A program made the translations under genes and the position numbers. A stretch of DNA of 55,171 nt from Blastococcus tunisiensis. GTDB lineage: Bacteria > Actinomycetota > Actinomycetes > Mycobacteriales > Geodermatophilaceae. The stretch is from the NCBI RefSeq assembly GCF_900112815.1, contig NZ_FOND01000027.1:1-55171 (forward strand), in the 5' to 3' direction. The stretch's first letter is position 1. Each line of letters opens with the position of its first letter. The notes beneath the pieces are model-generated. The model was not told where the DNA came from, searched no databases, and saw only the letters and a list, made by a program, of their open reading frames with translations. Positions 1 through 55,171 of this stretch are shown here, piece by piece.

Positions 1-72
1 AACTCCTTGGGGTAGGGCTTGGGCACGGTGAACATCCTTCCAGCGGCACCTGTCGGCACCACAGATCAGATG

Positions 73-645
73 TCACCTACTCGCGCAGCAGTCCCGTCCG
101 ACGTCCAGCATTTTCATGTTGTCGGCCTCGCGGTCGAAGGCTTGGCTGACCGTCTCAACAGTCAGGGCTTCATACCGGGCGAGGCGGCTCTGCTGTGGGA
201 AAGAGAAGCGCAGGGCGAGAAAGCAGTAGCGGTCGCCGTCCATCGGTGCGCTGGCCTGGACCGTGAGCTGGTTGCCGCCTGTGGCGTCCATCCCGTCCGG
301 CAGAATGTCGTAGTCGCGCGCGAGGTCGATCTGCGGGCGGAGCAACCTCTGATCAGACTCCCCATGGTCCATGCCAGCCGTTGTCAGGAATCCTCCGATA
401 TCCTCGAATAGTGGAACCGACGTGAGCGTCAAGCCTGTCGAAAGGTCCACCAACTGGCGCGCGACCGCGAAAGACCGGTCGACCAATTGATCGCCTGCGG
501 TGGCTGAAACTTCCACCTCCACCGAGGCCTCCCGGTTGGAATCGGAGCAGGCCCCGACGGCCATCAGGGCCGCAACGATCGTGACCGCATGCAAACGTCT
601 CGGTAGGAGCGGCACGGGCCATCGGCTCCGGAAATCGTCGCTCAT
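73..645 (-). CDS. Predicted lipoprotein of unknown function
   Basis: 190 residues. The N-terminus has a basic stretch, a hydrophobic segment (about residues 19-31) and the lipobox VGAC with the lipidation Cys at residue 33, so it should be exported and membrane-anchored on the outer face. The remaining ~155 residues match no family I recognise; two adjacent cysteines sit four residues from the C-terminus. The ATG overlaps the TGA of the upstream membrane-protein gene (ATGA), so the two are translationally coupled and probably act together. Base composition is lower in G+C than the rest of the window, in keeping with an acquired patch. Confidence 0.75.
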   Translation of the reverse strand: MSDDFRSRWPVPLLPRRLHAVTIVAALMAVGACSDSNREASVEVEVSATAGDQLVDRSFAVARQLVDLSTGLTLTSVPLFEDIGGFLTTAGMDHGESDQRLLRPQIDLARDYDILPDGMDATGGNQLTVQASAPMDGDRYCFLALRFSFPQQSRLARYEALTVETVSQAFDREADNMKMLDVGRDCCASR

Positions 646-1592
646 CGTGGCGGCCAGGCTTCTTCGCTGCGGGGAAGGGTGACCCTGTCCACTCCCTCGC
701 TCGGCGCGGTCAGCTCAAACGGCGCGCCTTCGTCATCGACCGTGATGGTCTCGTTGTCGCCATCGGGGGTTATGACGTCGAGTTCGATCTCCCACAGGCA
801 ATGGCAGGTGCTGGTCGTTGCGACCACCGTGAATGCTTCTACTTCTGCGCTTGTAACGGTCAGCGGGAATTCCCACCCGGGATCCTTCATCACCTCCGGC
901 GGTGACGGATCCAGGTCTGCGTTGAGCACGCGCTCCGGCGCGGGGCCGGCTCCGTCCGGTGCGATCCAGGTTCCGCCCAAGGGCTCACGTCGTTCGACGA
1001 CGACGACTCGAGCACCCACGATGATCGTGGGCTCCTCCTTGTCGCTGCGCGCGAGGAAGCTGACCGACATCTGGTTGGCGTACACGGCGTCATGGTTCTC
1101 GGCCCACTGCTCGAAGGCGGCCCGTCCCGCGGCGTCTCCGGGATAAGGAGGGCGGTTCAGCTCCGCGAGCGACAGGGGAACCACCATGTCGGGCGAAGTC
1201 CACTGTCCGTTTGTGAAGTCGACGTTCGATGAATCAATGCGGATGTCGTCTTCTGTCAGCCATTGGACGAGCGCAAATGCGATTGTGATGAGCCCGAGTG
1301 CCGCGACGATGAAGGCAAGAGGGCTCTTATGAAACTCCTGACCCAATCCCGAGCGGAGGCTTCGGATTCGCGTAGGAAGCGATTCAATCTCGGAGGGCGG
1401 CGCCACTGATGGCGTGTCGGAACTCCTGCGTGCATGCAGTGGCGCCGTCTCGGGGGCCCTGCTCGTTGGCGCCTCCGGAATGGGAACCATGAGGTGGTCC
1501 ACCTGATGTTCGTCGTCTGTTCGGAACGGCTCTCCAGACAACTCGACGCTTGAGGTCGGCGACTCGACGCCGTCATCGGTGGACCCAGTCAT
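642..1592 (-). CDS. Single-pass membrane protein of unknown function
   Basis: 316 residues. The first ~85 residues are Pro/Ser/Glu-rich and probably disordered and cytoplasmic; one clear membrane helix lies at about residues 91-112, followed by a ~200-residue extracytoplasmic domain. No family recognised. A purine-rich AGGGGG lies about 14 bases before the ATG, a long spacing, so the start is likely but not certain. It overlaps the following lipoprotein gene by 4 bases, which suggests a two-gene envelope module. Like its neighbour it is less GC-rich than the core genes. Confidence 0.7.
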   Translation of the reverse strand: MTGSTDDGVESPTSSVELSGEPFRTDDEHQVDHLMVPIPEAPTSRAPETAPLHARRSSDTPSVAPPSEIESLPTRIRSLRSGLGQEFHKSPLAFIVAALGLITIAFALVQWLTEDDIRIDSSNVDFTNGQWTSPDMVVPLSLAELNRPPYPGDAAGRAAFEQWAENHDAVYANQMSVSFLARSDKEEPTIIVGARVVVVERREPLGGTWIAPDGAGPAPERVLNADLDPSPPEVMKDPGWEFPLTVTSAEVEAFTVVATTSTCHCLWEIELDVITPDGDNETITVDDEGAPFELTAPSEGVDRVTLPRSEEAWPPR

Positions 1593-1987
1593 CGGCTCAC
1601 TGCTTTCCCCCTGTAGCGAGTCGCTGTGCCGCGCAGGCTAGCCGAAGCAGGCCCGCTGGCGGCGCTCAGCGGCCACCCGGATCCACAGCGCTTCGTATTT
1701 GATCCGACCTCGCCAGCCTCGCGGACGTAGGACGGCTGTCGAAGACCAGTTGCGTGAAAGACGCGGAAGGCTCTTACTCAAGGCGATAGGCGCGCCGCCA
1801 CGATCGGCCGCAACCCTGCGGAGGCGGCTTCCGCTGGTGGCAATTCTGGTTGCAGTTGCAGTGAATCCGTGGCCGTACGCCTACGTCCGCTCTTGTCCCG
1901 GAACAGGGTGAACTTGCTGTTCAGAGGCGTGTTCCGGACTCTGGCGGTCGTCCCCGAACGCGATCATGACGGCCTGGCAGTGTGGGG

Positions 1988-2018
1988 GGCCAGGGGTTCG
2001 AGTCCCCTCAGCTCCACC
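1988..2018 (+). repeat. tRNA 3' fragment, candidate attachment (att) site
   Basis: Positions 1992-2008 form a perfect T-arm (AGGGG, loop TTCGAGT, CCCCT), followed by a 7-base acceptor 3' strand CAGCTCC, discriminator A and CC. No 5' acceptor, D-arm or anticodon arm can be folded from the 70 bases before it, so this is not a complete tRNA gene. A bare tRNA 3' end is the usual scar left by tyrosine-recombinase islands. The parent tRNA should begin GGAGCTG or GGGGCTG, and is not in this window. Confidence 0.7.
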
Positions 2019-2027
2019 CCGATGACC

Positions 2028-2055
2028 AGGCCGTGCCCCTTCGGGGGAGCGGCCT
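2028..2055 (+). terminator. Hairpin next to the tRNA fragment
   Basis: AGGCCG (2028-2033) pairs with CGGCCT (2050-2055), and CCCC (2036-2039) with GGGG (2044-2047) round a TTCG tetraloop, with a small internal mismatch. There is no U-tract. It may be a terminator or part of the att structure. Confidence 0.4.
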
Positions 2056-2093
2056 GAGTCGTCTCTAGTTGCAGTGTCCGGACCCCTGCCTGG

Positions 2094-2186
2094 CCACAGC
2101 AGGGCGCGCATCCGGTCGGTGGCCTCGCGGGCCAGCGCCGGCATGACGTGGCTGTAGATGTCCATCGTCGTGGAGCCGTAGGTGCC
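2094..2186 (-). pseudogene. Remnant of a tyrosine integrase C-terminus
   Basis: Reading leftward from 2186 the translation ends in STTMDIYSHVMPAL followed by REATDRMRALLW. This is the C-terminal signature of actinobacterial phage/ICE tyrosine recombinases, including the catalytic Tyr region (IYSHV). No continuous frame extends upstream to supply the catalytic Arg/His box, so the gene is broken. It lies 76 bases from the tRNA 3' fragment, the normal position of an integrase beside its att site. Downstream the frame simply runs on through the tRNA fragment. Confidence 0.65.
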
Positions 2187-2537
2187 GGACGCCGGGGACC
2201 GACTTCAGTCCGCGCTCAAGCCTTGGCGTCCCAGTCTTGATGCTCGCTCCGCCGTTCATCGCGAACAGCCTGTGGCCGGGCCTGCGTCGCTGTCCCGGCG
2301 CGCCCCACTGCGGTACACGCTGGCCGCGTTCCCGCGGGAGCGCGGTCAAGTCGGCTGGCTTGACGACGTTCCAGTGGGAACGTCCGACTCTCGGCCTGAG
2401 TGTCCTCAAGCGGCCCACTTAGGGACACATGGCACCATTCCCATCGGTCCCGAGCGGCCCGGTGTGGACGCGCCCCGTCAGGGCTGCGGACCTACGCCTT
2501 ACAAGTCGTCCCGAGCCAGGAGCTGCCAGCGGTGCCG

Positions 2538-3287
2538 ATGTCGGAGAACCTTTACGTCAAGGACCAGAAGACCGTCGTCGGCCCCGTCAGGTGCCTCGCC
2601 CTGAGGGGTAGATGGGATGCGCGGGCGACGGAGACATACCTCGCTAAGGCATGTAACGGCGTGCAGTGGTACGCGACAGAAGATGATGACTCCTGCGACC
2701 TACTGCGGGAGGTTGGCGCGAACCTGACCTTCCTTTCGCTTCGCGCGGCGAAGCGAATGTCGGACGCTTCTCTTTCGGAGCTGACGAGCCTTCGATTTCT
2801 CGATTGCCTGAACCGTGGAAAGGATGCGTTGGAATTCGTGCGCCTCAGGCAGCTTGAGCAACTGGCAATCGACGACCGGAACGACATCCGAGGGCTTAGC
2901 TCCCCGAGTCTCACCGCGGTCACCCTCAGCTCGACCAGGCGTCCCGTGTCGTTCTTCGCGACCGCCCCCAACCTGAGAGAACTGAAACTGCAGATGGTCG
3001 GGAAGCACCCAATCAGCTTGGCGGCAGAGCTACCAGAACTCAGAAGCCTGATGGTGCTCAAAGGAAGTCTTAGCTCCTTCGCAGGACTGAACGCCCCCCA
3101 ATTGGAGAACATCACCATCGACGGGGCCTACGCGTCAGGGCCGGTCGACCTGCGACCGCTTGCCCACATGCCTGCCCTCAGGTTCGTCACCATCGGGATC
3201 AAGAACCCCGCTGAGTTTGTGGGACTTGATGCGCTCAGCGGTCGGCAAGAGGTCCGTGCTTCCGTAGGAGAAGTCGGATCGCGTTAG
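2538..3287 (+). CDS. Leucine-rich-repeat-like protein
   Basis: 249 residues from ATG 2538 (AGGAG 15 bases upstream). The central part repeats a Leu pattern every ~20-25 residues (LTFLSL, LRFLDCL, LEQLAID, LTAVTLS, LRELKLQ, LRSLMVL, LENITID, LRFVTIG), typical of a solenoid of leucine-rich repeats that binds other proteins. There is no signal peptide or membrane helix, so it is probably cytoplasmic. A longer frame reaches back to 2400, but its first 46 residues look like non-coding sequence. G+C is clearly lower than in the flanking core genes, and it sits beside the att scar; I infer it arrived by transfer. Partner and role are unknown. Confidence 0.65.
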   Translation: MSENLYVKDQKTVVGPVRCLALRGRWDARATETYLAKACNGVQWYATEDDDSCDLLREVGANLTFLSLRAAKRMSDASLSELTSLRFLDCLNRGKDALEFVRLRQLEQLAIDDRNDIRGLSSPSLTAVTLSSTRRPVSFFATAPNLRELKLQMVGKHPISLAAELPELRSLMVLKGSLSSFAGLNAPQLENITIDGAYASGPVDLRPLAHMPALRFVTIGIKNPAEFVGLDALSGRQEVRASVGEVGSR

Positions 3288-3324
3288 CCCTGTGATGCCT
3301 CAGTGCAGAGCGGTGGAACAGCGT

Positions 3325-3346
3325 GGCGGCTCGCCCTAAGGCCGCC
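3325..3346 (+). terminator. Weak terminator-like hairpin after the LRR gene
   Basis: GGCGGC (3325-3330) and GCCGCC (3341-3346) pair around a 10-base loop, followed by TTC. It sits between the convergent genes ending at 3287 and 3430. Confidence 0.35.
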
Positions 3347-3429
3347 TTCAGGCGCGTGGCCGTGGCTGCAGCGCGCGCTGCCGGAGCCGCGCAACCAGGC
3401 GCCGCCCGCTGGTGGCTCGCGTTCGGGGG

Positions 3430-3765
3430 TCAGACCAGCTGGTTCTCCTGCAGGCGGCTCCGGACCCAGCCGATGAGGCAGTAGAGCGCGGCGTGCCCCT
3501 CGGGGGAGGCGAAGACCTGCTCCACCCGCGCCGCCTCGATCAGCTCGTCGCTGTCGGCGTTGCCGCTGCGGTAGAAGCGCTGCATCACCCGGCCGGACTC
3601 GCTGTCGCTCCGGAAGAGGCCGGCGATGCCGAGGGCCACGGCGTCGGACACCACCAGGGAGACCGGCGGGTTGTCGAGCTGGCCGCGCCGGTGCAGCACG
3701 TCGGTGACCTCGGCGGCGACGACGAGGTCCCCGGCGTGCAGGGATGCCTTGCTGGTGATGATCAC
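3430..3765 (-). CDS. Small conserved-type protein of unknown function
   Basis: 111 residues from GTG 3765, chosen because AGGGGG (3779-3774) stands 8 bases in front; a longer frame to 3822 lacks such a site. The protein is acidic with no signal peptide or membrane helix. It ends in an amphipathic stretch (AALYCLIGWVRSRLQ). I do not recognise the family. It stands alone, convergent with the LRR gene and divergent from the TasA-like gene. Confidence 0.6.
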   Translation of the reverse strand: MIITSKASLHAGDLVVAAEVTDVLHRRGQLDNPPVSLVVSDAVALGIAGLFRSDSESGRVMQRFYRSGNADSDELIEAARVEQVFASPEGHAALYCLIGWVRSRLQENQLV

Positions 3766-3969
3766 TGGTGGTGCCCCCTGTTGCGGACGAACATGTTCTC
3801 TTTCCTGGTGCTGGATCGGCACGCAACGGGGTCGGCTGAAGGGCAGTCCCCATTACGGGGTTCTTGCGGAAACGTTGCGGCGCCACCGAGGGAACCGTGC
3901 GCCGGGCCGGGCAGCGTGCCCTGTGACGCCGGGTGAACTCCTCGCCCGGCCGGCAGCAGGAGGCTCCCC

Positions 3970-4590
3970 GTGTCGATCCGTCCCGACCTCTCGTCGGCCC
4001 GTCGTGCAGCCTTTCCCAAGGCGGTCGCCTCGCTCGGCGTCCTCGCCGCGGCCGGCGCCGTCGCGGGCCTGGGCACGTTCGGCTCCTTCACCGACAGCAC
4101 CACGCCCGTGCAGACCGACGTGGCGGCCGGCACGGTGGCGATCGAGCTCTCCCCGGCTGCGGCCTACCGCACCGTGCCGATGAGCCCGGGCGGCCTGCTC
4201 CCCGGTGACTCCACCGCCACCCCGTTCGACATCGCCAACGTCGGGGACGTCGAGTGGGCGTCGGTGACCTTCACCTCCTGGGCCACCCGGTCCAGCGTGC
4301 TCGACACCGATCCGATCCACGGCCTGCAGCTGACCCTCGAGTCGTGCCCGGTGTCCTGGACCGTGGCCGGCGCGGGCTACGAATGCGGCGGCACCGCCCA
4401 GCAGCTGTACGCGGGGCCGATCGTCACCGACGAGCCGCTCGTCGGCGCCGCTGCCCTGGTTCCCGGAGGCGTCGACCACGTGCTGGCCACGGTCACCTTC
4501 CCGGAGACCGCCGGCGACGCCCACGAGAACAAGACCACCGATCTCGCCTTCGCCTTCACCGCCGTGCAGCGGGACGGCGCCGCCCGCTGA
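3970..4590 (+). CDS. TasA/camelysin-like secreted protein with SipW-type signal peptide
   Basis: 206 residues from GTG 3970, with AGGAGG at 3958-3963. The N-terminus has basic residues, a hydrophobic core (about 17-34) and then GLGTFGSFTDS. This matches the SipW cleavage region of TasA/camelysin, followed by the family pattern T-x-V-x-A-G-T-V-x-I. The mature part is a ~160-residue beta-rich domain with two Cys. No peptidase lies beside it; it is a paralogue of the protein at 19066-19683, so the SipW at 18404-19033 is its likely processing enzyme. TasA-family proteins form surface fibres or surface proteins; a fibre role here is inference. Confidence 0.8.
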   Translation: MSIRPDLSSARRAAFPKAVASLGVLAAAGAVAGLGTFGSFTDSTTPVQTDVAAGTVAIELSPAAAYRTVPMSPGGLLPGDSTATPFDIANVGDVEWASVTFTSWATRSSVLDTDPIHGLQLTLESCPVSWTVAGAGYECGGTAQQLYAGPIVTDEPLVGAAALVPGGVDHVLATVTFPETAGDAHENKTTDLAFAFTAVQRDGAAR

Positions 4591-4682
4591 CCCGACCGGA
4601 CGGCGCAACCCCCTGACCCGACCGGATCGGCGCGACCCGCTGACCCGACCGGCCGGCGCAAGCCGCCGACCCGACCGCGCGG
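4587..4682 (+). repeat. 26-27 bp tandem repeat, about 3.6 copies
   Basis: Units begin at 4587, 4613, 4640 and 4666, with consensus CTGACCCGACCGG followed by a variable CGGCGCAACCC-type tail. The first unit contains the TGA stop (4588-4590) of the TasA-like gene, and the array ends at the stop of the convergent gene at 4685. It was probably made by slippage of the 3' end. Confidence 0.85.
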
Positions 4683-4684
4683 TC

Positions 4685-5968
4685 TCAGCCGGCCCACTCC
4701 TCGGCGAGCGCCAGGCGGGCCGACGTCAGCGCCGGCCAGTCCGGCTGCTGCACCCGGAAGGGCCCGGTCGCCAGCCCGAGGAGCACCGCGGCCACCCGCG
4801 GCCGCACCTGCTCGGCCGGCCAGCGCCGGAGGACGGCGTCCTCGATCTCCCGGGCGTAACGCACGGCGACGGCCGGGTCGGGCAGCACCTGCTCCAGCAG
4901 CACCAGGTGGGCCAGCAGGGTCGCCCAGTCGTCGATCCGGTGGCCGCACCCGGCGGTGTCGACGTCCAGCAGCCCGACCACCGCCCCGTCGTCCACGAGC
5001 AGCTGGGACTCGTAGAAGTCCCCGTGCACGGGCACCGGCTCGTGCACCCCGGGATCGGCGGCGGCGAGGGCCGCGGTCAGCACGTCCAGCCGCGGGCGCA
5101 GCTCCGGGGAGACCAGGCCGAGCACCGCCGCGTAGCTGCCGGCGCGGACGAGACCGTCCGCGGGCGCCCGGCGTCCCCTCGGCGTCAGGGTCGCCATCCC
5201 CGAGGGGAGCGCGTCGAGCACCCGCTCCAGCTCCTCGGGGGAGGGGAGCCGGCCGGCCTCTCCGCTCAGCAGCGCGCGCAGCGGTGTGCCCGGCAGCCCG
5301 GGCAGGACCAGGACGCCGTCCGCGGTGGCCGTCAGTACCGGTGCTGCCGGCACCGGGCCGGCGAGGAGCTCGTGCCGGGCGACGAGCCGGTCCACCGCCG
5401 AGGGCGGAACCACCTTCAGGTACCGCGGGCCGTCGGGGTACCGCGCCTCGATCACCGCGCGCCGGCCCGGCCGGTAGGAGCGCAGCCGCAGCCGCGGCCC
5501 GCCCGTCGCCGGCACGAGCCCGGCCAGCCGGGTGCCGACCTCCCGGGCCGATGCTGCCCAGGCCAGCCCGGGCAGCGCGGGGTCCGACGGCCACCGCCAG
5601 ACGCCCACCCGCAGGGCGCGGCCGGCCGCGGAACGCTCGAGCACGTCGGCGCCGTGGGGGATCCGCGACCCGGTGGCCGCGACCAGCGACTCCCGGCTCT
5701 CCCGCCCTCCCGACCAGACGACGCCGGCGGAGAACTGCACCGTCGCGGCGCCGTCGGGCTGCACCGAGACGCTCCTCGGCCGCAGGTCCTGCAGCCGGCC
5801 GCCCAGCGGCCCCAGCACCGCCGACCACAGCCCGCGGGCGGGCTCGGCGAGCAGCAGCCGGAGCGAGTCCGGCCACCGGTCGACCGGCACGGCAGGGACG
5901 GAGGTCACCGGAGCACGATGCCCCCCGCCGGAAAGCGGCGGGGGAGCGGCCGACGAGCCCGTTCCCAT
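4685..5968 (-). CDS. Aminoglycoside phosphotransferase-fold kinase
   Basis: 427 residues. The APH/choline-kinase catalytic core is clear in the C-terminal half: HGDFYE (His315-Asp317, Brenner motif) and the metal-binding LLDVDTAG (Asp335, Asp337). A Lys in PRYLKVV (about 185) is the likely ATP-binding lysine. The N-terminal ~140 residues are an extra region unlike standard APH enzymes. Substrate unknown; related actinobacterial proteins act on sugars or small molecules and need not confer resistance. ATG 5968 is used, but a GTG at 5908 (VTSVPAVP) is also possible. Divergent from gluconokinase, 40 bases apart. Confidence 0.75.
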   Translation of the reverse strand: MGTGSSAAPPPLSGGGHRAPVTSVPAVPVDRWPDSLRLLLAEPARGLWSAVLGPLGGRLQDLRPRSVSVQPDGAATVQFSAGVVWSGGRESRESLVAATGSRIPHGADVLERSAAGRALRVGVWRWPSDPALPGLAWAASAREVGTRLAGLVPATGGPRLRLRSYRPGRRAVIEARYPDGPRYLKVVPPSAVDRLVARHELLAGPVPAAPVLTATADGVLVLPGLPGTPLRALLSGEAGRLPSPEELERVLDALPSGMATLTPRGRRAPADGLVRAGSYAAVLGLVSPELRPRLDVLTAALAAADPGVHEPVPVHGDFYESQLLVDDGAVVGLLDVDTAGCGHRIDDWATLLAHLVLLEQVLPDPAVAVRYAREIEDAVLRRWPAEQVRPRVAAVLLGLATGPFRVQQPDWPALTSARLALAEEWAG

Positions 5969-5996
5969 CCCGCGAGCATGCCTGCCCGGGCCCGGC

Positions 5997-6002
5997 TACG
6001 GT
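5997..6002 (+). promoter_or_regulatory. -10 box of leaderless gluconokinase transcript
   Basis: TACGGT ends 6 bases before the ATG at 6009. A TANNNT box at this distance puts the transcription start on the start codon, and there is no Shine-Dalgarno. Confidence 0.6.
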
Positions 6003-6008
6003 CAGCCC

Positions 6009-6551
6009 ATGGAGCCGAACGCGCAGGTGGCGCCCACGTCCATCGTCGTCATGGGGGTCTCGGGCTCGGGTAAGTCCACCGTGGCCGCCGGGCTCGTCGA
6101 CCGGCTGGGCTGGGACTTCGCCGAAGGGGACGACTTCCACCCGAAGGCCAACGTCGAGAAGATGCGCAGCGGGCAGCCGCTGGACGACGACGACCGATGG
6201 CCGTGGCTGCGGACGCTCGCCGGCTGGATCGGGGAGCACGAGCAGGCCGGGACCTCGGCCATCGTCACCTGCTCGGCGCTCAAGCGCAGCTACCGGGACC
6301 TGCTCCGCGACGGGCATCCCTCCGTCTGGTTCGCGCACGTGACGGTGGACGCCGAGCTGCTGCGGGACCGGGTGCAGAAGCGCGCGGGCCACTACATGCC
6401 GCCGTCCCTGCTGGAGAGCCAGCTGGCCACGCTGCAGCCGCTGCAGGACGACGAGCAGGGCGTGAGTGTCTCCGGCGCCGGAACTCCGGACGCCGTCGTC
6501 GACGAGGTCCTCGCCAGGTTGGCCGCCGACCGCGGGCCGGCCGGGACCTGA
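6009..6551 (+). CDS. gntK: Gluconokinase
   Basis: 180 residues, normal for the small GntK family. It carries the Walker A loop GVSGSGKST (residues 16-24) and then the family motifs GDDFHP, N(V)EKM-SGxPLDDDDRWPWL and CSALKRSYRDLLR. It phosphorylates D-gluconate with ATP to 6-phosphogluconate in the cytoplasm, feeding the pentose phosphate pathway. The ATG is leaderless (TACGGT six bases upstream). No gluconate permease or GntR regulator lies next to it in the window. Confidence 0.93.
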   Translation: MEPNAQVAPTSIVVMGVSGSGKSTVAAGLVDRLGWDFAEGDDFHPKANVEKMRSGQPLDDDDRWPWLRTLAGWIGEHEQAGTSAIVTCSALKRSYRDLLRDGHPSVWFAHVTVDAELLRDRVQKRAGHYMPPSLLESQLATLQPLQDDEQGVSVSGAGTPDAVVDEVLARLAADRGPAGT

Positions 6552-6563
6552 GCCCGCCGGCGG

Positions 6564-6911
6564 TCAGTCGGTCGCGGTCTCCGGGTCGGTGACCGGACGC
6601 CGGTCGGCGGCCGACCCCGGCGAGTCGCCGTCGCGGCGGTACAGGCGGCGCTCGACGAAGAGGGTGTCGTTGCGGATCGAGGAGGCGTGGTCGGCGATCT
6701 CCGCCGTCCCGCCGGACAGCCGCTTCAGCGCCACCGTCAGCGCGGAGCGGTGGTCCCGGATCATGAGCAGCACCTCGTCGAAGCTCTCCTTGACCACGTA
6801 CTTGGTGCCGTCGACGAGGTGCACCACGGTGTCGGGGTCGGTCTCGACGCGCTCGATGTGGGTCGGGTCGACGGAGAAGTACTCGCCGTTGCGGCAGGTC
6901 ACAGCGATCAC
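6564..6911 (-). CDS. FlbD-like protein, orphan with C-terminal extension
   Basis: 115 residues from GTG 6911, with GGAAGG 8 bases upstream. Residues 1-55 match the FlbD family closely: MIxVTxxNGxxFxVxPxxIERVExxPDTVVxLxxGxKYVVKESxxEV. In flagellated bacteria flbD lies among hook/motor genes, but no flagellar gene is present anywhere in this window. The last ~50 residues are a charged tail absent from typical ~70-residue FlbD proteins. Its role outside flagella is unknown; it may be a small partner protein. It lies downstream of, and in the same direction as, the membrane operon 7046-10688. Confidence 0.75.
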   Translation of the reverse strand: MIAVTCRNGEYFSVDPTHIERVETDPDTVVHLVDGTKYVVKESFDEVLLMIRDHRSALTVALKRLSGGTAEIADHASSIRNDTLFVERRLYRRDGDSPGSAADRRPVTDPETATD

Positions 6912-7045
6912 GGAGCGGTCCTTCCGCTCGGGCGGGGCAGCGGACCCCGATGGCGCCGATGGGCGGCATCCTCTGCATCGGCCCGGTAGGCGCCCGGCTG
7001 TAGCCGAATCGCCCGCGTCTCACTCCTGCGGTCGGGGCGGACGGT

Positions 7046-8350
7046 CTAGAAGCCGAACAGCAGCCCGAGCCCGCCGACGGTGAACAGCACCATCACCACC
7101 ACCAGGGGCAGCTGGTCCGACGCCCGGGCCCGCCGCGCCGACAGCAGCGCCCGCTCGTGCGCCAGCGTCACGCCCAGCACGTGGCCCAGCACCACGGCGC
7201 CGACCTGGACGAGCGCGATCGCGTCCGAGCTGACGGCGGTGAGGTCGACCTCGTTGCCGTAGGTGCCGAACAGGTCCACGCCGGCCAGCCCGAAGGGGTT
7301 GCTGGCCAGGATCCAGGTCGTCTGGCCGTCCAGCGCCAGCAGGCTGAAGTAGTGCGCCACGGTGTAGCCGAGCGCGATCGGGATGACCGTGGCCGCGTAC
7401 CGGCGCGGCTGCACCGCCTCCGGTTGCCCGGCCAGCCGGCCCGACAGCCGGGCACCCAGCACGTACAGCGCCGCGACCAGCGCGATGCAGGCGACCAGGC
7501 CCACCGTCCCGGAGAACGTGTCGTTCGCGGCGCCCGGCCCGGTCTGCCAGAAGACGGTGCGGGAGAGCCCGTCGAACGCCGTCGACCCGAGCAGGACGAC
7601 GACCACGGCCGCCAGCCCGGGGACGGCGGGGGTCGCCGTCGCGTTCGCCAGCGGGTTGCGCAGCACCAGCCGGCCGTCCTCGCGCCGTCCCCACGGGGAC
7701 AGCCGGGCGATCAGCGTCGAGTACACCTCGAAGCCGTCGCCGGCCGCGAACCACTCCGCGCCGAAGCGCAGCGCCAGCCCGACCTGGACGACGGCGTAGC
7801 CCAGCAGGAACACCGCGACCGTCGTCGGCTCGGCGCGGCCGGGGTAGACCAGCTCCAGCCACAGGAACACGACGAGGAAGCCGGCGGCCGGCCAGAGCCC
7901 GAGCGACCGGAGCCGGGCCGCAGCCACCGGCGCCGGGACCAGCGGGCGCAGGGCGCGGTGCAGCAGACGCAGCGGGTTGACCACCCGCCAGACCGGGCCC
8001 AGCAGCAGGCTCGCCGGCACCAGGCCCACCCAGAACGTCACGTGCAGCGCCCACGGCGCCAGGTTCCGCGCCGTCTCCTGCGGCCCGGCGAACGCCGCCG
8101 CCGTCACCAGGACGGCGACGGCCAGCGCCAGCGCCTGGAGCACGGTCCGGACGGCGCGGCTGTCGGCGGCCCGCTGCACCGCGTCCGGCAGCGGCCGGCC
8201 GGAGTCGGCGCCCCCGAGCTTCGGCGTCCGCCAGAAGAGCAGCAGCACGACGAAGCTGATCAGGATGGCGGCGCCGGCGCCGTAGAGCGCGAGGCCGAGC
8301 GGGATCGGCAGGTCGGTCCGCGAGCCGACCCCGTGCGCGAGGAGCGTCAC
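7046..8350 (-). CDS. Polytopic membrane protein, 'fenitrothion hydrolase'-type family
   Basis: 434 residues with about 10 hydrophobic helices from residue 18 to the C-terminus. It resembles a family widespread in actinobacteria and usually labelled fenitrothion hydrolase (FdlB-like). I know no evidence that these membrane proteins hydrolyse pesticides in most hosts, so the label should not be taken as function. Its start lies 10 bases after the stop of the cupredoxin lipoprotein gene, so both belong to one operon with the 614-residue membrane protein. The grouping suggests a membrane complex handling metal or redox chemistry (inference). Confidence 0.75.
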   Translation of the reverse strand: MTLLAHGVGSRTDLPIPLGLALYGAGAAILISFVVLLLFWRTPKLGGADSGRPLPDAVQRAADSRAVRTVLQALALAVAVLVTAAAFAGPQETARNLAPWALHVTFWVGLVPASLLLGPVWRVVNPLRLLHRALRPLVPAPVAAARLRSLGLWPAAGFLVVFLWLELVYPGRAEPTTVAVFLLGYAVVQVGLALRFGAEWFAAGDGFEVYSTLIARLSPWGRREDGRLVLRNPLANATATPAVPGLAAVVVVLLGSTAFDGLSRTVFWQTGPGAANDTFSGTVGLVACIALVAALYVLGARLSGRLAGQPEAVQPRRYAATVIPIALGYTVAHYFSLLALDGQTTWILASNPFGLAGVDLFGTYGNEVDLTAVSSDAIALVQVGAVVLGHVLGVTLAHERALLSARRARASDQLPLVVVMVLFTVGGLGLLFGF

Positions 8351-8360
8351 CCGACCGCGC

Positions 8361-8807
8361 TCAGCCGACCTGCAGCGAGAGGAGCACCGTGTGCGACTCG
8401 TGCAGCTCCACCTCGAACACCCCGGGGATCGTCGCGGCGAAGGTGATCTCCCCGGGCTGCCCGGGGGTGAGCGGCACGCCCAGGTCGTACCCGTGCACGT
8501 GCACCTCGTCGGCGGTGTCGGAGGTGACCACCAGCGTGACCTGCTCGCCGGCCGCCACCGGGACGCGGCCGGTGTCGCCGCTGACCCCGCCGCCGGTGAC
8601 CGTCACCTCGATCCGCTGTCCGGCCGCACTGGCCGACGCCGGGGCGGAGGAGGACGGGGCGGGGGACGTCGCCGAGGACGACGACGGCGAGGACGGCGAG
8701 CTGCTGGCGGCCGTGGCGTCGGCATCGGTGCCGGCGCAGCCGGTCAGGGTGGCGGCCAGGGCGATCCCGGCCAGGGCAGCGGGCAGTCGAGCGGAACGGG
8801 AGGACAC
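8361..8807 (-). CDS. Cupredoxin-like lipoprotein
   Basis: 148 residues. A signal peptide with lipobox LTGC (Cys24) is followed by a 35-residue Ser/Ala/Pro linker and one cupredoxin-fold domain (about 62-148) ending PGVFEVELHESHTVLLSLQVG, as in EfeO-type cupredoxins. His residues in VHVHGYD and ELHESH are near the expected metal site, but the usual Cys ligand of blue copper proteins is absent, so copper binding is unproven. It is anchored outside the cell between two membrane-protein genes of the same operon, and is likely their extracytoplasmic partner. Confidence 0.8.
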   Translation of the reverse strand: MSSRSARLPAALAGIALAATLTGCAGTDADATAASSSPSSPSSSSATSPAPSSSAPASASAAGQRIEVTVTGGGVSGDTGRVPVAAGEQVTLVVTSDTADEVHVHGYDLGVPLTPGQPGEITFAATIPGVFEVELHESHTVLLSLQVG

Positions 8808-8843
8808 GGTGGGATCTCCGGATCTGGGAGGGGGCGGGCGGGG

Positions 8844-10688
8844 TCAGCGGCTGCCGAGCTCGCTGGCCGGCCGGGCGGTCTCGTCGTCGGCCGGGGGGTC
8901 CGCCGGGGCGTCGGGGTAGGGCTCGCGGTCGCTCGCCCGCCGGGAGTAGCGCCCGACACCCCAGGAGATCGCGGCGATCAGCGCCAGCGTGCAGAACAGC
9001 ACCACGAGGTTGGACGCCGTCCAGAGGCCACCCTCGGCGTCCTTGAGCTCGCGCTGCAGGATGTCGATCTCCGGGATGGCCGCGCGGGTCATGCCGTCCT
9101 CGGCCGGGATCTCCTCCTCGTCGAGCGCCTCGTCCGCGGGCAGGTAGATCGGCATCGCGGTCAGGACCCGGCCGTCGTGCACCCGCAGCAGCGTCTTCCA
9201 CGTCCCGTGCAGCGGAACCGGCTCCGTCGTCCGGTAGGCCCCCTCGCCGGTCCGCTCGAGCGGGGTGACCACCAGCCCGTCGCCCTGCCACGAGGTGATC
9301 TGCACCCAGGCGGGGTCGTCGGTGAAGTCGGCGGGGTCGAGCTGGACGGTGACGTTCGCCGTCCGCGGGTCGGCCTGGACCTCCTCGATGCCGAAGGTGG
9401 CCTCGAGGTCGTCGGGCACGGTGGCCAGCAGGCCGTTGGTGACCGCGGCGGCCAGCACCACGAGGGAGCCGACCAGGACCATCCGCGCCACGGCGGGGCG
9501 GGGGAGACGACGGCGCAGGCCCGAGGCCAGGAGCGCGCCGAGCAGGCCGCCGACGACGCCGCCGGTGATCGCCATGAGGGTGCCCTCGACGAGGATGTCG
9601 CTGCGCCAGGACAGGGTCTGGGTGACCTGCGTCCAGCCCCACTCGGTCGCGTGCCCGACGGTGCCGATGCCGACCCCGGCCACGGCACCGAACGCCAACG
9701 GGCTGCGGGCGGCGAGGAAGAGGGCGAGCAGTTCGACGACGATCGCCGAGCCGAGGTAGAGCGGGAAGCTCGGCACGATCTCGCCGAACGCGGGCCCCAC
9801 GATCAGCGCGATCGCCCCACGGATCACCACGAAGAAGGTGGCGGCCGCCAGCGCGCCCCCGCGGCCCATGAACAGCCGGGCGGCGACCAGCGCGATGCCC
9901 GCGGCGCCGGCGATCATCAGCGGCTCGAGCACCAGCCGGAACTGGGGGACGTCGAAGTCGTACTCGCCCTGGAACACCGACATGCCCAAGAGCAGCCCGC
10001 CCATGGCCGACGCCTGCCGGATGAACCGGGCCCGCTGGCCGACCTTGCGGTCGCCGTCGTCGGTGGAGAGCCCGCCGTGGCCCTCCTGCTCCAGCAGCAG
10101 CAGCCCGACGATGGACAGCCCGGCGCCGCCGATGAGCATCAGGTGGGTGGGGCCCCAGAGGGTGACGTCCTGGCCGAACATCCGGTGCCAGACGTCGTCG
10201 AGGGGGAAGCCGAGCAGGGCGTAGAAGCCGGCCGCGGTGAGGATGATGCCGCCGACCGGCACGTCCCAGCCGCGCAGGAAGCGCACGGACGACGGGCCGG
10301 GCTTCTCGTCCAGCGGCATGGCGCAGGCCAGGACGCCACCGGCGAAGACGCCGAAGAGCCCGAACAGGATGAGGAAGTGCGCGGGGTTGGCCAGCGGCCC
10401 CTCGTCGCGGCCCACCCCGATGTGCAGGGCGATGTCCCAGAGCATCCCGAGCAGGGCGACCAGCAGCGAGACCGTGGTCAGGATGGTCGGCAGGGCCACC
10501 CAGGCCGGCACCCCGATCGCCGTGCCGAGGCGATCGCCCACCCGCGTGAGCACGGTCGACCTCCGGGTCCGGTGCAGGAACACCAGGCCGAGCAGCACCG
10601 CGGTCAGGCCGAGGCCGATCCCGGTCGCCAGGATCACCTCGCCGATCGCGGCGCCCCCGGCGGGACGTGTATCAGCGGCGAGCAGCAC
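8844..10688 (-). CDS. Large polytopic membrane protein with extracytoplasmic domain
   Basis: 614 residues. About 10 membrane helices span residues 15-430. A ~120-residue extracytoplasmic beta-type domain follows (about 440-560) and then a final helix near 575. Conserved-looking polar residues sit inside or at the ends of helices: D-x3-H with a nearby GRD (LWDIALHIGVGRDEG) and DDVWHRMFGQD followed by WGPTH. That pattern suggests metal or haem ligands, though none is proven. First gene of the three-gene operon, divergent from the MerR regulator. I know of no experimentally named member. Confidence 0.7.
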   Translation of the reverse strand: MLLAADTRPAGGAAIGEVILATGIGLGLTAVLLGLVFLHRTRRSTVLTRVGDRLGTAIGVPAWVALPTILTTVSLLVALLGMLWDIALHIGVGRDEGPLANPAHFLILFGLFGVFAGGVLACAMPLDEKPGPSSVRFLRGWDVPVGGIILTAAGFYALLGFPLDDVWHRMFGQDVTLWGPTHLMLIGGAGLSIVGLLLLEQEGHGGLSTDDGDRKVGQRARFIRQASAMGGLLLGMSVFQGEYDFDVPQFRLVLEPLMIAGAAGIALVAARLFMGRGGALAAATFFVVIRGAIALIVGPAFGEIVPSFPLYLGSAIVVELLALFLAARSPLAFGAVAGVGIGTVGHATEWGWTQVTQTLSWRSDILVEGTLMAITGGVVGGLLGALLASGLRRRLPRPAVARMVLVGSLVVLAAAVTNGLLATVPDDLEATFGIEEVQADPRTANVTVQLDPADFTDDPAWVQITSWQGDGLVVTPLERTGEGAYRTTEPVPLHGTWKTLLRVHDGRVLTAMPIYLPADEALDEEEIPAEDGMTRAAIPEIDILQRELKDAEGGLWTASNLVVLFCTLALIAAISWGVGRYSRRASDREPYPDAPADPPADDETARPASELGSR

Positions 10689-10751
10689 GGGAACCTCCTG
10701 AGGCCATGCGGGCTATGGAACACCCATCACGGTGACATCGACAACTGATAC
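10669..10751. promoter_or_regulatory. Inverted repeat in the MerR/membrane-operon control region
   Basis: TGTATCAG (10669-10676) and CTGATACA (10744-10751) are a perfect 8-base inverted pair in the ~110-base divergent region. One arm sits just inside the start of the membrane gene and the other in front of the MerR gene. This is a candidate operator pair for the MerR protein, possibly with looping, although the spacing is far longer than a classic MerR site. Confidence 0.35.
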
Positions 10752-10798
10752 ATAGAACGAGGCGTTTACCGTGGGGTCACGATGACGAGGATGTGTTC

Positions 10799-11572
10799 GT
10801 GACCACGGCGGCGGATTCCCCCCTTCCCGGGGACGGATCGGCCCGGGAACTGACCGTCGACGAGCTGGCCGCCCGCGTCGGCGTCACCGTCCGCAATCTG
10901 CGCGCCTACTCCGCCCGGGGGCTGCTCCCGCCGCCGCGCATGGTGGGGCGGACCGGCTACTACGGCCGCGAGCACGTGGCCCGGCTGATGCTGGTCCGCG
11001 AGATGCTCGCCGAGGGCTACTCGCTGGCCATGATCGAGCGGACGCTGGCCTCCGCGCCGGCGAACGCGAGCACCGCGACCCTGGCCCTGCACCGGGCGCT
11101 GCTGGCGCCGTGGCTGCCGCCGGAGCCCGAGACGATCACCGGCGCCGAGCTCGCCGCCCGCGCGGGCGTGCCCGAGGACTCCACCCTGGTCGACCGGCTC
11201 GTCGAGATCGGGGTCGTGCAGCGGCTCGACGAGGAGGGCGCGCTCCGGGTCCTCGACCCCGCCCTGCTGACGGCGGGCCTGCAGGTCGTCCGCCTCGGCG
11301 TCCCGCCGGACGACCTGATCGACGCCCAGGCCACGGTCAACGAGCACGTGCGCGCGATCGCGCAGACCTACGTGCAGATGTTCGTGAAGACCGGATGGCA
11401 GGCCTTCGTGGACGCCGGGGCGCCGGGGGACCAGGTCGACGCCGTCCGGGACACCGTCACCCGGTTGCAGCCGGCCGCGGCGCAGGCGGTGCTGGCCGCC
11501 TTCCGAACGGAGATGGCGGCGGCTGTCGGGGCGGCGCTGGAGACGGTGCTCAGTCAGCTCGAGGCGGAGTAG
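10799..11572 (+). CDS. MerR-family transcriptional regulator
   Basis: 257 residues from GTG 10799, which puts GAGG 8 bases upstream; the GTG at 10793 would leave only 2 bases. Residues ~15-85 form the MerR winged helix: TVDELAARVGVTVRNLRAYSARGLLPPP, then G-YY-REH-ARL. The ~165-residue C-terminal effector domain has no Cys cluster, so it is not a typical thiol or metal sensor. It is divergent from the three-gene membrane operon and probably controls it. Its 3' end overlaps the convergent small gene by 23 bases. Confidence 0.85.
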   Translation: MTTAADSPLPGDGSARELTVDELAARVGVTVRNLRAYSARGLLPPPRMVGRTGYYGREHVARLMLVREMLAEGYSLAMIERTLASAPANASTATLALHRALLAPWLPPEPETITGAELAARAGVPEDSTLVDRLVEIGVVQRLDEEGALRVLDPALLTAGLQVVRLGVPPDDLIDAQATVNEHVRAIAQTYVQMFVKTGWQAFVDAGAPGDQVDAVRDTVTRLQPAAAQAVLAAFRTEMAAAVGAALETVLSQLEAE

Positions 11573-11756
11573 GGATCTCCTCGCGCTGCATCGCGGCCCG
11601 GTCGGTCTCGGCGGCGTCCTCGCGGGCGCTGATCCGGCGGTCGCGCACGACGGCGCCGACCACGAGCGCGATCAGGAGCGCCGCCGGGACGAAGAAGCCA
11701 AGAGTCCCGATCATGCTCAGGCCGTCCATCGTCAGCAGGTCCACGGAACGGGTCAT
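11550..11756 (-). CDS. Small single-pass membrane protein
   Basis: About 68 residues from ATG 11756; internal ATGs at 11729 and 11714 are alternatives and no strong ribosome site decides. One membrane helix (LGFFVPAALLIALVVGAVV) is followed by a charged cytoplasmic tail rich in Arg/Glu. Family not recognised. It overlaps the 3' end of the MerR gene in convergent orientation. Confidence 0.5.
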   Translation of the reverse strand: MTRSVDLLTMDGLSMIGTLGFFVPAALLIALVVGAVVRDRRISAREDAAETDRAAMQREEIPTPPRAD

Positions 11757-11813
11757 CCGTCCATGCGACACCGATCGATGTCGAGGTGTCAAACGGAACG
11801 CGGCCGCACGGGC

Positions 11814-12752
11814 TCAGTCCGACGTCCTGCCGTCCCGCCAGTAGCCCATGAAGGCCACCGACCGGCGGTCCACCCCGCGCTCCTGCACCAGGTGGCGGCG
11901 CAGGCCCTTCACCACACCGGCCTCACCGGCCAGCCAGGCGTACACGCCCGACGAGCGCCGGGGGAGCGCGTCCTCCTCGGGCACCTCCCAGAGGATGCCG
12001 GCGTCCACGTCGACGTCGTCGAGGTCGACGCCCGGGGTCGGGGAGAGCTCGTCGCCCAGCTCGTCCACCGCGGCGACGACGGCGGCGGTGAGCAGCGCGC
12101 CGCGGGGCGCCGGGGCCGTGCCGTCGTCGGGCCACCGGGGCAGCCAGCTGATCTCGACGCCGGACGGGGCCGCGACGTTCAGCGCGTCGGCGGCCGTGGG
12201 GACCTCGAGCAGGACGCGGGCCCGCCGTCCGGCGGGCAGGGTCTCGACGATCGCGCAGATGGCCGGGACGGCGGTCTCGTCGCCCGCGAGGAGCAGGCAG
12301 GACGCGTCGGCCGGCGGGTGCCACTCGAAACCCCCGGTCGGGCCGGGGAAGCGGGCGTTGGGGCCGATGAGCACCACCTCGTCGCCGGGGGCCGCGGTCT
12401 CCGCCCAGGCCGATGCGGGACCGGTCGCGCCGTGCAGCACGAAGTCGACGTCGACCTCGCCCAGCTCCGGGCGGAGGGCCCGGATCGTGTAGGTGCGGAT
12501 CGGCATCTGCTCCTCGACGGGGAGGGCCCGCCAGGCGCCGTACCAGTCGGGATCGGCCGGGAAGTCGACGACGGACCGGCCGGGGAGCGGGAGGATGACC
12601 TTGATCCGCTGGTCGAGGCCGTTCGAGGAGAAGTCGGCCATGTCGGGCCCGGTGAAGGTGACCCGCAGGAAGCTCGGGCTCAGCCGCTGCAGCCGGGAGA
12701 CCTGGACCGCGAACGGCCGGTAGACCGGGACCTGGACTGCCTCGACGGTCAT
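11814..12752 (-). CDS. Siderophore-interacting protein (flavin-dependent ferric-siderophore reductase)
   Basis: 312 residues, the usual size. It has the SIP-family FAD-binding barrel (RTYTIRAL is the flavin-contacting RxYTxR motif) and the C-terminal SIP domain (LLLAGDETAVPAI and EVP). It would reduce Fe(III)-siderophores in the cytoplasm using NAD(P)H, releasing Fe(II). It is divergent from the siderophore-binding lipoprotein gene, with an IdeR-type iron box between them, so iron should repress both. Confidence 0.9.
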   Translation of the reverse strand: MTVEAVQVPVYRPFAVQVSRLQRLSPSFLRVTFTGPDMADFSSNGLDQRIKVILPLPGRSVVDFPADPDWYGAWRALPVEEQMPIRTYTIRALRPELGEVDVDFVLHGATGPASAWAETAAPGDEVVLIGPNARFPGPTGGFEWHPPADASCLLLAGDETAVPAICAIVETLPAGRRARVLLEVPTAADALNVAAPSGVEISWLPRWPDDGTAPAPRGALLTAAVVAAVDELGDELSPTPGVDLDDVDVDAGILWEVPEEDALPRRSSGVYAWLAGEAGVVKGLRRHLVQERGVDRRSVAFMGYWRDGRTSD

Positions 12753-12795
12753 GCGCCCTCTCCCGGTCGGTGGACAGGTGAACCGCGCTGCCCAC

Positions 12796-12814
12796 TTAGG
12801 CTAGCCTCACCTGG
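12796..12814 (+). promoter_or_regulatory. DtxR/IdeR iron box 1
   Basis: The 19 bases starting TTAGGCTAGCCTCACCT match the IdeR consensus TTAGGTTAGSCTAACCTAA at 15 positions. The box is centred between the divergent siderophore reductase (start 12752) and binding-protein (start 12899) genes, overlapping TA-rich -10-like sequence on both strands. Iron-loaded IdeR is expected to repress both. Confidence 0.85.
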
Positions 12815-12898
12815 CGTCGCGTCGGAGTCTTGCACACCGTCGCGGGCGGATCCAGAGGCGCGGCACAGCGATGTGCGTGCCCACCCACGAGGAGGACG

Positions 12899-13852
12899 AT
12901 GAGACGCCCAGCCCTGTCAGCGACGTGCCTGGCCCTGGCGGCCACCCTGGCCCTTCCCGCCTGCGGAGGCGGTGACGACGAGGCCGCGGGCGCCGGCTCT
13001 CCGGCGGCCTCCGACGCCGGGTTCCCGCGCACCGTCGAGCACGCCATGGGCAGCACCGAGATCCCCGAGCGGCCCGAGCGGGTCGTCGTCCTGGACACCG
13101 GGGAGCTGGACTCCGCGCTCTCCCTCGGCGTGACGCCGGTGGGTGCCGTGACCACGGCGGTCGACGACGAGTTCCTCAGCTACCTGGCCGAGGACGCCGA
13201 GGGCATCGAGGTGGTCGGCACGATCCAGGAGCCGAACCTCGAGGAGATCGCCGCCCTCGAGCCGGACCTCATCCTGTCGAACTCCGTCCGGCACGAGGAC
13301 ATCTACGAGCAGCTGGCGCAGATCGCCCCCACCGTGTTCGCCGCGGACCTGGGCGACACCTGGAAGGAGAACTTCCTGCTCGACGCGGAGGCGCTCGGCG
13401 AGGAGGAGCAGGCCCGGGAGCTGCTCGACGAGTACGAGCAGCGGGCGGCCGAGCTGGGCGAGGCGATCGGCGACCCGGAGGCGACGACGATCAGCCCCCT
13501 CCGCTTCAGCGGCGGCGTCATCCGGGCGTACCAGCCGGACTCGTTCATCGGCACGGTGCTCGCCGACATCGGCCTGGACCAGGTCGAGCTCGACGCCGGG
13601 CGGTCCACCTTCGCCGAGCTCAGCCCCGAGCAGCTGACCACGGCCGACGCCGACATCCTGCTGTACTCCTCGTACGGATCGGCCGACGAGTCCGGGGAGG
13701 CCGCCGTCGTGGCCGGCCCGCTGTGGCCGCGGCTGACCGCGGTCGCCGAGGGGCGGGCCTACGCCGTGGAGGACGACGTCTTCTACACCGGCATCGGCCT
13801 GCGCGCGGCGACGCTGCAGCTGGACAGCCTGCAGGAGCTGCTCGTCGACTGA
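12899..13852 (+). CDS. Iron-siderophore ABC transporter substrate-binding lipoprotein
   Basis: 317 residues from ATG 12899 with AGGAGG at 12890-12895. It has a signal peptide with lipobox LPAC (Cys22) and then a type III periplasmic-binding (TroA/FecB) fold: IPERPERVVVLDTGELDSALSLGVTPVGA at the start of the first lobe and FAELSPEQLTTADADILL in the second. It binds ferric siderophore outside the membrane; the permease and ATPase genes are not in the window. Controlled by the IdeR box at 12796. Confidence 0.9.
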   Translation: MRRPALSATCLALAATLALPACGGGDDEAAGAGSPAASDAGFPRTVEHAMGSTEIPERPERVVVLDTGELDSALSLGVTPVGAVTTAVDDEFLSYLAEDAEGIEVVGTIQEPNLEEIAALEPDLILSNSVRHEDIYEQLAQIAPTVFAADLGDTWKENFLLDAEALGEEEQARELLDEYEQRAAELGEAIGDPEATTISPLRFSGGVIRAYQPDSFIGTVLADIGLDQVELDAGRSTFAELSPEQLTTADADILLYSSYGSADESGEAAVVAGPLWPRLTAVAEGRAYAVEDDVFYTGIGLRAATLQLDSLQELLVD

Positions 13853-13865
13853 CGCGCAACGCGAC

Positions 13866-13897
13866 GAGGGCCGCCTCCCGGATGGGAGGCGGCCCTC
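13866..13897. terminator. Strong bidirectional terminator
   Basis: A perfect 14-bp stem (GAGGGCCGCCTCCC, loop GGAT) lies between the convergent siderophore-binding and bacterioferritin genes. Confidence 0.85.
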
Positions 13898-13904
13898 GGT
13901 ACGC

Positions 13905-13952
13905 GGCCCCTCTACAGAGTCCCGCGCCGAACCTGCGAGGCGGGGTCCTTTC
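13905..13952 (-). repeat. Post-stop hairpin repeat, divergent copy D
   Basis: Directly after the bacterioferritin stop the minus strand reads TGAGAAAGGACCCC, the same 14 bases that follow the OmpR-type gene at 16476. An inner GCC/GGC stem closes a 10-base loop TCGCAGGTTC, 7 of 10 bases matching copies A and C. The outer stem is not well preserved. Confidence 0.6.
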
Positions 13953-14435
13953 TCAGGGCGTCTCGGTGGAGATCTGCGCCGCCAGGTACTGCTGCGCGCC
14001 GACCCGCTCGATGGCGGCCAGCTGGGCCTCGAACCAGTCGGCGTGCTTCTCCTCGTCGCGCACCATCTCCTCGAAGACCGCGGCGGTGCCGTGGTCGCCG
14101 AGCTCGTGGCACTCCTTGGCCGAGGCGTTGAACTGGGCCACGGCCGCCTTCTCGCTGTCCAGGGCCAGGACCAGCATCTCCTCGGCGGTCTCCCCGACGC
14201 GGATGGCGCCGAGGCGCTGCACGTTGGGGTGGCCGTCGAAGAGCAGGACGCGCTGGATGATCGCGTCGGCGTCGCGCATCTCGTCGATCGACAGGTCGTA
14301 GTAGACCTTGCCGAGCTTCGGCAGGCCCCAGGCGTCCAGCATGCGGGCGTTGAGGAAGTACGTGTTGGTGACGGTCAGCTCGAAGGTGAGCGCGTCATTG
14401 AGCAGTTCGACTACACGGGGGCTAACGGGCTGCAC
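13953..14435 (-). CDS. bfr: Bacterioferritin, ferroxidase-site variant
   Basis: 160 residues from GTG 14435, with GGGAG 6-7 bases upstream. It is an iron-storage 24-mer of the Bfr type: haem-ligand Met53 in SIDEM, ferroxidase residues Glu19, Glu52, a Glu in the third helix and the DEEKHADW pair all present. The residue corresponding to E. coli His54, a di-iron ligand, is Asp55 here (DEMRDAD instead of DEMKHAD). It overlaps the end of bfd by 14 bases, so the two are co-translated. Iron oxidation kinetics may differ from standard Bfr (inference). Confidence 0.92.
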   Translation of the reverse strand: MQPVSPRVVELLNDALTFELTVTNTYFLNARMLDAWGLPKLGKVYYDLSIDEMRDADAIIQRVLLFDGHPNVQRLGAIRVGETAEEMLVLALDSEKAAVAQFNASAKECHELGDHGTAAVFEEMVRDEEKHADWFEAQLAAIERVGAQQYLAAQISTETP

Positions 14436-14655
14436 CAGCCACTCCCACTTCTCGTTCTGCCGCAGATCGTTCGGTACGGCGCTCGGCACGGACCGGGCAA
14501 TGCTGACACACGAGGTCGCGGAGTGAGCTGACGCAGTCGCCGCAGGTGCGGCCGGCACCGGTGTCGCGCGCCACGTCGGCGACGCAGCGGGCGCCGTTCG
14601 CGATCGACTCGAGGATGTCGCGATCGGTCACCACGTTGCAGTGGCACACGTACAT
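14422..14655 (-). CDS. bfd: Bacterioferritin-associated ferredoxin
   Basis: 77 residues, start MYVCHC. The four [2Fe-2S] ligands are Cys4, Cys6, Cys38 and Cys41 (CxC-x31-CxxC), the standard Bfd spacing. Bfd docks on bacterioferritin and passes electrons to release stored iron. The gene precedes and overlaps bfr. An IdeR box at 14722-14740 overlaps a possible -10 (TAACCT on this strand), so expression is expected when iron is low. Confidence 0.9.
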   Translation of the reverse strand: MYVCHCNVVTDRDILESIANGARCVADVARDTGAGRTCGDCVSSLRDLVCQHCPVRAERRTERSAAEREVGVAGAAR

Positions 14656-14721
14656 GACGGCCGCCTCACCGGTCGTGCCAACAGGTCTCCCTCCCAGAGG
14701 CTCGACCCTGGGCGTTGGGAT

Positions 14722-14740
14722 GCAGGTTAGCCTTACCTGA
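14722..14740 (-). promoter_or_regulatory. DtxR/IdeR iron box 2
   Basis: On the + strand the 19 bases around AGGTTAGCCTTACCTGA match the IdeR consensus at 15 positions. Facing bfd, a possible -35 TTGACG (14754-14749) and -10 TAACCT (14729-14724) are 19 bases apart, with the box covering the -10. It also lies ~57-75 bases upstream of the isocitrate-lyase-fold gene. Confidence 0.85.
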
Positions 14741-14784
14741 ACGCTTCGCGTCAAGTGCGCTGGTCAGGTGTCGTACCGGTGTCC

Positions 14785-14790
14785 TAGGTT
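14785..14790 (+). promoter_or_regulatory. -10 box of leaderless transcript
   Basis: TAGGTT ends 6 bases before GTG 14797. There is no ribosome-binding site. Confidence 0.55.
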
Positions 14791-14796
14791 CCCCAC

Positions 14797-15579
14797 GTGC
14801 CCGATCTCGCCACCCGCGCCCGCACGCTGCTCGACCTGCACACCGCACCGGAGATCCTCGTGCTGGCCAACGTCTGGGACGTGGTCTCCGCCCGCGTGGT
14901 CGCCGGCACCGAGGGTGTCCGGGCCCTCGCCACCGCCAGCCACTCCGTCGCGGCCACCTTCGGCTACGCCGACGGGGAGAACATCCCGCTCGACCTCCAC
15001 CTGGACATGGTCGGCCGGATCGTCGCCGCCGTGGACCTGCCGGTGACGATGGACCTCGAGGCCGGCTACGGCGATCCGGGGGAGACGGCGCGCCGGGCGA
15101 TCGCGGTGGGCGTCGTCGGCGGGAACCTCGAGGACGGGATGCGGCCTCTGGACGACGCCGTGGCCGCCGTCGAGGCAGTGCTGGCCGCCGGGCGCGACGC
15201 CGGGATCGCGTTCGTGCTCAACGCCCGCACCGACGCCTTCCTGCTGGCCGCCCCGGACGCCGACCGCGGGCAGCTGCTCGCCGAGGCGGTCCGCCGCGGA
15301 CGGGCGTTCCTCGACGCGGGTGCCCCGGTCGTCTTCGTGCCCGGTGTCGTGGCGCGCGAGGAGATCGCGGCCCTCGTCGAGGGGATCGGGCGGGGCCGGG
15401 TGTCACTGATCGCCGTCCCCGGGAAGACGCCGCCGGCCCGCGAGCTGCAGGAGCTGGGCGTGGCCCGGCTGTCCACCGGGCCGTTCACCCAGCGGGTCGC
15501 GCTCACCGCCCTGCAGGACGCGACCGCCGACCTCGTGGCCGGCGGCGTGCTGCCCGCCGGGACGCGGCTGCTGAACTAG
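14797..15579 (+). CDS. Isocitrate lyase / PEP mutase superfamily enzyme
   Basis: 260 residues. TIM-barrel of the ICL/PEPM superfamily: LANVWDVVSARV, ALATASHSVAATFGYADGE, then VTMDLEAGYGD (metal-binding Asp/Glu), a GGNLEDG segment and VLNARTDAFL. The family cleaves or forms C-C or P-C bonds in 2-oxo or 2-methyl carboxylates. The Cys-bearing loop of true isocitrate lyase (KKCGH) is absent, so substrate is undefined. Leaderless GTG start. The neighbouring iron box could link it to iron status, but that is speculative. Confidence 0.8.
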   Translation: MPDLATRARTLLDLHTAPEILVLANVWDVVSARVVAGTEGVRALATASHSVAATFGYADGENIPLDLHLDMVGRIVAAVDLPVTMDLEAGYGDPGETARRAIAVGVVGGNLEDGMRPLDDAVAAVEAVLAAGRDAGIAFVLNARTDAFLLAAPDADRGQLLAEAVRRGRAFLDAGAPVVFVPGVVAREEIAALVEGIGRGRVSLIAVPGKTPPARELQELGVARLSTGPFTQRVALTALQDATADLVAGGVLPAGTRLLN

Positions 15580-15770
15580 CGCGAAACGGGGACCACGGCC
15601 CCCATCGGATCGGCGGCGGTCGAGTTGTGGGGACGGTGCGCCTCACCCCTCCGGGGGAGCCGGCCCCGGTGGCGCGGCCTCGGCTCAAGGCCGGGCGCAC
15701 GCCTGCCGATCACCCGGTCAGGTGAACGGAGGACTGCCTCCGCACCGCTGCTGCCGGGAAGGAGGAGGTC

Positions 15771-16478
15771 GTGCCCGCACAGTCCGTGCTCGTCGTGGAG
15801 GACACCGACGAGATCCGCGAGCTCGTCACCACCGTGCTGCGCCGGGCCGGGTTCGACGTCCGCGAGGCCGCGTCGGGAGCCGCCTGCCTCGACGAGGTGC
15901 GCCGCGACACCCCCGACCTCATCGTGCTCGACCTCGGCCTCCCGGACGCCGACGGCACCGAGGTGTGCCGGCAGATCCGGGCCGAGACGCAGTGCTACGT
16001 GCTGATGCTGACCGCCCGCGCCGAGGAGGTCGACCTGCTCATCGGGCTGGCCGTCGGCGCCGACGGGTACATGGCCAAGCCGTTCTCCCCGCGGGAGCTG
16101 GTCGCCCGGGTGCAGGCGATGCTGCGCTTCCCCCGGACCCCACCCGCTCCGGTGGAGTCGACCGCAGCGGCGGAGGAGTCGGTGCGCCGGCTCGCCGAGC
16201 TGGAGGTGGACGAGGAGACGCGGGAGGTCCGCGTCGACGGTTCGGTGGTCGACCTGACCCGCACCGAGTTCGACCTGCTGGCCGCGCTGGCGTCGCGGCC
16301 GGGCCGGGTGCTGCAGCGGGAGACGCTGCTGCGCGAGGTCTGGCAGACCGACTGGGAGGGCAACCTCCGCCTGGTCGAGGCGCACATGTCCAACCTGCGC
16401 CGCAAGCTCGTGGCGGCCGGGCTGAACTCGCCCGAGATCCGCACGGTGCGGGGAGTGGGCTACCGGCTCGTCGCCTGA
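15771..16478 (+). CDS. OmpR/PhoB-family response regulator
   Basis: 235 residues from GTG 15771 behind AGGAGGAGG. A receiver domain (residues 4-118) has the acidic pair Glu10-Asp11, phospho-acceptor Asp54 (IVLDLGLP) and the conserved Lys in MAKPF. A winged-helix DNA-binding domain (about 140-233) ends RTVRGVGYRLVA. No kinase gene is adjacent on this strand; the nearest kinase is at 19991-21304 on the other strand. Its target genes are unknown. Confidence 0.9.
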   Translation: MPAQSVLVVEDTDEIRELVTTVLRRAGFDVREAASGAACLDEVRRDTPDLIVLDLGLPDADGTEVCRQIRAETQCYVLMLTARAEEVDLLIGLAVGADGYMAKPFSPRELVARVQAMLRFPRTPPAPVESTAAAEESVRRLAELEVDEETREVRVDGSVVDLTRTEFDLLAALASRPGRVLQRETLLREVWQTDWEGNLRLVEAHMSNLRRKLVAAGLNSPEIRTVRGVGYRLVA

Positions 16479-16536
16479 GAAAGGACCCCCTGCCCCCCAC
16501 CGCTCGCACGCTCGCGGCGGGACCCTGCAGGAGGCC
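16479..16536 (+). repeat. Post-stop hairpin repeat, copy A
   Basis: It begins at the first base after the TGA. Outer stem: CCCCCTGC (16486-16493) with GCAGGAGG (16527-16534), 7 of 8 paired. Inner stem: CCGC (16500-16503) with GCGG (16514-16517) around the loop TCGCACGCTC. Copies B and C keep the fold with different stem bases. Confidence 0.75.
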
Positions 16537-16551
16537 TGACGGGGTCAGGCC
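16533..16551. terminator. Convergent terminator covering a stop codon
   Basis: GGCCTGAC (16533-16540) and GTCAGGCC (16544-16551) make a perfect 8-bp stem with a 3-base loop. It overlaps the end of repeat copy A and the stop codon (16545-16547) of the pseudo-receiver gene. Confidence 0.6.
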
Positions 16552-17285
16552 GGGTGCGTCGCCTGGAGGGTGGCTGCGGGGCCCCAGCGGGTGCCCTCGA
16601 CACGGGCGCAGGCACCGACGAGCTCCATCAGGCGTGACTGCGGCACGACGCCGCGGCGGGCGTCGTCGGCGACCGCGCGAGCGGCCACCGCGACCTCGGT
16701 GCAGCCCATCCGGTCGCTGGCCACGGCGAGCAGGCCGGCCAGGTGGGCGACGGTGGCGGCGTCGCCCTCACGGGCGGCGGCCGCGATCGCGGTCAGCCGG
16801 TGGGGGAGGGCGCTGGCGTACATCTCCTCGGCGCGCTCGCGCACGCCGGCGGCCGGCTCCCGCACCGCGGCCACGGTCGCGACGGGGCGGCCGATCACCG
16901 GCGCGAGGCCGTGCATCACGTCCACGAACAGCCGCGGGTCCACCGGCTTGGCCAGGCAGGCCACGGCGCCGGCCGAGGCGGCCAGCGCCCGCACCTGGTG
17001 GGTGCGGCGGGTCGTCGTCACGAGGAACCGGGCGCGGCTGCCGCTCTCGCGCAGCTTGCGCATCAGGGTCGCCCCGTGGCCGTTGCGCATGGCCATCTCG
17101 GTGACCACGAGGTCAAAGTCGACGATGGCGGCCATGCGGAGCGCGGCGTCGGTGCCGACGGCCTCGACGACCTCCCAGCCGCCGAGCCGCAGCAGGGTGC
17201 TCGCGCGCTGCCGGGCGGCGGCGGAGTCGTCGACGACCAGGGCGGTACGGACGACGGGGGATTCGTTCGGGTGGGGCTGGGACAT
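16545..17285 (-). CDS. Degenerate receiver-Hpt protein lacking both phospho-acceptors
   Basis: 246 residues from ATG 17285. Residues 13-130 are a receiver domain with the acidic pair Asp19-Asp20 and Lys113 (CLAKPV), but the phospho-acceptor position is Glu63 (VVTEMAM). Residues ~145-246 are a helical domain aligning end to end with the Hpt domain of the paralogue at 17323-18000 (shared DARRGV), yet the Hpt His position is Gly184. Asp-to-Glu often mimics phosphorylation. So this protein probably cannot relay phosphate and may act as a binding or decoy partner of the intact paralogue (inference). Last gene of the SipW/TasA-like operon, 37 bases after its paralogue. Confidence 0.8.
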   Translation of the reverse strand: MSQPHPNESPVVRTALVVDDSAAARQRASTLLRLGGWEVVEAVGTDAALRMAAIVDFDLVVTEMAMRNGHGATLMRKLRESGSRARFLVTTTRRTHQVRALAASAGAVACLAKPVDPRLFVDVMHGLAPVIGRPVATVAAVREPAAGVRERAEEMYASALPHRLTAIAAAAREGDAATVAHLAGLLAVASDRMGCTEVAVAARAVADDARRGVVPQSRLMELVGACARVEGTRWGPAATLQATHPA

Positions 17286-17322
17286 GGCCCGGTCTCCGTT
17301 CCGGTCGAGGGGGGTGGGTGGG

Positions 17323-18000
17323 TCAGGACACCTGGGCGAGGGCCTGCAGTTCCTCGACCCGGGCGTGCGCCATGACCCCGCGGCGGGCGTCGGCGGCGAT
17401 GGCCTGGCAGATCGAGGCGACGTCGGCGTGACCGAACTGGCCGCTGGTGCCGGCGAGGGTGTGCGCGGCGGAGGCGACGGCCGGGGCGTTCCCCGATCGG
17501 GTGCCCGCGGTGATGGCACCGAGCCGGGCGGGCAGGGCCGCCAGGTACATCCCGTGCAGCCGGTCCATCAGCGCGGCGTCGACGTCGTCGTCGTGCCGGC
17601 CGGCCGGGCCGTGCGGCTCGGGGAGATCGCCCTGCGCAGCCGGCCCCGTGGTCCGGCTGCGCAGGAAGTCGAGGAGGACGTGCGCCGCGACCGGCTTGGC
17701 CAGGCAGGCCATCGCACCGGCGGTGATCGCCTCGGCCCGGGCCTCGTCGGTCGGGTCGGCGGTGATCACGAGGAAGCGCGCCCGGGAGCCGTCGCGCCGC
17801 ATCCGGCGGAGCATCGCCGGACCGGTCCCGGCGGATCCGGCCACATCGGTGACGACCAGGTCCACGTCGGAGGAGGCGGTGACGCGGTGCGCGGCCTCGG
17901 CGTCGGAGGCCTCGCGGACCTGCCAGCCGCCGAGGCGGAGCAGCCCGGCCACCCGCCGGCGGGCGAGGGCGTCGCGGTCGACGACGAGGGCGGTCAGCAC
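17323..18000 (-). CDS. Receiver-Hpt phosphotransfer protein
   Basis: 225 residues from GTG 18000, overlapping the stop of the secreted-protein gene by 7 bases. Receiver domain: Asp8, Asp10, phospho-acceptor Asp52 (VVTDVAG), Lys102 (LAKPV). C-terminal Hpt domain: His180 in AAHTLAGTSGQFG, matching the Hpt pattern AHxLKGxSxxxG. It has no DNA-binding or enzymatic output domain, so it should act as an intermediate in a phosphorelay. The kinase at 19991 and receiver at 21301 are obvious partners. It lies directly downstream of the SipW and secreted-protein genes. Confidence 0.85.
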   Translation of the reverse strand: MLTALVVDRDALARRRVAGLLRLGGWQVREASDAEAAHRVTASSDVDLVVTDVAGSAGTGPAMLRRMRRDGSRARFLVITADPTDEARAEAITAGAMACLAKPVAAHVLLDFLRSRTTGPAAQGDLPEPHGPAGRHDDDVDAALMDRLHGMYLAALPARLGAITAGTRSGNAPAVASAAHTLAGTSGQFGHADVASICQAIAADARRGVMAHARVEELQALAQVS

Positions 18001-18407
18001 GTCGTCACCCAGACCGGGGCCGAGGTCCTGGTCCAGCCACCCTTGCTGACGGTGGTGACCGTGACGGGGATCGACTGCGCGGACCAGACCCGGCCCATGG
18101 TGTGCGTGAAGGTGGTGGTGTTGCCGACCGCGAACGTCATCGGCGTGCCGCCGGTCTGGGCGGTCACGATGTAGCCGGTGGTCTTCTCCGACGCGCTCGC
18201 CGTCCAGGTGACCTTGGCGTACATCGTGGAGCCGGAGCACGTGGTCCGGTCGACCAGGTTGGTGGGGGCCTGGACGGTCAGGCCGGTGACGGTGGTCCGC
18301 GGGAGGGCGACGCTCTCGGCGAACGTGGCCGAGGCGGGGATGCTCGAGCCGACGACGATGGTCAGCGCCAGGCCGATCAGGACCAGGATGCGGCGGGTGC
18401 GGGTCAC
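17994..18407 (-). CDS. Small secreted protein, FN3-like
   Basis: 137 residues from GTG 18407, overlapping the SipW stop (GTGA). A signal peptide (residues 7-27, cleavage near PASA) precedes a ~110-residue beta-rich domain with a fibronectin-III-like stretch (YAKVTWTASASEKTTGYIV). Only two Cys are present, Cys57 and the C-terminal residue Cys137, likely a disulphide. Family not recognised. Its position between signal peptidase and phosphorelay genes suggests a second structural or accessory component of the surface product. Confidence 0.75.
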   Translation of the reverse strand: MTRTRRILVLIGLALTIVVGSSIPASATFAESVALPRTTVTGLTVQAPTNLVDRTTCSGSTMYAKVTWTASASEKTTGYIVTAQTGGTPMTFAVGNTTTFTHTMGRVWSAQSIPVTVTTVSKGGWTRTSAPVWVTTC

Positions 18408-19033
18408 GACTCGTCCTCCTCGTCCTCGTGGGTGGGGCGCCAGATGGTGAGCAGCAGCCAGCCGGCCAGCAGGGCCGGGGCGCCGTAGAGCAGCACCTGC
18501 GTGACCACGGGGGCGCGCAGGGCCTGGATCAGGTGGCCGAGCTCGGGGATGACGGCGCGGACCTCGTAGGCGGTGTCGCCCTGGAGCGTCGCGGTCCACG
18601 GGTCGACGCCGTCGTTCGCGTCGCCCTTGGTGCGGACCTGGACGGCGCCGTCGGGGCCGGTCTCGACCGAGACGACCCGGTGGGTCACGAGGCTCCGGTC
18701 GTCGACGGGCTTGTGGTAGGTGATCACCATGCCCTCGGTGACCTCGGAGACCGCGATCGGCGTGACGACGGTGACGTCACCCGGATCGATCTCCGGCGCC
18801 ATGCTCGCGGTCAGCATGGTCATGGTGCGGTAGCCCAGCAGGTGCGGTCCGACGGCCAGCACGAGGAACGCCAGGACGGCCAGACCCACGACTCCGCGGA
18901 CCAGCCACCGGGACACGAGGCCCAGTGCGCGGGCGGCCCGGCCGGCCGGGTGGCCGGTGGTGGAGCGCGTGTCCTCGGCCGGGGGCAGCTGTGCGGCTGC
19001 CCCCGGGCGACGGACAGGGAGGACGGCGGTCAT
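18404..19033 (-). CDS. sipW: SipW-type (ER-like) signal peptidase I
   Basis: 209 residues from ATG 19033. Membrane helices lie at about 44-67 and 177-197. The catalytic Ser77 is in TASMAPEIDPGD and the general base is His118 in LVTHRVV, with Asp138 in TKGDAND. A Ser-His-Asp arrangement marks the SipW/ER class, in contrast to the Ser-Lys of ordinary signal peptidases. SipW enzymes process TasA/camelysin-type precursors; such a precursor is encoded 32 bases upstream (19066-19683), and a paralogue lies at 3970-4590. Confidence 0.9.
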   Translation of the reverse strand: MTAVLPVRRPGAAAQLPPAEDTRSTTGHPAGRAARALGLVSRWLVRGVVGLAVLAFLVLAVGPHLLGYRTMTMLTASMAPEIDPGDVTVVTPIAVSEVTEGMVITYHKPVDDRSLVTHRVVSVETGPDGAVQVRTKGDANDGVDPWTATLQGDTAYEVRAVIPELGHLIQALRAPVVTQVLLYGAPALLAGWLLLTIWRPTHEDEEDES

Positions 19034-19065
19034 GGCGGGATCTCCGGGAGGTCGTCGGACGGCGA

Positions 19066-19683
19066 TCAGCGGGCGGTGCCGGTGCGCTGGGTGCCGGTGA
19101 AGACCAGGCTCAGCCCGGAGGACTTGCCCTGGAAGTTGTCGCCGGCGCCGGTCGGCAGGGAGATCGAGAACGTGAGGTGGTCCGTCGCTCCCACGGCCAC
19201 CGAGGCGGGGGTGTCGAGCACCATGCTGTTGGCGATCGGGCCGCGACCCAGCGAGCGCGTGGTGCCGGAGCAGGTGTAGGTCGGCGCGGTGGCGGTGCCG
19301 CCCTGGGTCCACGGGACCGAGCAGGACGTGACGGCCAGCTGCAGGCCGTTGGTCGCGTCGGTGGTCAGGATGCTCGGGTTCGTGACGGTGGTGTTCAGCG
19401 TGACCGACGCGAGCGGCGAGGTGCCGCCGTTGACCAGGTTGACCGCCCGGGTGACCGAGTCGCCGGGCACGAAGCCCTCGACGGTGGCCGGGATGGCCGC
19501 GCCGACGCCGGCGAGGTTGATGTCGACGGTGCCCGAGGCGACGGTCGTGGTCACCGGGGTGGTGCTGTCGGTGAACGTGCCGAAGGTGCCCATGCCGGCG
19601 ACCGCGGCAGCGGCGCCGATGACGCCGAGCGAGCCGACGACCTTGCGGGCGGTCGAGCTGGCGGCGAGGGTCGTGGTGCTCAT
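19066..19683 (-). CDS. TasA/camelysin-like secreted protein
   Basis: 205 residues from ATG 19683 with GGGAG 9-10 bases upstream. Signal region: Arg13-Lys14, hydrophobic core (16-31), then GMGTFGTFTDS, aligning with the cleavage region of Bacillus TasA, and TVASGTVDINL, the first strand of the family domain. The mature ~165 residues are Thr/Ser/Gly-rich and beta-type with two Cys. Probable substrate of the adjacent SipW, and a candidate fibre-forming surface protein. A paralogue stands alone at 3970-4590. Confidence 0.87.
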   Translation of the reverse strand: MSTTTLAASSTARKVVGSLGVIGAAAAVAGMGTFGTFTDSTTPVTTTVASGTVDINLAGVGAAIPATVEGFVPGDSVTRAVNLVNGGTSPLASVTLNTTVTNPSILTTDATNGLQLAVTSCSVPWTQGGTATAPTYTCSGTTRSLGRGPIANSMVLDTPASVAVGATDHLTFSISLPTGAGDNFQGKSSGLSLVFTGTQRTGTAR

Positions 19684-19990
19684 GTCCGTGGGTCTCCCTG
19701 TGTCCGGTTCGTCGACCGGCGTTCCGGCGACAGGGAGAACTCTGCGGCCCGTACCGCAGGCCACCCGCCAGCGTTCCGCAAGGAATCCGCAAGGAATCGG
19801 CGGACCCGGCGCAATCGGGCGCTTCTCCCCGCCTTTCCGGGCCTTTCCGGGACTCCGCGACCCTGCGTCGGTCCCACCGGGCGCCCGCAGACGCCCCGGA
19901 GCGGGAACCGGTGCCCGACTGCCGCACGTATGCGTCCCGGCGCGGGAATCGGTGCCCCGACGGGCGCGCGGATGCGTCCCGGCGCGGGAA
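19684..19990. other. Intergenic control region between kinase and TasA-like genes
   Basis: 307 bases. Besides the two repeats listed, a CCTTTCCGGG direct repeat lies near 19840. No gene is visible. The region probably holds the promoter of the five-gene secretion operon and separates it from the kinase pair. Confidence 0.5.
19775..19796. promoter_or_regulatory. 11-bp direct repeat upstream of the TasA-like gene
   Basis: TCCGCAAGGAA occurs twice head to tail (19775-19785 and 19786-19796), about 92 bases upstream of the TasA-like start. One helical turn per unit suits a dimeric regulator such as a response regulator. No regulator with a DNA-binding domain is encoded in this operon; the OmpR-type protein at 15771 is a possible candidate. 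Confidence 0.4.
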
Positions 19991-19997
19991 TCAGGCG
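19901..19997. repeat. 41-42 bp tandem repeat, about 2.3 copies
   Basis: Units start at 19901, 19942 and 19984, each opening GCGGGAAYCGGTGCCC (partial in the third) with GATGCGTCCCGGC near the end. The partial third unit contains the stop codon (19991-19993) of the histidine kinase. Confidence 0.8.
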
Positions 19998-21304
19998 ACG
20001 GTGCGGGGGAGCGTCAGCGTGAAGGTGGTGCCCCGGCCCTCGGCGCTGGTCAGGCCGAGCGTGCCGCCGTGCGCGGTGGTGATGGCCTTCGTGATCGCCA
20101 GGCCGAGCCCCACCCCCGGAACGGCGTGCCGCCGTGCGGTGGAGGACCGGAAGAAGCGGGTGAACAGCTCGCCCTGCTCGCCGGTGGGGATGCCCATGCC
20201 GGTGTCGCTCACCGCCAGCTGCGCCACCGGGGCCGCGCCGGGGCGTGGTTCGGCGCTCACCGCACCGTCGGCGGTCGCCCAGCCGCTGCGCAGGGACAGC
20301 GTCACCCGGCCACCGGACGGGGTGAACTTCACGGCGTTGGACACCAGGTTGTCGCAGGCCTGACCGAGCCGGACGGCGTCACCGGGCACGACGACGCCGC
20401 CGTCCGGGAGGTCGACGACGAGGTCGACGCCGGCGCCCGCCGCGGTCACCCGGGCGCTCTCCTCCGCGGCCCGGACGACGTCGGCGAGGTCGACGTCCCG
20501 CGGGTCGAGGGTGAACCGCCCGGCGTCCACCTGGGCGGTGAACAGCAGGTCACCGACGAGCCGCAGCAGCCGGTCGGCGTTGCGCTCGACGGTCGCGAGG
20601 TAGCTGCGCTGCTCGTCGGTGAGGGGCTCGCCGTCCTCGTCGAGGACGAGTTCGAGGTAGCCGAGGATGGAGGTCAGCGGGGTCCGCAGCTCGTGGCTGA
20701 TCAGGCTGACGAACTGGTCCTTCATCCGCTCGGTGGCGCGCACCTCGGTCATGTCGGTGCCGACGAAGTTCCAGCCGGCGTGCACGCCGCGGTCGTCGGT
20801 GCGCGGCGTGACGGCGACGGAGACGGTCCGCTCCTGCCCGTCGGCGGCCACGTACGTCCAGTCGCGGACGTCGCTGCCGTGCTCCTGCGCCGCATGGACG
20901 AGGACGCCCAGCCCGGGAGCCGCGCCGCACGCCGCGGCCTCGGCCTCGAGTTCCTCGGCGAGGTGGAACTCGACGATCGAGCGCTTCCGGACGACCTCGG
21001 GCCGGGGCAGCCCGAGCATCCGCTCGGCGCCCGGGTTCCAGACGCGGATCACGCCGTCGCGGTCGGTACCGATGATCGACTGCTCCGTCACCGCGTCGAT
21101 GACGCTGGTCATCGTCTGGGCGCGGGCCGCGAGCATCCGGGTGGCGAGGTCGAGCTCGTCCGCGCGGGTCCGCACCTGGGCCAGCAGCGCGGCGTTCTCC
21201 TGCCGCAGCCGGCCGATCTCGGCCGCCCGTGGGGCCACGCCGGCCAGCAGGCGGTGCACCAGCCGCGGCCGCCGCACGGCGGCCGGCACCCGGGCGGTGG
21301 TCAT
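19991..21304 (-). CDS. PAS-domain sensor histidine kinase
   Basis: 437 residues from ATG 21304, overlapping the upstream receiver gene by 4 bases (ATGA). Order: coiled coil (about 28-63), PAS/PAC domain (64-190), HisKA with phospho-acceptor His204 (LISHELRTPL), HATPase (about 300-435) with N box (DNLVSNAVKFTP) and G boxes (DTGMGIP, GVGLGLA). No membrane helix, so it is a soluble cytoplasmic sensor. The PAS ligand is unknown. It lies directly upstream of the TasA-like/SipW/Hpt genes on the same strand, so it is the likely phosphate donor of the relay. Confidence 0.9.
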   Translation of the reverse strand: MTTARVPAAVRRPRLVHRLLAGVAPRAAEIGRLRQENAALLAQVRTRADELDLATRMLAARAQTMTSVIDAVTEQSIIGTDRDGVIRVWNPGAERMLGLPRPEVVRKRSIVEFHLAEELEAEAAACGAAPGLGVLVHAAQEHGSDVRDWTYVAADGQERTVSVAVTPRTDDRGVHAGWNFVGTDMTEVRATERMKDQFVSLISHELRTPLTSILGYLELVLDEDGEPLTDEQRSYLATVERNADRLLRLVGDLLFTAQVDAGRFTLDPRDVDLADVVRAAEESARVTAAGAGVDLVVDLPDGGVVVPGDAVRLGQACDNLVSNAVKFTPSGGRVTLSLRSGWATADGAVSAEPRPGAAPVAQLAVSDTGMGIPTGEQGELFTRFFRSSTARRHAVPGVGLGLAITKAITTAHGGTLGLTSAEGRGTTFTLTLPRTVA

Positions 21305-21732
21305 GCCGGCAGCCGGGCGGTGAGCGCCCGGACCTGGTGCACCAGGCCGGCGACGCCGAAGGGCTTGGCCAGGTAGGCGTCGGCGCCGGCGGCCAGGCCG
21401 CGGGCGACGTCCTCGAACGATGCGCCCGCCGACAGCAGCAGGATCCGAACACCGGCGGTGGACGGGTCGGCGCGCAGTGCCTCGCACACCTCGAGCCCGG
21501 TGGCGCCGGGCATGGAGACGTCGAGGACGGCCAGGTCGGGGGTGTCGGCGCGGGCCAGGGCCAGCGCGGCGTTCCCGTCCGCGACCGACCCGGTGACCGC
21601 GCAGCCGGCCCGGGTGACGGCGAGGCCGACGAGCGCGCGGATGTCCTCCTCGTCGTCGGCGACCAGCACGCGGAGGGGCGGAGCGGACGGGGCGGGCACC
21701 GGGGGGACGAGCACGGACACGGCCTCGTCCAC
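21301..21732 (-). CDS. Stand-alone receiver domain protein
   Basis: 143 residues from GTG 21732 with GGAG 5 bases upstream. One CheY-like receiver: Asp26-Asp27, phospho-acceptor Asp71 (AVLDVSMPG) and Lys in LAKPF. A short Pro-rich N-terminal extension is present, with no output domain. It is translationally coupled to the PAS kinase (ATGA) and likely its first phosphate acceptor or a feedback modulator. Confidence 0.88.
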   Translation of the reverse strand: MDEAVSVLVPPVPAPSAPPLRVLVADDEEDIRALVGLAVTRAGCAVTGSVADGNAALALARADTPDLAVLDVSMPGATGLEVCEALRADPSTAGVRILLLSAGASFEDVARGLAAGADAYLAKPFGVAGLVHQVRALTARLPA

Positions 21733-21824
21733 GGGAGCTCCAGGCGGTCAGGCGGCTCGGGAGAGCCGCGCGGCGTCGTCACGACGGACAACGGCCGCTC
21801 GACCGGGGGCCTGCAGCGTGCCGC

Positions 21825-21858
21825 GGCGCCCCCTCACCCCGGAGGGTGAGGGGGCGCC
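21825..21858. terminator. Perfect 15-bp stem-loop
   Basis: GGCGCCCCCTCACCC pairs fully with its complement around CGGA. It lies between the stress operon (ending 21935) and the receiver-kinase operon on the same strand; with the next hairpin it insulates the two. Confidence 0.8.
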
Positions 21859-21869
21859 GGAGGGAAGCA

Positions 21870-21904
21870 CTGCGCCCCGCCGGGACGGACCGGGCGGGGC
21901 GCAG
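21870..21904 (-). terminator. Terminator of the DUF3618 operon
   Basis: CTGCGCCCCGCC pairs fully with GGCGGGGCGCAG across an 11-base loop, 31 bases after the DUF3618 stop. Confidence 0.8.
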
Positions 21905-21934
21905 GCGTCGGGGTGGGCCGGATCGGCCCGCGGT

Positions 21935-22570
21935 TCAGGAGGTCGGTGCCTTGCTCTGCACCGACTCCTTGGACTGCTGGGCCTGGCCCTGCACGTCCGC
22001 TGCCGCCGACCTGCCCTCCTCGGTGACCGTGCCGGCGGCGTCCTGGGCGGTCGCCTTCACCGACTCCACCGCCTGCTCGGCGGCCGGCCGCAACTGCTCA
22101 CCCATGTCCTGGGCCGCCTGCTTGGCCGGCTCGAGGAGCGTGTCCTTGTGCTCCTTCACCGCCGACTCGGCCTGCTGGGCCAGCTGCCGCTCCCGCTCCG
22201 AGGCGGGCAGCAGGCTCGACACGAGCCAGCCGACGCCGAAGGCGATGAGGCCGGCGGCCATGGGGTTGCCCTGGGTCTGGCGGATCACCTGGTCCGGGGC
22301 CTGCTGGACGGCGCCCATCGCGTCGGAGGCGGTGCCCTGCACGGACCCGGCCGCGCCGGAGGCCTTCCCGTGCATCTGCGCGGTGGTGTCCTGGGCACTG
22401 CCCATGACCTTCTCCTTGAGGTTGGTCATCCGGCCCTTCGCCGCCGTCACGCGACGGTCCACGACGCGGGAGGGGTTCACCTTCTCGTTGAGGGCGTCGA
22501 CGTCGTAGCTGAGCTCGCGCCGGGTGTCCTCGATCTGCCGCCGGATGACGTCCGGGTCACTGGTGGTCAT
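21935..22570 (-). CDS. DUF3618 domain protein
   Basis: 211 residues. The N-terminal DUF3618 motif DPDVIRRQIEDTRRELSYDVDAL (residues 5-27) is followed by an Ala/Gln/Gly-rich amphipathic region, one membrane helix at 103-122 and a long amphipathic tail with repeated A-x-A/Q-x-A heptads like LEA or apolipoprotein helices. DUF3618 proteins are common in actinobacteria beside holin-III family proteins. Function is unproven; an envelope stress role is inferred from the company it keeps. Confidence 0.8.
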   Translation of the reverse strand: MTTSDPDVIRRQIEDTRRELSYDVDALNEKVNPSRVVDRRVTAAKGRMTNLKEKVMGSAQDTTAQMHGKASGAAGSVQGTASDAMGAVQQAPDQVIRQTQGNPMAAGLIAFGVGWLVSSLLPASERERQLAQQAESAVKEHKDTLLEPAKQAAQDMGEQLRPAAEQAVESVKATAQDAAGTVTEEGRSAAADVQGQAQQSKESVQSKAPTS

Positions 22571-22594
22571 CGCTTCTCCTCGGAAATCTCGTGG

Positions 22595-23104
22595 TCAGTT
22601 GGGCTTCATGGCGCCGGGGACCTTCGAGAGGGTCTCCACGGTGCGCTCGGGCTTGGGGTTGACCTGCTGGAACTTCTTCTTGCCCATCAGTCCGGCGACG
22701 GCGCCGACGACGCCCCAGAGGACGGCGACGATCAGTCCCGCCCAGCCGACCGGCATGGCGCTCGCGAGCGCCCACATGAGGGCCAGGGAGAGGAACAACG
22801 CGACCATGTATCCGGCGAAGCCGGCGGCGCCCAGCAGGCCCGCGCCGGTGCCGGCCTTCTTGGCCTCGGCCTTCAGCTCCACCTTGGCCAGCTCGAGCTC
22901 CTGGCGCATCAGCGTGGAGAGGTCCTTGCTGACCTCACCGATCAGCTGGCCGACGGACACGCCCTCGATGTCGGGCTGCCCGGCATCGGTGGTCGGCGTG
23001 CCCATGCTGCCGCTGTAGTCGGCCGCGTAGTTCTGCGCGTTCGGGTCGGCATAACCCTGGGACGCCGCCCCGGCCGGGGTGGCCCCGGAGTAGGGGGTCG
23101 TCAT
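22595..23104 (-). CDS. Actinobacterial holin III superfamily (phage holin-like) membrane protein
   Basis: 169 residues. A disordered N-terminus (1-50) precedes an amphipathic helix (SVGQLIGEVSKDLSTLMRQELELAKVELKAEAKKAG), two membrane hairpins (88-113, 119-140) and a basic tail. The pattern RQELELAKxELxxxAKKAGxGAG is the hallmark of this chromosomal family. No lysin or prophage gene is nearby, so lysis is unlikely; it forms a unit with DUF3618 and the LEA-like protein. Confidence 0.8.
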   Translation of the reverse strand: MTTPYSGATPAGAASQGYADPNAQNYAADYSGSMGTPTTDAGQPDIEGVSVGQLIGEVSKDLSTLMRQELELAKVELKAEAKKAGTGAGLLGAAGFAGYMVALFLSLALMWALASAMPVGWAGLIVAVLWGVVGAVAGLMGKKKFQQVNPKPERTVETLSKVPGAMKPN

Positions 23105-23107
23105 GCC

Positions 23108-23905
23108 TCAGCCCACCCCACCGGGGCGACGGGCCGGGTCGTCCCAGCCGGCCGGGCTGGCCGGCGGGACCATGCTGCCCTCCGGCGGCACGGTGCCGTA
23201 CGGCGGCGGCGGCAGCGGCGCCCCGCCGGTGGCCGCGCCCGTGGTCGCGTAGGTGTCGGTCGTCGCCGGGGCCGGCGCCGGCAGGTCGGAGTACGTCGGC
23301 GCGGGGTCGACGTAGTTGCTCTGGGCCGACGTGCCGCTGTCGCTGTGCGCGGCCTTGACGCCGCTGGTCAGCCGGCCGGCGAGCACGCCGGCAGCGGCCG
23401 CGCCGAGCAGGAACAGGCCGGGCTTGCGGCGGGCGAAGCTGCGGACGTCGTCGAGCAGCTGGGCCGGCTCGCGGTCCTGCAGCATCGAGGCGAAGCTCTC
23501 CACCGAGCTCGATGCCTGCTGGAGCAGGTCCCGCGCCGGCCCGGGAGCACCCTCGCTGGTCCCGTCGGCCAGGCTGCGCAGCTCCTGGGCGAGGGAGGAC
23601 AGGCTCTGGCCAGCCTTCTGCTGCTGGCTGATCGCCTGGTCCTTCAGCTGGGAGCGGCCCTGCTCGAGCAGGTCCTTGGCCTGGCGCTGGGTCTCCTGGG
23701 CGACGTTCCGGGCCTCGTCGGTCGCGACCGAGGCCACGCGGCCGCCGGCCTGCTGGGCGGTCTGGCCGACGTTCTTGGCCTCGCCCATCGCGACGTCCTT
23801 GGTCTCCTGGGCCTTGCCCTTGGTGCTCGACTGAGTCGTGTCGGACGGGGACGTGGCCCCCGGCGTGGTGGGGGGCGGGAGCGGGGCGTCGATGCTGTGC
23901 GTCAT
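23108..23905 (-). CDS. LEA-like amphipathic protein with one membrane helix
   Basis: 265 residues. Residues 25-155 are Ala/Gln/Lys-rich with an 11-residue-type periodicity (AMGEAKNVGQTAQQAGGR, then DEARNVAQETQRQAKD), resembling group 3 LEA proteins, which protect membranes during drying. One membrane helix (161-178) is followed by a Pro/Ala/Thr-rich tail. It is the first gene of the stress operon, 3 bases before the holin-like gene. A SigB/SigF-type promoter precedes it. Confidence 0.75.
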   Translation of the reverse strand: MTHSIDAPLPPPTTPGATSPSDTTQSSTKGKAQETKDVAMGEAKNVGQTAQQAGGRVASVATDEARNVAQETQRQAKDLLEQGRSQLKDQAISQQQKAGQSLSSLAQELRSLADGTSEGAPGPARDLLQQASSSVESFASMLQDREPAQLLDDVRSFARRKPGLFLLGAAAAGVLAGRLTSGVKAAHSDSGTSAQSNYVDPAPTYSDLPAPAPATTDTYATTGAATGGAPLPPPPYGTVPPEGSMVPPASPAGWDDPARRPGGVG

Positions 23906-23942
23906 CGGTCCTCCTGGGCAGGGTTCGTGGTCGGATGTGCGC

Positions 23943-23967
23943 TACCCCCGGGCCATCCCGCGACACC
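23943..23967 (-). promoter_or_regulatory. SigB/SigF-type stress promoter
   Basis: On the minus strand GGTGT, 15 bases, GGGTA matches the actinobacterial SigB/SigF consensus GGTTT-N15-GGGTA with one mismatch. It lies 38 bases upstream of the LEA-like start, with a GGAGG ribosome site in between. Confidence 0.6.
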
Positions 23968-24147
23968 TGCCACCGGTGGCTGAGTGGCGTGGAGCGGGGG
24001 CTGTCCGCCCGGCGCATCCATGCGTCACGGGCGGCGAGGAGGCAGTCGTCGGCGCGGCTCGAAGCCGCGCCGGTCCCTGTCCCCGGAGGTGAGCGCCGCA
24101 GCCCCCCGGTACCCCTCGACCACGCAGATCGAAACGAGAACGGCTGT

Positions 24148-24966
24148 TCAGCCCGACCAGCGGAAGCGCGGGGGGCGGCGCTCGGCGAACGCCGCCACGC
24201 CCTCGGTGAGCTCGCCCGCGGTGATCGTCTCGCGGTACCAGCGGCGGGCCTGCTCCTCGCCGTCGCCACCGCGGGCGAGGGCGGCGACGACGTCCTTGGT
24301 GGCCCGCTGGGACAGCGCCGATCGGCCGGCCAGCACGTCGGCGAACCGGCGCACCTCGGGCTCCAGCTCGTCGGCGGGCAGCACCCGGTCGACCAGCCCG
24401 GCCCGCAGCGCCGTGGGGGTGTCGATCAGCTCCCCGCTGAAGAGGAGGTACTTGGTCATCGACGGCCCGACCAGGTCGATCAGGGCCTTGGTGGACGACG
24501 GCGTGTAGACGATGCCGACCTTCGCCGGCGTGACCCCGAAGACGGCCGTCGGGTCGGCGAAGCGCAGGTCGCAGCAGGCAGCGAGCTCGACGCCGCCACC
24601 GATGCAGTGGCCGCGGATCATCGCGACGGTCGGCTTCGGGAACTCCCGCAGCGCCGCCTGGGCGGCGAGGTTGTCGCGCCGGAGGTCGGCCATGGGGTCG
24701 TCGGGGTCGGCGCCGCCGAGCAGGTCGGAGATGTCGGCCCCGGCGCAGAAGCTGGGCCCGGCACCGGTGACGAGCAGGACGCGGACGTCGCCGTCGTCGG
24801 CCAGCGGGGCGAGCACCGACGGCAGCGCCGCCCACATGGCCGCCGTCATGGCGTTGCGCTTCTCCGGCCGGTCGATCGTCAACACGGCGACGTGCCCCTC
24901 CACGGACACGGTGAACCCGGCCTCCGTGCAGGGGGCCGGCGCGGGCTCGCGGGCGATGGGGGGCAT
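24148..24966 (-). CDS. Crotonase-family (enoyl-CoA hydratase/isomerase) protein
   Basis: 272 residues from ATG 24966 behind GGAAGGA. Oxyanion-hole segments SFCAGADIS and RGHCIGGGVEL are present, with Glu127 at the position of catalytic Glu144 of rat enoyl-CoA hydratase. The second catalytic Glu (Glu164, in FGQPE) is Pro147 here (FGVTP), so ordinary hydratase activity is doubtful; isomerase or another crotonase reaction is more likely. Cytoplasmic, acyl-CoA substrate. It follows the zinc peptidase gene by 11 bases. Confidence 0.85.
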   Translation of the reverse strand: MPPIAREPAPAPCTEAGFTVSVEGHVAVLTIDRPEKRNAMTAAMWAALPSVLAPLADDGDVRVLLVTGAGPSFCAGADISDLLGGADPDDPMADLRRDNLAAQAALREFPKPTVAMIRGHCIGGGVELAACCDLRFADPTAVFGVTPAKVGIVYTPSSTKALIDLVGPSMTKYLLFSGELIDTPTALRAGLVDRVLPADELEPEVRRFADVLAGRSALSQRATKDVVAALARGGDGEEQARRWYRETITAGELTEGVAAFAERRPPRFRWSG

Positions 24967-24977
24967 GGGGTCCTTCC

Positions 24978-25898
24978 TCAGCCGAGGTCGTCCGTGGCGA
25001 AGGTGTCGCACCGGCGGGGGTCGCCGGTCTCGTAGCCGGTCATGAACCACCGCTGCCGCTGCTCGGAGGACCCGTGCGTGAAGGCGTCCTGGTCGACCGT
25101 GCCGCTGCCCAGGTTCTCCTGGATGAAGTCGTCGCCGATGCGCCCGGCGGCGTCCAGCGCCCGGTCGATGTCGTCCTGGGTGATCTCGGCGATCAGCGGC
25201 TGCCCGGAGTCGTCGGGGACCGTCTCGGCGTGGTTGGCCCAGGCGCCGGCGTAGCAGTCGGCCTGCAGCTCGAGACGCACGGTGCCGCTGGCCGGTCCGG
25301 AGTCGCCCGGTGTCACCTGGCGGTTGGTGCCCAGCAGGTTCTGCACGTGGTGGCCGTACTCGTGGGCGATCACGTAGGCGTTGACGAACAGACCGCCCCG
25401 GGCGCCGAACTGCCGCTGCAGCTGGTCGAAGAAGCTGAGGTCGATGTAGACGCCCCGGTCGGCCGGGCAGTAGAACGGTCCGGAGCCGCTGGTGGCCCCG
25501 CCGCAGTCGGTCTGCACCTGCCCGGAGAAGAACACGGTGTCGGTGGGCCGGTAGTCGGCGCCGAGCACCGACGTCCAGAAGTCCTGGATCGACTCGACGT
25601 CGGCGACCACGGCGCACTCCACGGAGTCGTTGGCGTCGGCGCCGGTGCGGCACCGCTCCGCCAGCGCGGTGTCGTCCGTCGTCTCGCCCTGGCCCAGGCC
25701 GGTCAGCCCGCCGAGGGGGGCGCCGGTGCCCCCGTCGCCGCCCCCGGCCAGCTGCAGGACGACCACGATCAGCAGGCCGACCAGGCCGAGCCCGCCGCCC
25801 CCCACGGCGAGCCCGCGGCCGCCGACCCGCCCGCCGCCCCGGCCCCGGCGGTCGGAGACCCCGGACGCGTCGAGGCTCCCGCCCTCGCGATACCTCAT
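24978..25898 (-). CDS. YpfJ-type neutral zinc metallopeptidase
   Basis: 306 residues. A short cytoplasmic Gly/Arg-rich segment leads into one membrane helix (34-51) and an extracytoplasmic peptidase domain. The zinc site HEYGHH (His179-Glu180-x2-His183) and a downstream RLELQADCYAGAW, supplying the third ligand Glu, identify the YpfJ/putative neutral zinc metallopeptidase family. Several Cys are likely disulphides. Substrate unknown. Confidence 0.9.
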   Translation of the reverse strand: MRYREGGSLDASGVSDRRGRGGGRVGGRGLAVGGGGLGLVGLLIVVVLQLAGGGDGGTGAPLGGLTGLGQGETTDDTALAERCRTGADANDSVECAVVADVESIQDFWTSVLGADYRPTDTVFFSGQVQTDCGGATSGSGPFYCPADRGVYIDLSFFDQLQRQFGARGGLFVNAYVIAHEYGHHVQNLLGTNRQVTPGDSGPASGTVRLELQADCYAGAWANHAETVPDDSGQPLIAEITQDDIDRALDAAGRIGDDFIQENLGSGTVDQDAFTHGSSEQRQRWFMTGYETGDPRRCDTFATDDLG

Positions 25899-25923
25899 GC
25901 TCCGGCGTCCTCTTCCCGAGAAG

Positions 25924-26613
25924 TCATGCGCTCCACAGACTGCCGTCCGGCTCCGACATGGCGAACCGCACCTCGACCGCGCCGTGCACCTCCTGCCGGG
26001 GCGGGGTGAGGTCGAGCTGCAGCTCGTCGCTCTCGAACCGTGCCATCGACGCCATGGGGGCCGCGACCCGGAGTCCGCCGCCGCCCAGCCCCGCGTCGCT
26101 CACCTCCAGCAGACCGGTCACCCGGGCCCCGAAGGCCGCGGCGTACTGCCGCGCCCGGCGCACGGCGTCGGTCACCGCCTCCAGCCGGGCCCGCTCCACG
26201 GCGGGGCTGTCGGGGCGCAGCCGCCAGGTCGGGCCGGACACGTCGACGTCGTCGAGCCGCCCGAGGGCGACGACCAGGTCGCCGACGGCGTCCAGCCGGG
26301 CGACGGTCAGCCGGGTCGACACCGTGGCGACCGGCTCGCCGGGCGCCCGGCGGTCCCGCACCTCCAGGTGCACGGATGCGCCGGTCGTCTCCAGGCTCTC
26401 GACCGCATCGGCGGCCTCGGCCGCCACCGCCGACACCCGTTCCTGGGCGGCCCGGCAGCGCTCGAGGGCCGTCTGCCGGTCGCGGGCCCGGACGCGGACG
26501 GTGACCCAGACGTCGGCGATCTCCGGCTCCACCTGGAGCACGGCCTCGCCGCGGACGACGACCTGCGGGGTCCCGGCCCCGGGGGCGGGGACCTGGGGGG
26601 CGGAACGGTTCAC
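25924..26613 (-). CDS. SIMPL-domain protein (DUF541)
   Basis: 229 residues. It starts with the SIMPL pattern VVVRGEAVLQVEPEIADVWVTVRVRARD and continues through a ~200-residue alpha/beta domain. No clear signal peptide, unlike many periplasmic members, so it may be cytoplasmic. The family is linked to stress or signalling complexes without a defined reaction. It runs in the same direction as the metallopeptidase, 25 bases upstream of it. Confidence 0.8.
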   Translation of the reverse strand: MNRSAPQVPAPGAGTPQVVVRGEAVLQVEPEIADVWVTVRVRARDRQTALERCRAAQERVSAVAAEAADAVESLETTGASVHLEVRDRRAPGEPVATVSTRLTVARLDAVGDLVVALGRLDDVDVSGPTWRLRPDSPAVERARLEAVTDAVRRARQYAAAFGARVTGLLEVSDAGLGGGGLRVAAPMASMARFESDELQLDLTPPRQEVHGAVEVRFAMSEPDGSLWSA

Positions 26614-26741
26614 GGCGACCTCCTCGGACGGCTCGGCGCACGGACTCTGGCAGACGGCCGCACCGGGCGGTACGGGAGTGCGCGGACAGCACCGGCGCGG
26701 ACGTCCTACTGTCGGGGTCCATCGACGGAGGGGGAGTGGTC

Positions 26742-27143
26742 GTGGCGGTCTCCAACCGCATCCGTGCCGCCTTGACGACGACCGTGCTCACCACGGCCGC
26801 CACCGGCTTCATGGCCGGCTGCGGGGTCGACGGCGCAGAGGAGGAGGAACAGGTCGCCTACTGCACCGACGAGGACGGCGAGATCGTCGACGCGGACCTG
26901 TGCGACGACGACCGCGTCGGTGGCGGCGGAGGGCTGTTCTTCCTCTACCTCGGCGGCTTCCGGCCGGGGCTGCCCGTGGGCACCGTGCTCCCGCCGGGTG
27001 GCACGCGGATCAACCCCACCGATTCCGTCGCCCGCCAGCGGGCCGGCCTGCCGGCGACCGGCAAGGTGAGCGCGGGCCAGCGGGTCAGCGGCGGGATCGG
27101 CAGCGGCGTCGGGAACCGGGCCGGTACCGGCGCCGGCAGCTGA
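26742..27143 (+). CDS. Small lipoprotein paired with a glutathionylspermidine-synthase-like gene (YgiB-like role)
   Basis: 133 residues from GTG 26742; GTG 26736 is an alternative, and GGAGG at 26727 fits the later start better. Lipobox MAGC (Cys27). The mature part has an acidic stretch, a Gly-rich hydrophobic segment (GGGGGLFFLYLGGF) and a Gly/Thr/Ser-rich tail. The layout resembles the E. coli ygiB-ygiC pair, in which a lipoprotein precedes an ATP-grasp gene. Only one base separates it from that gene. Confidence 0.7.
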   Translation: MAVSNRIRAALTTTVLTTAATGFMAGCGVDGAEEEEQVAYCTDEDGEIVDADLCDDDRVGGGGGLFFLYLGGFRPGLPVGTVLPPGGTRINPTDSVARQRAGLPATGKVSAGQRVSGGIGSGVGNRAGTGAGS

Positions 27144-27144
27144 G

Positions 27145-28398
27145 GTGCGACGGATCGAGAGCGGCATCGTCCGGCCCGGCTGGCAGGCCGAGATCGAGGC
27201 GCAGGGGCTGGTCTACAACCGGACCGACCTGCCCGGCGGCGAGGTGCGCAGCTACTGGCGCGAGGGCCCGTTCTACGACTTCTCGATGGCCGAGGTCCAG
27301 CGGCTCGAGGGTGCCGTGGCCCAGCTGTTCCAGATGTGCGTGGCCGCCGGTGACCACATCGTCGACAACGAGCTGTTCGACCGGCTGCGCATCCCCCCGA
27401 TGGCGCGGCCGAGCATCCGGCGCACCTGGGAGGCCGAGCCGCCCAGCGTCTACGGCCGGTTCGACCTGCGCTACGACGGCGAGGGCCCGCCCAAGCTGCT
27501 GGAGTTCAACGCCGACACCCCGACCGGCCTGGTCGAGTCCGCCGTCACCCAGTGGAACTGGCACCTGTTCACCGGTCAGGGCAGCGACCAGTGGAACGCG
27601 CTGCACGACACGCTCGTCGCGGCGTGGCAGCGCAACCTGCTCAAGTGGGAGCGCCGCACCGGGATCCGGCCCCGGGTGCACCTGGCGTGGACCAGCGAGG
27701 AGAAGTCCGGCGAGGACCGGATGACGGTCGCCTACCTCATGGACACCGTCGTCCAGGCCGGCTACGAGGCCATCGAGCTGCTGGTCGAGGACATCGTGCT
27801 CGACGACGGCGACGGCCGGTTCTACGACCCGCAGGGCCGCCACCTCGACGTCGTCTTCAAGCTCTACCCCTGGGAGTGGCTGATCGAGGACGAGTTCGGG
27901 CCGGCCGTCCTCGCCGACGGGATGCGCCCGGGCGGGACGACGTGGGTGGAGCCCGCCTACAAGATGCTCTGGAGCACCAAGGCCCTGCTGCCGGTCCTGT
28001 GGCAGTTGTTCGGCACCGACCCGGTGCTCGGCGAGTTCCTGCTCCCGGCCTACTTCGCCGACGAGATGCCGTCGACCTGGCGCGACTACGTGCGCAAGCC
28101 GCTGTGGGGCCGCGAGGGCGCCAACGTGGCGATCGTCCGGGACGGCGTGGTCACCGCCGAGCTGCCGGGCCGGTACGGCACCGAGGGCTTCGTGGTGCAG
28201 GAGTTCGCCCCGCTGCCGGACTTCCCGGGCGTGGACGGGCCGCACCACCCGGTGCTCGGGGCCTGGGTCGTGGACGGCGAGCCGGCCGGCCTCGGCATCC
28301 GGGAGAGCGACGGGCTGATCACGGACAACCTGAGCTACTTCGTGCCGCACACCATCGACCACGCCGCTCCGCGGGCGCCCGCCCGGCCGACGCCCTAG
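27145..28398 (+). CDS. Glutathionylspermidine synthase-like ATP-grasp protein (YgiC/YjfC family)
   Basis: 417 residues from GTG 27145, one base after the lipoprotein stop. Family landmarks: YGRFDLRYDGEGPPKLLEFNADTPTGLVES (ATP-grasp core), VFKLYPWEWL, NPVLGAWVV-type C-terminus (HHPVLGAWVV) and GIRESDGLITDN. The amidase domain of bifunctional Gss is missing. Actinobacteria make mycothiol rather than glutathione, so the true substrate is unlikely to be glutathione plus spermidine; peptide-amine ligation is a better general description. Confidence 0.87.
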   Translation: MRRIESGIVRPGWQAEIEAQGLVYNRTDLPGGEVRSYWREGPFYDFSMAEVQRLEGAVAQLFQMCVAAGDHIVDNELFDRLRIPPMARPSIRRTWEAEPPSVYGRFDLRYDGEGPPKLLEFNADTPTGLVESAVTQWNWHLFTGQGSDQWNALHDTLVAAWQRNLLKWERRTGIRPRVHLAWTSEEKSGEDRMTVAYLMDTVVQAGYEAIELLVEDIVLDDGDGRFYDPQGRHLDVVFKLYPWEWLIEDEFGPAVLADGMRPGGTTWVEPAYKMLWSTKALLPVLWQLFGTDPVLGEFLLPAYFADEMPSTWRDYVRKPLWGREGANVAIVRDGVVTAELPGRYGTEGFVVQEFAPLPDFPGVDGPHHPVLGAWVVDGEPAGLGIRESDGLITDNLSYFVPHTIDHAAPRAPARPTP

Positions 28399-28401
28399 GT
28401 T
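28396..28401 (+). promoter_or_regulatory. -10 box sharing bases with an upstream stop codon
   Basis: TAGGTT ends 6 bases before ATG 28408. Its TAG is the stop codon of the synthase-like gene (28396-28398). Confidence 0.55.
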
Positions 28402-28407
28402 CGGGTC

Positions 28408-28854
28408 ATGCCACTGGAGGGTGAGTACGAGCCGAGTGCGGCCGCCTGGGTCCGCGAGCAGGTCGAACGATACGAGGCGAGCGGGGGGCGCGAGGCCAAC
28501 ACCCTCCGCGACACCGGTCTGCCGATCGTCATCGTGAGCACCCGCGGGGCGAAGAGCGGCAAGGTCCGCAAGCTCGGGCTCATGCGGGTCGAGCACGACG
28601 GGGTCTACGCGATGGTCGGGTCGCAGGGCGGTGCACCCACCGACCCGGCGTGGGTGGCCAACCTGCGGGCCCACCCCGACCAGGTGACCCTGCAGGACGG
28701 GCCGGAGCCCTGGGACGGCGTCGCACGGGAGATCACCGGCGAGGAGCGGGCGGTCTGGTGGGAGCGGTCCGTGGCCGCCTACCCGGCCTACGCGGAGTAC
28801 CAGGAGAAGACCGACCGCCAGATCCCGGTCTTCCTGTTCGAGCGTCGCGGCTGA
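28408..28854 (+). CDS. F420/deazaflavin-dependent nitroreductase-family oxidoreductase
   Basis: 148 residues, the size of the Ddn-like split-barrel family. Motifs: PIVIVSTRGAKSGKVRKLGLMRVEHDG and a VGSQGGAPTDPAWVANLRAHPD segment, which bind the deazaflavin cofactor. ITGEERAVWWERSVAAYPAYAEYQEKT is the C-terminal family signature. Probable F420H2-dependent reductase, cytoplasmic, substrate unknown. Leaderless start. Convergent with the AlkZ-like gene, whose stop is 4 bases away. Confidence 0.87.
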   Translation: MPLEGEYEPSAAAWVREQVERYEASGGREANTLRDTGLPIVIVSTRGAKSGKVRKLGLMRVEHDGVYAMVGSQGGAPTDPAWVANLRAHPDQVTLQDGPEPWDGVAREITGEERAVWWERSVAAYPAYAEYQEKTDRQIPVFLFERRG

Positions 28855-28858
28855 GGGA

Positions 28859-29920
28859 TCAGGGCAGGGCGGCCGCCAGCGAAGGGACGGCGGCGGCGAC
28901 GTCGGCCGGCAGCTCGGTGAAGGGCTCGACGGCCGGTGCGCGCGTGCCGCCTCGCCCCTCCCAGCGCCAGACGGCGACGATCCGCCCGCGGTGCACGACG
29001 GTCGCGCGGAACATGCCGTTCTTCCCGGGCACGAGCCGGTCGGCGAACTCGGCGGGCACGATCGCGGTGCGGTCGCCGTAGCCGAGGACGAACTCGTCGA
29101 AGCCCGGCAGGAGGAACACCCCCTCGGCCTCGGCGCGTGCCGAGGCGAGGCGGGCCGGGGTGCCGGGGTCCATGAGGTACTCCGTGCCGTCGACGGTCAC
29201 GGCCTCCAGGCGGTCCCGCACCTCGGCGAGGCCCGCGCGCACGTCGCGGGCGGTGCTGCCGGCCCAGCGGACCAGGTCGGGAACGGTGGCCGGCCCGTGC
29301 CCGGTGAAGAAGCGCAGGGCGAGCTCGGCCAGCGCCTCCTCCCGCTCGGGGGGTCGGCCGCCGACCCAGTCGTCGAGGAGGACGAACAGCTGCTCGCCGG
29401 CGCCGTCGGTGGGGCCCAGGCACAGCGTGCCCGTCTGGGAGAGGTACCAGAGCAGGTGGTAGCCGCGTTGCCCGGTGACGGGGACGCCGCCCGCCGCGAT
29501 CGCGGCGAGCAGCTCGGCGCGGGTCGCCCGCCCACCTCCCGCCAGGGCCGCCAGGGCCGTCTCGCGCGCCCGCTCGGCCTGCGCCTCGTCGAGTTCCAGG
29601 TTCGCCCACCGCTTGCCGATCCCGTTCAGGGCGCGGACGCCCACGGTGTCCAGGAACCAGCGCAGGTCCTCGGCCGCGACGAGGTGCAGGGTGCCCCGCA
29701 TGGGCCAGGACCGGACGACGTCCCCGGCGTCCAGTGCCGCGTCGACGTCCGCCCGCGTCCTGCTCGCGGTGCGCAGGGCGACCGAGACGAGCGCACCCGG
29801 GTAGTCCTGCGCCTGCACGGCGGCCAACCGGCGGACGGCGTCCAGCGGGGTCGCGGACCGGGGCCCGGCGAGGTGCTGCGCGGCGAGCCGCAGCAGCCCG
29901 ATGTCCTGGAGCGTCGTCAC
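28859..29920 (-). CDS. AlkZ-like winged-helix (HTH_42) protein, possible DNA glycosylase
   Basis: 353 residues from GTG 29920. Tandem winged-helix HTH_42 architecture with the AVQAQDYPG motif (about residues 34-42). The Q-x-Q pair is where AlkZ/YcaQ glycosylases carry their catalytic glutamines. Other family landmarks are RSWPMRGTLHLV and LLPGFDEFVLGYGDR. AlkZ-type enzymes unhook interstrand DNA crosslinks or remove alkylated bases; many members are untested. Divergent from a methyltransferase gene. Confidence 0.8.
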   Translation of the reverse strand: MTTLQDIGLLRLAAQHLAGPRSATPLDAVRRLAAVQAQDYPGALVSVALRTASRTRADVDAALDAGDVVRSWPMRGTLHLVAAEDLRWFLDTVGVRALNGIGKRWANLELDEAQAERARETALAALAGGGRATRAELLAAIAAGGVPVTGQRGYHLLWYLSQTGTLCLGPTDGAGEQLFVLLDDWVGGRPPEREEALAELALRFFTGHGPATVPDLVRWAGSTARDVRAGLAEVRDRLEAVTVDGTEYLMDPGTPARLASARAEAEGVFLLPGFDEFVLGYGDRTAIVPAEFADRLVPGKNGMFRATVVHRGRIVAVWRWEGRGGTRAPAVEPFTELPADVAAAVPSLAAALP

Positions 29921-29958
29921 GCCGACACCGTGGCAGGTCGGTGCGACAGACTCCAGGC

Positions 29959-30537
29959 ATGCGGGCCGAGGACTGGGACGAGCGCTACGCCGAGCGCCAG
30001 CAGTGGTCGGCCGAGCCCAACGCGCTGATCGCCGAGCTGCTGGGCGACCTGCCGCCCGGCGACGCGGTGGACCTGGCGGCGGGGGAGGGCCGGCACGCGC
30101 TGTGGCTGGCCGCCCGCGGCTGGCGGGTGACGGCGGTGGACTTCTCCGCCGTCGGCCTGGGCCGGGGCGAGGGGCAGCCCGGCGCGGAACGGGTGAGCTG
30201 GGTGACCGCCGACGTCACCACCTGGACGGCGCCGGCGGCGAGCCTGGACCTCGTCGTCGTCGCCTACCTGCACCTGCCGGAGCCGGAGACCGTCGCCGTC
30301 CTGACCCGTGCGGTGGGCTGGCTGCGGCTCGGCGGCCGGCTGCTGGTCCTGGGGCACGACGTGGCCAACGTCGAGACCGGTGTCGGCGGACCCCAGGAAC
30401 CGGCGATCCTGCACAGCGTCGCGCGGCTGGCGCCGGTCGCCGCGCTGCTCGCCGTCGACCGGCTGGAGCAGGTGCGGCGGCCGACCCCGGCCGGCACCGC
30501 GCTGGACACCCTGCTGTGGGGCCGGAAGGCCTCCTGA
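29959..30537 (+). CDS. Class I SAM-dependent methyltransferase
   Basis: 192 residues from ATG 29959. SAM-binding motif I AVDLAAGEGRHALWLAARGW, then VTAVDFS (acidic loop) and WVTADVTTW. The start MRAEDWDERYAERQQWS is characteristic of the tellurite-resistance TehB-like/thiopurine-type methyltransferases. Substrate unknown. A weak CAGACT -10 six bases ahead suggests a leaderless transcript. Confidence 0.85.
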   Translation: MRAEDWDERYAERQQWSAEPNALIAELLGDLPPGDAVDLAAGEGRHALWLAARGWRVTAVDFSAVGLGRGEGQPGAERVSWVTADVTTWTAPAASLDLVVVAYLHLPEPETVAVLTRAVGWLRLGGRLLVLGHDVANVETGVGGPQEPAILHSVARLAPVAALLAVDRLEQVRRPTPAGTALDTLLWGRKAS

Positions 30538-30554
30538 ACGGGCCGGTGCGGCGG

Positions 30555-30560
30555 TAGCGT
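30555..30560 (+). promoter_or_regulatory. -10 box of the small membrane peptide gene
   Basis: TAGCGT ends 6 bases before ATG 30567, the leaderless pattern. Confidence 0.5.
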
Positions 30561-30566
30561 GGCCGC

Positions 30567-30692
30567 ATGACCGGGATGGGTGGACCCCGCGGCTCGAGAG
30601 CCGAACGACGCAGGCGCCTGGTGGCCCTGGTCCTCGTGTTCGGCATGATCCTGGCCGCGGCCGCGACGGTGATCTCCCTGACGCTGGGCTGA
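30567..30692 (+). CDS. 41-residue single-helix membrane peptide
   Basis: The reading frame opens with ATG 30567 behind a leaderless -10 and encodes a basic N-terminus (RAERRRR) followed by one membrane helix (about residues 18-40) ending at TGA 30690-30692. Positive-inside topology predicts the N-terminus in the cytoplasm. The GAGGTG ribosome site of the next gene begins on the second base of this stop codon, so the two form a coupled operon. Not recognised; too short for routine gene callers. Confidence 0.55.
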   Translation: MTGMGGPRGSRAERRRRLVALVLVFGMILAAAATVISLTLG

Positions 30693-30702
30693 GGTGATCG
30701 CG

Positions 30703-31128
30703 ATGGCCGACGCGATCGAGGCGTGGTTCGACGAGGCCGGCCCACGCGCGGACGAGCTGCGCCGGGTCGACGCGCTGGTGAAGGCGGCGGCTCCCGGCAT
30801 CGACCGGCAGCTGGTGCCCATGGGCTCCTCGGCGATGCTCGGCTACGGGCTCATGCCGTACCGGCCGAGGTCGGCGAAGGAGACGACGACGTGGCCGCTC
30901 ATCGCGCTGGCGGCCCAGAAGCGGCACCTCTCCCTCTACGTCTGCGCCGTCGTCGACGGCGGGTACCTCGCCGAGCAGCGCGCCGACCGGCTGGGGAAGG
31001 TCTCCTGCGGGAAGAGCTGCATCCGGTTCACCTCGCTGGAGAAGGTCGACACCGAGGAGCTGGGCGCCCTGGTCCGGGACGCGGTGGCCGCCACCACGGC
31101 CGGGGACAACGCCTACTCCGCCGGCTGA
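30703..31128 (+). CDS. DUF1801 domain protein
   Basis: 141 residues from ATG 30703 with GAGGTG 6 bases ahead; a GTG at 30694 lies within that site and is rejected. The single DUF1801 (YdhG-like) domain is recognised by LVPMGSSAMLGYGLMPYR, then TWPLIALAAQKRHLSLYVC and GKSCIRFTSLEKVD. Cytoplasmic; function unknown across the family. It directly follows the membrane peptide gene. Confidence 0.8.
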   Translation: MADAIEAWFDEAGPRADELRRVDALVKAAAPGIDRQLVPMGSSAMLGYGLMPYRPRSAKETTTWPLIALAAQKRHLSLYVCAVVDGGYLAEQRADRLGKVSCGKSCIRFTSLEKVDTEELGALVRDAVAATTAGDNAYSAG

Positions 31129-31289
31129 CCGGGGCGCCACGCCGAGGGCGAACAGCCGCGGGGACCTTGGTCCCTGGACCGCGTGCGCCGGGCGGGACAC
31201 GGTGTTCCAGCACGACATCGGCCGCCTCGTCTGGGTGGCCTCGGGGGGAAGAATCCGCCGCACCGCGGCCGCGCACCGAAGGACCGTCC

Positions 31290-31499
31290 ATGACGTTGGC
31301 CGTCCCGCCCACCGTCCCTGACCCGTCCGTCCGTTCCGCCATCGAGCGGCTGAGGCAGGAATTCCCGGAACTCGGTCCTGCGCCCATCGTGCTCGTCGTC
31401 CGCACCTGTCGCGAGGAGCTGCGCGGCTCGCCGGACGGTGCCCTCCCCGAGCTGGTCGAGCGTCTGGCCCGCCAGCGCCTCCGGGTCTCCCTGGACTGA
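31290..31499 (+). CDS. Small three-helix-bundle protein
   Basis: 69 residues from ATG 31290, with GAAGGA a few bases upstream. Composition and helix pattern (SVRSAIERLRQEFPELGPAPIVLVVRTCREELRG, then LPELVERLARQRLR) fit the actinobacterial three-helix-bundle dimerisation-type proteins. No catalytic motif. It ends just before the IS110 element, so its 3' end could have been altered by the insertion. Confidence 0.6.
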   Translation: MTLAVPPTVPDPSVRSAIERLRQEFPELGPAPIVLVVRTCREELRGSPDGALPELVERLARQRLRVSLD

Positions 31500-31520
31500 T
31501 TCCCTATGGCCGCTGCGTGG

Positions 31521-32981
31521 TCAAGTCGTTGCCTTGACCGGGGTTGCGGCGGCGAGCACGCTGGTGTCGCGGGGAAGGCCGCCTCGTTTGTCGACCCTTC
31601 GGGTGTCTGACCTGTCATGTCCTGCGTGGACTTGCTGAGGGGCCTTCCCCGCCCTGCCCCTCGGGGAAGGTGGCTTGCGGCTGCGCCGGCGGGCGCGGAC
31701 CTCGAGCGGAACGGTCCACTGCTCGGCGATGATCTTCTTGGCGGTGGCCGGGTCGACCGGCGTGCCGTCGATGTCGCAGAGGACGTAGGGCATGCCGCGG
31801 GTCAGGACGGCGTGCAGCCGTTCGGCCAGGTGGGCGGCGACCACGCAGCAGGCCTTGAGGTGCCCGGCGCCGCGTTCGACCATCTGCACGTAGTAGATCC
31901 GGGCCAGCTGCGGGTCCTGGCGGCGGGCGTTGTCGGCGGCGCGGATCAGGGTGGTGCGCAGCAGTCGGTTGCCGGCCTTGCTCATCGGCTCGCCCTTGCG
32001 GTCGGTGTTGCCGGTCTCGCTGGCCTTGGGGGCCAGGCCGGTGAAGGAGCGGAACTGCTTGCCGGTTCGGAACCGGCCGGGGCGGCCGATGATTGCGGTC
32101 ACCGTCGGCGCACCGATTTCGGCCAACCCGGGCAGGGAGGCGGCCAGCGCGCTCGGGTCGGTGAACCGGTAGGCCTCCGTCCGGGCCGCGGCATGGCCGG
32201 CCAGCTCGGCGCGGACGGCCTGCAGCAGTCGCACCTCGGTGGCGACTTCGGCGGCCAGGTCGGTGAAGGCGATCGCGGGGTGGTCGCCGTAGAGCTCGAG
32301 CGCGGCCGCCGCGGCGGCCCGCCAGGCGTCGGCCCGGGCCGCGCCCTGCTGCCCGTGGGAGGCCTTGCTGATCACCACGAGCAGCCGGGCCTGCCCGGCG
32401 GCCAGCAGTGCCCGCGGGTCTGCCCAGCGTTCCAGGACGGCCAGGTCGGTCTTGGACAGGTCCCCGGTCAGTGGGCTGTCGGGCAGCAGCTGGCGGACCA
32501 GGTCCTTGATCCGCCGCTGGTGCAGCGCACCTTCCTGGGTCAGCCGGTCGCAGGCCCGCACCCGGCGGTCCAGCGCGGCGGCCTCCGGGCCGGGCAGCTC
32601 CAGCGGCTGCAGGCCCTCGGGTGCGATCAGTGGCAGCCGGGCCAGGGTGTCGGCGTCGATGCCGTTGCTCTTGGCGTGCCGGGACAGGAACCGGCGCAGA
32701 TCGGCGGCCTTGGCGCTGGCCACCCGGAACACGAGGTGCCCGCGGTTGAGGAAGAACACCGCGACCGGCAGCCAGGCCGGCCCGGTCGGCTCGATCACCA
32801 CCTCCAGCCGGCTGCCGATGGGGGCGCCGGCCAGCGCCGCGGCCTCCACCGCGGCCAGGCTCTCCACCGTCGGTCGGGCCCGCCGGCGGCAGACCTCGCT
32901 GCCATCACCGCGCAGCACGCGGACGGTGTGGTCGCTGGCGATGCCCAGATCCACTCCGACCAGGCGACGTTCTGCTGACAT
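31521..32981 (-). CDS. IS110-family transposase
   Basis: 486 residues from ATG 32981 with GAGGAG 3-4 bases upstream. N-terminal DEDD (RuvC-like) domain: Asp11 in VGVDLG, Glu64 in VVIEPTG, Asp109 in KSNGIDA. C-terminal Transposase_20 domain: LPGLAEIGAPTVTAIIG and the serine motif in MSKAGNRLLR. The third acidic position reads Asn106 (KSN rather than KxD), which may weaken catalysis or be natural variation. Longer than most IS110 proteins, with a basic Arg/Lys/Pro tail. The enzyme recombines DNA under guidance of an element-encoded bridge RNA in characterised members. Confidence 0.9.
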   Translation of the reverse strand: MSAERRLVGVDLGIASDHTVRVLRGDGSEVCRRRARPTVESLAAVEAAALAGAPIGSRLEVVIEPTGPAWLPVAVFFLNRGHLVFRVASAKAADLRRFLSRHAKSNGIDADTLARLPLIAPEGLQPLELPGPEAAALDRRVRACDRLTQEGALHQRRIKDLVRQLLPDSPLTGDLSKTDLAVLERWADPRALLAAGQARLLVVISKASHGQQGAARADAWRAAAAAALELYGDHPAIAFTDLAAEVATEVRLLQAVRAELAGHAAARTEAYRFTDPSALAASLPGLAEIGAPTVTAIIGRPGRFRTGKQFRSFTGLAPKASETGNTDRKGEPMSKAGNRLLRTTLIRAADNARRQDPQLARIYYVQMVERGAGHLKACCVVAAHLAERLHAVLTRGMPYVLCDIDGTPVDPATAKKIIAEQWTVPLEVRARRRSRKPPSPRGRAGKAPQQVHAGHDRSDTRRVDKRGGLPRDTSVLAAATPVKATT

Positions 32982-33340
32982 GGGCTCCTCCTCGCTGACG
33001 ACCCGGATCGATGCCTCCGGTCGGCCGCGACGAGCGACGCGAAGATCAACGGTCACGGCCCCACGCGCGACGAGCGCCGGCCGAGACGATCCCGATCGCG
33101 GCACCCACTCATGTGCTGCAAGCGGGCCCCACCTCCCCGGGCGGGCCCACTTCCCTCATCCGGGACTCCGTGACCGGGCCAGCGGTGGCAATCAGACCAA
33201 CGAGACCCCACGCCGTTCGACGACGCGGCTCCCAGAGCTCCATTCGACGCCACCCACCGGACCAGCCGGGCCGCTCATGCAACCCGAGACCACCAGTGCG
33301 ATCAACACCGGAGGCTCCTTACATGAGTTCCGACCGCGCG
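32982..33340 (-). ncRNA. Candidate IS110 bridge RNA region (long structured leader)
   Basis: The leader upstream of the transposase lacks a convincing gene but is rich in structure. The best stem is 33120-33129 with 33143-33152: AAGTGGGCCC pairs with GGGCCCGCTT on the RNA strand (10 bp, one wobble, 13-base loop). GGTCTCG occurs twice (near 33212 and 33285 on this strand). In the IS110 group the bridge RNA with target- and donor-binding loops lies in exactly this position. The loops cannot be assigned without the element's true ends. Confidence 0.5.
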
Positions 33341-33374
33341 CGAACGCGGTTGCCCGGCCCGGGAGGATGTCCGG

Positions 33375-34994
33375 GTGGGATACGTCGACGTGAGCGCCGT
33401 CCGGCACAGCCTCTCCGACGGGCGGGTGCTGCTGGACGACGTGAGCTTCCGCGTCGGCGACGGCGCCCGGGCGGCACTGGTCGGCGAGAACGGGGCCGGG
33501 AAGACGACGCTGCTGCGGATCATCGCCGGCGACCTCGCCCCGGAGGCGGGCTCGGTGGCGCGCACCGGCGGTCTGGGTGTGATGCGCCAGTTCATCGGAT
33601 CGGTCCGCGACGACACCACCGTCCAGCGGATGCTCGTCGACCTCGCGCCGCCCGCCGTCGGGGCGGCCTGGCACGCGGTCGAGGCCGCCGAGCTGGCGAT
33701 GATGGAGAACGACGACGAGCCCACCCAGATGGCCTACGCGAACGCGCTGGCGCACTGGGGCGACGTCGGTGGCTACGACATCGAGGTCACCTGGGACACC
33801 GTCACCGTCGCCGCCCTCGGCGTCCCCTACGAGCGGTGCAAGTACCGGGAGCTGACCACGCTGTCGGGCGGTGAGCAGAAGCGGCTGGCGCTCGAGGCGC
33901 TGCTGCGCGGACCCGACGAGGTGCTGCTGCTCGACGAGCCGGACAACTACCTCGACGTGCCGGGCAAGCGGTGGCTGGAGGAGCGGCTGCTCGAGACCCG
34001 CAAGACCGTGCTGTTCGTCAGCCACGACCGGGAACTGCTCGCGCGGGTGGCCGACCGGGTGGTGACCGTCGAGGGCGGCACGGCGTGGGTGCACGGCGGC
34101 GGCTTCGCCGGCTACCACGAGGCGCGGACGGCGCGGCACGAGCGGCTGGCCGAGGTGCGCCGGCGCTGGGACGAGGAGCACCAGCGGCTGGTCGACCTGG
34201 TGCGGACGCTGCAGCAGCAGGCGGCGAACTCGCCGGACATGGCCAACCGCTACCACGCGATGCAGACCCGGCTGGCGAAGTTCGAGGCGGCCGGTCCGCC
34301 ACCGGAACGGCCGCCCGAGCAGAAGGTGTCCATGCGGTTGCGCGGCGGGCGCACCGGCGTGCGGGCGGTGATCGCCGAGCAGCTCGAGCTGACCGGTCTG
34401 ATGCGGCCCTTCGACCTGGAGATCTTCTACGGCGACCGGGTCGGGGTGCTGGGCGCCAACGGCGCGGGCAAGTCGCACTTCCTCCGGTTGCTGGCCGGGC
34501 AGTCCGTCCCGCACACCGGCGACTGGCGGCTCGGGGCCCGCGTCGTCCCCGGGTTCTTCGCCCAGACCCACGCCCATCCGGAGTGGCAGGACCGCACGCC
34601 GGTCGACCTGCTGTGGCACGGCGAGCCCGGGCGCCCGGGGGTGGACCGGGGGCGGGCCATGGCGGCCTTGCGGCGCTACGGGCTGGCCGGCGCGGGGGAG
34701 CAGCCGTTCCGGACGATGTCGGGCGGTCAGCAGGCGCGGTTCCAGATCCTGCTGCTGGAGCTCTCCGGCTCGACCCTGCTGCTGCTCGACGAGCCGACCG
34801 ACAACCTCGACGTCCTCTCCGCCGAGGCGCTGGAGGAGGCGCTGGCCGCGTTCGACGGCACCGTCCTCGCCGTCACCCACGACCGCTGGTTCGCCCGCTC
34901 CTTCGACCGGTTCGTGGTCTTCGGCGCCGACGGCCGGGTCTACGAGTCGGCCGAGCCGGTCTTCGACGAGACCCGTGTCCAGCGCGCCCGCTGA
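33375..34994 (+). CDS. ABC-F family ATPase
   Basis: 539 residues from GTG 33375 with GGAGG 8 bases upstream. Two ABC domains without membrane helices: Walker A GENGAGKTTLLR, signature LSGGEQKRLALEALL, Walker B VLLLDEPDNYLD; second domain GANGAGKSHFLR, MSGGQQARFQILLLEL, LLLLDEPTDNLD. The linker between the two domains is the ABC-F P-site interaction motif region (about 245-310). ABC-F proteins work on the ribosome as translation factors or antibiotic-protection proteins; which applies here is unknown. It stands just behind the IS110 element. Confidence 0.9.
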   Translation: MGYVDVSAVRHSLSDGRVLLDDVSFRVGDGARAALVGENGAGKTTLLRIIAGDLAPEAGSVARTGGLGVMRQFIGSVRDDTTVQRMLVDLAPPAVGAAWHAVEAAELAMMENDDEPTQMAYANALAHWGDVGGYDIEVTWDTVTVAALGVPYERCKYRELTTLSGGEQKRLALEALLRGPDEVLLLDEPDNYLDVPGKRWLEERLLETRKTVLFVSHDRELLARVADRVVTVEGGTAWVHGGGFAGYHEARTARHERLAEVRRRWDEEHQRLVDLVRTLQQQAANSPDMANRYHAMQTRLAKFEAAGPPPERPPEQKVSMRLRGGRTGVRAVIAEQLELTGLMRPFDLEIFYGDRVGVLGANGAGKSHFLRLLAGQSVPHTGDWRLGARVVPGFFAQTHAHPEWQDRTPVDLLWHGEPGRPGVDRGRAMAALRRYGLAGAGEQPFRTMSGGQQARFQILLLELSGSTLLLLDEPTDNLDVLSAEALEEALAAFDGTVLAVTHDRWFARSFDRFVVFGADGRVYESAEPVFDETRVQRAR

Positions 34995-35001
34995 CGACAC
35001 C

Positions 35002-35040
35002 GCGCCGCCGGCCCGTGTGAGAGGCGCGGACCGGCGGCGC
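35002..35040. terminator. Convergent terminator
   Basis: GCGCCGCCGG (35002-35011) and CCGGCGGCGC (35031-35040) form a perfect 10-bp stem with a 19-base loop, between the ABC-F gene and the convergent DUF4190 gene. Confidence 0.65.
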
Positions 35041-35050
35041 AGAGCCGGCT

Positions 35051-35887
35051 CTAGCCGATCGCGTAGTACACGCGCTCGTCGGTGAAGCTCAAGGTCGGCT
35101 CGATCGACAGCTGCCCGCCCTGGATGGCTGCCGGCGGGACGTCCATGCAGAACTGGAAGGTGTCCGACCCTCCGCTGTTCAGGGTGGGGGCGTCCATGGC
35201 GTCGTCCGGCAGGACCGCTGAGCACTCGCTGTCGCTGTACTGACGGGAGTCGGTCCCGTGGAAGACCGCGGTCAGGTCGAATGCGGGCATGCCCTCCTCG
35301 GCGCCGACGTAGGTGACCGTCAGCTGGGTGATGACGTACTGACCGGTCGGCGGCTCGTTGAACTGATTGGCAGCGGCCACCGTCGCGTTGGCATCGAGCT
35401 CGATGGCGTCGAGGGTCACCTGGTAGTCACCGACCTGAGCCGGAACCCCGAGCGGCACGACCTCCGTCGTCTCGGCGGTGGCCTTGTCCGCGCCCGGCTC
35501 GGCCGGGGCGGACTCGACCTCCGCGAGGCTCTCGTCGATGCTCTTCTCCACCTCGTCGATGGCCTTCACGAAGAGCATCTGCGTCAGGATGACCAGCACG
35601 ATGGCCAGCACGGAGGTCACCAGTCCGGTGATCGCCATACCGGCGCCGTTGTGGGTGCCTCGCCGGGCGCGGATCAGGGCCGGGATCCCGAGGCCCAGCC
35701 CGACGATCGCCACGATCGCGGCGACGTTGTTGATGATCGGGATCCAGCTCAGCAGCAGCGCGACGATGCCGAGCACCATCGAAGCGATCGCGAGCCCCGC
35801 TCCCTGCTTCGGCGGCGGGCCGGCCGGTTGGCCGTAGGACGGCGGGCCGTACTCCTGCTGGTACGGGGCCTGCGGTGGGTAGGACAT
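35051..35887 (-). CDS. DUF4190/DUF4352 membrane-anchored protein
   Basis: 278 residues from ATG 35887. Cytoplasmic Pro/Tyr/Gln-rich N-terminus (MSYPPQAPYQQEYGPPSYGQP), a DUF4190 double-helix membrane region (about 35-110), an acidic linker, and an extracytoplasmic DUF4352-type immunoglobulin-like domain (about 150-278) with two Cys. Such proteins are frequent in actinobacteria; function unknown. Confidence 0.8.
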   Translation of the reverse strand: MSYPPQAPYQQEYGPPSYGQPAGPPPKQGAGLAIASMVLGIVALLLSWIPIINNVAAIVAIVGLGLGIPALIRARRGTHNGAGMAITGLVTSVLAIVLVILTQMLFVKAIDEVEKSIDESLAEVESAPAEPGADKATAETTEVVPLGVPAQVGDYQVTLDAIELDANATVAAANQFNEPPTGQYVITQLTVTYVGAEEGMPAFDLTAVFHGTDSRQYSDSECSAVLPDDAMDAPTLNSGGSDTFQFCMDVPPAAIQGGQLSIEPTLSFTDERVYYAIG

Positions 35888-36029
35888 GGTCGGTCGCTCC
35901 TCGGGATGGCGCACGGATACGGACGGGACCGTATGTCCGGGCCGGATCCTGCCGCGGAGGTCGCGTGCGACACGGGCAGCCGCTTCCCACCCGCCTCAGG
36001 AGTACCCGCCGGATGGCCCGCCGCCGGCC

Positions 36030-37265
36030 TCAGCCGAAGGAGCGGCCCTCGCCGCGGTAGGTGGGCAGGGTGCCGGTGAGCTCGTCGCCGGCGAGGGTGT
36101 GCAGCTCGTCCACGTGCTCGCAGATCTCGCCGGCCTTCGCGTGCCGGAACCACACGCGGTCGCCGACGGTGAGCGCTGCGGCCGCGGCTCCGCTGAGCGG
36201 GGTCTGCACCTCGCCCGCGCCCTCCGCGGGCAGCCAGCGCAGGCCGGCCGGATAGGTCGGCACCGGCAGCCGGTCCGGCCCGGGTGGGCCGGAGGCGATC
36301 CAGCCGCCGCCGGCCACGGTCACCGTTCCCGGCGCCGGGACGCGGGTGACCGGGGCGGCGGAGAACGTCGCCGGGCGCCCGGTGAAGGCGCGGTAGCCGT
36401 CGAAGAGCACCGGGTTGTAGAGACCCGACCCCGCGGCGACCTCGGTCACCGCGGGCTCGGCGGCCGTGCGCTCGACGCTGCCCGTCCCGCCGCCGTTGAC
36501 GAACTCGAGGTCGGCCACGTCGGAGACCGCGGCGACCGCGGCGGCCCGCCGGCCGGCCAGCTCGCGGCCGGACACCGCCTGCATCCGCCGGACGGCGAGC
36601 CCCCGCAGCGGGCGGTGCGCCGGGGCGTCCTGCACCCCGGCGATCTGCGCCTCGTAGACCATGACGCCGACCAGCCGGAAGCCGGGGCGGGAGACCACCG
36701 CGCGGGCGAGCGCGGCGGCGTCCGCGGGGGAGTGCACGGGTGAGCGCCGGACACCCACGTGCACCCGGCCGCCGGCGATCCGCAGGGACGCGTCGACGTC
36801 GAGGCACACCCGCAGGTGCGGTCGCCGCGACGGCGGGACGAGGGCGTCGACCAGGTCCAGCTGCGCCACCGAGTCGACCATGAGGGTCACCCGGGCGGCC
36901 GCCGTCCCGTCCGCGGCCAGTCGGCGCAGCGCCGCCCGGTGCGCCGAGGGATAGCCGACGACGACGTCCGTGCTGACCGGGTCCTCGCCGTCGGCCAGCC
37001 ACAGCGCCTCGGGCAGCGAGTACGCCAGCACGCCGGAGAACCCCGGGCGGGCGAGGACCCGGCGGAGGACGCCGCGGTTGCGCACGGACTTGCTGGCCAC
37101 GCGGATGGGCTTCCCGGCGGCGCGGCGCGTCAGGTCGGCGGCGTTGGCGTCGAGCGCGTCGAGGTCGAGCACGGCCAGCGGGGGATCGAGGGCGGCGGTG
37201 GCCCGGTCCAGCCGGTCGCGGGCACGCGCGGCGTCGTCGGGGCCGGGGGATGCCGCGGAGTACAT
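36030..37265 (-). CDS. PLP-dependent amino acid deaminase/aldolase (D-threonine aldolase-like)
   Basis: 411 residues from ATG 37265; an ATG 12 bases earlier lies within the probable ribosome site. Alanine-racemase-type TIM barrel with the PLP lysine Lys59 (RVASKSVRNRG) and a phosphate-binding GGGTGS segment (VNGGGTGSVE), followed by the D-Ser dehydratase-like C-terminal domain with HAKAGEICEH (metal-binding His/Cys). Family members cleave D-threonine or D-3-hydroxy amino acids, or deaminate D-serine. Divergent from the lactone oxidase gene. Confidence 0.85.
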   Translation of the reverse strand: MYSAASPGPDDAARARDRLDRATAALDPPLAVLDLDALDANAADLTRRAAGKPIRVASKSVRNRGVLRRVLARPGFSGVLAYSLPEALWLADGEDPVSTDVVVGYPSAHRAALRRLAADGTAAARVTLMVDSVAQLDLVDALVPPSRRPHLRVCLDVDASLRIAGGRVHVGVRRSPVHSPADAAALARAVVSRPGFRLVGVMVYEAQIAGVQDAPAHRPLRGLAVRRMQAVSGRELAGRRAAAVAAVSDVADLEFVNGGGTGSVERTAAEPAVTEVAAGSGLYNPVLFDGYRAFTGRPATFSAAPVTRVPAPGTVTVAGGGWIASGPPGPDRLPVPTYPAGLRWLPAEGAGEVQTPLSGAAAAALTVGDRVWFRHAKAGEICEHVDELHTLAGDELTGTLPTYRGEGRSFG

Positions 37266-37385
37266 GGCGGGCAGCATCCTGTGCCCGACACTTCTGGGTC
37301 AACTGTCTCAGTCGCTTGACCGGATCCCTCCGGGCGGCCAGGCTGCCCGCTGGGCCGCGCCGCGGCAGCAGAGGAGGAGGGACCC

Positions 37386-38699
37386 GTGCCGCGCACCGAG
37401 AGCTGGCGCAACTGGGCGGGCAACCAGCGGGCCGCGGGCATCGAGGTCGTCCACCCGGCGGGCGTCGAGGCCATCGCGGCCGAGGTGCGGCGGGCGGCCG
37501 AGCGCGGCCGGCGGGTGCGTCCCATCGGCAGCGGGCACTCCTTCGCCCCCATCGGCCGGCCCGAGGACGTCCAGCTGGTGCTCGACCGGCACGCGGCGAT
37601 GGTGGACGTCGACGGCGCGGGCCTGGTGACCGTGCAGGCCGGGATGTCCCTGCACCGGCTGAACGCCGAGCTGGCCGCACGGGGCTGGGCCCTCACCAAC
37701 CTCGGCGACATCGACCGGCAGACCGTGTCGGGCGCGCTCTCGACCGGGACCCACGGCACCGGGGCCGGCTTCGGTGGGCTGGCCACGCAATTGCGTGGCT
37801 TCGAGCTCGTGCTGGCCGACGGCTCGCTGCTGCGCTGCTCGGCGACCGAGCACCCCGACGTCTTCGCCGCGGGCCGGATCGGGCTCGGCGCGCTCGGTGT
37901 GCTCAGCACCGTGACGCTCCAGGCCGAACCGGCCTTCGCCCTGCGGGCCGAGGAGGGCCCGGGACGCCTCCCCGAGCTGATCGAGGGCTTCGCCGAGTTC
38001 ATGGCGTCGGCCGACCACGTCGAGTTCTACTGGTTCCCGCACACCGACCGCTGCCTGACCAAGCGCAACACCCGCGTGCCGCTCGACGAGCTGGCGCCGC
38101 TCGGGCGCTGGCGGGCCGCCTGGGACGACGAGGTCCTCGCCAACGCGGTGTTCGGCGGTGTGGTGGCGGCCGGCCGCCGGGTGCCCGCGCTCATCCCCCC
38201 GCTGGCCCGCGTGTCGGCGCGGGCGCTGGGCCCGCGGACCTGGACCGACCACTCGCACCGGGTCTTCGTCAGCCGGCGGCGGGTGCGCTTCCAGGAGATG
38301 GAGTACGCGGTCCCGCGGGCCGACGCCCCGGCCGTGCTGGCCGAGCTGCACCGCGTCCACGAGGCCAACGACTGGCGCGCGGCGTTCCCGGTGGAGGTGC
38401 GGGTCGCCGCGGCCGACGACATCCCGCTGTCCACGGCGAGCGCCCGCGAGACGGCCTACATCGCCGCGCACGTCCCCGCCGGCGTCGAGCCGGGGCCGTG
38501 GTTCGCCGCCCTCGAGTCCATCGCCGGAGCCGTGGCGGGCCGGCCGCACTGGGGCAAGCTGCACGGCCTGGACGCCGGCACGCTGCGCCGCCGGTACCCG
38601 CGCTTCGACGAGTTCACCGCGCTGCGCGACCGCCTCGACCCGGCCGGGGTCTTCACCAACGCCCACCTCGAGCACGTGCTCGGTCCGGTCGGCGGCTGA
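37386..38699 (+). CDS. D-arabinono-1,4-lactone oxidase-type FAD oxidoreductase
   Basis: 437 residues from GTG 37386 behind a GGAGGAGGG site. Family length and architecture: FAD_binding_4 domain with RPIGSGHSFAPIG (His51 is the usual covalent flavin site), VSGALSTGTHGTG, and the C-terminal ALO domain ending HWGKLHGLDAGTLRRRYPRFDEF then DPAGVFTNAHLEHVLG. It oxidises a sugar-1,4-lactone with O2 or another acceptor. The following TetR and MFS genes overlap or abut, suggesting a co-regulated operon. Confidence 0.9.
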   Translation: MPRTESWRNWAGNQRAAGIEVVHPAGVEAIAAEVRRAAERGRRVRPIGSGHSFAPIGRPEDVQLVLDRHAAMVDVDGAGLVTVQAGMSLHRLNAELAARGWALTNLGDIDRQTVSGALSTGTHGTGAGFGGLATQLRGFELVLADGSLLRCSATEHPDVFAAGRIGLGALGVLSTVTLQAEPAFALRAEEGPGRLPELIEGFAEFMASADHVEFYWFPHTDRCLTKRNTRVPLDELAPLGRWRAAWDDEVLANAVFGGVVAAGRRVPALIPPLARVSARALGPRTWTDHSHRVFVSRRRVRFQEMEYAVPRADAPAVLAELHRVHEANDWRAAFPVEVRVAAADDIPLSTASARETAYIAAHVPAGVEPGPWFAALESIAGAVAGRPHWGKLHGLDAGTLRRRYPRFDEFTALRDRLDPAGVFTNAHLEHVLGPVGG

Positions 38700-38700
38700 C

Positions 38701-39303
38701 GTGGCCCGGGTGCCCGTCCAGCAGCGGCGCGCGGCGCTGGTCGACGCGGCGCTGCGGGTGATGGCCCGCGGCGGGCTGGCCGCCGGCACGACGCGGGCGA
38801 TCGTCGCCGAGGCGCGGATGTCGCTGGCGAGCTTCCACTACGCGTTCGACTCGCGCGACGAGCTGCTCCGGGAGCTCGTCCGCGGCGTCGTCGGCCGGGA
38901 GTTCAGCGCCGCCACCGCCGGCATGACCGCCGACGGGGGACTGGCCGGCTGCCTCCGGCACGCGGCCGCCGGCTACCTCCAGCACCTCGAGCGGGAGCCC
39001 GGTCACGAGCTGCTGATGCTCGAGCTGACGTTCCACGCCCTGCGCAACCCGGCGCTGCAGCCGCTGGCCCGCGAGCAGTACCGCGCCTACACCGTGGCGG
39101 CGAGCCGGCTGCTGGAGCAGGCCGCGGAGCTCACCGGTGAGCAGTGGGCGCGGCCGGTGCCGGAGCTGGCCCGGTTGCTGATCACCCTGGTGGACGGCGC
39201 GACGACGACCTGGCTGGTCGACCGCGACACCGCCGCCACCCGCGCCGCGCTGGACGTGGCGATCGAGGCGTTCGTGACCGGCAACTCGTCGGTCTCGCCG
39301 TGA
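38701..39303 (+). CDS. TetR-family transcriptional regulator
   Basis: 200 residues from GTG 38701, one base after the oxidase stop. N-terminal helix-turn-helix: LVDAALRVMARGGLAAGTTRAIVAEARMSLASFHYAFDSRDELL. The C-terminal ~140 residues are a ligand-binding helical domain. Its stop overlaps the MFS start (GTGA), so it is probably a repressor of its own operon, including the exporter. Confidence 0.9.
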   Translation: MARVPVQQRRAALVDAALRVMARGGLAAGTTRAIVAEARMSLASFHYAFDSRDELLRELVRGVVGREFSAATAGMTADGGLAGCLRHAAAGYLQHLEREPGHELLMLELTFHALRNPALQPLAREQYRAYTVAASRLLEQAAELTGEQWARPVPELARLLITLVDGATTTWLVDRDTAATRAALDVAIEAFVTGNSSVSP

Positions 39304-40559
39304 CCGTCGACCCGGCCCTCCCGATACCGCCTCCGGCTCTCGGCGGTGCCCCCGCCGCGCCGGTGGGGCGTGCCTGGACCGCCCGGTTCGGGTTGATCTG
39401 GCTGGGCTTGTGGGCGGCCCAGCTCGCCCCGATCCAGCTGCTGCTCCCGCTGCAGCTCGCCGAGCTCGACCCGGACCACAAGGTGCGCGACTTCGCGCTG
39501 GTCAACGGTCTCGCCGGCCTCGCCGCCCTGGTCGCCCTCCCGCTGTTCGGGGCGCTCTGCGACCGTTCCCGCAGCCCGTTGGGTCGCCGTCGGGTGTGGG
39601 TCGCCGGTGGCGTGCTGACCTACGTCGCGGGCCTGCTGCTGACCGGGGGCGCCGGATCCTGGACCGCGGTCGCCGGAGCCTGGCTGCTCGCGCAGCTGGG
39701 CCTGTACGCGGCGATGGCGGGCCTGACCGCGACGATCGCCGACCAGGTACCGACGGAGCAGCGCGGTGCGGTCTCCGCCGCCATCTACGGGCCGCAGGCC
39801 CTCGGCATCGTGGTGGGGCTCGGCTTGGTCACGGCGGTCGGGGGCGAGGCCGGCGTCGGCTACCCGCTGCTCGCCGCCCTGCTCGTCGTGGTGGCGGTGC
39901 CGTGGCTGCTCCGGTCGCGGGACACCCGCCCGGCCGAGGCCGGCCGGCCGCCGTCGCTGGCTGCCGCGCTGCGCAGCACCTGGCGCGCGCCGGCCCGGTC
40001 GCCGGACTACGCCTGGGCGTTCGCCGGGCGGCTGCTGGTGAACCTCGGCAACGCGCTGGGCACCACCTATCTCCTGTACTTCCTCACCGACGGGCTGAGG
40101 GTCGCCGACCCGGAGGGGTCGCTGCTGGTCCTCACGCTCGTCTACCTCGTCGCCACGGTGACGGCGACCTGGGGCGGGGGCATCCTGTCCGACCGCACCG
40201 GCCGGCGCCGGGTCTTCGTCGCGGGGGCCGCCGTCCTGCAGGCGGCGGCGTGCGCCGTGCTGGTGGTGGCACCGAGCTGGCCCAGCGCCCTGGTGGCGGG
40301 CCTGCTGCTGGGCGCCGGCTACGGCGCCTACACGTCGGTGGACCAGGCGCTGGTCACCCAGGTGCTGCCCGACGCGCGCACGGTCGCCGGGGAGCTGGGC
40401 GTCATGAACGTCGCCGTCGTCGCCCCCCAGGCGCTGGCCCCGCTGCTCGCCGGGCTCCTGATCGCCCAGCTCGGCGGCTACGACGTGCTGTTCACCGTCG
40501 CCGGGCTGGCCACGGTCTGCGGGGCGCTGACCGTCGGGCGGATCCGCTCGGTCCGCTGA
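39300..40559 (+). CDS. MFS transporter
   Basis: 419 residues from GTG 39300, overlapping the TetR stop. Twelve membrane helices; the loop-2 motif is present as FGALCDRSRSPLGRRRVWV and its repeat as GGILSDRTGRRRVFV. The first motif (DRSRSPLGRRR) resembles sugar-cation symporter-like and tetracycline-type exporters. Substrate unknown; with a TetR partner an export role is plausible. Only two bases separate its stop from that of the convergent aldo/keto reductase, and a CTGACGTCAG palindrome covers both. Confidence 0.85.
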   Translation: MTVDPALPIPPPALGGAPAAPVGRAWTARFGLIWLGLWAAQLAPIQLLLPLQLAELDPDHKVRDFALVNGLAGLAALVALPLFGALCDRSRSPLGRRRVWVAGGVLTYVAGLLLTGGAGSWTAVAGAWLLAQLGLYAAMAGLTATIADQVPTEQRGAVSAAIYGPQALGIVVGLGLVTAVGGEAGVGYPLLAALLVVVAVPWLLRSRDTRPAEAGRPPSLAAALRSTWRAPARSPDYAWAFAGRLLVNLGNALGTTYLLYFLTDGLRVADPEGSLLVLTLVYLVATVTATWGGGILSDRTGRRRVFVAGAAVLQAAACAVLVVAPSWPSALVAGLLLGAGYGAYTSVDQALVTQVLPDARTVAGELGVMNVAVVAPQALAPLLAGLLIAQLGGYDVLFTVAGLATVCGALTVGRIRSVR

Positions 40560-40561
40560 CG

Positions 40562-41452
40562 TCAGGCGGGGTCGGGCTGCCCGGTGCCGCCGATCCGGTC
40601 CAGCTCCTCGAGCTCCGCCGGGCCGAGCACGCGCGCCGACGCCTGCAGGTTCTCCTCCAGGTGGGCGACCGACGACGTCCCGGGGATCAGCAGCAGGTTG
40701 GGGGAGCGGGCCAGCAGCCAGGTCAGCGCCACCTGCATCGGGGTGGTCTCCAGCCGGCGGGCCACGGCCTCGAGCGCAGCCGACTGCAGCGGCGTGAAGC
40801 CGCCGAGCGGGAAGAACGGCACGTAGGCGATGCCCTCGCGGGCCAGCGCGTCGACGAGTGGGTCGTCCTGCCGGTGGACGAGGTTGTAGTGGTTCTGCAC
40901 GCAGACCACCGGCGCGATCGACTGCGCGTCGGCAACCATCTGCGTCGTCACGTTGCTGATCCCGAGATGCCGGATCAGCCCCTCCTCCTGCATCCGGGCC
41001 AGGGCCCCGAACGGCTCGGCCAGGGAGCGCTCCACCGGCTCGTCGAAGCCGGGCATCCGCAGGTTCACCACGTCCAGGACGTCGACACCGAGGTGCTCGA
41101 GGTTGTCGTGGACGGCGCTGCGCAGCTCGTCGGGGGAGAGCGCCTCCGGCCACTGCCCGTCGGGGGTCCGGCGCGCGCCGACCTTGGTGACCAGCACCAG
41201 GTCGTCCGGGTAGGGGTGCAGCGCCTCCCGGATGATCTCGTTCGTGACGTGCGGCCCGTAGTAGTCGCTGGTGTCGATGTGGTCGACGCCCAGCTCGACC
41301 GCCCGCCGGAGCACCGCGACCGCGGCGTCCCGGTCGGCCGGCGGGCCCATCACGTGCGGTCCCGCCAGCTGCATGGCGCCGTAGCCGATCCGGTGGACCG
41401 ACCTCCCGCCGAGAGGGAACTGCCCTGACCGCTCTGCGCCGATGACCGTCAT
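40562..41452 (-). CDS. Aldo/keto reductase
   Basis: 296 residues from ATG 41452 with GGGAAG upstream. TIM-barrel NADPH reductase: catalytic Asp/Tyr in GVDHIDTSDYYG, Lys in VLVTKVG, and the GISNV strand; NADP-binding LLIPGTSS near the C-terminus. It reduces aldehydes or ketones, substrate undefined. An MFS exporter gene lies 35 bases upstream on the same strand. Confidence 0.9.
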   Translation of the reverse strand: MTVIGAERSGQFPLGGRSVHRIGYGAMQLAGPHVMGPPADRDAAVAVLRRAVELGVDHIDTSDYYGPHVTNEIIREALHPYPDDLVLVTKVGARRTPDGQWPEALSPDELRSAVHDNLEHLGVDVLDVVNLRMPGFDEPVERSLAEPFGALARMQEEGLIRHLGISNVTTQMVADAQSIAPVVCVQNHYNLVHRQDDPLVDALAREGIAYVPFFPLGGFTPLQSAALEAVARRLETTPMQVALTWLLARSPNLLLIPGTSSVAHLEENLQASARVLGPAELEELDRIGGTGQPDPA

Positions 41453-41487
41453 GGCGTCTTCCCTACCCGCTGGGCCGCAGCAGTTAG

Positions 41488-42699
41488 TCAGGCGGCATCG
41501 GCCGATTGCAGCCGGCCGACCGGCAGCGGCGGCACTGGGACGACGCCGGCGGCGATCGCCCGGCGGTCGACGGCGCGGGCGCCGAGGGCGAGCGCGACGC
41601 CGGCCAGCGCCAGCACCGCTCCCACCCACATGGGGGCGGTGTAGCCCAGCCCCTGCGAGATGACCAGCGCGCCCAGCGCGGCTCCGATGGCGTTGGCGAT
41701 GTTGAACGCCGCCTGGTTGGCCGCCGACACGAGGCTCCCGCCCGGCACCCGCGCGGCGTCGATCACGGCGTTCTGGACCACCGGCCCGAGCGCGAAGGAG
41801 AGCGTCCCGAAGAGCACCAGCAGGGTGACGGCCAGCACCGGCGTCCGGGCCAGGAAGGCGAAGGCCACGAGGACCGAGGCCATCAGGGCCAGCCCGACCG
41901 CGACGAAGGAGAAGCCGTACCGGTCCCCGAGCCGCCCGCCCGCGAGGGTGCCCACCGTGGAACCGACCCCGAACAGGGCGAGGACGGGCGTCACCCAGCC
42001 GGCCGGGATGCCGCCCAGATCGGTGAGGATCGGGCTCACGTAGCTGTAGACGGAGAACAGCGCGGAGAAGCCGATCATCGTCAGGCCGAGGACCAGCCAG
42101 ACCTGGCCGCGGCGGAACGCGCGCAGCTCCCCGCGCAGGTCGGTCGGCTCCCCGGCGTCGCCGGGCATCCAGGCGAGCAGGCCGGCGATGGTCACCACGC
42201 CGATCCCGGCGATGGCCGCGAGCACGATCCGCCAGCTCGCCTGCTGCGCGACGAACGTGCCGAGGGGGACGCCGATGACGTTGGCGAGGGTGAGGCCGGT
42301 GACCATGAGGGAGATGGCCCGGGCCGACCGGTTCGGCGGGACGAGCCGCCGGGCGGCGACCGCGCCCACCCCGAAGAACGAGCCGTGCGCCAGCGCGGTG
42401 AGCACCCGGGCGGCGACGAGGGCGCCGTAGCCGGGGGCGAGCGCGGACAGCGTGTTGCCGACGACGAAGACCACCATCAGCGCGACCAGGGTCTGCCGCG
42501 GGGTGAAGCGCAGACCGAGGGCGGTCAGGGTGGGCGCCCCGAGGACGACGCCGATCGCGTAGGCGGAGATCAGGATGCCGACGGCGGACACCGAGACGCC
42601 GAGGTCCGCGGCGATCTCGGGCAGCATCCCCATGACCACGAACTCGGTGGTGCCGATGCCGAAGGCGCCGATGGCGAGGGCGAGCAGCGCGCGAGGCAC
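41488..42699 (-). CDS. MFS transporter, DHA1 drug-efflux type
   Basis: 403 residues, 12 membrane helices. It opens with the DHA1 signature AIGAFGIGTTEFVVMGMLPEIAADLGVSVSAVG, and motif C (GVPLGTFVAQQASWR) in helix 5 marks an antiporter. AraJ/Cmx-like members export sugars or chloramphenicol-type drugs; the substrate here is unknown. Start ATG 42699. Same direction as the aldo/keto reductase. Confidence 0.87.
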   Translation of the reverse strand: MPRALLALAIGAFGIGTTEFVVMGMLPEIAADLGVSVSAVGILISAYAIGVVLGAPTLTALGLRFTPRQTLVALMVVFVVGNTLSALAPGYGALVAARVLTALAHGSFFGVGAVAARRLVPPNRSARAISLMVTGLTLANVIGVPLGTFVAQQASWRIVLAAIAGIGVVTIAGLLAWMPGDAGEPTDLRGELRAFRRGQVWLVLGLTMIGFSALFSVYSYVSPILTDLGGIPAGWVTPVLALFGVGSTVGTLAGGRLGDRYGFSFVAVGLALMASVLVAFAFLARTPVLAVTLLVLFGTLSFALGPVVQNAVIDAARVPGGSLVSAANQAAFNIANAIGAALGALVISQGLGYTAPMWVGAVLALAGVALALGARAVDRRAIAAGVVPVPPLPVGRLQSADAA

Positions 42700-42891
42700 G
42701 AGGCGGAACTCCAGAGGGACGCGGGAACGCGGGCGGGGGAGCGGCCGGCGGACCTCGTCGTCCTCCCGGAGCCGGGATGGTTCGTCTACTCGGGGGCAAG
42801 CCCCGCCGGCCGCCCGCCATGCCCTCGGGGCGCCGTGGGTCCGGTCACAAGGAGCCTCCGGGGCGCCGGGAGGGCCGGCGCCCCGGGCACG

Positions 42892-44073
42892 TCAGGGCCG
42901 GAGCAGCACCTTGACGTGGCCCTCCTTCTTCTCCCGGAAGTTCATGTAGGCGTCGCGGGCGTCGGCCAGCGGCACGTGGTGGGTGGCGAACGTGTCGACG
43001 CCCAGCGGGTCCTCGTCGGTGAGCAGCGGCAGGATGTCGGGCACCCAGCGCCACACGTTGGCCTGGCCCATCCGCAGCTGGATCTGCTTGTCGAACATCC
43101 GCATCAGCGGCAACGGGTCGGTGGCACCGCCGTAGACGCCGGACAGCGAGATCGTGCCGCCGCGGCGGACCGCTTCGATGGCGGTGTTCAGGGCGGCCAG
43201 CCGATCGACTCCGGCCACCTGCATGACCTTCTCCATGATCGCGTCCGGGACGACGGCGGTCGCCTTCTGCGCCATGGTCGCCAGCGGTGAGCCGTGGGCC
43301 TCCATGCCGACGGCGTCGATCACCGCGTCGGGCCCGCGTCCGCCCGTGGCGTCGCGGACGGCCTGGACGACGTCGTCCTGCTTCGTGGACTCGATCACCG
43401 TCACTCCTCGCGCGCGCGCCCGCGCGAGGCGCTCCGGGACGACGTCGGCGGCGAACACCTGCTTGGCGCCGAGGTGCATGGCGATGCGCGCGGCCATGTC
43501 GCCGATCGGGCCGAGGCCGAGGACGAGCACGGTGCCGTCCTTCGGGATCGCGGCGTACTGGACCGCCTGCCAGGCGGTCGGGAGGACGTCGGAGAGGTAG
43601 ACGAAGCGGTCGTCGGCCGGCCCCTCCGGAACCTTGATCGGGAGCGTGTTGCCGAACGGCACGCGGAGGTACTCGGCCTGGCCGCCGGGCACCTGCCCGT
43701 AGAGCTTGGTGTAGCCGAACAGCGAGGCGCCCATGCCCTGCTCGCGGTTCTGCGTCGTCTCGCACTGCGACTGCAGGCCCTGGGAGCAGGTCCAGCAGGT
43801 GCCGCAGGAGATGTTGAACGGGACGACGACGCGGTCGCCCGGCTTCACCTCCGTCACCTGCGCACCGACCTCGCGGACGACGCCCATCGGCTCGTGGCCC
43901 ATGACGTCACCCACGGTCATGAACGGCGCCATGACCTCGATGAGGTGCAGATCGGACCCGCAGATCCCACTGGACGTCACCTCGATGACCACGTCCGTCG
44001 GGTCCTGGATGACGGGGTCGGGGACGGTGTCGACGCGGACGTCTCCCCGGCCGTGCCATGTCACTGCGCGCAT
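42892..44073 (-). CDS. Zinc-dependent alcohol dehydrogenase (FdhA-like group)
   Basis: 393 residues from ATG 44073, with GGGAGATCC just upstream. Catalytic zinc site Cys in GICGSDLH and His-Glu in GHEPMG; structural zinc cysteines in ISCGTCWTCSQGLQSQC. NAD-binding LVLGLGPIGDMAARIAMHLGA. The long insertions match the glutathione-independent formaldehyde-dehydrogenase-like subgroup. Probable cytoplasmic oxidation of an alcohol or hydroxylated aldehyde. Divergent from the M23 gene across 290 bases. Confidence 0.88.
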   Translation of the reverse strand: MRAVTWHGRGDVRVDTVPDPVIQDPTDVVIEVTSSGICGSDLHLIEVMAPFMTVGDVMGHEPMGVVREVGAQVTEVKPGDRVVVPFNISCGTCWTCSQGLQSQCETTQNREQGMGASLFGYTKLYGQVPGGQAEYLRVPFGNTLPIKVPEGPADDRFVYLSDVLPTAWQAVQYAAIPKDGTVLVLGLGPIGDMAARIAMHLGAKQVFAADVVPERLARARARGVTVIESTKQDDVVQAVRDATGGRGPDAVIDAVGMEAHGSPLATMAQKATAVVPDAIMEKVMQVAGVDRLAALNTAIEAVRRGGTISLSGVYGGATDPLPLMRMFDKQIQLRMGQANVWRWVPDILPLLTDEDPLGVDTFATHHVPLADARDAYMNFREKKEGHVKVLLRP

Positions 44074-44221
44074 GTCTGGATCTCCCTCGATCGGGCCGCG
44101 GTTCGGCCCCTTCGGGGCACTCCTGCCCCTTCGTGACGTGGATCGCTCGACTTTCAACAAATCGCTGCGTGGCGATCACTCGCCGTCAATTGCCGATTAC
44201 CTAATGCAGAGTTACATCGCG

Positions 44222-44249
44222 GGCTTTGTGTGGCCCAGGACACAAAGCT
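44222..44249. promoter_or_regulatory. Inverted repeat in the divergent control region
   Basis: GCTTTGTGT and ACACAAAGC are perfect 9-base arms around an 8-base centre (extended by one G-T). The site lies in an AT-rich 290-base space between the divergent dehydrogenase and M23 genes, so it is better read as an operator or leader hairpin than as a terminator. Confidence 0.5.
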
Positions 44250-44362
44250 GCACGTGGATACCCCGGTGCCCACATCACGAAAACATCACGACGTGTTTAC
44301 ATGGGCCCCGCTCCTCTCCCCGGGAGTTCACGTGGAATGCCCGTCAACGGAAGTACAGGTGC

Positions 44363-46027
44363 ATGAGTTCGCACGACCAGGACCGCCTCCTCGCTGAGGG
44401 ACCGGGGCCCGCCACCGGGTCTGCTCCGACCTCCACGCCGGCCCGCGGGACCTCGCGCCGGCCGGCTGCCGAGACGGCGACCAGCACGGTTCCGGCGCAG
44501 CGCCAGGGGACGGCGAAGCGCTCCGGGACGACCGGCACCAGCACCCCGACGGCGACCGCGGAGGGCGCGCGCCGGAAGACCGCGGGCACGGCCGGCGGCA
44601 CGCTGGCGGCTCGGGCGAAGGCAGCCGGCACCGCCACCAGGAAGGCCGCGTCGGCCCGGGCCGCGACGGCGAAGGCGGCCGTGCAGCGGGCGGGGACGGC
44701 GAAGGCCGTCACGGTCAAGGCCGCTGCCGCCGCGAAGGTCGCCGCGGCGACCAAGGCGACCGCCGTGAAGACGCCCGCCGCGAAGCCGACCGCCGCGAAG
44801 AAGGTGCCGACGGCGAAGACGGCGACTGCGAAGACGGCGACCGAGAAGGCGCCCACGGCGAGGACGGCCGCTGCGAAGACGGCGACCGAGAAGGCGCCCA
44901 CGGCGACGACAGCCGCCGCGAAGACGGAAGCCGCGAAGACGGCGACCGGGAAGACGGCCGCCGAGAAGGCGCCCACGGCGAAGACGGCGGCCGAGAAGGC
45001 GCCCACCACGAAGGCGCCCGCCGCGAAGGCTCCGGCGCAGAAGGCCGGCGCGGCGAAGGACGCCGCTCCGGTGACGGCGGCTGCTCCCGCGGAGGCGGCT
45101 GCTCCGGCGGTCGCCGCAGCAGTGACTGCCCCGGACGCGACGGCCACCCGCCCCGCCCGCAGCCGGCCGACGCCCCGCAAGCGCACCGTCCCGGCGGCGC
45201 AGATCCTCGAGGCCCTGGCCGAGGCCGAGGCGAAGGCCGTCCTCTCGCCCGCGCTCACCGGTGAGACGGTCCCGACCGGCGCCCCGGAGGTGCGGACCGC
45301 TCGCTTCCTGCACCGTCGTCCGCCGACGGTCCGGCGTCGTCCGGCGCTGTACCTGGCGGCCGCGATGATCGGCGCCATGGGCATCAGCGCGTTCGCGACC
45401 GACGAGCCCGTGGCTCGCGCGACCGCGACGATGAGCCACTCGGTCAGCGTCGCGGAGGAGCTCGGCATCGAGGAGACGCCGGCCGAGGCCATCACCGACA
45501 CCGAGGCCGCGGAACTGCTCGGGGACCTGGCGGTCAGCCGCAACGCCCGTGACGCCGAGCAGACGGCGGCCGCCCAGGCCCAGGCCGAGGCCGACCGGAT
45601 CGCCGCCGAGGCGGCCGCGGAGGCCGCCCGCCCCAAGGCCGTCCTCCCGGTCCAGGGCGCTCGCCTCACCAGCCAGTTCGGCCCGCGGTGGGGGACCATG
45701 CACTCGGGCATCGACCTGGCCGCACCCATGCACACCCCCGAGTACGCGGCCGCGGACGGCGTCGTGCTCGAGGCAGGCCCGGCGAGCGGTTTCGGCCTCG
45801 TCGTCTACATCCAGCACGAGAACGGCGACGTCACCGTCTACGGCCACATGGACTCGATCCTGGTCCAGCCCGGCCAGGTGGTGCAGGCCGGGGACACCAT
45901 CGCGCTGCTGGGCAACCGTGGCCAGTCCACGGGCCCGCACCTGCACTTCGAGGTGCACGTCGGCGGTCTCGACGGCCAGAAGATCGACCCCCTCCCGTGG
46001 CTCCGGGAGCGCGGCGTCGCGATCTGA
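44363..46027 (+). CDS. M23 cell-wall peptidase with histone-H1-like cytoplasmic tail
   Basis: 554 residues from ATG 44363. Residues 1-325 contain no enzyme. About residues 95-235 are almost wholly Ala/Lys/Thr/Pro in repeats such as KTATEKAPTA, strongly basic and like the C-terminal tails of histone H1 or actinobacterial HupB. A membrane helix follows at ~327-345, then an Ala/Glu-rich coiled coil (to ~425) and a complete LytM/M23 domain with zinc ligands His447-x3-Asp451 (MHSGID) and HLHFE (from His526). Topology puts the basic tail in the cytoplasm and the peptidase outside. M23 enzymes cut peptidoglycan cross-bridges. The combination is unusual; DNA binding is inference. Confidence 0.85.
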   Translation: MSSHDQDRLLAEGPGPATGSAPTSTPARGTSRRPAAETATSTVPAQRQGTAKRSGTTGTSTPTATAEGARRKTAGTAGGTLAARAKAAGTATRKAASARAATAKAAVQRAGTAKAVTVKAAAAAKVAAATKATAVKTPAAKPTAAKKVPTAKTATAKTATEKAPTARTAAAKTATEKAPTATTAAAKTEAAKTATGKTAAEKAPTAKTAAEKAPTTKAPAAKAPAQKAGAAKDAAPVTAAAPAEAAAPAVAAAVTAPDATATRPARSRPTPRKRTVPAAQILEALAEAEAKAVLSPALTGETVPTGAPEVRTARFLHRRPPTVRRRPALYLAAAMIGAMGISAFATDEPVARATATMSHSVSVAEELGIEETPAEAITDTEAAELLGDLAVSRNARDAEQTAAAQAQAEADRIAAEAAAEAARPKAVLPVQGARLTSQFGPRWGTMHSGIDLAAPMHTPEYAAADGVVLEAGPASGFGLVVYIQHENGDVTVYGHMDSILVQPGQVVQAGDTIALLGNRGQSTGPHLHFEVHVGGLDGQKIDPLPWLRERGVAI

Positions 46028-46041
46028 GCGGCGGAACCGTC

Positions 46042-46074
46042 GACGCCCCCTGCCGGATCCCGGCGGGGGGCGTC
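46042..46074 (+). terminator. Terminator of the M23 gene
   Basis: A 15-bp stem (GACGCCCCCTGCCGG with its complement, one T-G wobble) and a 3-base loop, 14 bases after the stop. Confidence 0.85.
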
Positions 46075-46119
46075 GTCGTCGGTGCACACTGCAGCAGGAG
46101 GGGAAGGAGGCGGACGGTC

Positions 46120-47031
46120 ATGGGGCACGCGCACGCGCCGGGAACGGCCGCGGGAGGCCAGCGCGGGCGACTCGCCTTCGTCCTCGCCCTGACCCTCGCC
46201 GTCATGGCGGCCGAGATCGTCGGAGGGCTTCTGTCGGGCTCCCTCGCCCTGCTGGCCGACGCCGGTCACATGGCCACCGATGCGGCCGGGATCGCCCTCG
46301 CCCTGGCGGCGGTGACCCTCGCCCAGCGGCCCGCGCGCGGCCGCCGCACCTTCGGCTGGCAACGGGTGGAGATCCTCGCCGCGGTCGCCAACGGTCTCCT
46401 GCTCCTGGCCGTGGCCGGGTACGTGCTGGTGGAGGCGGTGCGCCGGATCGGCGAGCCCCCCGAGATCGGGTCCGGCCTGATGCTCGTCGTCGCCTCGGTC
46501 GGCCTGGTCGTGAACATCGGCTCGCTGGCGGTGCTGCACCGGGGGAAGGACGCGTCGCTGAACCTGCGCGGCGCCTACCTGGAGGTGCTCGCCGACGCGC
46601 TGGGCTCGGTCGCCGTGATCGTGGCCGCCGTCGTCATCCTGACCACCGGCTGGACGCCGGCGGACATCGTCGCCTCGGCCGTCATCGGCGTCCTCGTCGT
46701 GCCGCGCGCCTGGCACCTCCTCCGCGAGGCGCTCGACGTCCTCCTCGAGGCCGCCCCGCGGGGCGTCGACCTGGACGACGTCCGCGCGCACATCCTGGGC
46801 GTCGACGGCGTCCTCGGGGTGCACGACCTGCACGCGTGGACGATCACGTCCGGCCTGCCGGTCCTCTCCGCCCACGTCGTCGTCACCGAGGAGGCGCTGG
46901 CGGCCGGGCACGGGGGCCGGGTCCTCGACGCGCTGTGCGAGTGCCTGGGCGAGCACTTCGACATGGAGCACTGCACGTTCCAGCTCGAGGCCGCGGCGCA
47001 CGCCGGCCACGAGGCGCCCGTCCACGACTAG
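46120..47031 (+). CDS. CDF-family metal cation efflux protein
   Basis: 303 residues from ATG 46120 with AGGAGG 9 bases upstream. Six helices; metal site His-x3-Asp in helix 2 (LADAGHMATDA), while helix 5 reads Glu-x3-Asp (YLEVLADALGS) where zinc exporters such as ZitB have His-x3-Asp. A C-terminal cytoplasmic domain (GVHDLHAWTITSG) and a His-rich end are present. It exports Zn or a related divalent metal by proton antiport; specificity is uncertain because of the Glu. Confidence 0.87.
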   Translation: MGHAHAPGTAAGGQRGRLAFVLALTLAVMAAEIVGGLLSGSLALLADAGHMATDAAGIALALAAVTLAQRPARGRRTFGWQRVEILAAVANGLLLLAVAGYVLVEAVRRIGEPPEIGSGLMLVVASVGLVVNIGSLAVLHRGKDASLNLRGAYLEVLADALGSVAVIVAAVVILTTGWTPADIVASAVIGVLVVPRAWHLLREALDVLLEAAPRGVDLDDVRAHILGVDGVLGVHDLHAWTITSGLPVLSAHVVVTEEALAAGHGGRVLDALCECLGEHFDMEHCTFQLEAAAHAGHEAPVHD

Positions 47032-47085
47032 GGGCCCCGTCCTCCCCACCCTGCGCACGCTCGGGCCGGGGCCCGGGACGGGGCC
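47032..47085 (+). repeat. Post-stop hairpin repeat, copy B
   Basis: It begins directly after the TAG of the CDF gene. Outer stem GGCCCCGTCC (47033-47042) with GGACGGGGCC (47076-47085), perfect 10 bp; inner CCC/GGG (47049-47051, 47063-47065) around TGCGCACGCTC. Confidence 0.75.
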
Positions 47086-47141
47086 GTCGCCGGGTGGGAC
47101 AGTGGTGTCCGCAGCACGGTCGCGGCGTGGAGGAGGAGTCG

Positions 47142-48104
47142 GTGGACCACGGTCAGCACTCGGGCATGTGGGTACCCGACGAGCCCCCCACGTGGGGCCG
47201 CGTGTTCCTCCCGCACCTGGACGGCTGGTCGGTGGTGGCGATGCTGAGCGTCGTCGGGCTGGTGGTGTACCTGGCCGCCGTCGTGCGGCTGCGGCGGACC
47301 GGCGTCGTCTGGCCCTGGTGGCGGGTGCTCGCCTGGGTGGCCGGCACCCTGTCGGTGTTCGTCGTCACGGGGACCTGGCTGAACGGCTACAGCATGGTGC
47401 TGTTCAGCCTGCACATGGTCCAGCACATGGTCCTGGCGATGATCTCGCCGATCCTGCTGCTGCTCGGCGCGCCGGTGACCCTCGCCCTGCGCACCCTCCC
47501 GCGCGGCACGGGGGCGGCCGGCGCCCCGCGGGCGCTGCTGCTCGAGCTGCTGCACAGCCGGGTCGCCCGGTTCCTCGCCTCGCCGGGCTTCACCGTGCCG
47601 CTGTTCATCGCGAGCCTCTACGGCATCTACTTCACCCCGGTCTTCGACGCGCTGATGAGCAACCCGGCCGGGCACCAGTTCATGCTGGCGCACTTCGTCG
47701 TCACGGGTCTGCTGTTCTTCGGGCCGGTGATGGCGCAGGACCCGTGGCCGAATCCGCACAGCCACCCGATGCGCATCCTGGAGCTGGTCGTCCCGGTGCC
47801 GTTCCACGCCTTCTTCGGCGTCGCGGTGATGATCGCCAGCACGCTGCTGGTGGACTCCTTCGCGAACCCGCCGGCGGCGTGGGGCATCGACCCGCTCGGT
47901 GACCAGAACGTGGCCGGGGGGATCGCCTGGTCCTTCGGCGAGCTGCCGACCGTGCTCGTGCTGATCGTCGTCCTGGTCTCGTGGATGGGTTCCGACGAGC
48001 GGCGGGCGCGGGCGCTGGACCGGGCGGCCGACCGCGACGGGAACGCCGAGCTGGCGGCCTACAACGCCCGACTCAGGGCGCTGTCGGAGCGCAGCAGCGC
48101 CTGA
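47142..48104 (+). CDS. CtaG-type cytochrome c oxidase assembly membrane protein
   Basis: 320 residues from GTG 47142, preceded by GGAGGAG. Seven membrane helices of the Caa3_CtaG family, with conserved His in SLHMVQHMVLAMISP and HQFMLAHFVVTG and the segment NPHSHPMRILELVV. It is thought to help deliver copper during oxidase assembly. The oxidase subunit I gene is ~3.5 kb downstream. Alternative GTG at 47127. Confidence 0.87.
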   Translation: MDHGQHSGMWVPDEPPTWGRVFLPHLDGWSVVAMLSVVGLVVYLAAVVRLRRTGVVWPWWRVLAWVAGTLSVFVVTGTWLNGYSMVLFSLHMVQHMVLAMISPILLLLGAPVTLALRTLPRGTGAAGAPRALLLELLHSRVARFLASPGFTVPLFIASLYGIYFTPVFDALMSNPAGHQFMLAHFVVTGLLFFGPVMAQDPWPNPHSHPMRILELVVPVPFHAFFGVAVMIASTLLVDSFANPPAAWGIDPLGDQNVAGGIAWSFGELPTVLVLIVVLVSWMGSDERRARALDRAADRDGNAELAAYNARLRALSERSSA

Positions 48105-48109
48105 GACGA

Positions 48110-48149
48110 CGACGGGCCCGCCACCCCGGAGGGCGACGGACCCGTCGTA
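48110..48149. terminator. Convergent terminator
   Basis: ACGACGGG (48110-48117) and CCCGTCGT (48142-48149) pair perfectly, with further inner pairing (CGCC/GGCG), between the CtaG gene and the convergent exporter gene. Confidence 0.7.
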
Positions 48150-48158
48150 CGCGCCTTC

Positions 48159-49751
48159 TCAGCCGACGTGGACGACGGCGTCGCCCTCGGCCGGCAGGTC
48201 CTCCTTCGTCGCCTTGATCAGCACCGCGGTGACCACCGCGCCGAGCACCAGGAGCGCGGCTGCCCAGGTGAACGCCGTGGTGTACCCCTCGACCTGGGCC
48301 GCCAGGCCGACGCCCGGGGCCTGCGGGTCTGCTCCCGAGGCGATCGCGTCAGCGGTGTACGCGCTGATCGCGGCCACCGACAGCGACGCCAGGACGGCGG
48401 TGCCGATCGAGGCGCCGACCTGCTGGGTCGCGTTGAGCATCGCGCTGGCCGCGCCGGCGTCGTGCTGCCCCGCGCCGACCAGGGCCAGGTTCGACAACGG
48501 CACGAACGTGAACCCGAGGCCGAGGCCCAGCAGCAGCTGGCCGGGGAACGGCAGCTGCCAGAACCCGGTGTCCAGGCCGACGAACGACAGGGTGAAGAGG
48601 CCGGCGGCGGCCAGCACGCCACCGAGGACCATGAGCGGCTTCGGGCCGACCCGCGGCAGCAGGGCGCTGGAGGCGCCCGCGGAGACGAAGACGCCGAGGG
48701 TGGTCGGCAGCGAGGCCAGTCCGGCCACCACCGGCTCGTAGCCCAGCACCTGCTGGAAGTACAGGCTCAGGAAGAAGAAGGCCCCGATCAGCCCGGCACC
48801 CACCAGCGTGGAGGTGAGGTAGGCCCCGCCGCGGTTGCGGTCGAGGACGATGCGCATCGGCAGCAGGGGGTTGCGGGTGCGCAGCTCCAGCAGGACGAAC
48901 AGCGCCACCAGTACCAGCCCGCCGACGATGAACAGCCAGGCGAGGCCGTCGGCCCAGCCGCTGGCCGGCGTCACGAACGGACCGCCCTGGGCGGCCACCG
49001 CGGCGTTCGTCGCGGCCGCCTCCACGGCGTTGGTCTGCGAGGCCTCGGCCACGCGGGTGAAGCCGTAGACGACCGACGCGAGCCCCAGGGTGACGAGGAC
49101 CGCGCCGGGGATGTCGTAGCTGGTGTCCCCGGGGGCCTTGCTCTCCGGGACGATCGGGATGGCCAGCACGATGGCGAGCAGCGCGACCGGCAGGTTCACC
49201 CAGAAGCACCAGCGCCAGTCGGCGTACTCGGTGAGAACCCCACCCAGCAGCAGGCCCACCGCCGAGCCGCCGCCGGCGATGGCGCCGTACACGCCGAAGG
49301 CCTTGGCCCGCTCCCTCGGGTCGGTGAACAGGACGGTCAGCAGCGCGAGCGACGCCGGCGCGAGCAGCGCACCGAAGACGCCCTGCAGGGCGCGGGCGCC
49401 GAAGAGCATCGCCTCGTTCTGCGCGATACCGCCGAGCGCGGAGGCCACGGCGAAGCCGGCCGCGCCGACCAGGTAGGTGCGCTTGCGGCCCCAGAAGTCG
49501 GCGATCCGGCCGCCGAGCAGGAGGAAGCCGCCGAAGGTCAGGGTGTAGGCGGTGACGATCCACTGCTGGGACGCCGCACTGATGCCCAGGTCGGCGGTGA
49601 CGGCGGGCAGCGCGATGTTGACGATCGTCGCGTCGAGGATCACCAGCAGGACGGTCATCGCGATCACGCCGAGAGCGAGCCAGCGCTTCTCGTACGGCTC
49701 GTCGGCGGCCGCCGGAGCGGCGGCAGCGGGGGAGGGAACGGGTTCGGTCAC
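48159..49751 (-). CDS. MFS exporter, DHA2 (EmrB/QacA) type
   Basis: 530 residues from GTG 49751 with GAGGA upstream. Fourteen membrane helices; helix-1 signature VLLVILDATIVNIALPAVTADLG, then WIVTAYTLTFGGFLLLGGRIADFWGRKRTYL, are DHA2 hallmarks. It exports amphipathic drugs or cations by proton antiport. A ~40-residue periplasmic loop rich in Ala/Thr (about 258-300) is an insertion. No regulator gene is adjacent. Confidence 0.9.
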   Translation of the reverse strand: MTEPVPSPAAAAPAAADEPYEKRWLALGVIAMTVLLVILDATIVNIALPAVTADLGISAASQQWIVTAYTLTFGGFLLLGGRIADFWGRKRTYLVGAAGFAVASALGGIAQNEAMLFGARALQGVFGALLAPASLALLTVLFTDPRERAKAFGVYGAIAGGGSAVGLLLGGVLTEYADWRWCFWVNLPVALLAIVLAIPIVPESKAPGDTSYDIPGAVLVTLGLASVVYGFTRVAEASQTNAVEAAATNAAVAAQGGPFVTPASGWADGLAWLFIVGGLVLVALFVLLELRTRNPLLPMRIVLDRNRGGAYLTSTLVGAGLIGAFFFLSLYFQQVLGYEPVVAGLASLPTTLGVFVSAGASSALLPRVGPKPLMVLGGVLAAAGLFTLSFVGLDTGFWQLPFPGQLLLGLGLGFTFVPLSNLALVGAGQHDAGAASAMLNATQQVGASIGTAVLASLSVAAISAYTADAIASGADPQAPGVGLAAQVEGYTTAFTWAAALLVLGAVVTAVLIKATKEDLPAEGDAVVHVG

Positions 49752-49829
49752 GGGAAGAGTCCTCGGGTCGTGCGGAACGGGCCGGGTCGCCGGCCGGGAG
49801 AGAACGTAGCGGCCTGCAACCATGTCGTC

Positions 49830-50339
49830 GTGCCCGTTTCGCTGGTCGTGACCTCGGACACGCACGTCCCCAGGCGTGCGCGTGACCTACCTCATTCCCT
49901 GTGGTCGGCGATCGCCGACGCCGACGTCGTCGTGCACGCCGGTGACTGGGTGGACCCGGCGCTGCTCGACCTGTTCGAGGCCCGCGCCCGTCGGCTCGTG
50001 GCGGTGTACGGCAACAACGACCACGGCCCGCTCCGCGAGCGGCTGCCCGAGGTCGCCCGCGCCGGGATCGAGGGCATCCGTTTCGCCGTGGTGCACGAGA
50101 CCGGCGCCGCCACCGGCCGGGAGCTGCGCTGCGCCGCCCGCTTCCCCGACACCGACGTCCTGGTGTTCGGGCACAGCCACATCCCCTGGGACACCACGGC
50201 GCCGTCGGGCCTGCGGCTGCTCAACCCCGGCTCGCCCACCGACCGGCGCCGGCAGCCGCACGGCACCTTCGTCACCGCCGTCGCCGACGCCGGGCAGCTG
50301 CGGGACGTCACCTTCCACGCCGTCCCCCCGCGGCGGTGA
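49830..50339 (+). CDS. YfcE/MJ0936-type metallophosphoesterase
   Basis: 169 residues from GTG 49830. Calcineurin-like fold with metal ligands in TSDTHV, HAGDWVD, YGNNDHGP, VVHE and FGHSHIPW. The GNHD motif reads GNND, typical of this small family. It hydrolyses phosphodiesters or phosphomonoesters in the cytoplasm. Its stop overlaps the RlmA-like start (GTGA). The start is possibly leaderless (weak AACCAT six bases ahead). Confidence 0.88.
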   Translation: MPVSLVVTSDTHVPRRARDLPHSLWSAIADADVVVHAGDWVDPALLDLFEARARRLVAVYGNNDHGPLRERLPEVARAGIEGIRFAVVHETGAATGRELRCAARFPDTDVLVFGHSHIPWDTTAPSGLRLLNPGSPTDRRRQPHGTFVTAVADAGQLRDVTFHAVPPRR

Positions 50340-51208
50340 GCGCCCGCCCGCCGCTGTGCCCGGACGCGGTCGCCCTGCTGGCCTGCCCGGTGTGCGGTCG
50401 GCCCCTGGAGGCGACGGCGGACGACGCCGCCCTGCGCTGCGGCGCCGGCCACGCTTTCGACCGGGCCCGCCAGGGGCACGTCACCCTGCTGCCGCCCGGG
50501 CACCGGGCGCCGTCCGGCGACTCCGCGGCCATGGTCGCCGACCGGGTGGCCTTCCTCGAGGCCGGGCACTACGCCGGCGTCACCGCGGCGGTGGCCGAGG
50601 CGGTCGCGGTGGACGGCGTCCCGGCGTCCCTGCTCGACCTCGGCGGGGGGACCGGGCACCACCTGGGCGGCGTCCTCGACCGGATCCCGGGCGCGGTGGG
50701 CGTGGTGCTGGACTCCTCGGCCTACGCCGCGCGCCGGGCGGCGCGGGCGCACCCGCGCGCGGTCGCGGTCGTCGCGGACACCTGGGCCCGGCTGCCGGTG
50801 CGGGACGGGGTCGTCGACCGGGTCCTGATCGTGTTCGCGCCCCGCAACGGGCCGGAGATCGCGCGGGTGCTGCGGCCGGAGGGCCGGCTGGTCGTCGTGA
50901 CACCGACCGGCGAGCACCTCCGGGAGCTGGTCGGGCCGCTGGGCCTGCTGCGCGTCGATCCCGACAAGGCGGCGCGCCTGGCGGCCACCCTCGAACCGGA
51001 CCTGGAGCCGGTCCGGACGGTGGTCCACCGCCGGGAGCTCGCGCTGCCCCGGTCGACGGCGGCCACGCTGGTCGGGATGGGCCCGCACGCGCGGCACACG
51101 TCGGCCGAGGCGGTCGAGGCGGGGCTGGCCGGGCTCGCCGAACCCGTCGTCGTCACCGTGTCGGTCGACGTCACCACCTACCGGCGGCGGCCGGCCACCG
51201 ACACGTAG
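50336..51208 (+). CDS. RlmA-like 23S rRNA (guanine-N1) methyltransferase
   Basis: 290 residues. An N-terminal zinc site Cys17, Cys20, Cys35, His39 (CPVCG, then RCGAGHAFD) is followed by QGHVTLLP and a Rossmann methyltransferase with LLDLGGGTGHH. This is the RlmA(I)/RlmA(II)/TlrB family, which methylates G745 or G748 in helix 35 of 23S rRNA; RlmA(II) members can give tylosin resistance. The exact target cannot be told from sequence alone. Translationally coupled to the phosphoesterase gene; its 3' end overlaps the convergent GlsB gene by 31 bases. Confidence 0.88.
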   Translation: MSARPPLCPDAVALLACPVCGRPLEATADDAALRCGAGHAFDRARQGHVTLLPPGHRAPSGDSAAMVADRVAFLEAGHYAGVTAAVAEAVAVDGVPASLLDLGGGTGHHLGGVLDRIPGAVGVVLDSSAYAARRAARAHPRAVAVVADTWARLPVRDGVVDRVLIVFAPRNGPEIARVLRPEGRLVVVTPTGEHLRELVGPLGLLRVDPDKAARLAATLEPDLEPVRTVVHRRELALPRSTAATLVGMGPHARHTSAEAVEAGLAGLAEPVVVTVSVDVTTYRRRPATDT

Positions 51209-51441
51209 AGCGCCAGGACGAGCACGGCGCCGAGGATCGAGGCCCACCAGCCGCCCAGGTCGAACTGCACCTCGCCGTCCCGGACCAGGCCGGCGACCAG
51301 GTTGCCGACCACGGAGCCGACGAGGCCGAGCGCGAGCGTGGCGAGGATGCCGAGGTCCTGCTTGCCCGGGACCACGGCGCGGGCGACGAGCCCGGCCACC
51401 AGGCCGATCACGAGGGTCGCGACGATGCCGCCGACGTCCAC
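51178..51441 (-). CDS. GlsB/YeaQ/YmgE family stress membrane protein
   Basis: 87 residues from GTG 51441 behind GGAGG. Three membrane helices with the Gly-zipper pattern of transglycosylase-associated/GlsB proteins (GLVAGLVARAVVPGKQDLGILATLALGLVGSVVG). A general stress-linked inner-membrane protein with no known reaction. Confidence 0.87.
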   Translation of the reverse strand: MDVGGIVATLVIGLVAGLVARAVVPGKQDLGILATLALGLVGSVVGNLVAGLVRDGEVQFDLGGWWASILGAVLVLALYVSVAGRRR

Positions 51442-51644
51442 CGGGCCTCCTCCGCTGGTCCACGCCGTGCGGACCTCGTGCCAGGACCGTAGGGGATCGG
51501 GCCGGCTCCACTGGTCGTCCTCCCGCGGCAGGTCTACCGTGTCCGACGTCACAGTGGGACGTGCGGCTCGCTGCCGACCGGGCAGTGGGTGACACCGACC
51601 GGCGCGCCTGGGTCGTCGGTCGGAGATGCCGCACGGGCACGGTC

Positions 51645-51650
51645 TAAGCT
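51645..51650 (+). promoter_or_regulatory. -10 box of leaderless ctaD
   Basis: TAAGCT ends 7 bases before GTG 51658, with no ribosome site. Confidence 0.5.
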
Positions 51651-51657
51651 GCGCTGC

Positions 51658-53415
51658 GTGACGATTGCACCGGCGCCCATCGTGAGTCGGCCGAGTCCGG
51701 TCCACGTGGCCACCAAGGGTTCGCGCCTGACGAACCTGCTGCGGACCACGGACCACAAGACCATCGGTCTGATGTACCTGACCACGTCGTTCGCCTTCTT
51801 CGTGATCGGCGGCCTGATGGCCATGCTGATCCGCGGCGAACTGGCCCGCCCGGGTCTGCAGTTCCTGTCGCCGGAGCAGTACAACCAGCTGTTCACCATG
51901 CACGGCACGCTGATGCTGCTGATGTTCGCGACGCCGCTGTTCTTCGCCTTCGCGAACCTGATCATGCCGCTGCAGATCGGCGCCCCCGACGTCGCCTTCC
52001 CGCGGCTGAACGCCTTCTCCTTCTGGCTGTTCCTCTTCGGCAGCCTGATCGTGCTGTCGGGCATCCTGACCCCCGGTGGGGCGCCGGACTTCGGCTGGAC
52101 GGCCTACACGCCGCTGTCCAACGTCGTCCACACGCCGGGGCCGGGCGGGAACCTGTGGATCGCCGGCCTGGCCGTGAGCGGTCTGGGCACGATCCTCGGT
52201 GGCGTCAACTTCATCGCCACGATCGTCTGCCTGCGCGCGCCCGGGATGACCATGTTCCGGATGCCGATCTTCGTGTGGAACGCGCTGATCACCAGCGTGC
52301 TGATCCTGCTGGCCTTCCCGATCCTCACCGCGGCGCTGTTCGCGCTGCTGGCCGACCGGACGCTCGGGTCGCTGATCTACTCGGAGGAGAACGGGGGCGC
52401 CATGCTGTGGCAGCACCTGTTCTGGTTCTTCGGGCACCCCGAGGTCTACATCATCGCGCTGCCGTTCTTCGGCATCGTCACCGAGATCATCCCGGTGTTC
52501 AGCCGCAAGCCGCTGTTCGGCTACAAGGGCATGGTCGGCGCCACCCTGGCCATCGGCTTCCTCTCGCTGGCCGTGTGGGCGCACCACATGTACGCCACCG
52601 GCGCGGTGCTGCTGCCCTTCTTCGCCTTCCTCACCTACCTGATCGCCGTGCCGACCGGGCTGAAGTTCTTCAACTGGATCGGCACCATGTGGCGCGGCCA
52701 GCTGACCTTCGAGACGCCGATGCTCTTCTCGCTCGGCTTCATGGTCACCTTCCTGCTCGGTGGCCTGACCGGTGTCCTGCTGGCCAGCCCGCCGCTGGAC
52801 TGGCACGTCACCGACTCCTACTTCGTGGTCGCGCACTTCCACTACGTCGTGTTCGGCACCGTGGTCTTCGCCGCCTACGCCGGCATCTACTTCTGGTTCC
52901 CGAAGATGTGCGGCCGGATGATGGACGAGCGCATCGGCAAGCTGCAGTTCTGGATGACCTTCATCGGCTTCCACGGCACGTTCCTCGTCCAGCACTGGCT
53001 GGGCAACGAGGGCATGCCGCGGCGGTACGTCGACTACCTGCCGACCGACACGTTCACCACGCTGAACATGGTCTCGACGCTGTTCTCGTTCGTGCTCGGT
53101 GCCTCGGTCGTGCCGTTCATCTACAACGTGGTCAAGTCCTGGAAGTACGGGGAGCTGGCCGTGCGCGACGACCCGTGGGGTCACGGGAACTCGCTGGAGT
53201 GGGCCACGTCCTCGCCGCCGCCCCGGCACAACTTCGTCGAGATCCCGCGGATCCGCTCGGAGCGCCCGGCGTTCGAGGCGCACTACCCGCACCTCGTCCA
53301 GCGGCTCCAGGACGAGGCCCACGCGGGCAAGCGGCACACGCCGTACGGCGGCGTCAGCGAGCTGGTGGACGGCACCGGCCCGCGGCAGGGACCGAAGGAC
53401 CCCGACCCCACCTGA
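51658..53415 (+). CDS. ctaD: Cytochrome c oxidase subunit I
   Basis: 585 residues from GTG 51658. Twelve-helix haem-copper oxidase (aa3 type). Haem and CuB ligands are visible: MHGTLMLLM (low-spin haem His), [10 protein letters not shown] (CuB His cross-linked to Tyr), WAHHMYATG (CuB) and [10 protein letters not shown] (haem a3 and a). It reduces O2 to water and pumps protons in the cytoplasmic membrane. The C-terminal cytoplasmic tail is longer than mitochondrial subunit I, as in other actinobacteria. Other subunits are not in the window. A post-stop repeat and a strong terminator follow. Confidence 0.97.
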
Positions 53416-53473
53416 ACAAGGACCCCGTCCTTCTCACCCCTCGCACGCTCGGGGCGAGCCTCGGGACGAGGCC
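53416..53473 (+). repeat. Post-stop hairpin repeat, copy C
   Basis: It begins directly after the ctaD stop. Outer stem CCCCGTCC (53423-53430) with GGACGAGG (53464-53471), 7 of 8 paired; inner CCCC (53437-53440) with GGGG (53451-53454) around TCGCACGCTC. Confidence 0.75.
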
Positions 53474-53483
53474 GTGCACCGGG

Positions 53484-53514
53484 GAGGCCCAGGACCGTCG
53501 TGGTCCTGGGCCTC
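53484..53514 (+). terminator. ctaD terminator
   Basis: A perfect 13-bp stem GAGGCCCAGGACC / GGTCCTGGGCCTC with loop GTCGT, just after the post-stop repeat. Confidence 0.85.
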
Positions 53515-53571
53515 TCCGCACCCCGCGGTCCGGGTGCAGGTAGCGGGGGAGCGGTGCGGCACGATGATCGT

Positions 53572-54828
53572 GTGCCGCTCGAGCCCTTCCCCCTCCTCCC
53601 GGTGGACGACCACCCCTCCGGTGCGCGCGCCGTCCTGACCGTGACCGGGGAGGACCGGCCCGGCGTCACCGCCCGGCTGTTCGCCGCGCTCGCCGACGGC
53701 GACGGCGCCCCGGTCGAGGTGATCGACGTCGAGCAGGTCGTCGTCCACGGGCACCTGGTGCTCGGGGTGGTGGTCGCGGCGCTGCCCGCCGAGGGGGTCG
53801 AGCCCGAGCCGGAGCCGGCGCTCGTCGCCCGCCTGCGGGAACTCGCGGACCGGGTGACCGCCGAGACCCGGATGGACGTGGCGGTCGAGGGCGCGTCGAA
53901 CGGGGGCGCGCTGCCGCTGCCCGGCCGGCCGCACCACGTGATCGTGCTCGGCCGCCCCGTCCCCCCGGACGCCGTCGCCGGGGCGGCCCGGGCGATCGCC
54001 GACGTGGGCGGCAACATCGACGCGATCCGGCGGCTGTCGGACTACCCGGTGACCAGCTTCGAGCTGACCGTCTCCGGCGCCGACGCGACCAGCCTGCGCT
54101 CGGCGCTGGCGGCCGTCGCCGCCGCCACCGGGGCCGACATCGCCGTCGAGCAGGTCGGTCTGGCCCGGCGCAGCAAACGGCTGATCGTGCTGGACGTCGA
54201 CTCGACCCTGGTCCGCGGCGAGGTCATCGACGAGCTGGCCGCGCGGGCCGGGCGGGCCGCCGAGGTCGCCCGGATCACCGCCGCGGCCATGAACGGCGAG
54301 CTGGACTTCGCCGAGTCGCTGCGCGCGCGGGTCGCCGTCCTGGCCGGTCTGCCGGTGGAGGTGCTCGACGAGGTGCGCGAGCACCTGGTGCTCACCCCCG
54401 GTGCGCGGACGCTGATCCGCACGCTGCAGCGGCTCGGGTTCCGCTGCGGCATCGTCAGCGGCGGGTTCACCCAGATCACCGGCCCGCTGGCGGAGTCCCT
54501 GGGGCTGGACTTCTCGGCGGCGAACACCCTCGAGGTCGTCGACGGGAAGCTCACCGGCGGGCTGGTCGGGGAGATCGTCGACCGGCCGGGCAAGGCGCGG
54601 GCTCTGGCCAGGTTCGCCGAGCAGTACGGCATCCCGCTGGACCAGACCGTGGCCGTGGGCGACGGCGCCAACGACCTCGACATGCTCAACGCCGCCGGGC
54701 TGGGCATCGCCTTCAACGCCAAGCCGTTCGTCCGCGAGCAGGCGCACACCGCGCTCAACCAGCCCTACCTGGACGCCGTGCTGCAGGTGCTCGGCTTCAC
54801 CCGCGACGAGGTCCTCGACGCGGAGTGA
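53572..54828 (+). CDS. serB: Phosphoserine phosphatase
   Basis: 418 residues from GTG 53572. Two N-terminal ACT-type domains (about 18-100 and 120-195) precede a HAD phosphatase. Asp208 and Asp210 of LDVDST are the nucleophile and acid, then GGF in IVSGGFTQITGPLAESLG, a Lys in PGKARALARFAEQ, and the metal-binding GDGANDLDML. It hydrolyses O-phospho-L-serine to serine in the last step of serine synthesis; the ACT domains may sense serine, as in mycobacterial SerB2. Confidence 0.95.
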   Translation: MPLEPFPLLPVDDHPSGARAVLTVTGEDRPGVTARLFAALADGDGAPVEVIDVEQVVVHGHLVLGVVVAALPAEGVEPEPEPALVARLRELADRVTAETRMDVAVEGASNGGALPLPGRPHHVIVLGRPVPPDAVAGAARAIADVGGNIDAIRRLSDYPVTSFELTVSGADATSLRSALAAVAAATGADIAVEQVGLARRSKRLIVLDVDSTLVRGEVIDELAARAGRAAEVARITAAAMNGELDFAESLRARVAVLAGLPVEVLDEVREHLVLTPGARTLIRTLQRLGFRCGIVSGGFTQITGPLAESLGLDFSAANTLEVVDGKLTGGLVGEIVDRPGKARALARFAEQYGIPLDQTVAVGDGANDLDMLNAAGLGIAFNAKPFVREQAHTALNQPYLDAVLQVLGFTRDEVLDAE

Positions 54829-54849
54829 CCCGCCGCCCCCGCCATGATC

Positions 54850-55171
54850 AGGGAACCCGGGCTCAGGGGGTCGTCGCAACACCCTGACTGAGTGGGGGTC
54901 GGGTATGGCGAGGACGGCGGAGCTCCAGCATCAGCGGCGGGCGTTCTGGACCGGGATCCGGGACGGGCTGCCGACCGTTGCCGCGGCGAAGCGATCAGGC
55001 GTGTCGCAGGCGCGTGGATTTCGGTGGTTCCGTGAGTGTGGCGGGGTGTCACCTGTCGAACTGAGCGAGCCGACCGGCCGATATCTGGACCTGGCCGAGC
55101 GGGAGGAAATCGCCTGCGGTCTGGAACGGGGGGAATCCCTGCGGGCGATCGGCCGCCGCCTTGGCCGGTCG
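54850..55171 (+). mobile_element. IS30-family element, cut by the window end
   Basis: The left end probably lies in 54850-54904, where an imperfect inverted pair CTCAGGGG...ACCCTGACTGAG surrounds GTCGTCGCAAC. The right end is outside the window. Confidence 0.6.
54905..55171 (+). CDS. IS30-family transposase, N-terminal part
   Basis: 89 codons from ATG 54905 to the window edge. Residues ~10-48 form the IS30 helix-turn-helix (RRAFWTGIRDGLPTVAAAKRSGVSQARGFRWFRE). The second HTH is under way at LAEREEIACGLERGESLRAIGRRLGRS, the standard IS30 start of the DNA-binding region. The catalytic DDE domain lies beyond the edge. Confidence 0.87.
   Translation, partial: MARTAELQHQRRAFWTGIRDGLPTVAAAKRSGVSQARGFRWFRECGGVSPVELSEPTGRYLDLAEREEIACGLERGESLRAIGRRLGRS

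Follow-up and report, generated by a model that had tools for sequence, protein, structure and literature searches.

Comparison with Described Systems

Matrices made with TasA and SipW are best known from Bacillus. In Bacillus subtilis, which carries tapA-sipW-tasA, SipW cleaves TasA, and BsaA of Clostridium perfringens is akin to TasA. The residues at the signal site of B. subtilis TasA have been reported as TWA-AFND (PMC10269814), which resemble TFG-TFTD at the locus described here. In contrast to B. subtilis, our locus holds kinase and regulator genes, and its signal peptidase P0004 falls below the cut-off of the Bacillus SipW equivalog NF046067 (58.5 bits against 190). The C. perfringens sipW-bsaABCRSD locus contains BsaR/BsaS, and the regulator is reported to bind and activate the sipW promoter (PMC7395162). 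A SipW operon with a dedicated two-component system is already known, then, in C. perfringens, and the locus studied here differs in variant. Both loci combine SipW, a secreted filament protein (BsaA in C. perfringens) and a two-component pair of sensor kinase and regulator, a likeness in gene content. The C. perfringens genes form one operon, whereas our locus has a convergent OmpR gene, an apparently separate kinase unit, receiver-Hpt proteins and a regulon marked by 11-bp repeats.

The PhoB site stands just upstream of the -10 element. It is described as two 11-bp direct repeats (PMC3978041). As in PhoR/PhoB, a HisKA kinase, an OmpR/PhoB regulator and 11-bp direct repeats occur together in this study, but there are four repeats instead of the two of the Pho box, and they are linked to TasA and secreted proteins. 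Pseudo-Hpt proteins, which keep the Hpt fold with the phospho-His replaced, occur in plants, for example AHP6; those described here differ in being bacterial, in usually having an N-terminal receiver, and in keeping the His in part of the family. The titles and opening lines of abstracts on SipW/TasA in actinobacteria, including Arthrobacter, name no regulator of actinobacterial TasA. We believe that the locus is probably a two-component system dedicated to switching on a regulon of TasA-type surface or matrix proteins, in which the receiver-Hpt proteins would act as feedback.

Organization of the Locus

The window, the whole stretch analysed, covers 55,171 nt of a contig of Blastococcus tunisiensis, a soil bacterium of the Geodermatophilaceae. 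Its relevant features are as follows.

21301-21732, minus strand: P0001, single-domain receiver (Pfam Response_reg, 86 bits)
19991-21304, minus strand: P0002, PAS-HisKA-HATPase histidine kinase (Pfam/NCBIfam; phospho-His kept in 70/70 aligned rows)
19749-19792, minus strand: 11-bp direct repeats, four in tandem (type TTGCGG N5), the probable binding array of OmpR
19739-19744, minus strand: -10-like CAGAGT (bases 2, 5 and 6, that is A, G and T, invariant in 34 boxes)
19066-19683, minus strand: TasA/camelysin-like protein with a SipW-type signal, putatively cleaved at TFG|TFTD (alignment; Peptidase_M73, PF12389, 41.2 bits, cut-off 22.5)
18404-19033, minus strand: P0004, SipW-type (Ser-His) signal peptidase (TIGR02228, archaeal/ER-type signal peptidase, 60.1 bits, cut-off 51.85)
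17994-18407, minus strand: P0005, small secreted FN3-like protein (weak Pfam fn3, 15.3 bits, below the cut-off of 25)
17323-18000, minus strand: P0006, receiver-Hpt copy 1 (Pfam Response_reg, 59.9 bits; Hpt, PF01627, 31.7 bits, cut-off 24.6)
16545-17285, minus strand: P0007, receiver-Hpt-like copy 2 (similarity to copy 1)
15771-16478, plus strand: P0008, OmpR/PhoB-type response regulator, probable output (Response_reg, 101.2 bits; Trans_reg_C, 88.4 bits)
3864-3920, plus strand: degenerate second promoter block, with a further repeat-like unit from 3853
3970-4590, plus strand: P0009, second TasA-like gene with a SipW-type signal (alignment; 207 bits with a TasA profile built without P0009; Peptidase_M73 21.3 bits, narrowly below the cut-off of 22.5)

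The coordinates and the Pfam/NCBIfam matches bear out the order of seven minus-strand genes proposed in the sequence-only reading. The identities given there stood for the receiver, the kinase, TasA, SipW and copy 1, while the FN3 call is sub-threshold and copy 2 has no Hpt match in Pfam; FN3-like genes akin to P0005 are present in many relatives. From the receiver P0001, which overlaps the start of the kinase gene, the six junctions are an overlap of 4 bp, gaps of 307 and 32 bp, overlaps of 4 and 7 bp, and a gap of 37 bp. The packing is tight around a single 307-bp gap as had been described, although five of the six junctions, and not six of seven, overlap or span at most 37 bp. P0008 is convergent with the row and ends 66 bp from its last gene. 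As with BsaRS, a kinase and a DNA-binding regulator are encoded at the sipW locus.

The kinase P0002 has no predicted transmembrane segment. Consensus scans for sigma-70 promoters and terminators at 16400-22000 gave no match of either kind, and an Rfam search of the window gave zero matches. A single operon, as first proposed, is doubtful: because a promoter block stands before tasA, the sequence suggests that the row is transcribed as two or more units. The region 19873-19992 holds three direct repeats of 37 nt, which are real, and the upstream region of L061 is partly similar by eye. We rejected them as a control element, as they were not seen by eye in the other upstream regions of relatives that were inspected.

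Conservation in the Family Geodermatophilaceae

According to the earlier reading, the idea would fall if the signalling genes were not conserved next to sipW in relatives. They are conserved there: of the 68 family genomes in which SipW is strongly matched, 62 have a receiver-Hpt gene adjoining it and 67 have the OmpR orthologue, counts that are inflated by the relatedness of the genomes. P0008 is matched at E<=1e-60 in 84/112 family genomes, and an OmpR-type regulator is the usual convergent neighbour of the row. The gene order recurs across the family more than by chance, and the linkage of SipW/TasA export with signalling genes is, on comparison of the genomes, genuine. The key residues are also kept: the catalytic Ser of SipW in 70/71 rows (the remaining row is without that part) and its His in 71/71, the receiver Asp in 72/72 and the OmpR phospho-Asp in 76/76 aligned rows.

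Some arrangements favour the two-component switch: G078 has its receiver, kinase and OmpR genes in succession on one strand with overlaps of 4 bp, and G079 has such an overlap of 4 bp between kinase and OmpR. Others speak against it: in the genus Klenkia, no kinase was called beside OmpR in 3/5 loci (L080, L092 and L093), and G104 and G052 keep SipW without receiver-Hpt. In a sample of the class, SipW was matched in 27/118 genomes, the window's own included, one at 130 bits and the others at 43-82 bits. A search for the receiver-Hpt protein covered 298 genomes of the order, to which the family contributed 51; among the matches listed, no full-length orthologue lay outside the family, and the outside matches were below 75 bits and reached at most position 162 of 224. 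The Pseudonocardia locus L226 has a receiver-Hpt gene beside SipW.

The initial view that the locus has no DNA-binding output overlooked P0008, whose receiver and Trans_reg_C domains place it in the OmpR/PhoB class. As that view had it, signalling might instead be directed at the export apparatus or at a partner protein, without transcriptional output, since the receiver-Hpt proteins are without a DNA-binding domain, and in Micrococcaceae, Hpt-like genes also come after sipW. We give this reading very little credence: an OmpR regulator and a repeat array are present at the locus, and ten Geodermatophilus loci without SipW still hold a receiver-Hpt or Hpt-only gene, with TasA not found in any of their ten genomes.

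Promoter Block and Candidate Regulon

The 307-bp gap holds a 57-bp promoter block composed of the four 11-bp repeats and the -10-like CAGAGT. The repeat period is 11, with an identity of 0.652 at lag 11 against 0.373 for the next best among lags 5-19. In the 5.04-Mb genome, model R1 gave one strong match (62.2 bits, E 2e-16), and the next-best match (19.5 bits) lies, by eye, inside a coding gene. Of the 72 tasA genes scored, 69 are preceded by the block, which is also at odds with the absence of a DNA-binding output; the count is partly circular, because tasA upstream regions themselves supplied the matrix and R1 (one receiver-Hpt upstream region also went into R1). The three genes missed are in L079, in L117 and in the window, the last being P0009. 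The degenerate block preceding P0009 is the second-highest place in the PWM scan of the window (full score 4.0 at 3864; repeats-only scores 12.2 at 3864 and 18.2 at 3853), and R1 did not report it in the genome search.

In relatives, the block also precedes TasA paralogues and genes for other secreted proteins. Among 54 further boxes, 19 precede full TasA genes, 5 mini-TasA genes and 2 TasA relics; 11 precede other proteins with a secretion signal (recognized by eye), and 4 precede small signal-less proteins. No protein could be assigned to the remaining 13; one of them, L354, may add a fifth to the small proteins. At the ten loci that have lost tasA-sipW, the block precedes receiver-Hpt in five, which speaks for feedback, and in the other five (L086-L090) it is missing or very weak, which speaks against the model. 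A conserved hairpin in the 5' leader after the -10 element was rejected as unproven, as 78.5% of cells pair in 53 leaders against 77.8% when shuffled and in no pair have both partners changed, although pairing drops to 58.1% or less in slid versions.

Of the 108 family genomes searched, 75 are box-positive, and 74 of these carry the P0008 orthologue. G082 has the box and TasA-SipW, with OmpR matches in fragments only. As the binding of OmpR to the repeats is a prediction, another regulator might bind them and the OmpR pair next to them have a different role, and G082 would fit such a case. We consider this quite improbable in view of the co-occurrence in the 74 genomes, the 11-bp direct repeats, which are of PhoB type, and their position at the same locus.

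Receiver-Hpt Proteins and a Doubtful Phosphorelay

Copy 1 has both Asp52 and His180. Copy 2 aligns with it at 46% identity over positions 2-219, but Glu replaces its receiver Asp and the Hpt His is absent (0/12 rows with a letter at that position). As a VIA-align comparison with the model of the entire receiver-Hpt protein bore chiefly on residues 1-120, the Hpt part of copy 1 was modelled alone (pLDDT 94.5). Its best Foldseek matches were Hpt domains, led by HptB (7c1i; E 5.1e-3, probability 1.00, TMq 0.78), with none at E<=0.001.

The phosphorelay of the sequence-only reading is doubtful in this light. The window's copy 1 keeps Asp and His; across the family, the phospho-His is not conserved, as only 27 of 74 loci retain it, between flanking residues that are invariant. 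It was kept or lost in at least seven changes on the kinase and OmpR tree, yet the system persists. The position that we take to be that of the canonical Hpt motif Lys is Ala in 74/74 loci. A true relay in the window's lineage, from kinase to the copy 1 receiver, the Hpt His and then OmpR (or P0001), would have the right domains and fold. In the window's smallest well-supported clade (10 loci, support 95), copy 1 also keeps His in 10/10 and the receiver Asp in 9/10; in the tenth, the gene call is split and leaves a gap there. We nevertheless regard such a relay as unlikely, given the family-wide losses, the Ala position and copy 2, and in L066, which joins this clade at lower support, Phe replaces the His. 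The residue pattern appears to fit a protein-binding module better.

Proposed Regulation

For the two-component switch, the sequence evidence covers the genes, their synteny, the repeat array and its positions, the other box-linked genes and residue conservation, and the pairing of OmpR with the box rests on co-occurrence and repeat type. We propose that phosphorylation of P0008 is under the control of the kinase P0002, to which the free receiver P0001 may contribute. P0008 would bind the four repeats, which end just upstream of CAGAGT, and activate tasA-sipW-fn3-receiver-Hpt; the second tasA at 3970 may be activated more weakly. SipW would then cut both TasA proteins at their TFG|TFTD-type signals, and from what is known of their families, these proteins should assemble outside the cell. 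Expressed from the same promoter, receiver-Hpt may feed back on the kinase or the regulator, either through docking or as a sink for phosphate, presumably without being an obligatory relay.

Candidate RNA, Amyloid and Implications

Tandem hairpins with GGGGGA loops, a candidate structured RNA, were observed in Geodermatophilus and the genus Trujillonella. At six RNA-array loci, no CsrB/RsmZ-type Rfam match was found up to E 1, and two sub-gathering miRNA matches were taken as chance. The system might be the equivalent, in these actinobacteria, of matrix control of the Gac/Rsm type, with a kinase-OmpR pair, a docking Hpt for which phosphorylation is dispensable, and one repeat-array promoter driving TasA filaments and hairpin RNA, an idea that we regard as a long shot. 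If it were true, the GGGGGA-loop hairpin RNA could titrate an RNA-binding protein. Geodermatophilus obscurus G-20 has been reported to make extracellular functional amyloid (PMC3035280). Because no TasA match was found in genome G047, taken as that strain, the G-20 amyloid is probably a protein other than TasA.

For the family, the promoter block provides a concrete and testable regulon marker, present in 75 of the 108 genomes searched, and the Hpt domain, which is conserved but has repeatedly lost its His, offers a natural series on Hpt function without phosphate.

Gene content and conservation of the locus

Contig C22 is the entire window, and the genome is of 5.04 Mb in 43 contigs. The sequence-only reading had proposed a minus-strand row of seven genes at 16545-21732; all seven were found with the domains it named, except that the small FN3-like protein was sub-threshold and the second receiver-Hpt copy had no Pfam Hpt match. 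Of the six junctions, five are overlaps or gaps of no more than 37 bp, and the kinase-tasA gap is 307 bp as described; the figure of six close junctions among seven genes did not hold. The proposal of a row without DNA-binding output was not supported, since it missed one convergent gene.

15771-16478, + strand: OmpR-type regulator (receiver plus OmpR-type DNA-binding domain), convergent to the seven-gene row

SipW and receiver-Hpt genes were searched in 112 Geodermatophilaceae genomes with the window's proteins P0004 and P0006, respectively, and the genome counts, including those of OmpR, were read by hand from the match tables. Strong SipW matches (E about 1e-57 or better, leaving aside partial or weaker ones) occurred in 68 of 112 genomes. 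The expectation that signalling genes are conserved beside sipW in relatives was borne out, with a receiver-Hpt gene nearby on the same strand in 62 of these 68. At the loci of the six exceptions (G052, G104, G076, G078, G082 and G083), gene calling found no receiver-Hpt either. The OmpR orthologue was present in 84 of 112 genomes and in 67 of the 68 with strong SipW, on a different contig from SipW in a few; the sole exception, G082, has only OmpR gene fragments at its locus.

Gene calling in 80 fetched loci and the window gave a recurrent order, with variations: receiver, kinase, TasA, SipW, FN3-like, receiver-Hpt, and then the convergent OmpR gene. In the Klenkia genus (g8), the kinase is on the OmpR side in two of five loci, and no kinase was called beside OmpR in the other three. 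The receiver, kinase and OmpR genes of G078 overlap successively by 4 bp, and the kinase gene of G079 overlaps its OmpR gene by 4 bp. These overlaps are the best evidence for a putative kinase-OmpR partnership. According to a simple hydropathy scan, which depends on the called starts, the kinase of this strain has no predicted transmembrane segment, and 12 of 20 sampled kinases have at least one.

Other features were observed in the window:

21935-23905, minus strand: LEA-like, Holin-X (PF07332) and DUF3618 genes, upstream of the receiver-kinase pair, as in 34 of the 40 first-fetched loci
19873-19992: three imperfect direct repeats of 37 nt at intervals of 41-42 bp, directly past the kinase gene and apparently specific to the lineage
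6564-6911, minus strand: orphan FlbD-domain protein (PF06289, 68.5 bits)
3430-3765: gene of 111 aa
1-3400: lower GC (0.64-0.67) and slight coding signal

Relatives of the FlbD-domain protein and of the 111-aa gene are near the OmpR gene in six Geodermatophilus loci (L071, L073 and L081-L084). By eye, a short frame at 1881-2165 looks like the C-terminus of an integrase, and region 1-3400 is therefore perhaps a mobile-element remnant.

A repeat block upstream of tasA and its proposed regulon

Upstream of tasA, four direct repeats of 11 bp and a -10-like CAGAGT form a block. In 30 blocks, identity was 0.652 at lag 11 and 0.225-0.373 at the remaining lags from 5 to 19. Of the 72 tasA genes that have 130 bp or more of upstream sequence, 69 scored above 20 with a block matrix, a partly circular result because the matrix was built from 34 of these sequences; the three that fell short were L079, L117 and the second TasA gene of the window itself. 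The search of the window's genome with the block model was not circular and gave one strong place at 62.2 bits (150 of 12058 first-look candidates were scored); the next best, at 19.5 bits, was inside a coding gene by eye. The window's second TasA-like gene is preceded by a degenerate copy, whose spacing of 49 bp to the start is the usual one and which the block model R1 did not report.

In a survey of 108 of the 112 family genomes, with filters stricter than those of the locus matrix scans, the block was found at E<=1e-4 in 75, and 74 of these carry the OmpR orthologue. G060, G061 and G096 are outside the 75, yet carry blocks according to matrix scans of their loci. A further 54 blocks, spread over 52 loci, were examined; 40 of these loci were hand-picked from listed places, mostly outside the main loci, and 12 came from earlier searches. 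These blocks precede full-length TasA paralogues (19), mini-TasA proteins of 63-65 aa with a SipW-like signal (5), TasA relics (2), proteins with a usual secretion signal by eye (11: seven of 90-219 aa, four of 46-92 aa) and small proteins without a secretion signal (4). The other 13 had no assignable protein; nine are followed by hairpin arrays, L322 is cut off by the end of its contig, and L354 resembles a small protein over a short stretch.

In several Geodermatophilus and Trujillonella-genus genomes, the 240-420 nt after the block lack a convincing gene and contain hairpins in tandem, which have GGGGGA-type loops, and, at the end, one long hairpin.

GC-hairpin arrays and their positions
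Directly after the block: L296, L297, L298, L301, L321, L333, L335, L336, L352
After TasA paralogues or relics: L300, L314, L323, L332, L340

The folding z-scores of two arrays were -4.98 and -5.60, and GGGGA motifs in loops exceeded all 60 shuffles in seven of nine stretches (L336 equals the shuffle maximum, and L333 has none in a loop). The first-hairpin pattern matched 15 loci, all at block-linked places, and a stricter cluster scan of all fetched loci matched five of those 15; the loci are not an unbiased sample. The arrays resemble CsrB/RsmZ and could be a decoy RNA. In an alignment of eight arrays, both sides changed in 5 of 69 pairs, with an unfavourable covariation term (+3.67), and an Rfam search of six array loci gave no match above the gathering score. 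The stretches may instead be protein-coding, given that in a six-frame reading one frame is conserved between some of them.

Loss of the Hpt histidine and of the export cassette

In the first receiver-Hpt copies of 74 loci, the phospho-His column held H 27, A 9, T 8, Q 7, Y 7, F 5, G 5, N 3, D 2 and S 1 times. Leu at +2, Ala at +3, Gly at +4 and Ser at +6 were invariant (74/74), and the receiver Asp was present in 45, replaced in 16 and missing in 13. Across this set of loci, the phospho-residue was kept in all rows of the kinase (70/70), OmpR (76/76) and the receiver (72/72, some from other receiver proteins of these loci). On a kinase and OmpR tree, the His column underwent 20 or more changes, at least seven of them between His and not-His, and none of the 12 second copies with a letter has His (one more has a gap). 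Modelling of the isolated Hpt domain gave a four-helix bundle (pLDDT 94.5), which Foldseek matched best to Hpt domains, with modest E-values (best 5.1e-3).

The smallest clade with good support that contains the window comprises 10 loci, of which all keep His and nine keep Asp. This retention counts against a simple pseudo-Hpt reading, so phosphotransfer may still take place in the window's lineage. Five further hand-picked Blastococcus loci keep both residues; L066, placed near the clade, has Phe at the His position.

TasA-SipW is missing from ten Geodermatophilus loci (L081-L090), and a TasA search of 16 genomes found none in the ten genomes of these loci. At least in G051, this absence is a loss, because a short ORF before the receiver-Hpt gene is a TasA relic by eye. 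Five of the ten loci (L081-L085) carry the block upstream of receiver-Hpt, at a distance of 31-182 bp to the called start (scores 21.0-61.6). In L086-L090, it is absent or very weak (score <=8.0), and the Hpt part is all that remains of the receiver-Hpt gene; L089 also lacks the kinase and OmpR. SipW presence changed at least five times on a kinase and OmpR tree (68 loci, quick method; L140, one of the SipW-less rows, comes from an incomplete genome). Therefore, the signalling module often outlives the export cassette.

SipW loci outside the family

Among 79 named SipW loci, the best of 226 relatives, 24 were outside Geodermatophilaceae and 23 were analysed (L243 was left out). Two record titles look wrong: L243, a SipW locus of actinobacterial type, is filed under Vibrio, and L172, a Blastococcus-like contig, under Bacillus sp. 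AZ43. The OmpR gene was convergent with sipW in six of 23, and a small Hpt-like gene followed sipW in nine of 23 by eye. Four of six scanned small Hpt-like proteins passed the Pfam Hpt cut-off and two were below it; by eye, these outside-family proteins have Leu or Arg at the His position. Thus, the link of SipW to an Hpt-like protein may extend beyond Geodermatophilaceae. Several Arthrobacter-type tasA upstream regions have, by eye, TTGAGG/TTGA repeats with CAGAGT or CACAGT; the family's block matrix gave no score at these regions. In Arthrobacter, the gene that comes after the convergent OmpR gene next to sipW encodes a kinase in L228 and a GGDEF-EAL protein in L229.

Proposed mechanism and known systems

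In the best-supported chain, in which every step past gene content is inferred, the kinase would act on OmpR, OmpR on the repeat array, and the array on tasA-sipW and the second tasA, followed by SipW cleavage and export. The receiver-Hpt protein, from the same promoter as tasA-sipW, would act back on the kinase or OmpR. The TFG|TFTD site here resembles the TWA|AFND cleavage site of Bacillus subtilis TasA (PMC10269814). According to PMC7395162, the sipW-bsaABCRSD operon of C. perfringens has its own BsaR/BsaS system, in which BsaR binds the sipW promoter and both proteins are required for the transcripts; the idea that SipW export has a two-component system of its own is therefore already known. 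Compared with that operon, the new parts here are the repeat array, the regulon and the Hpt pattern.
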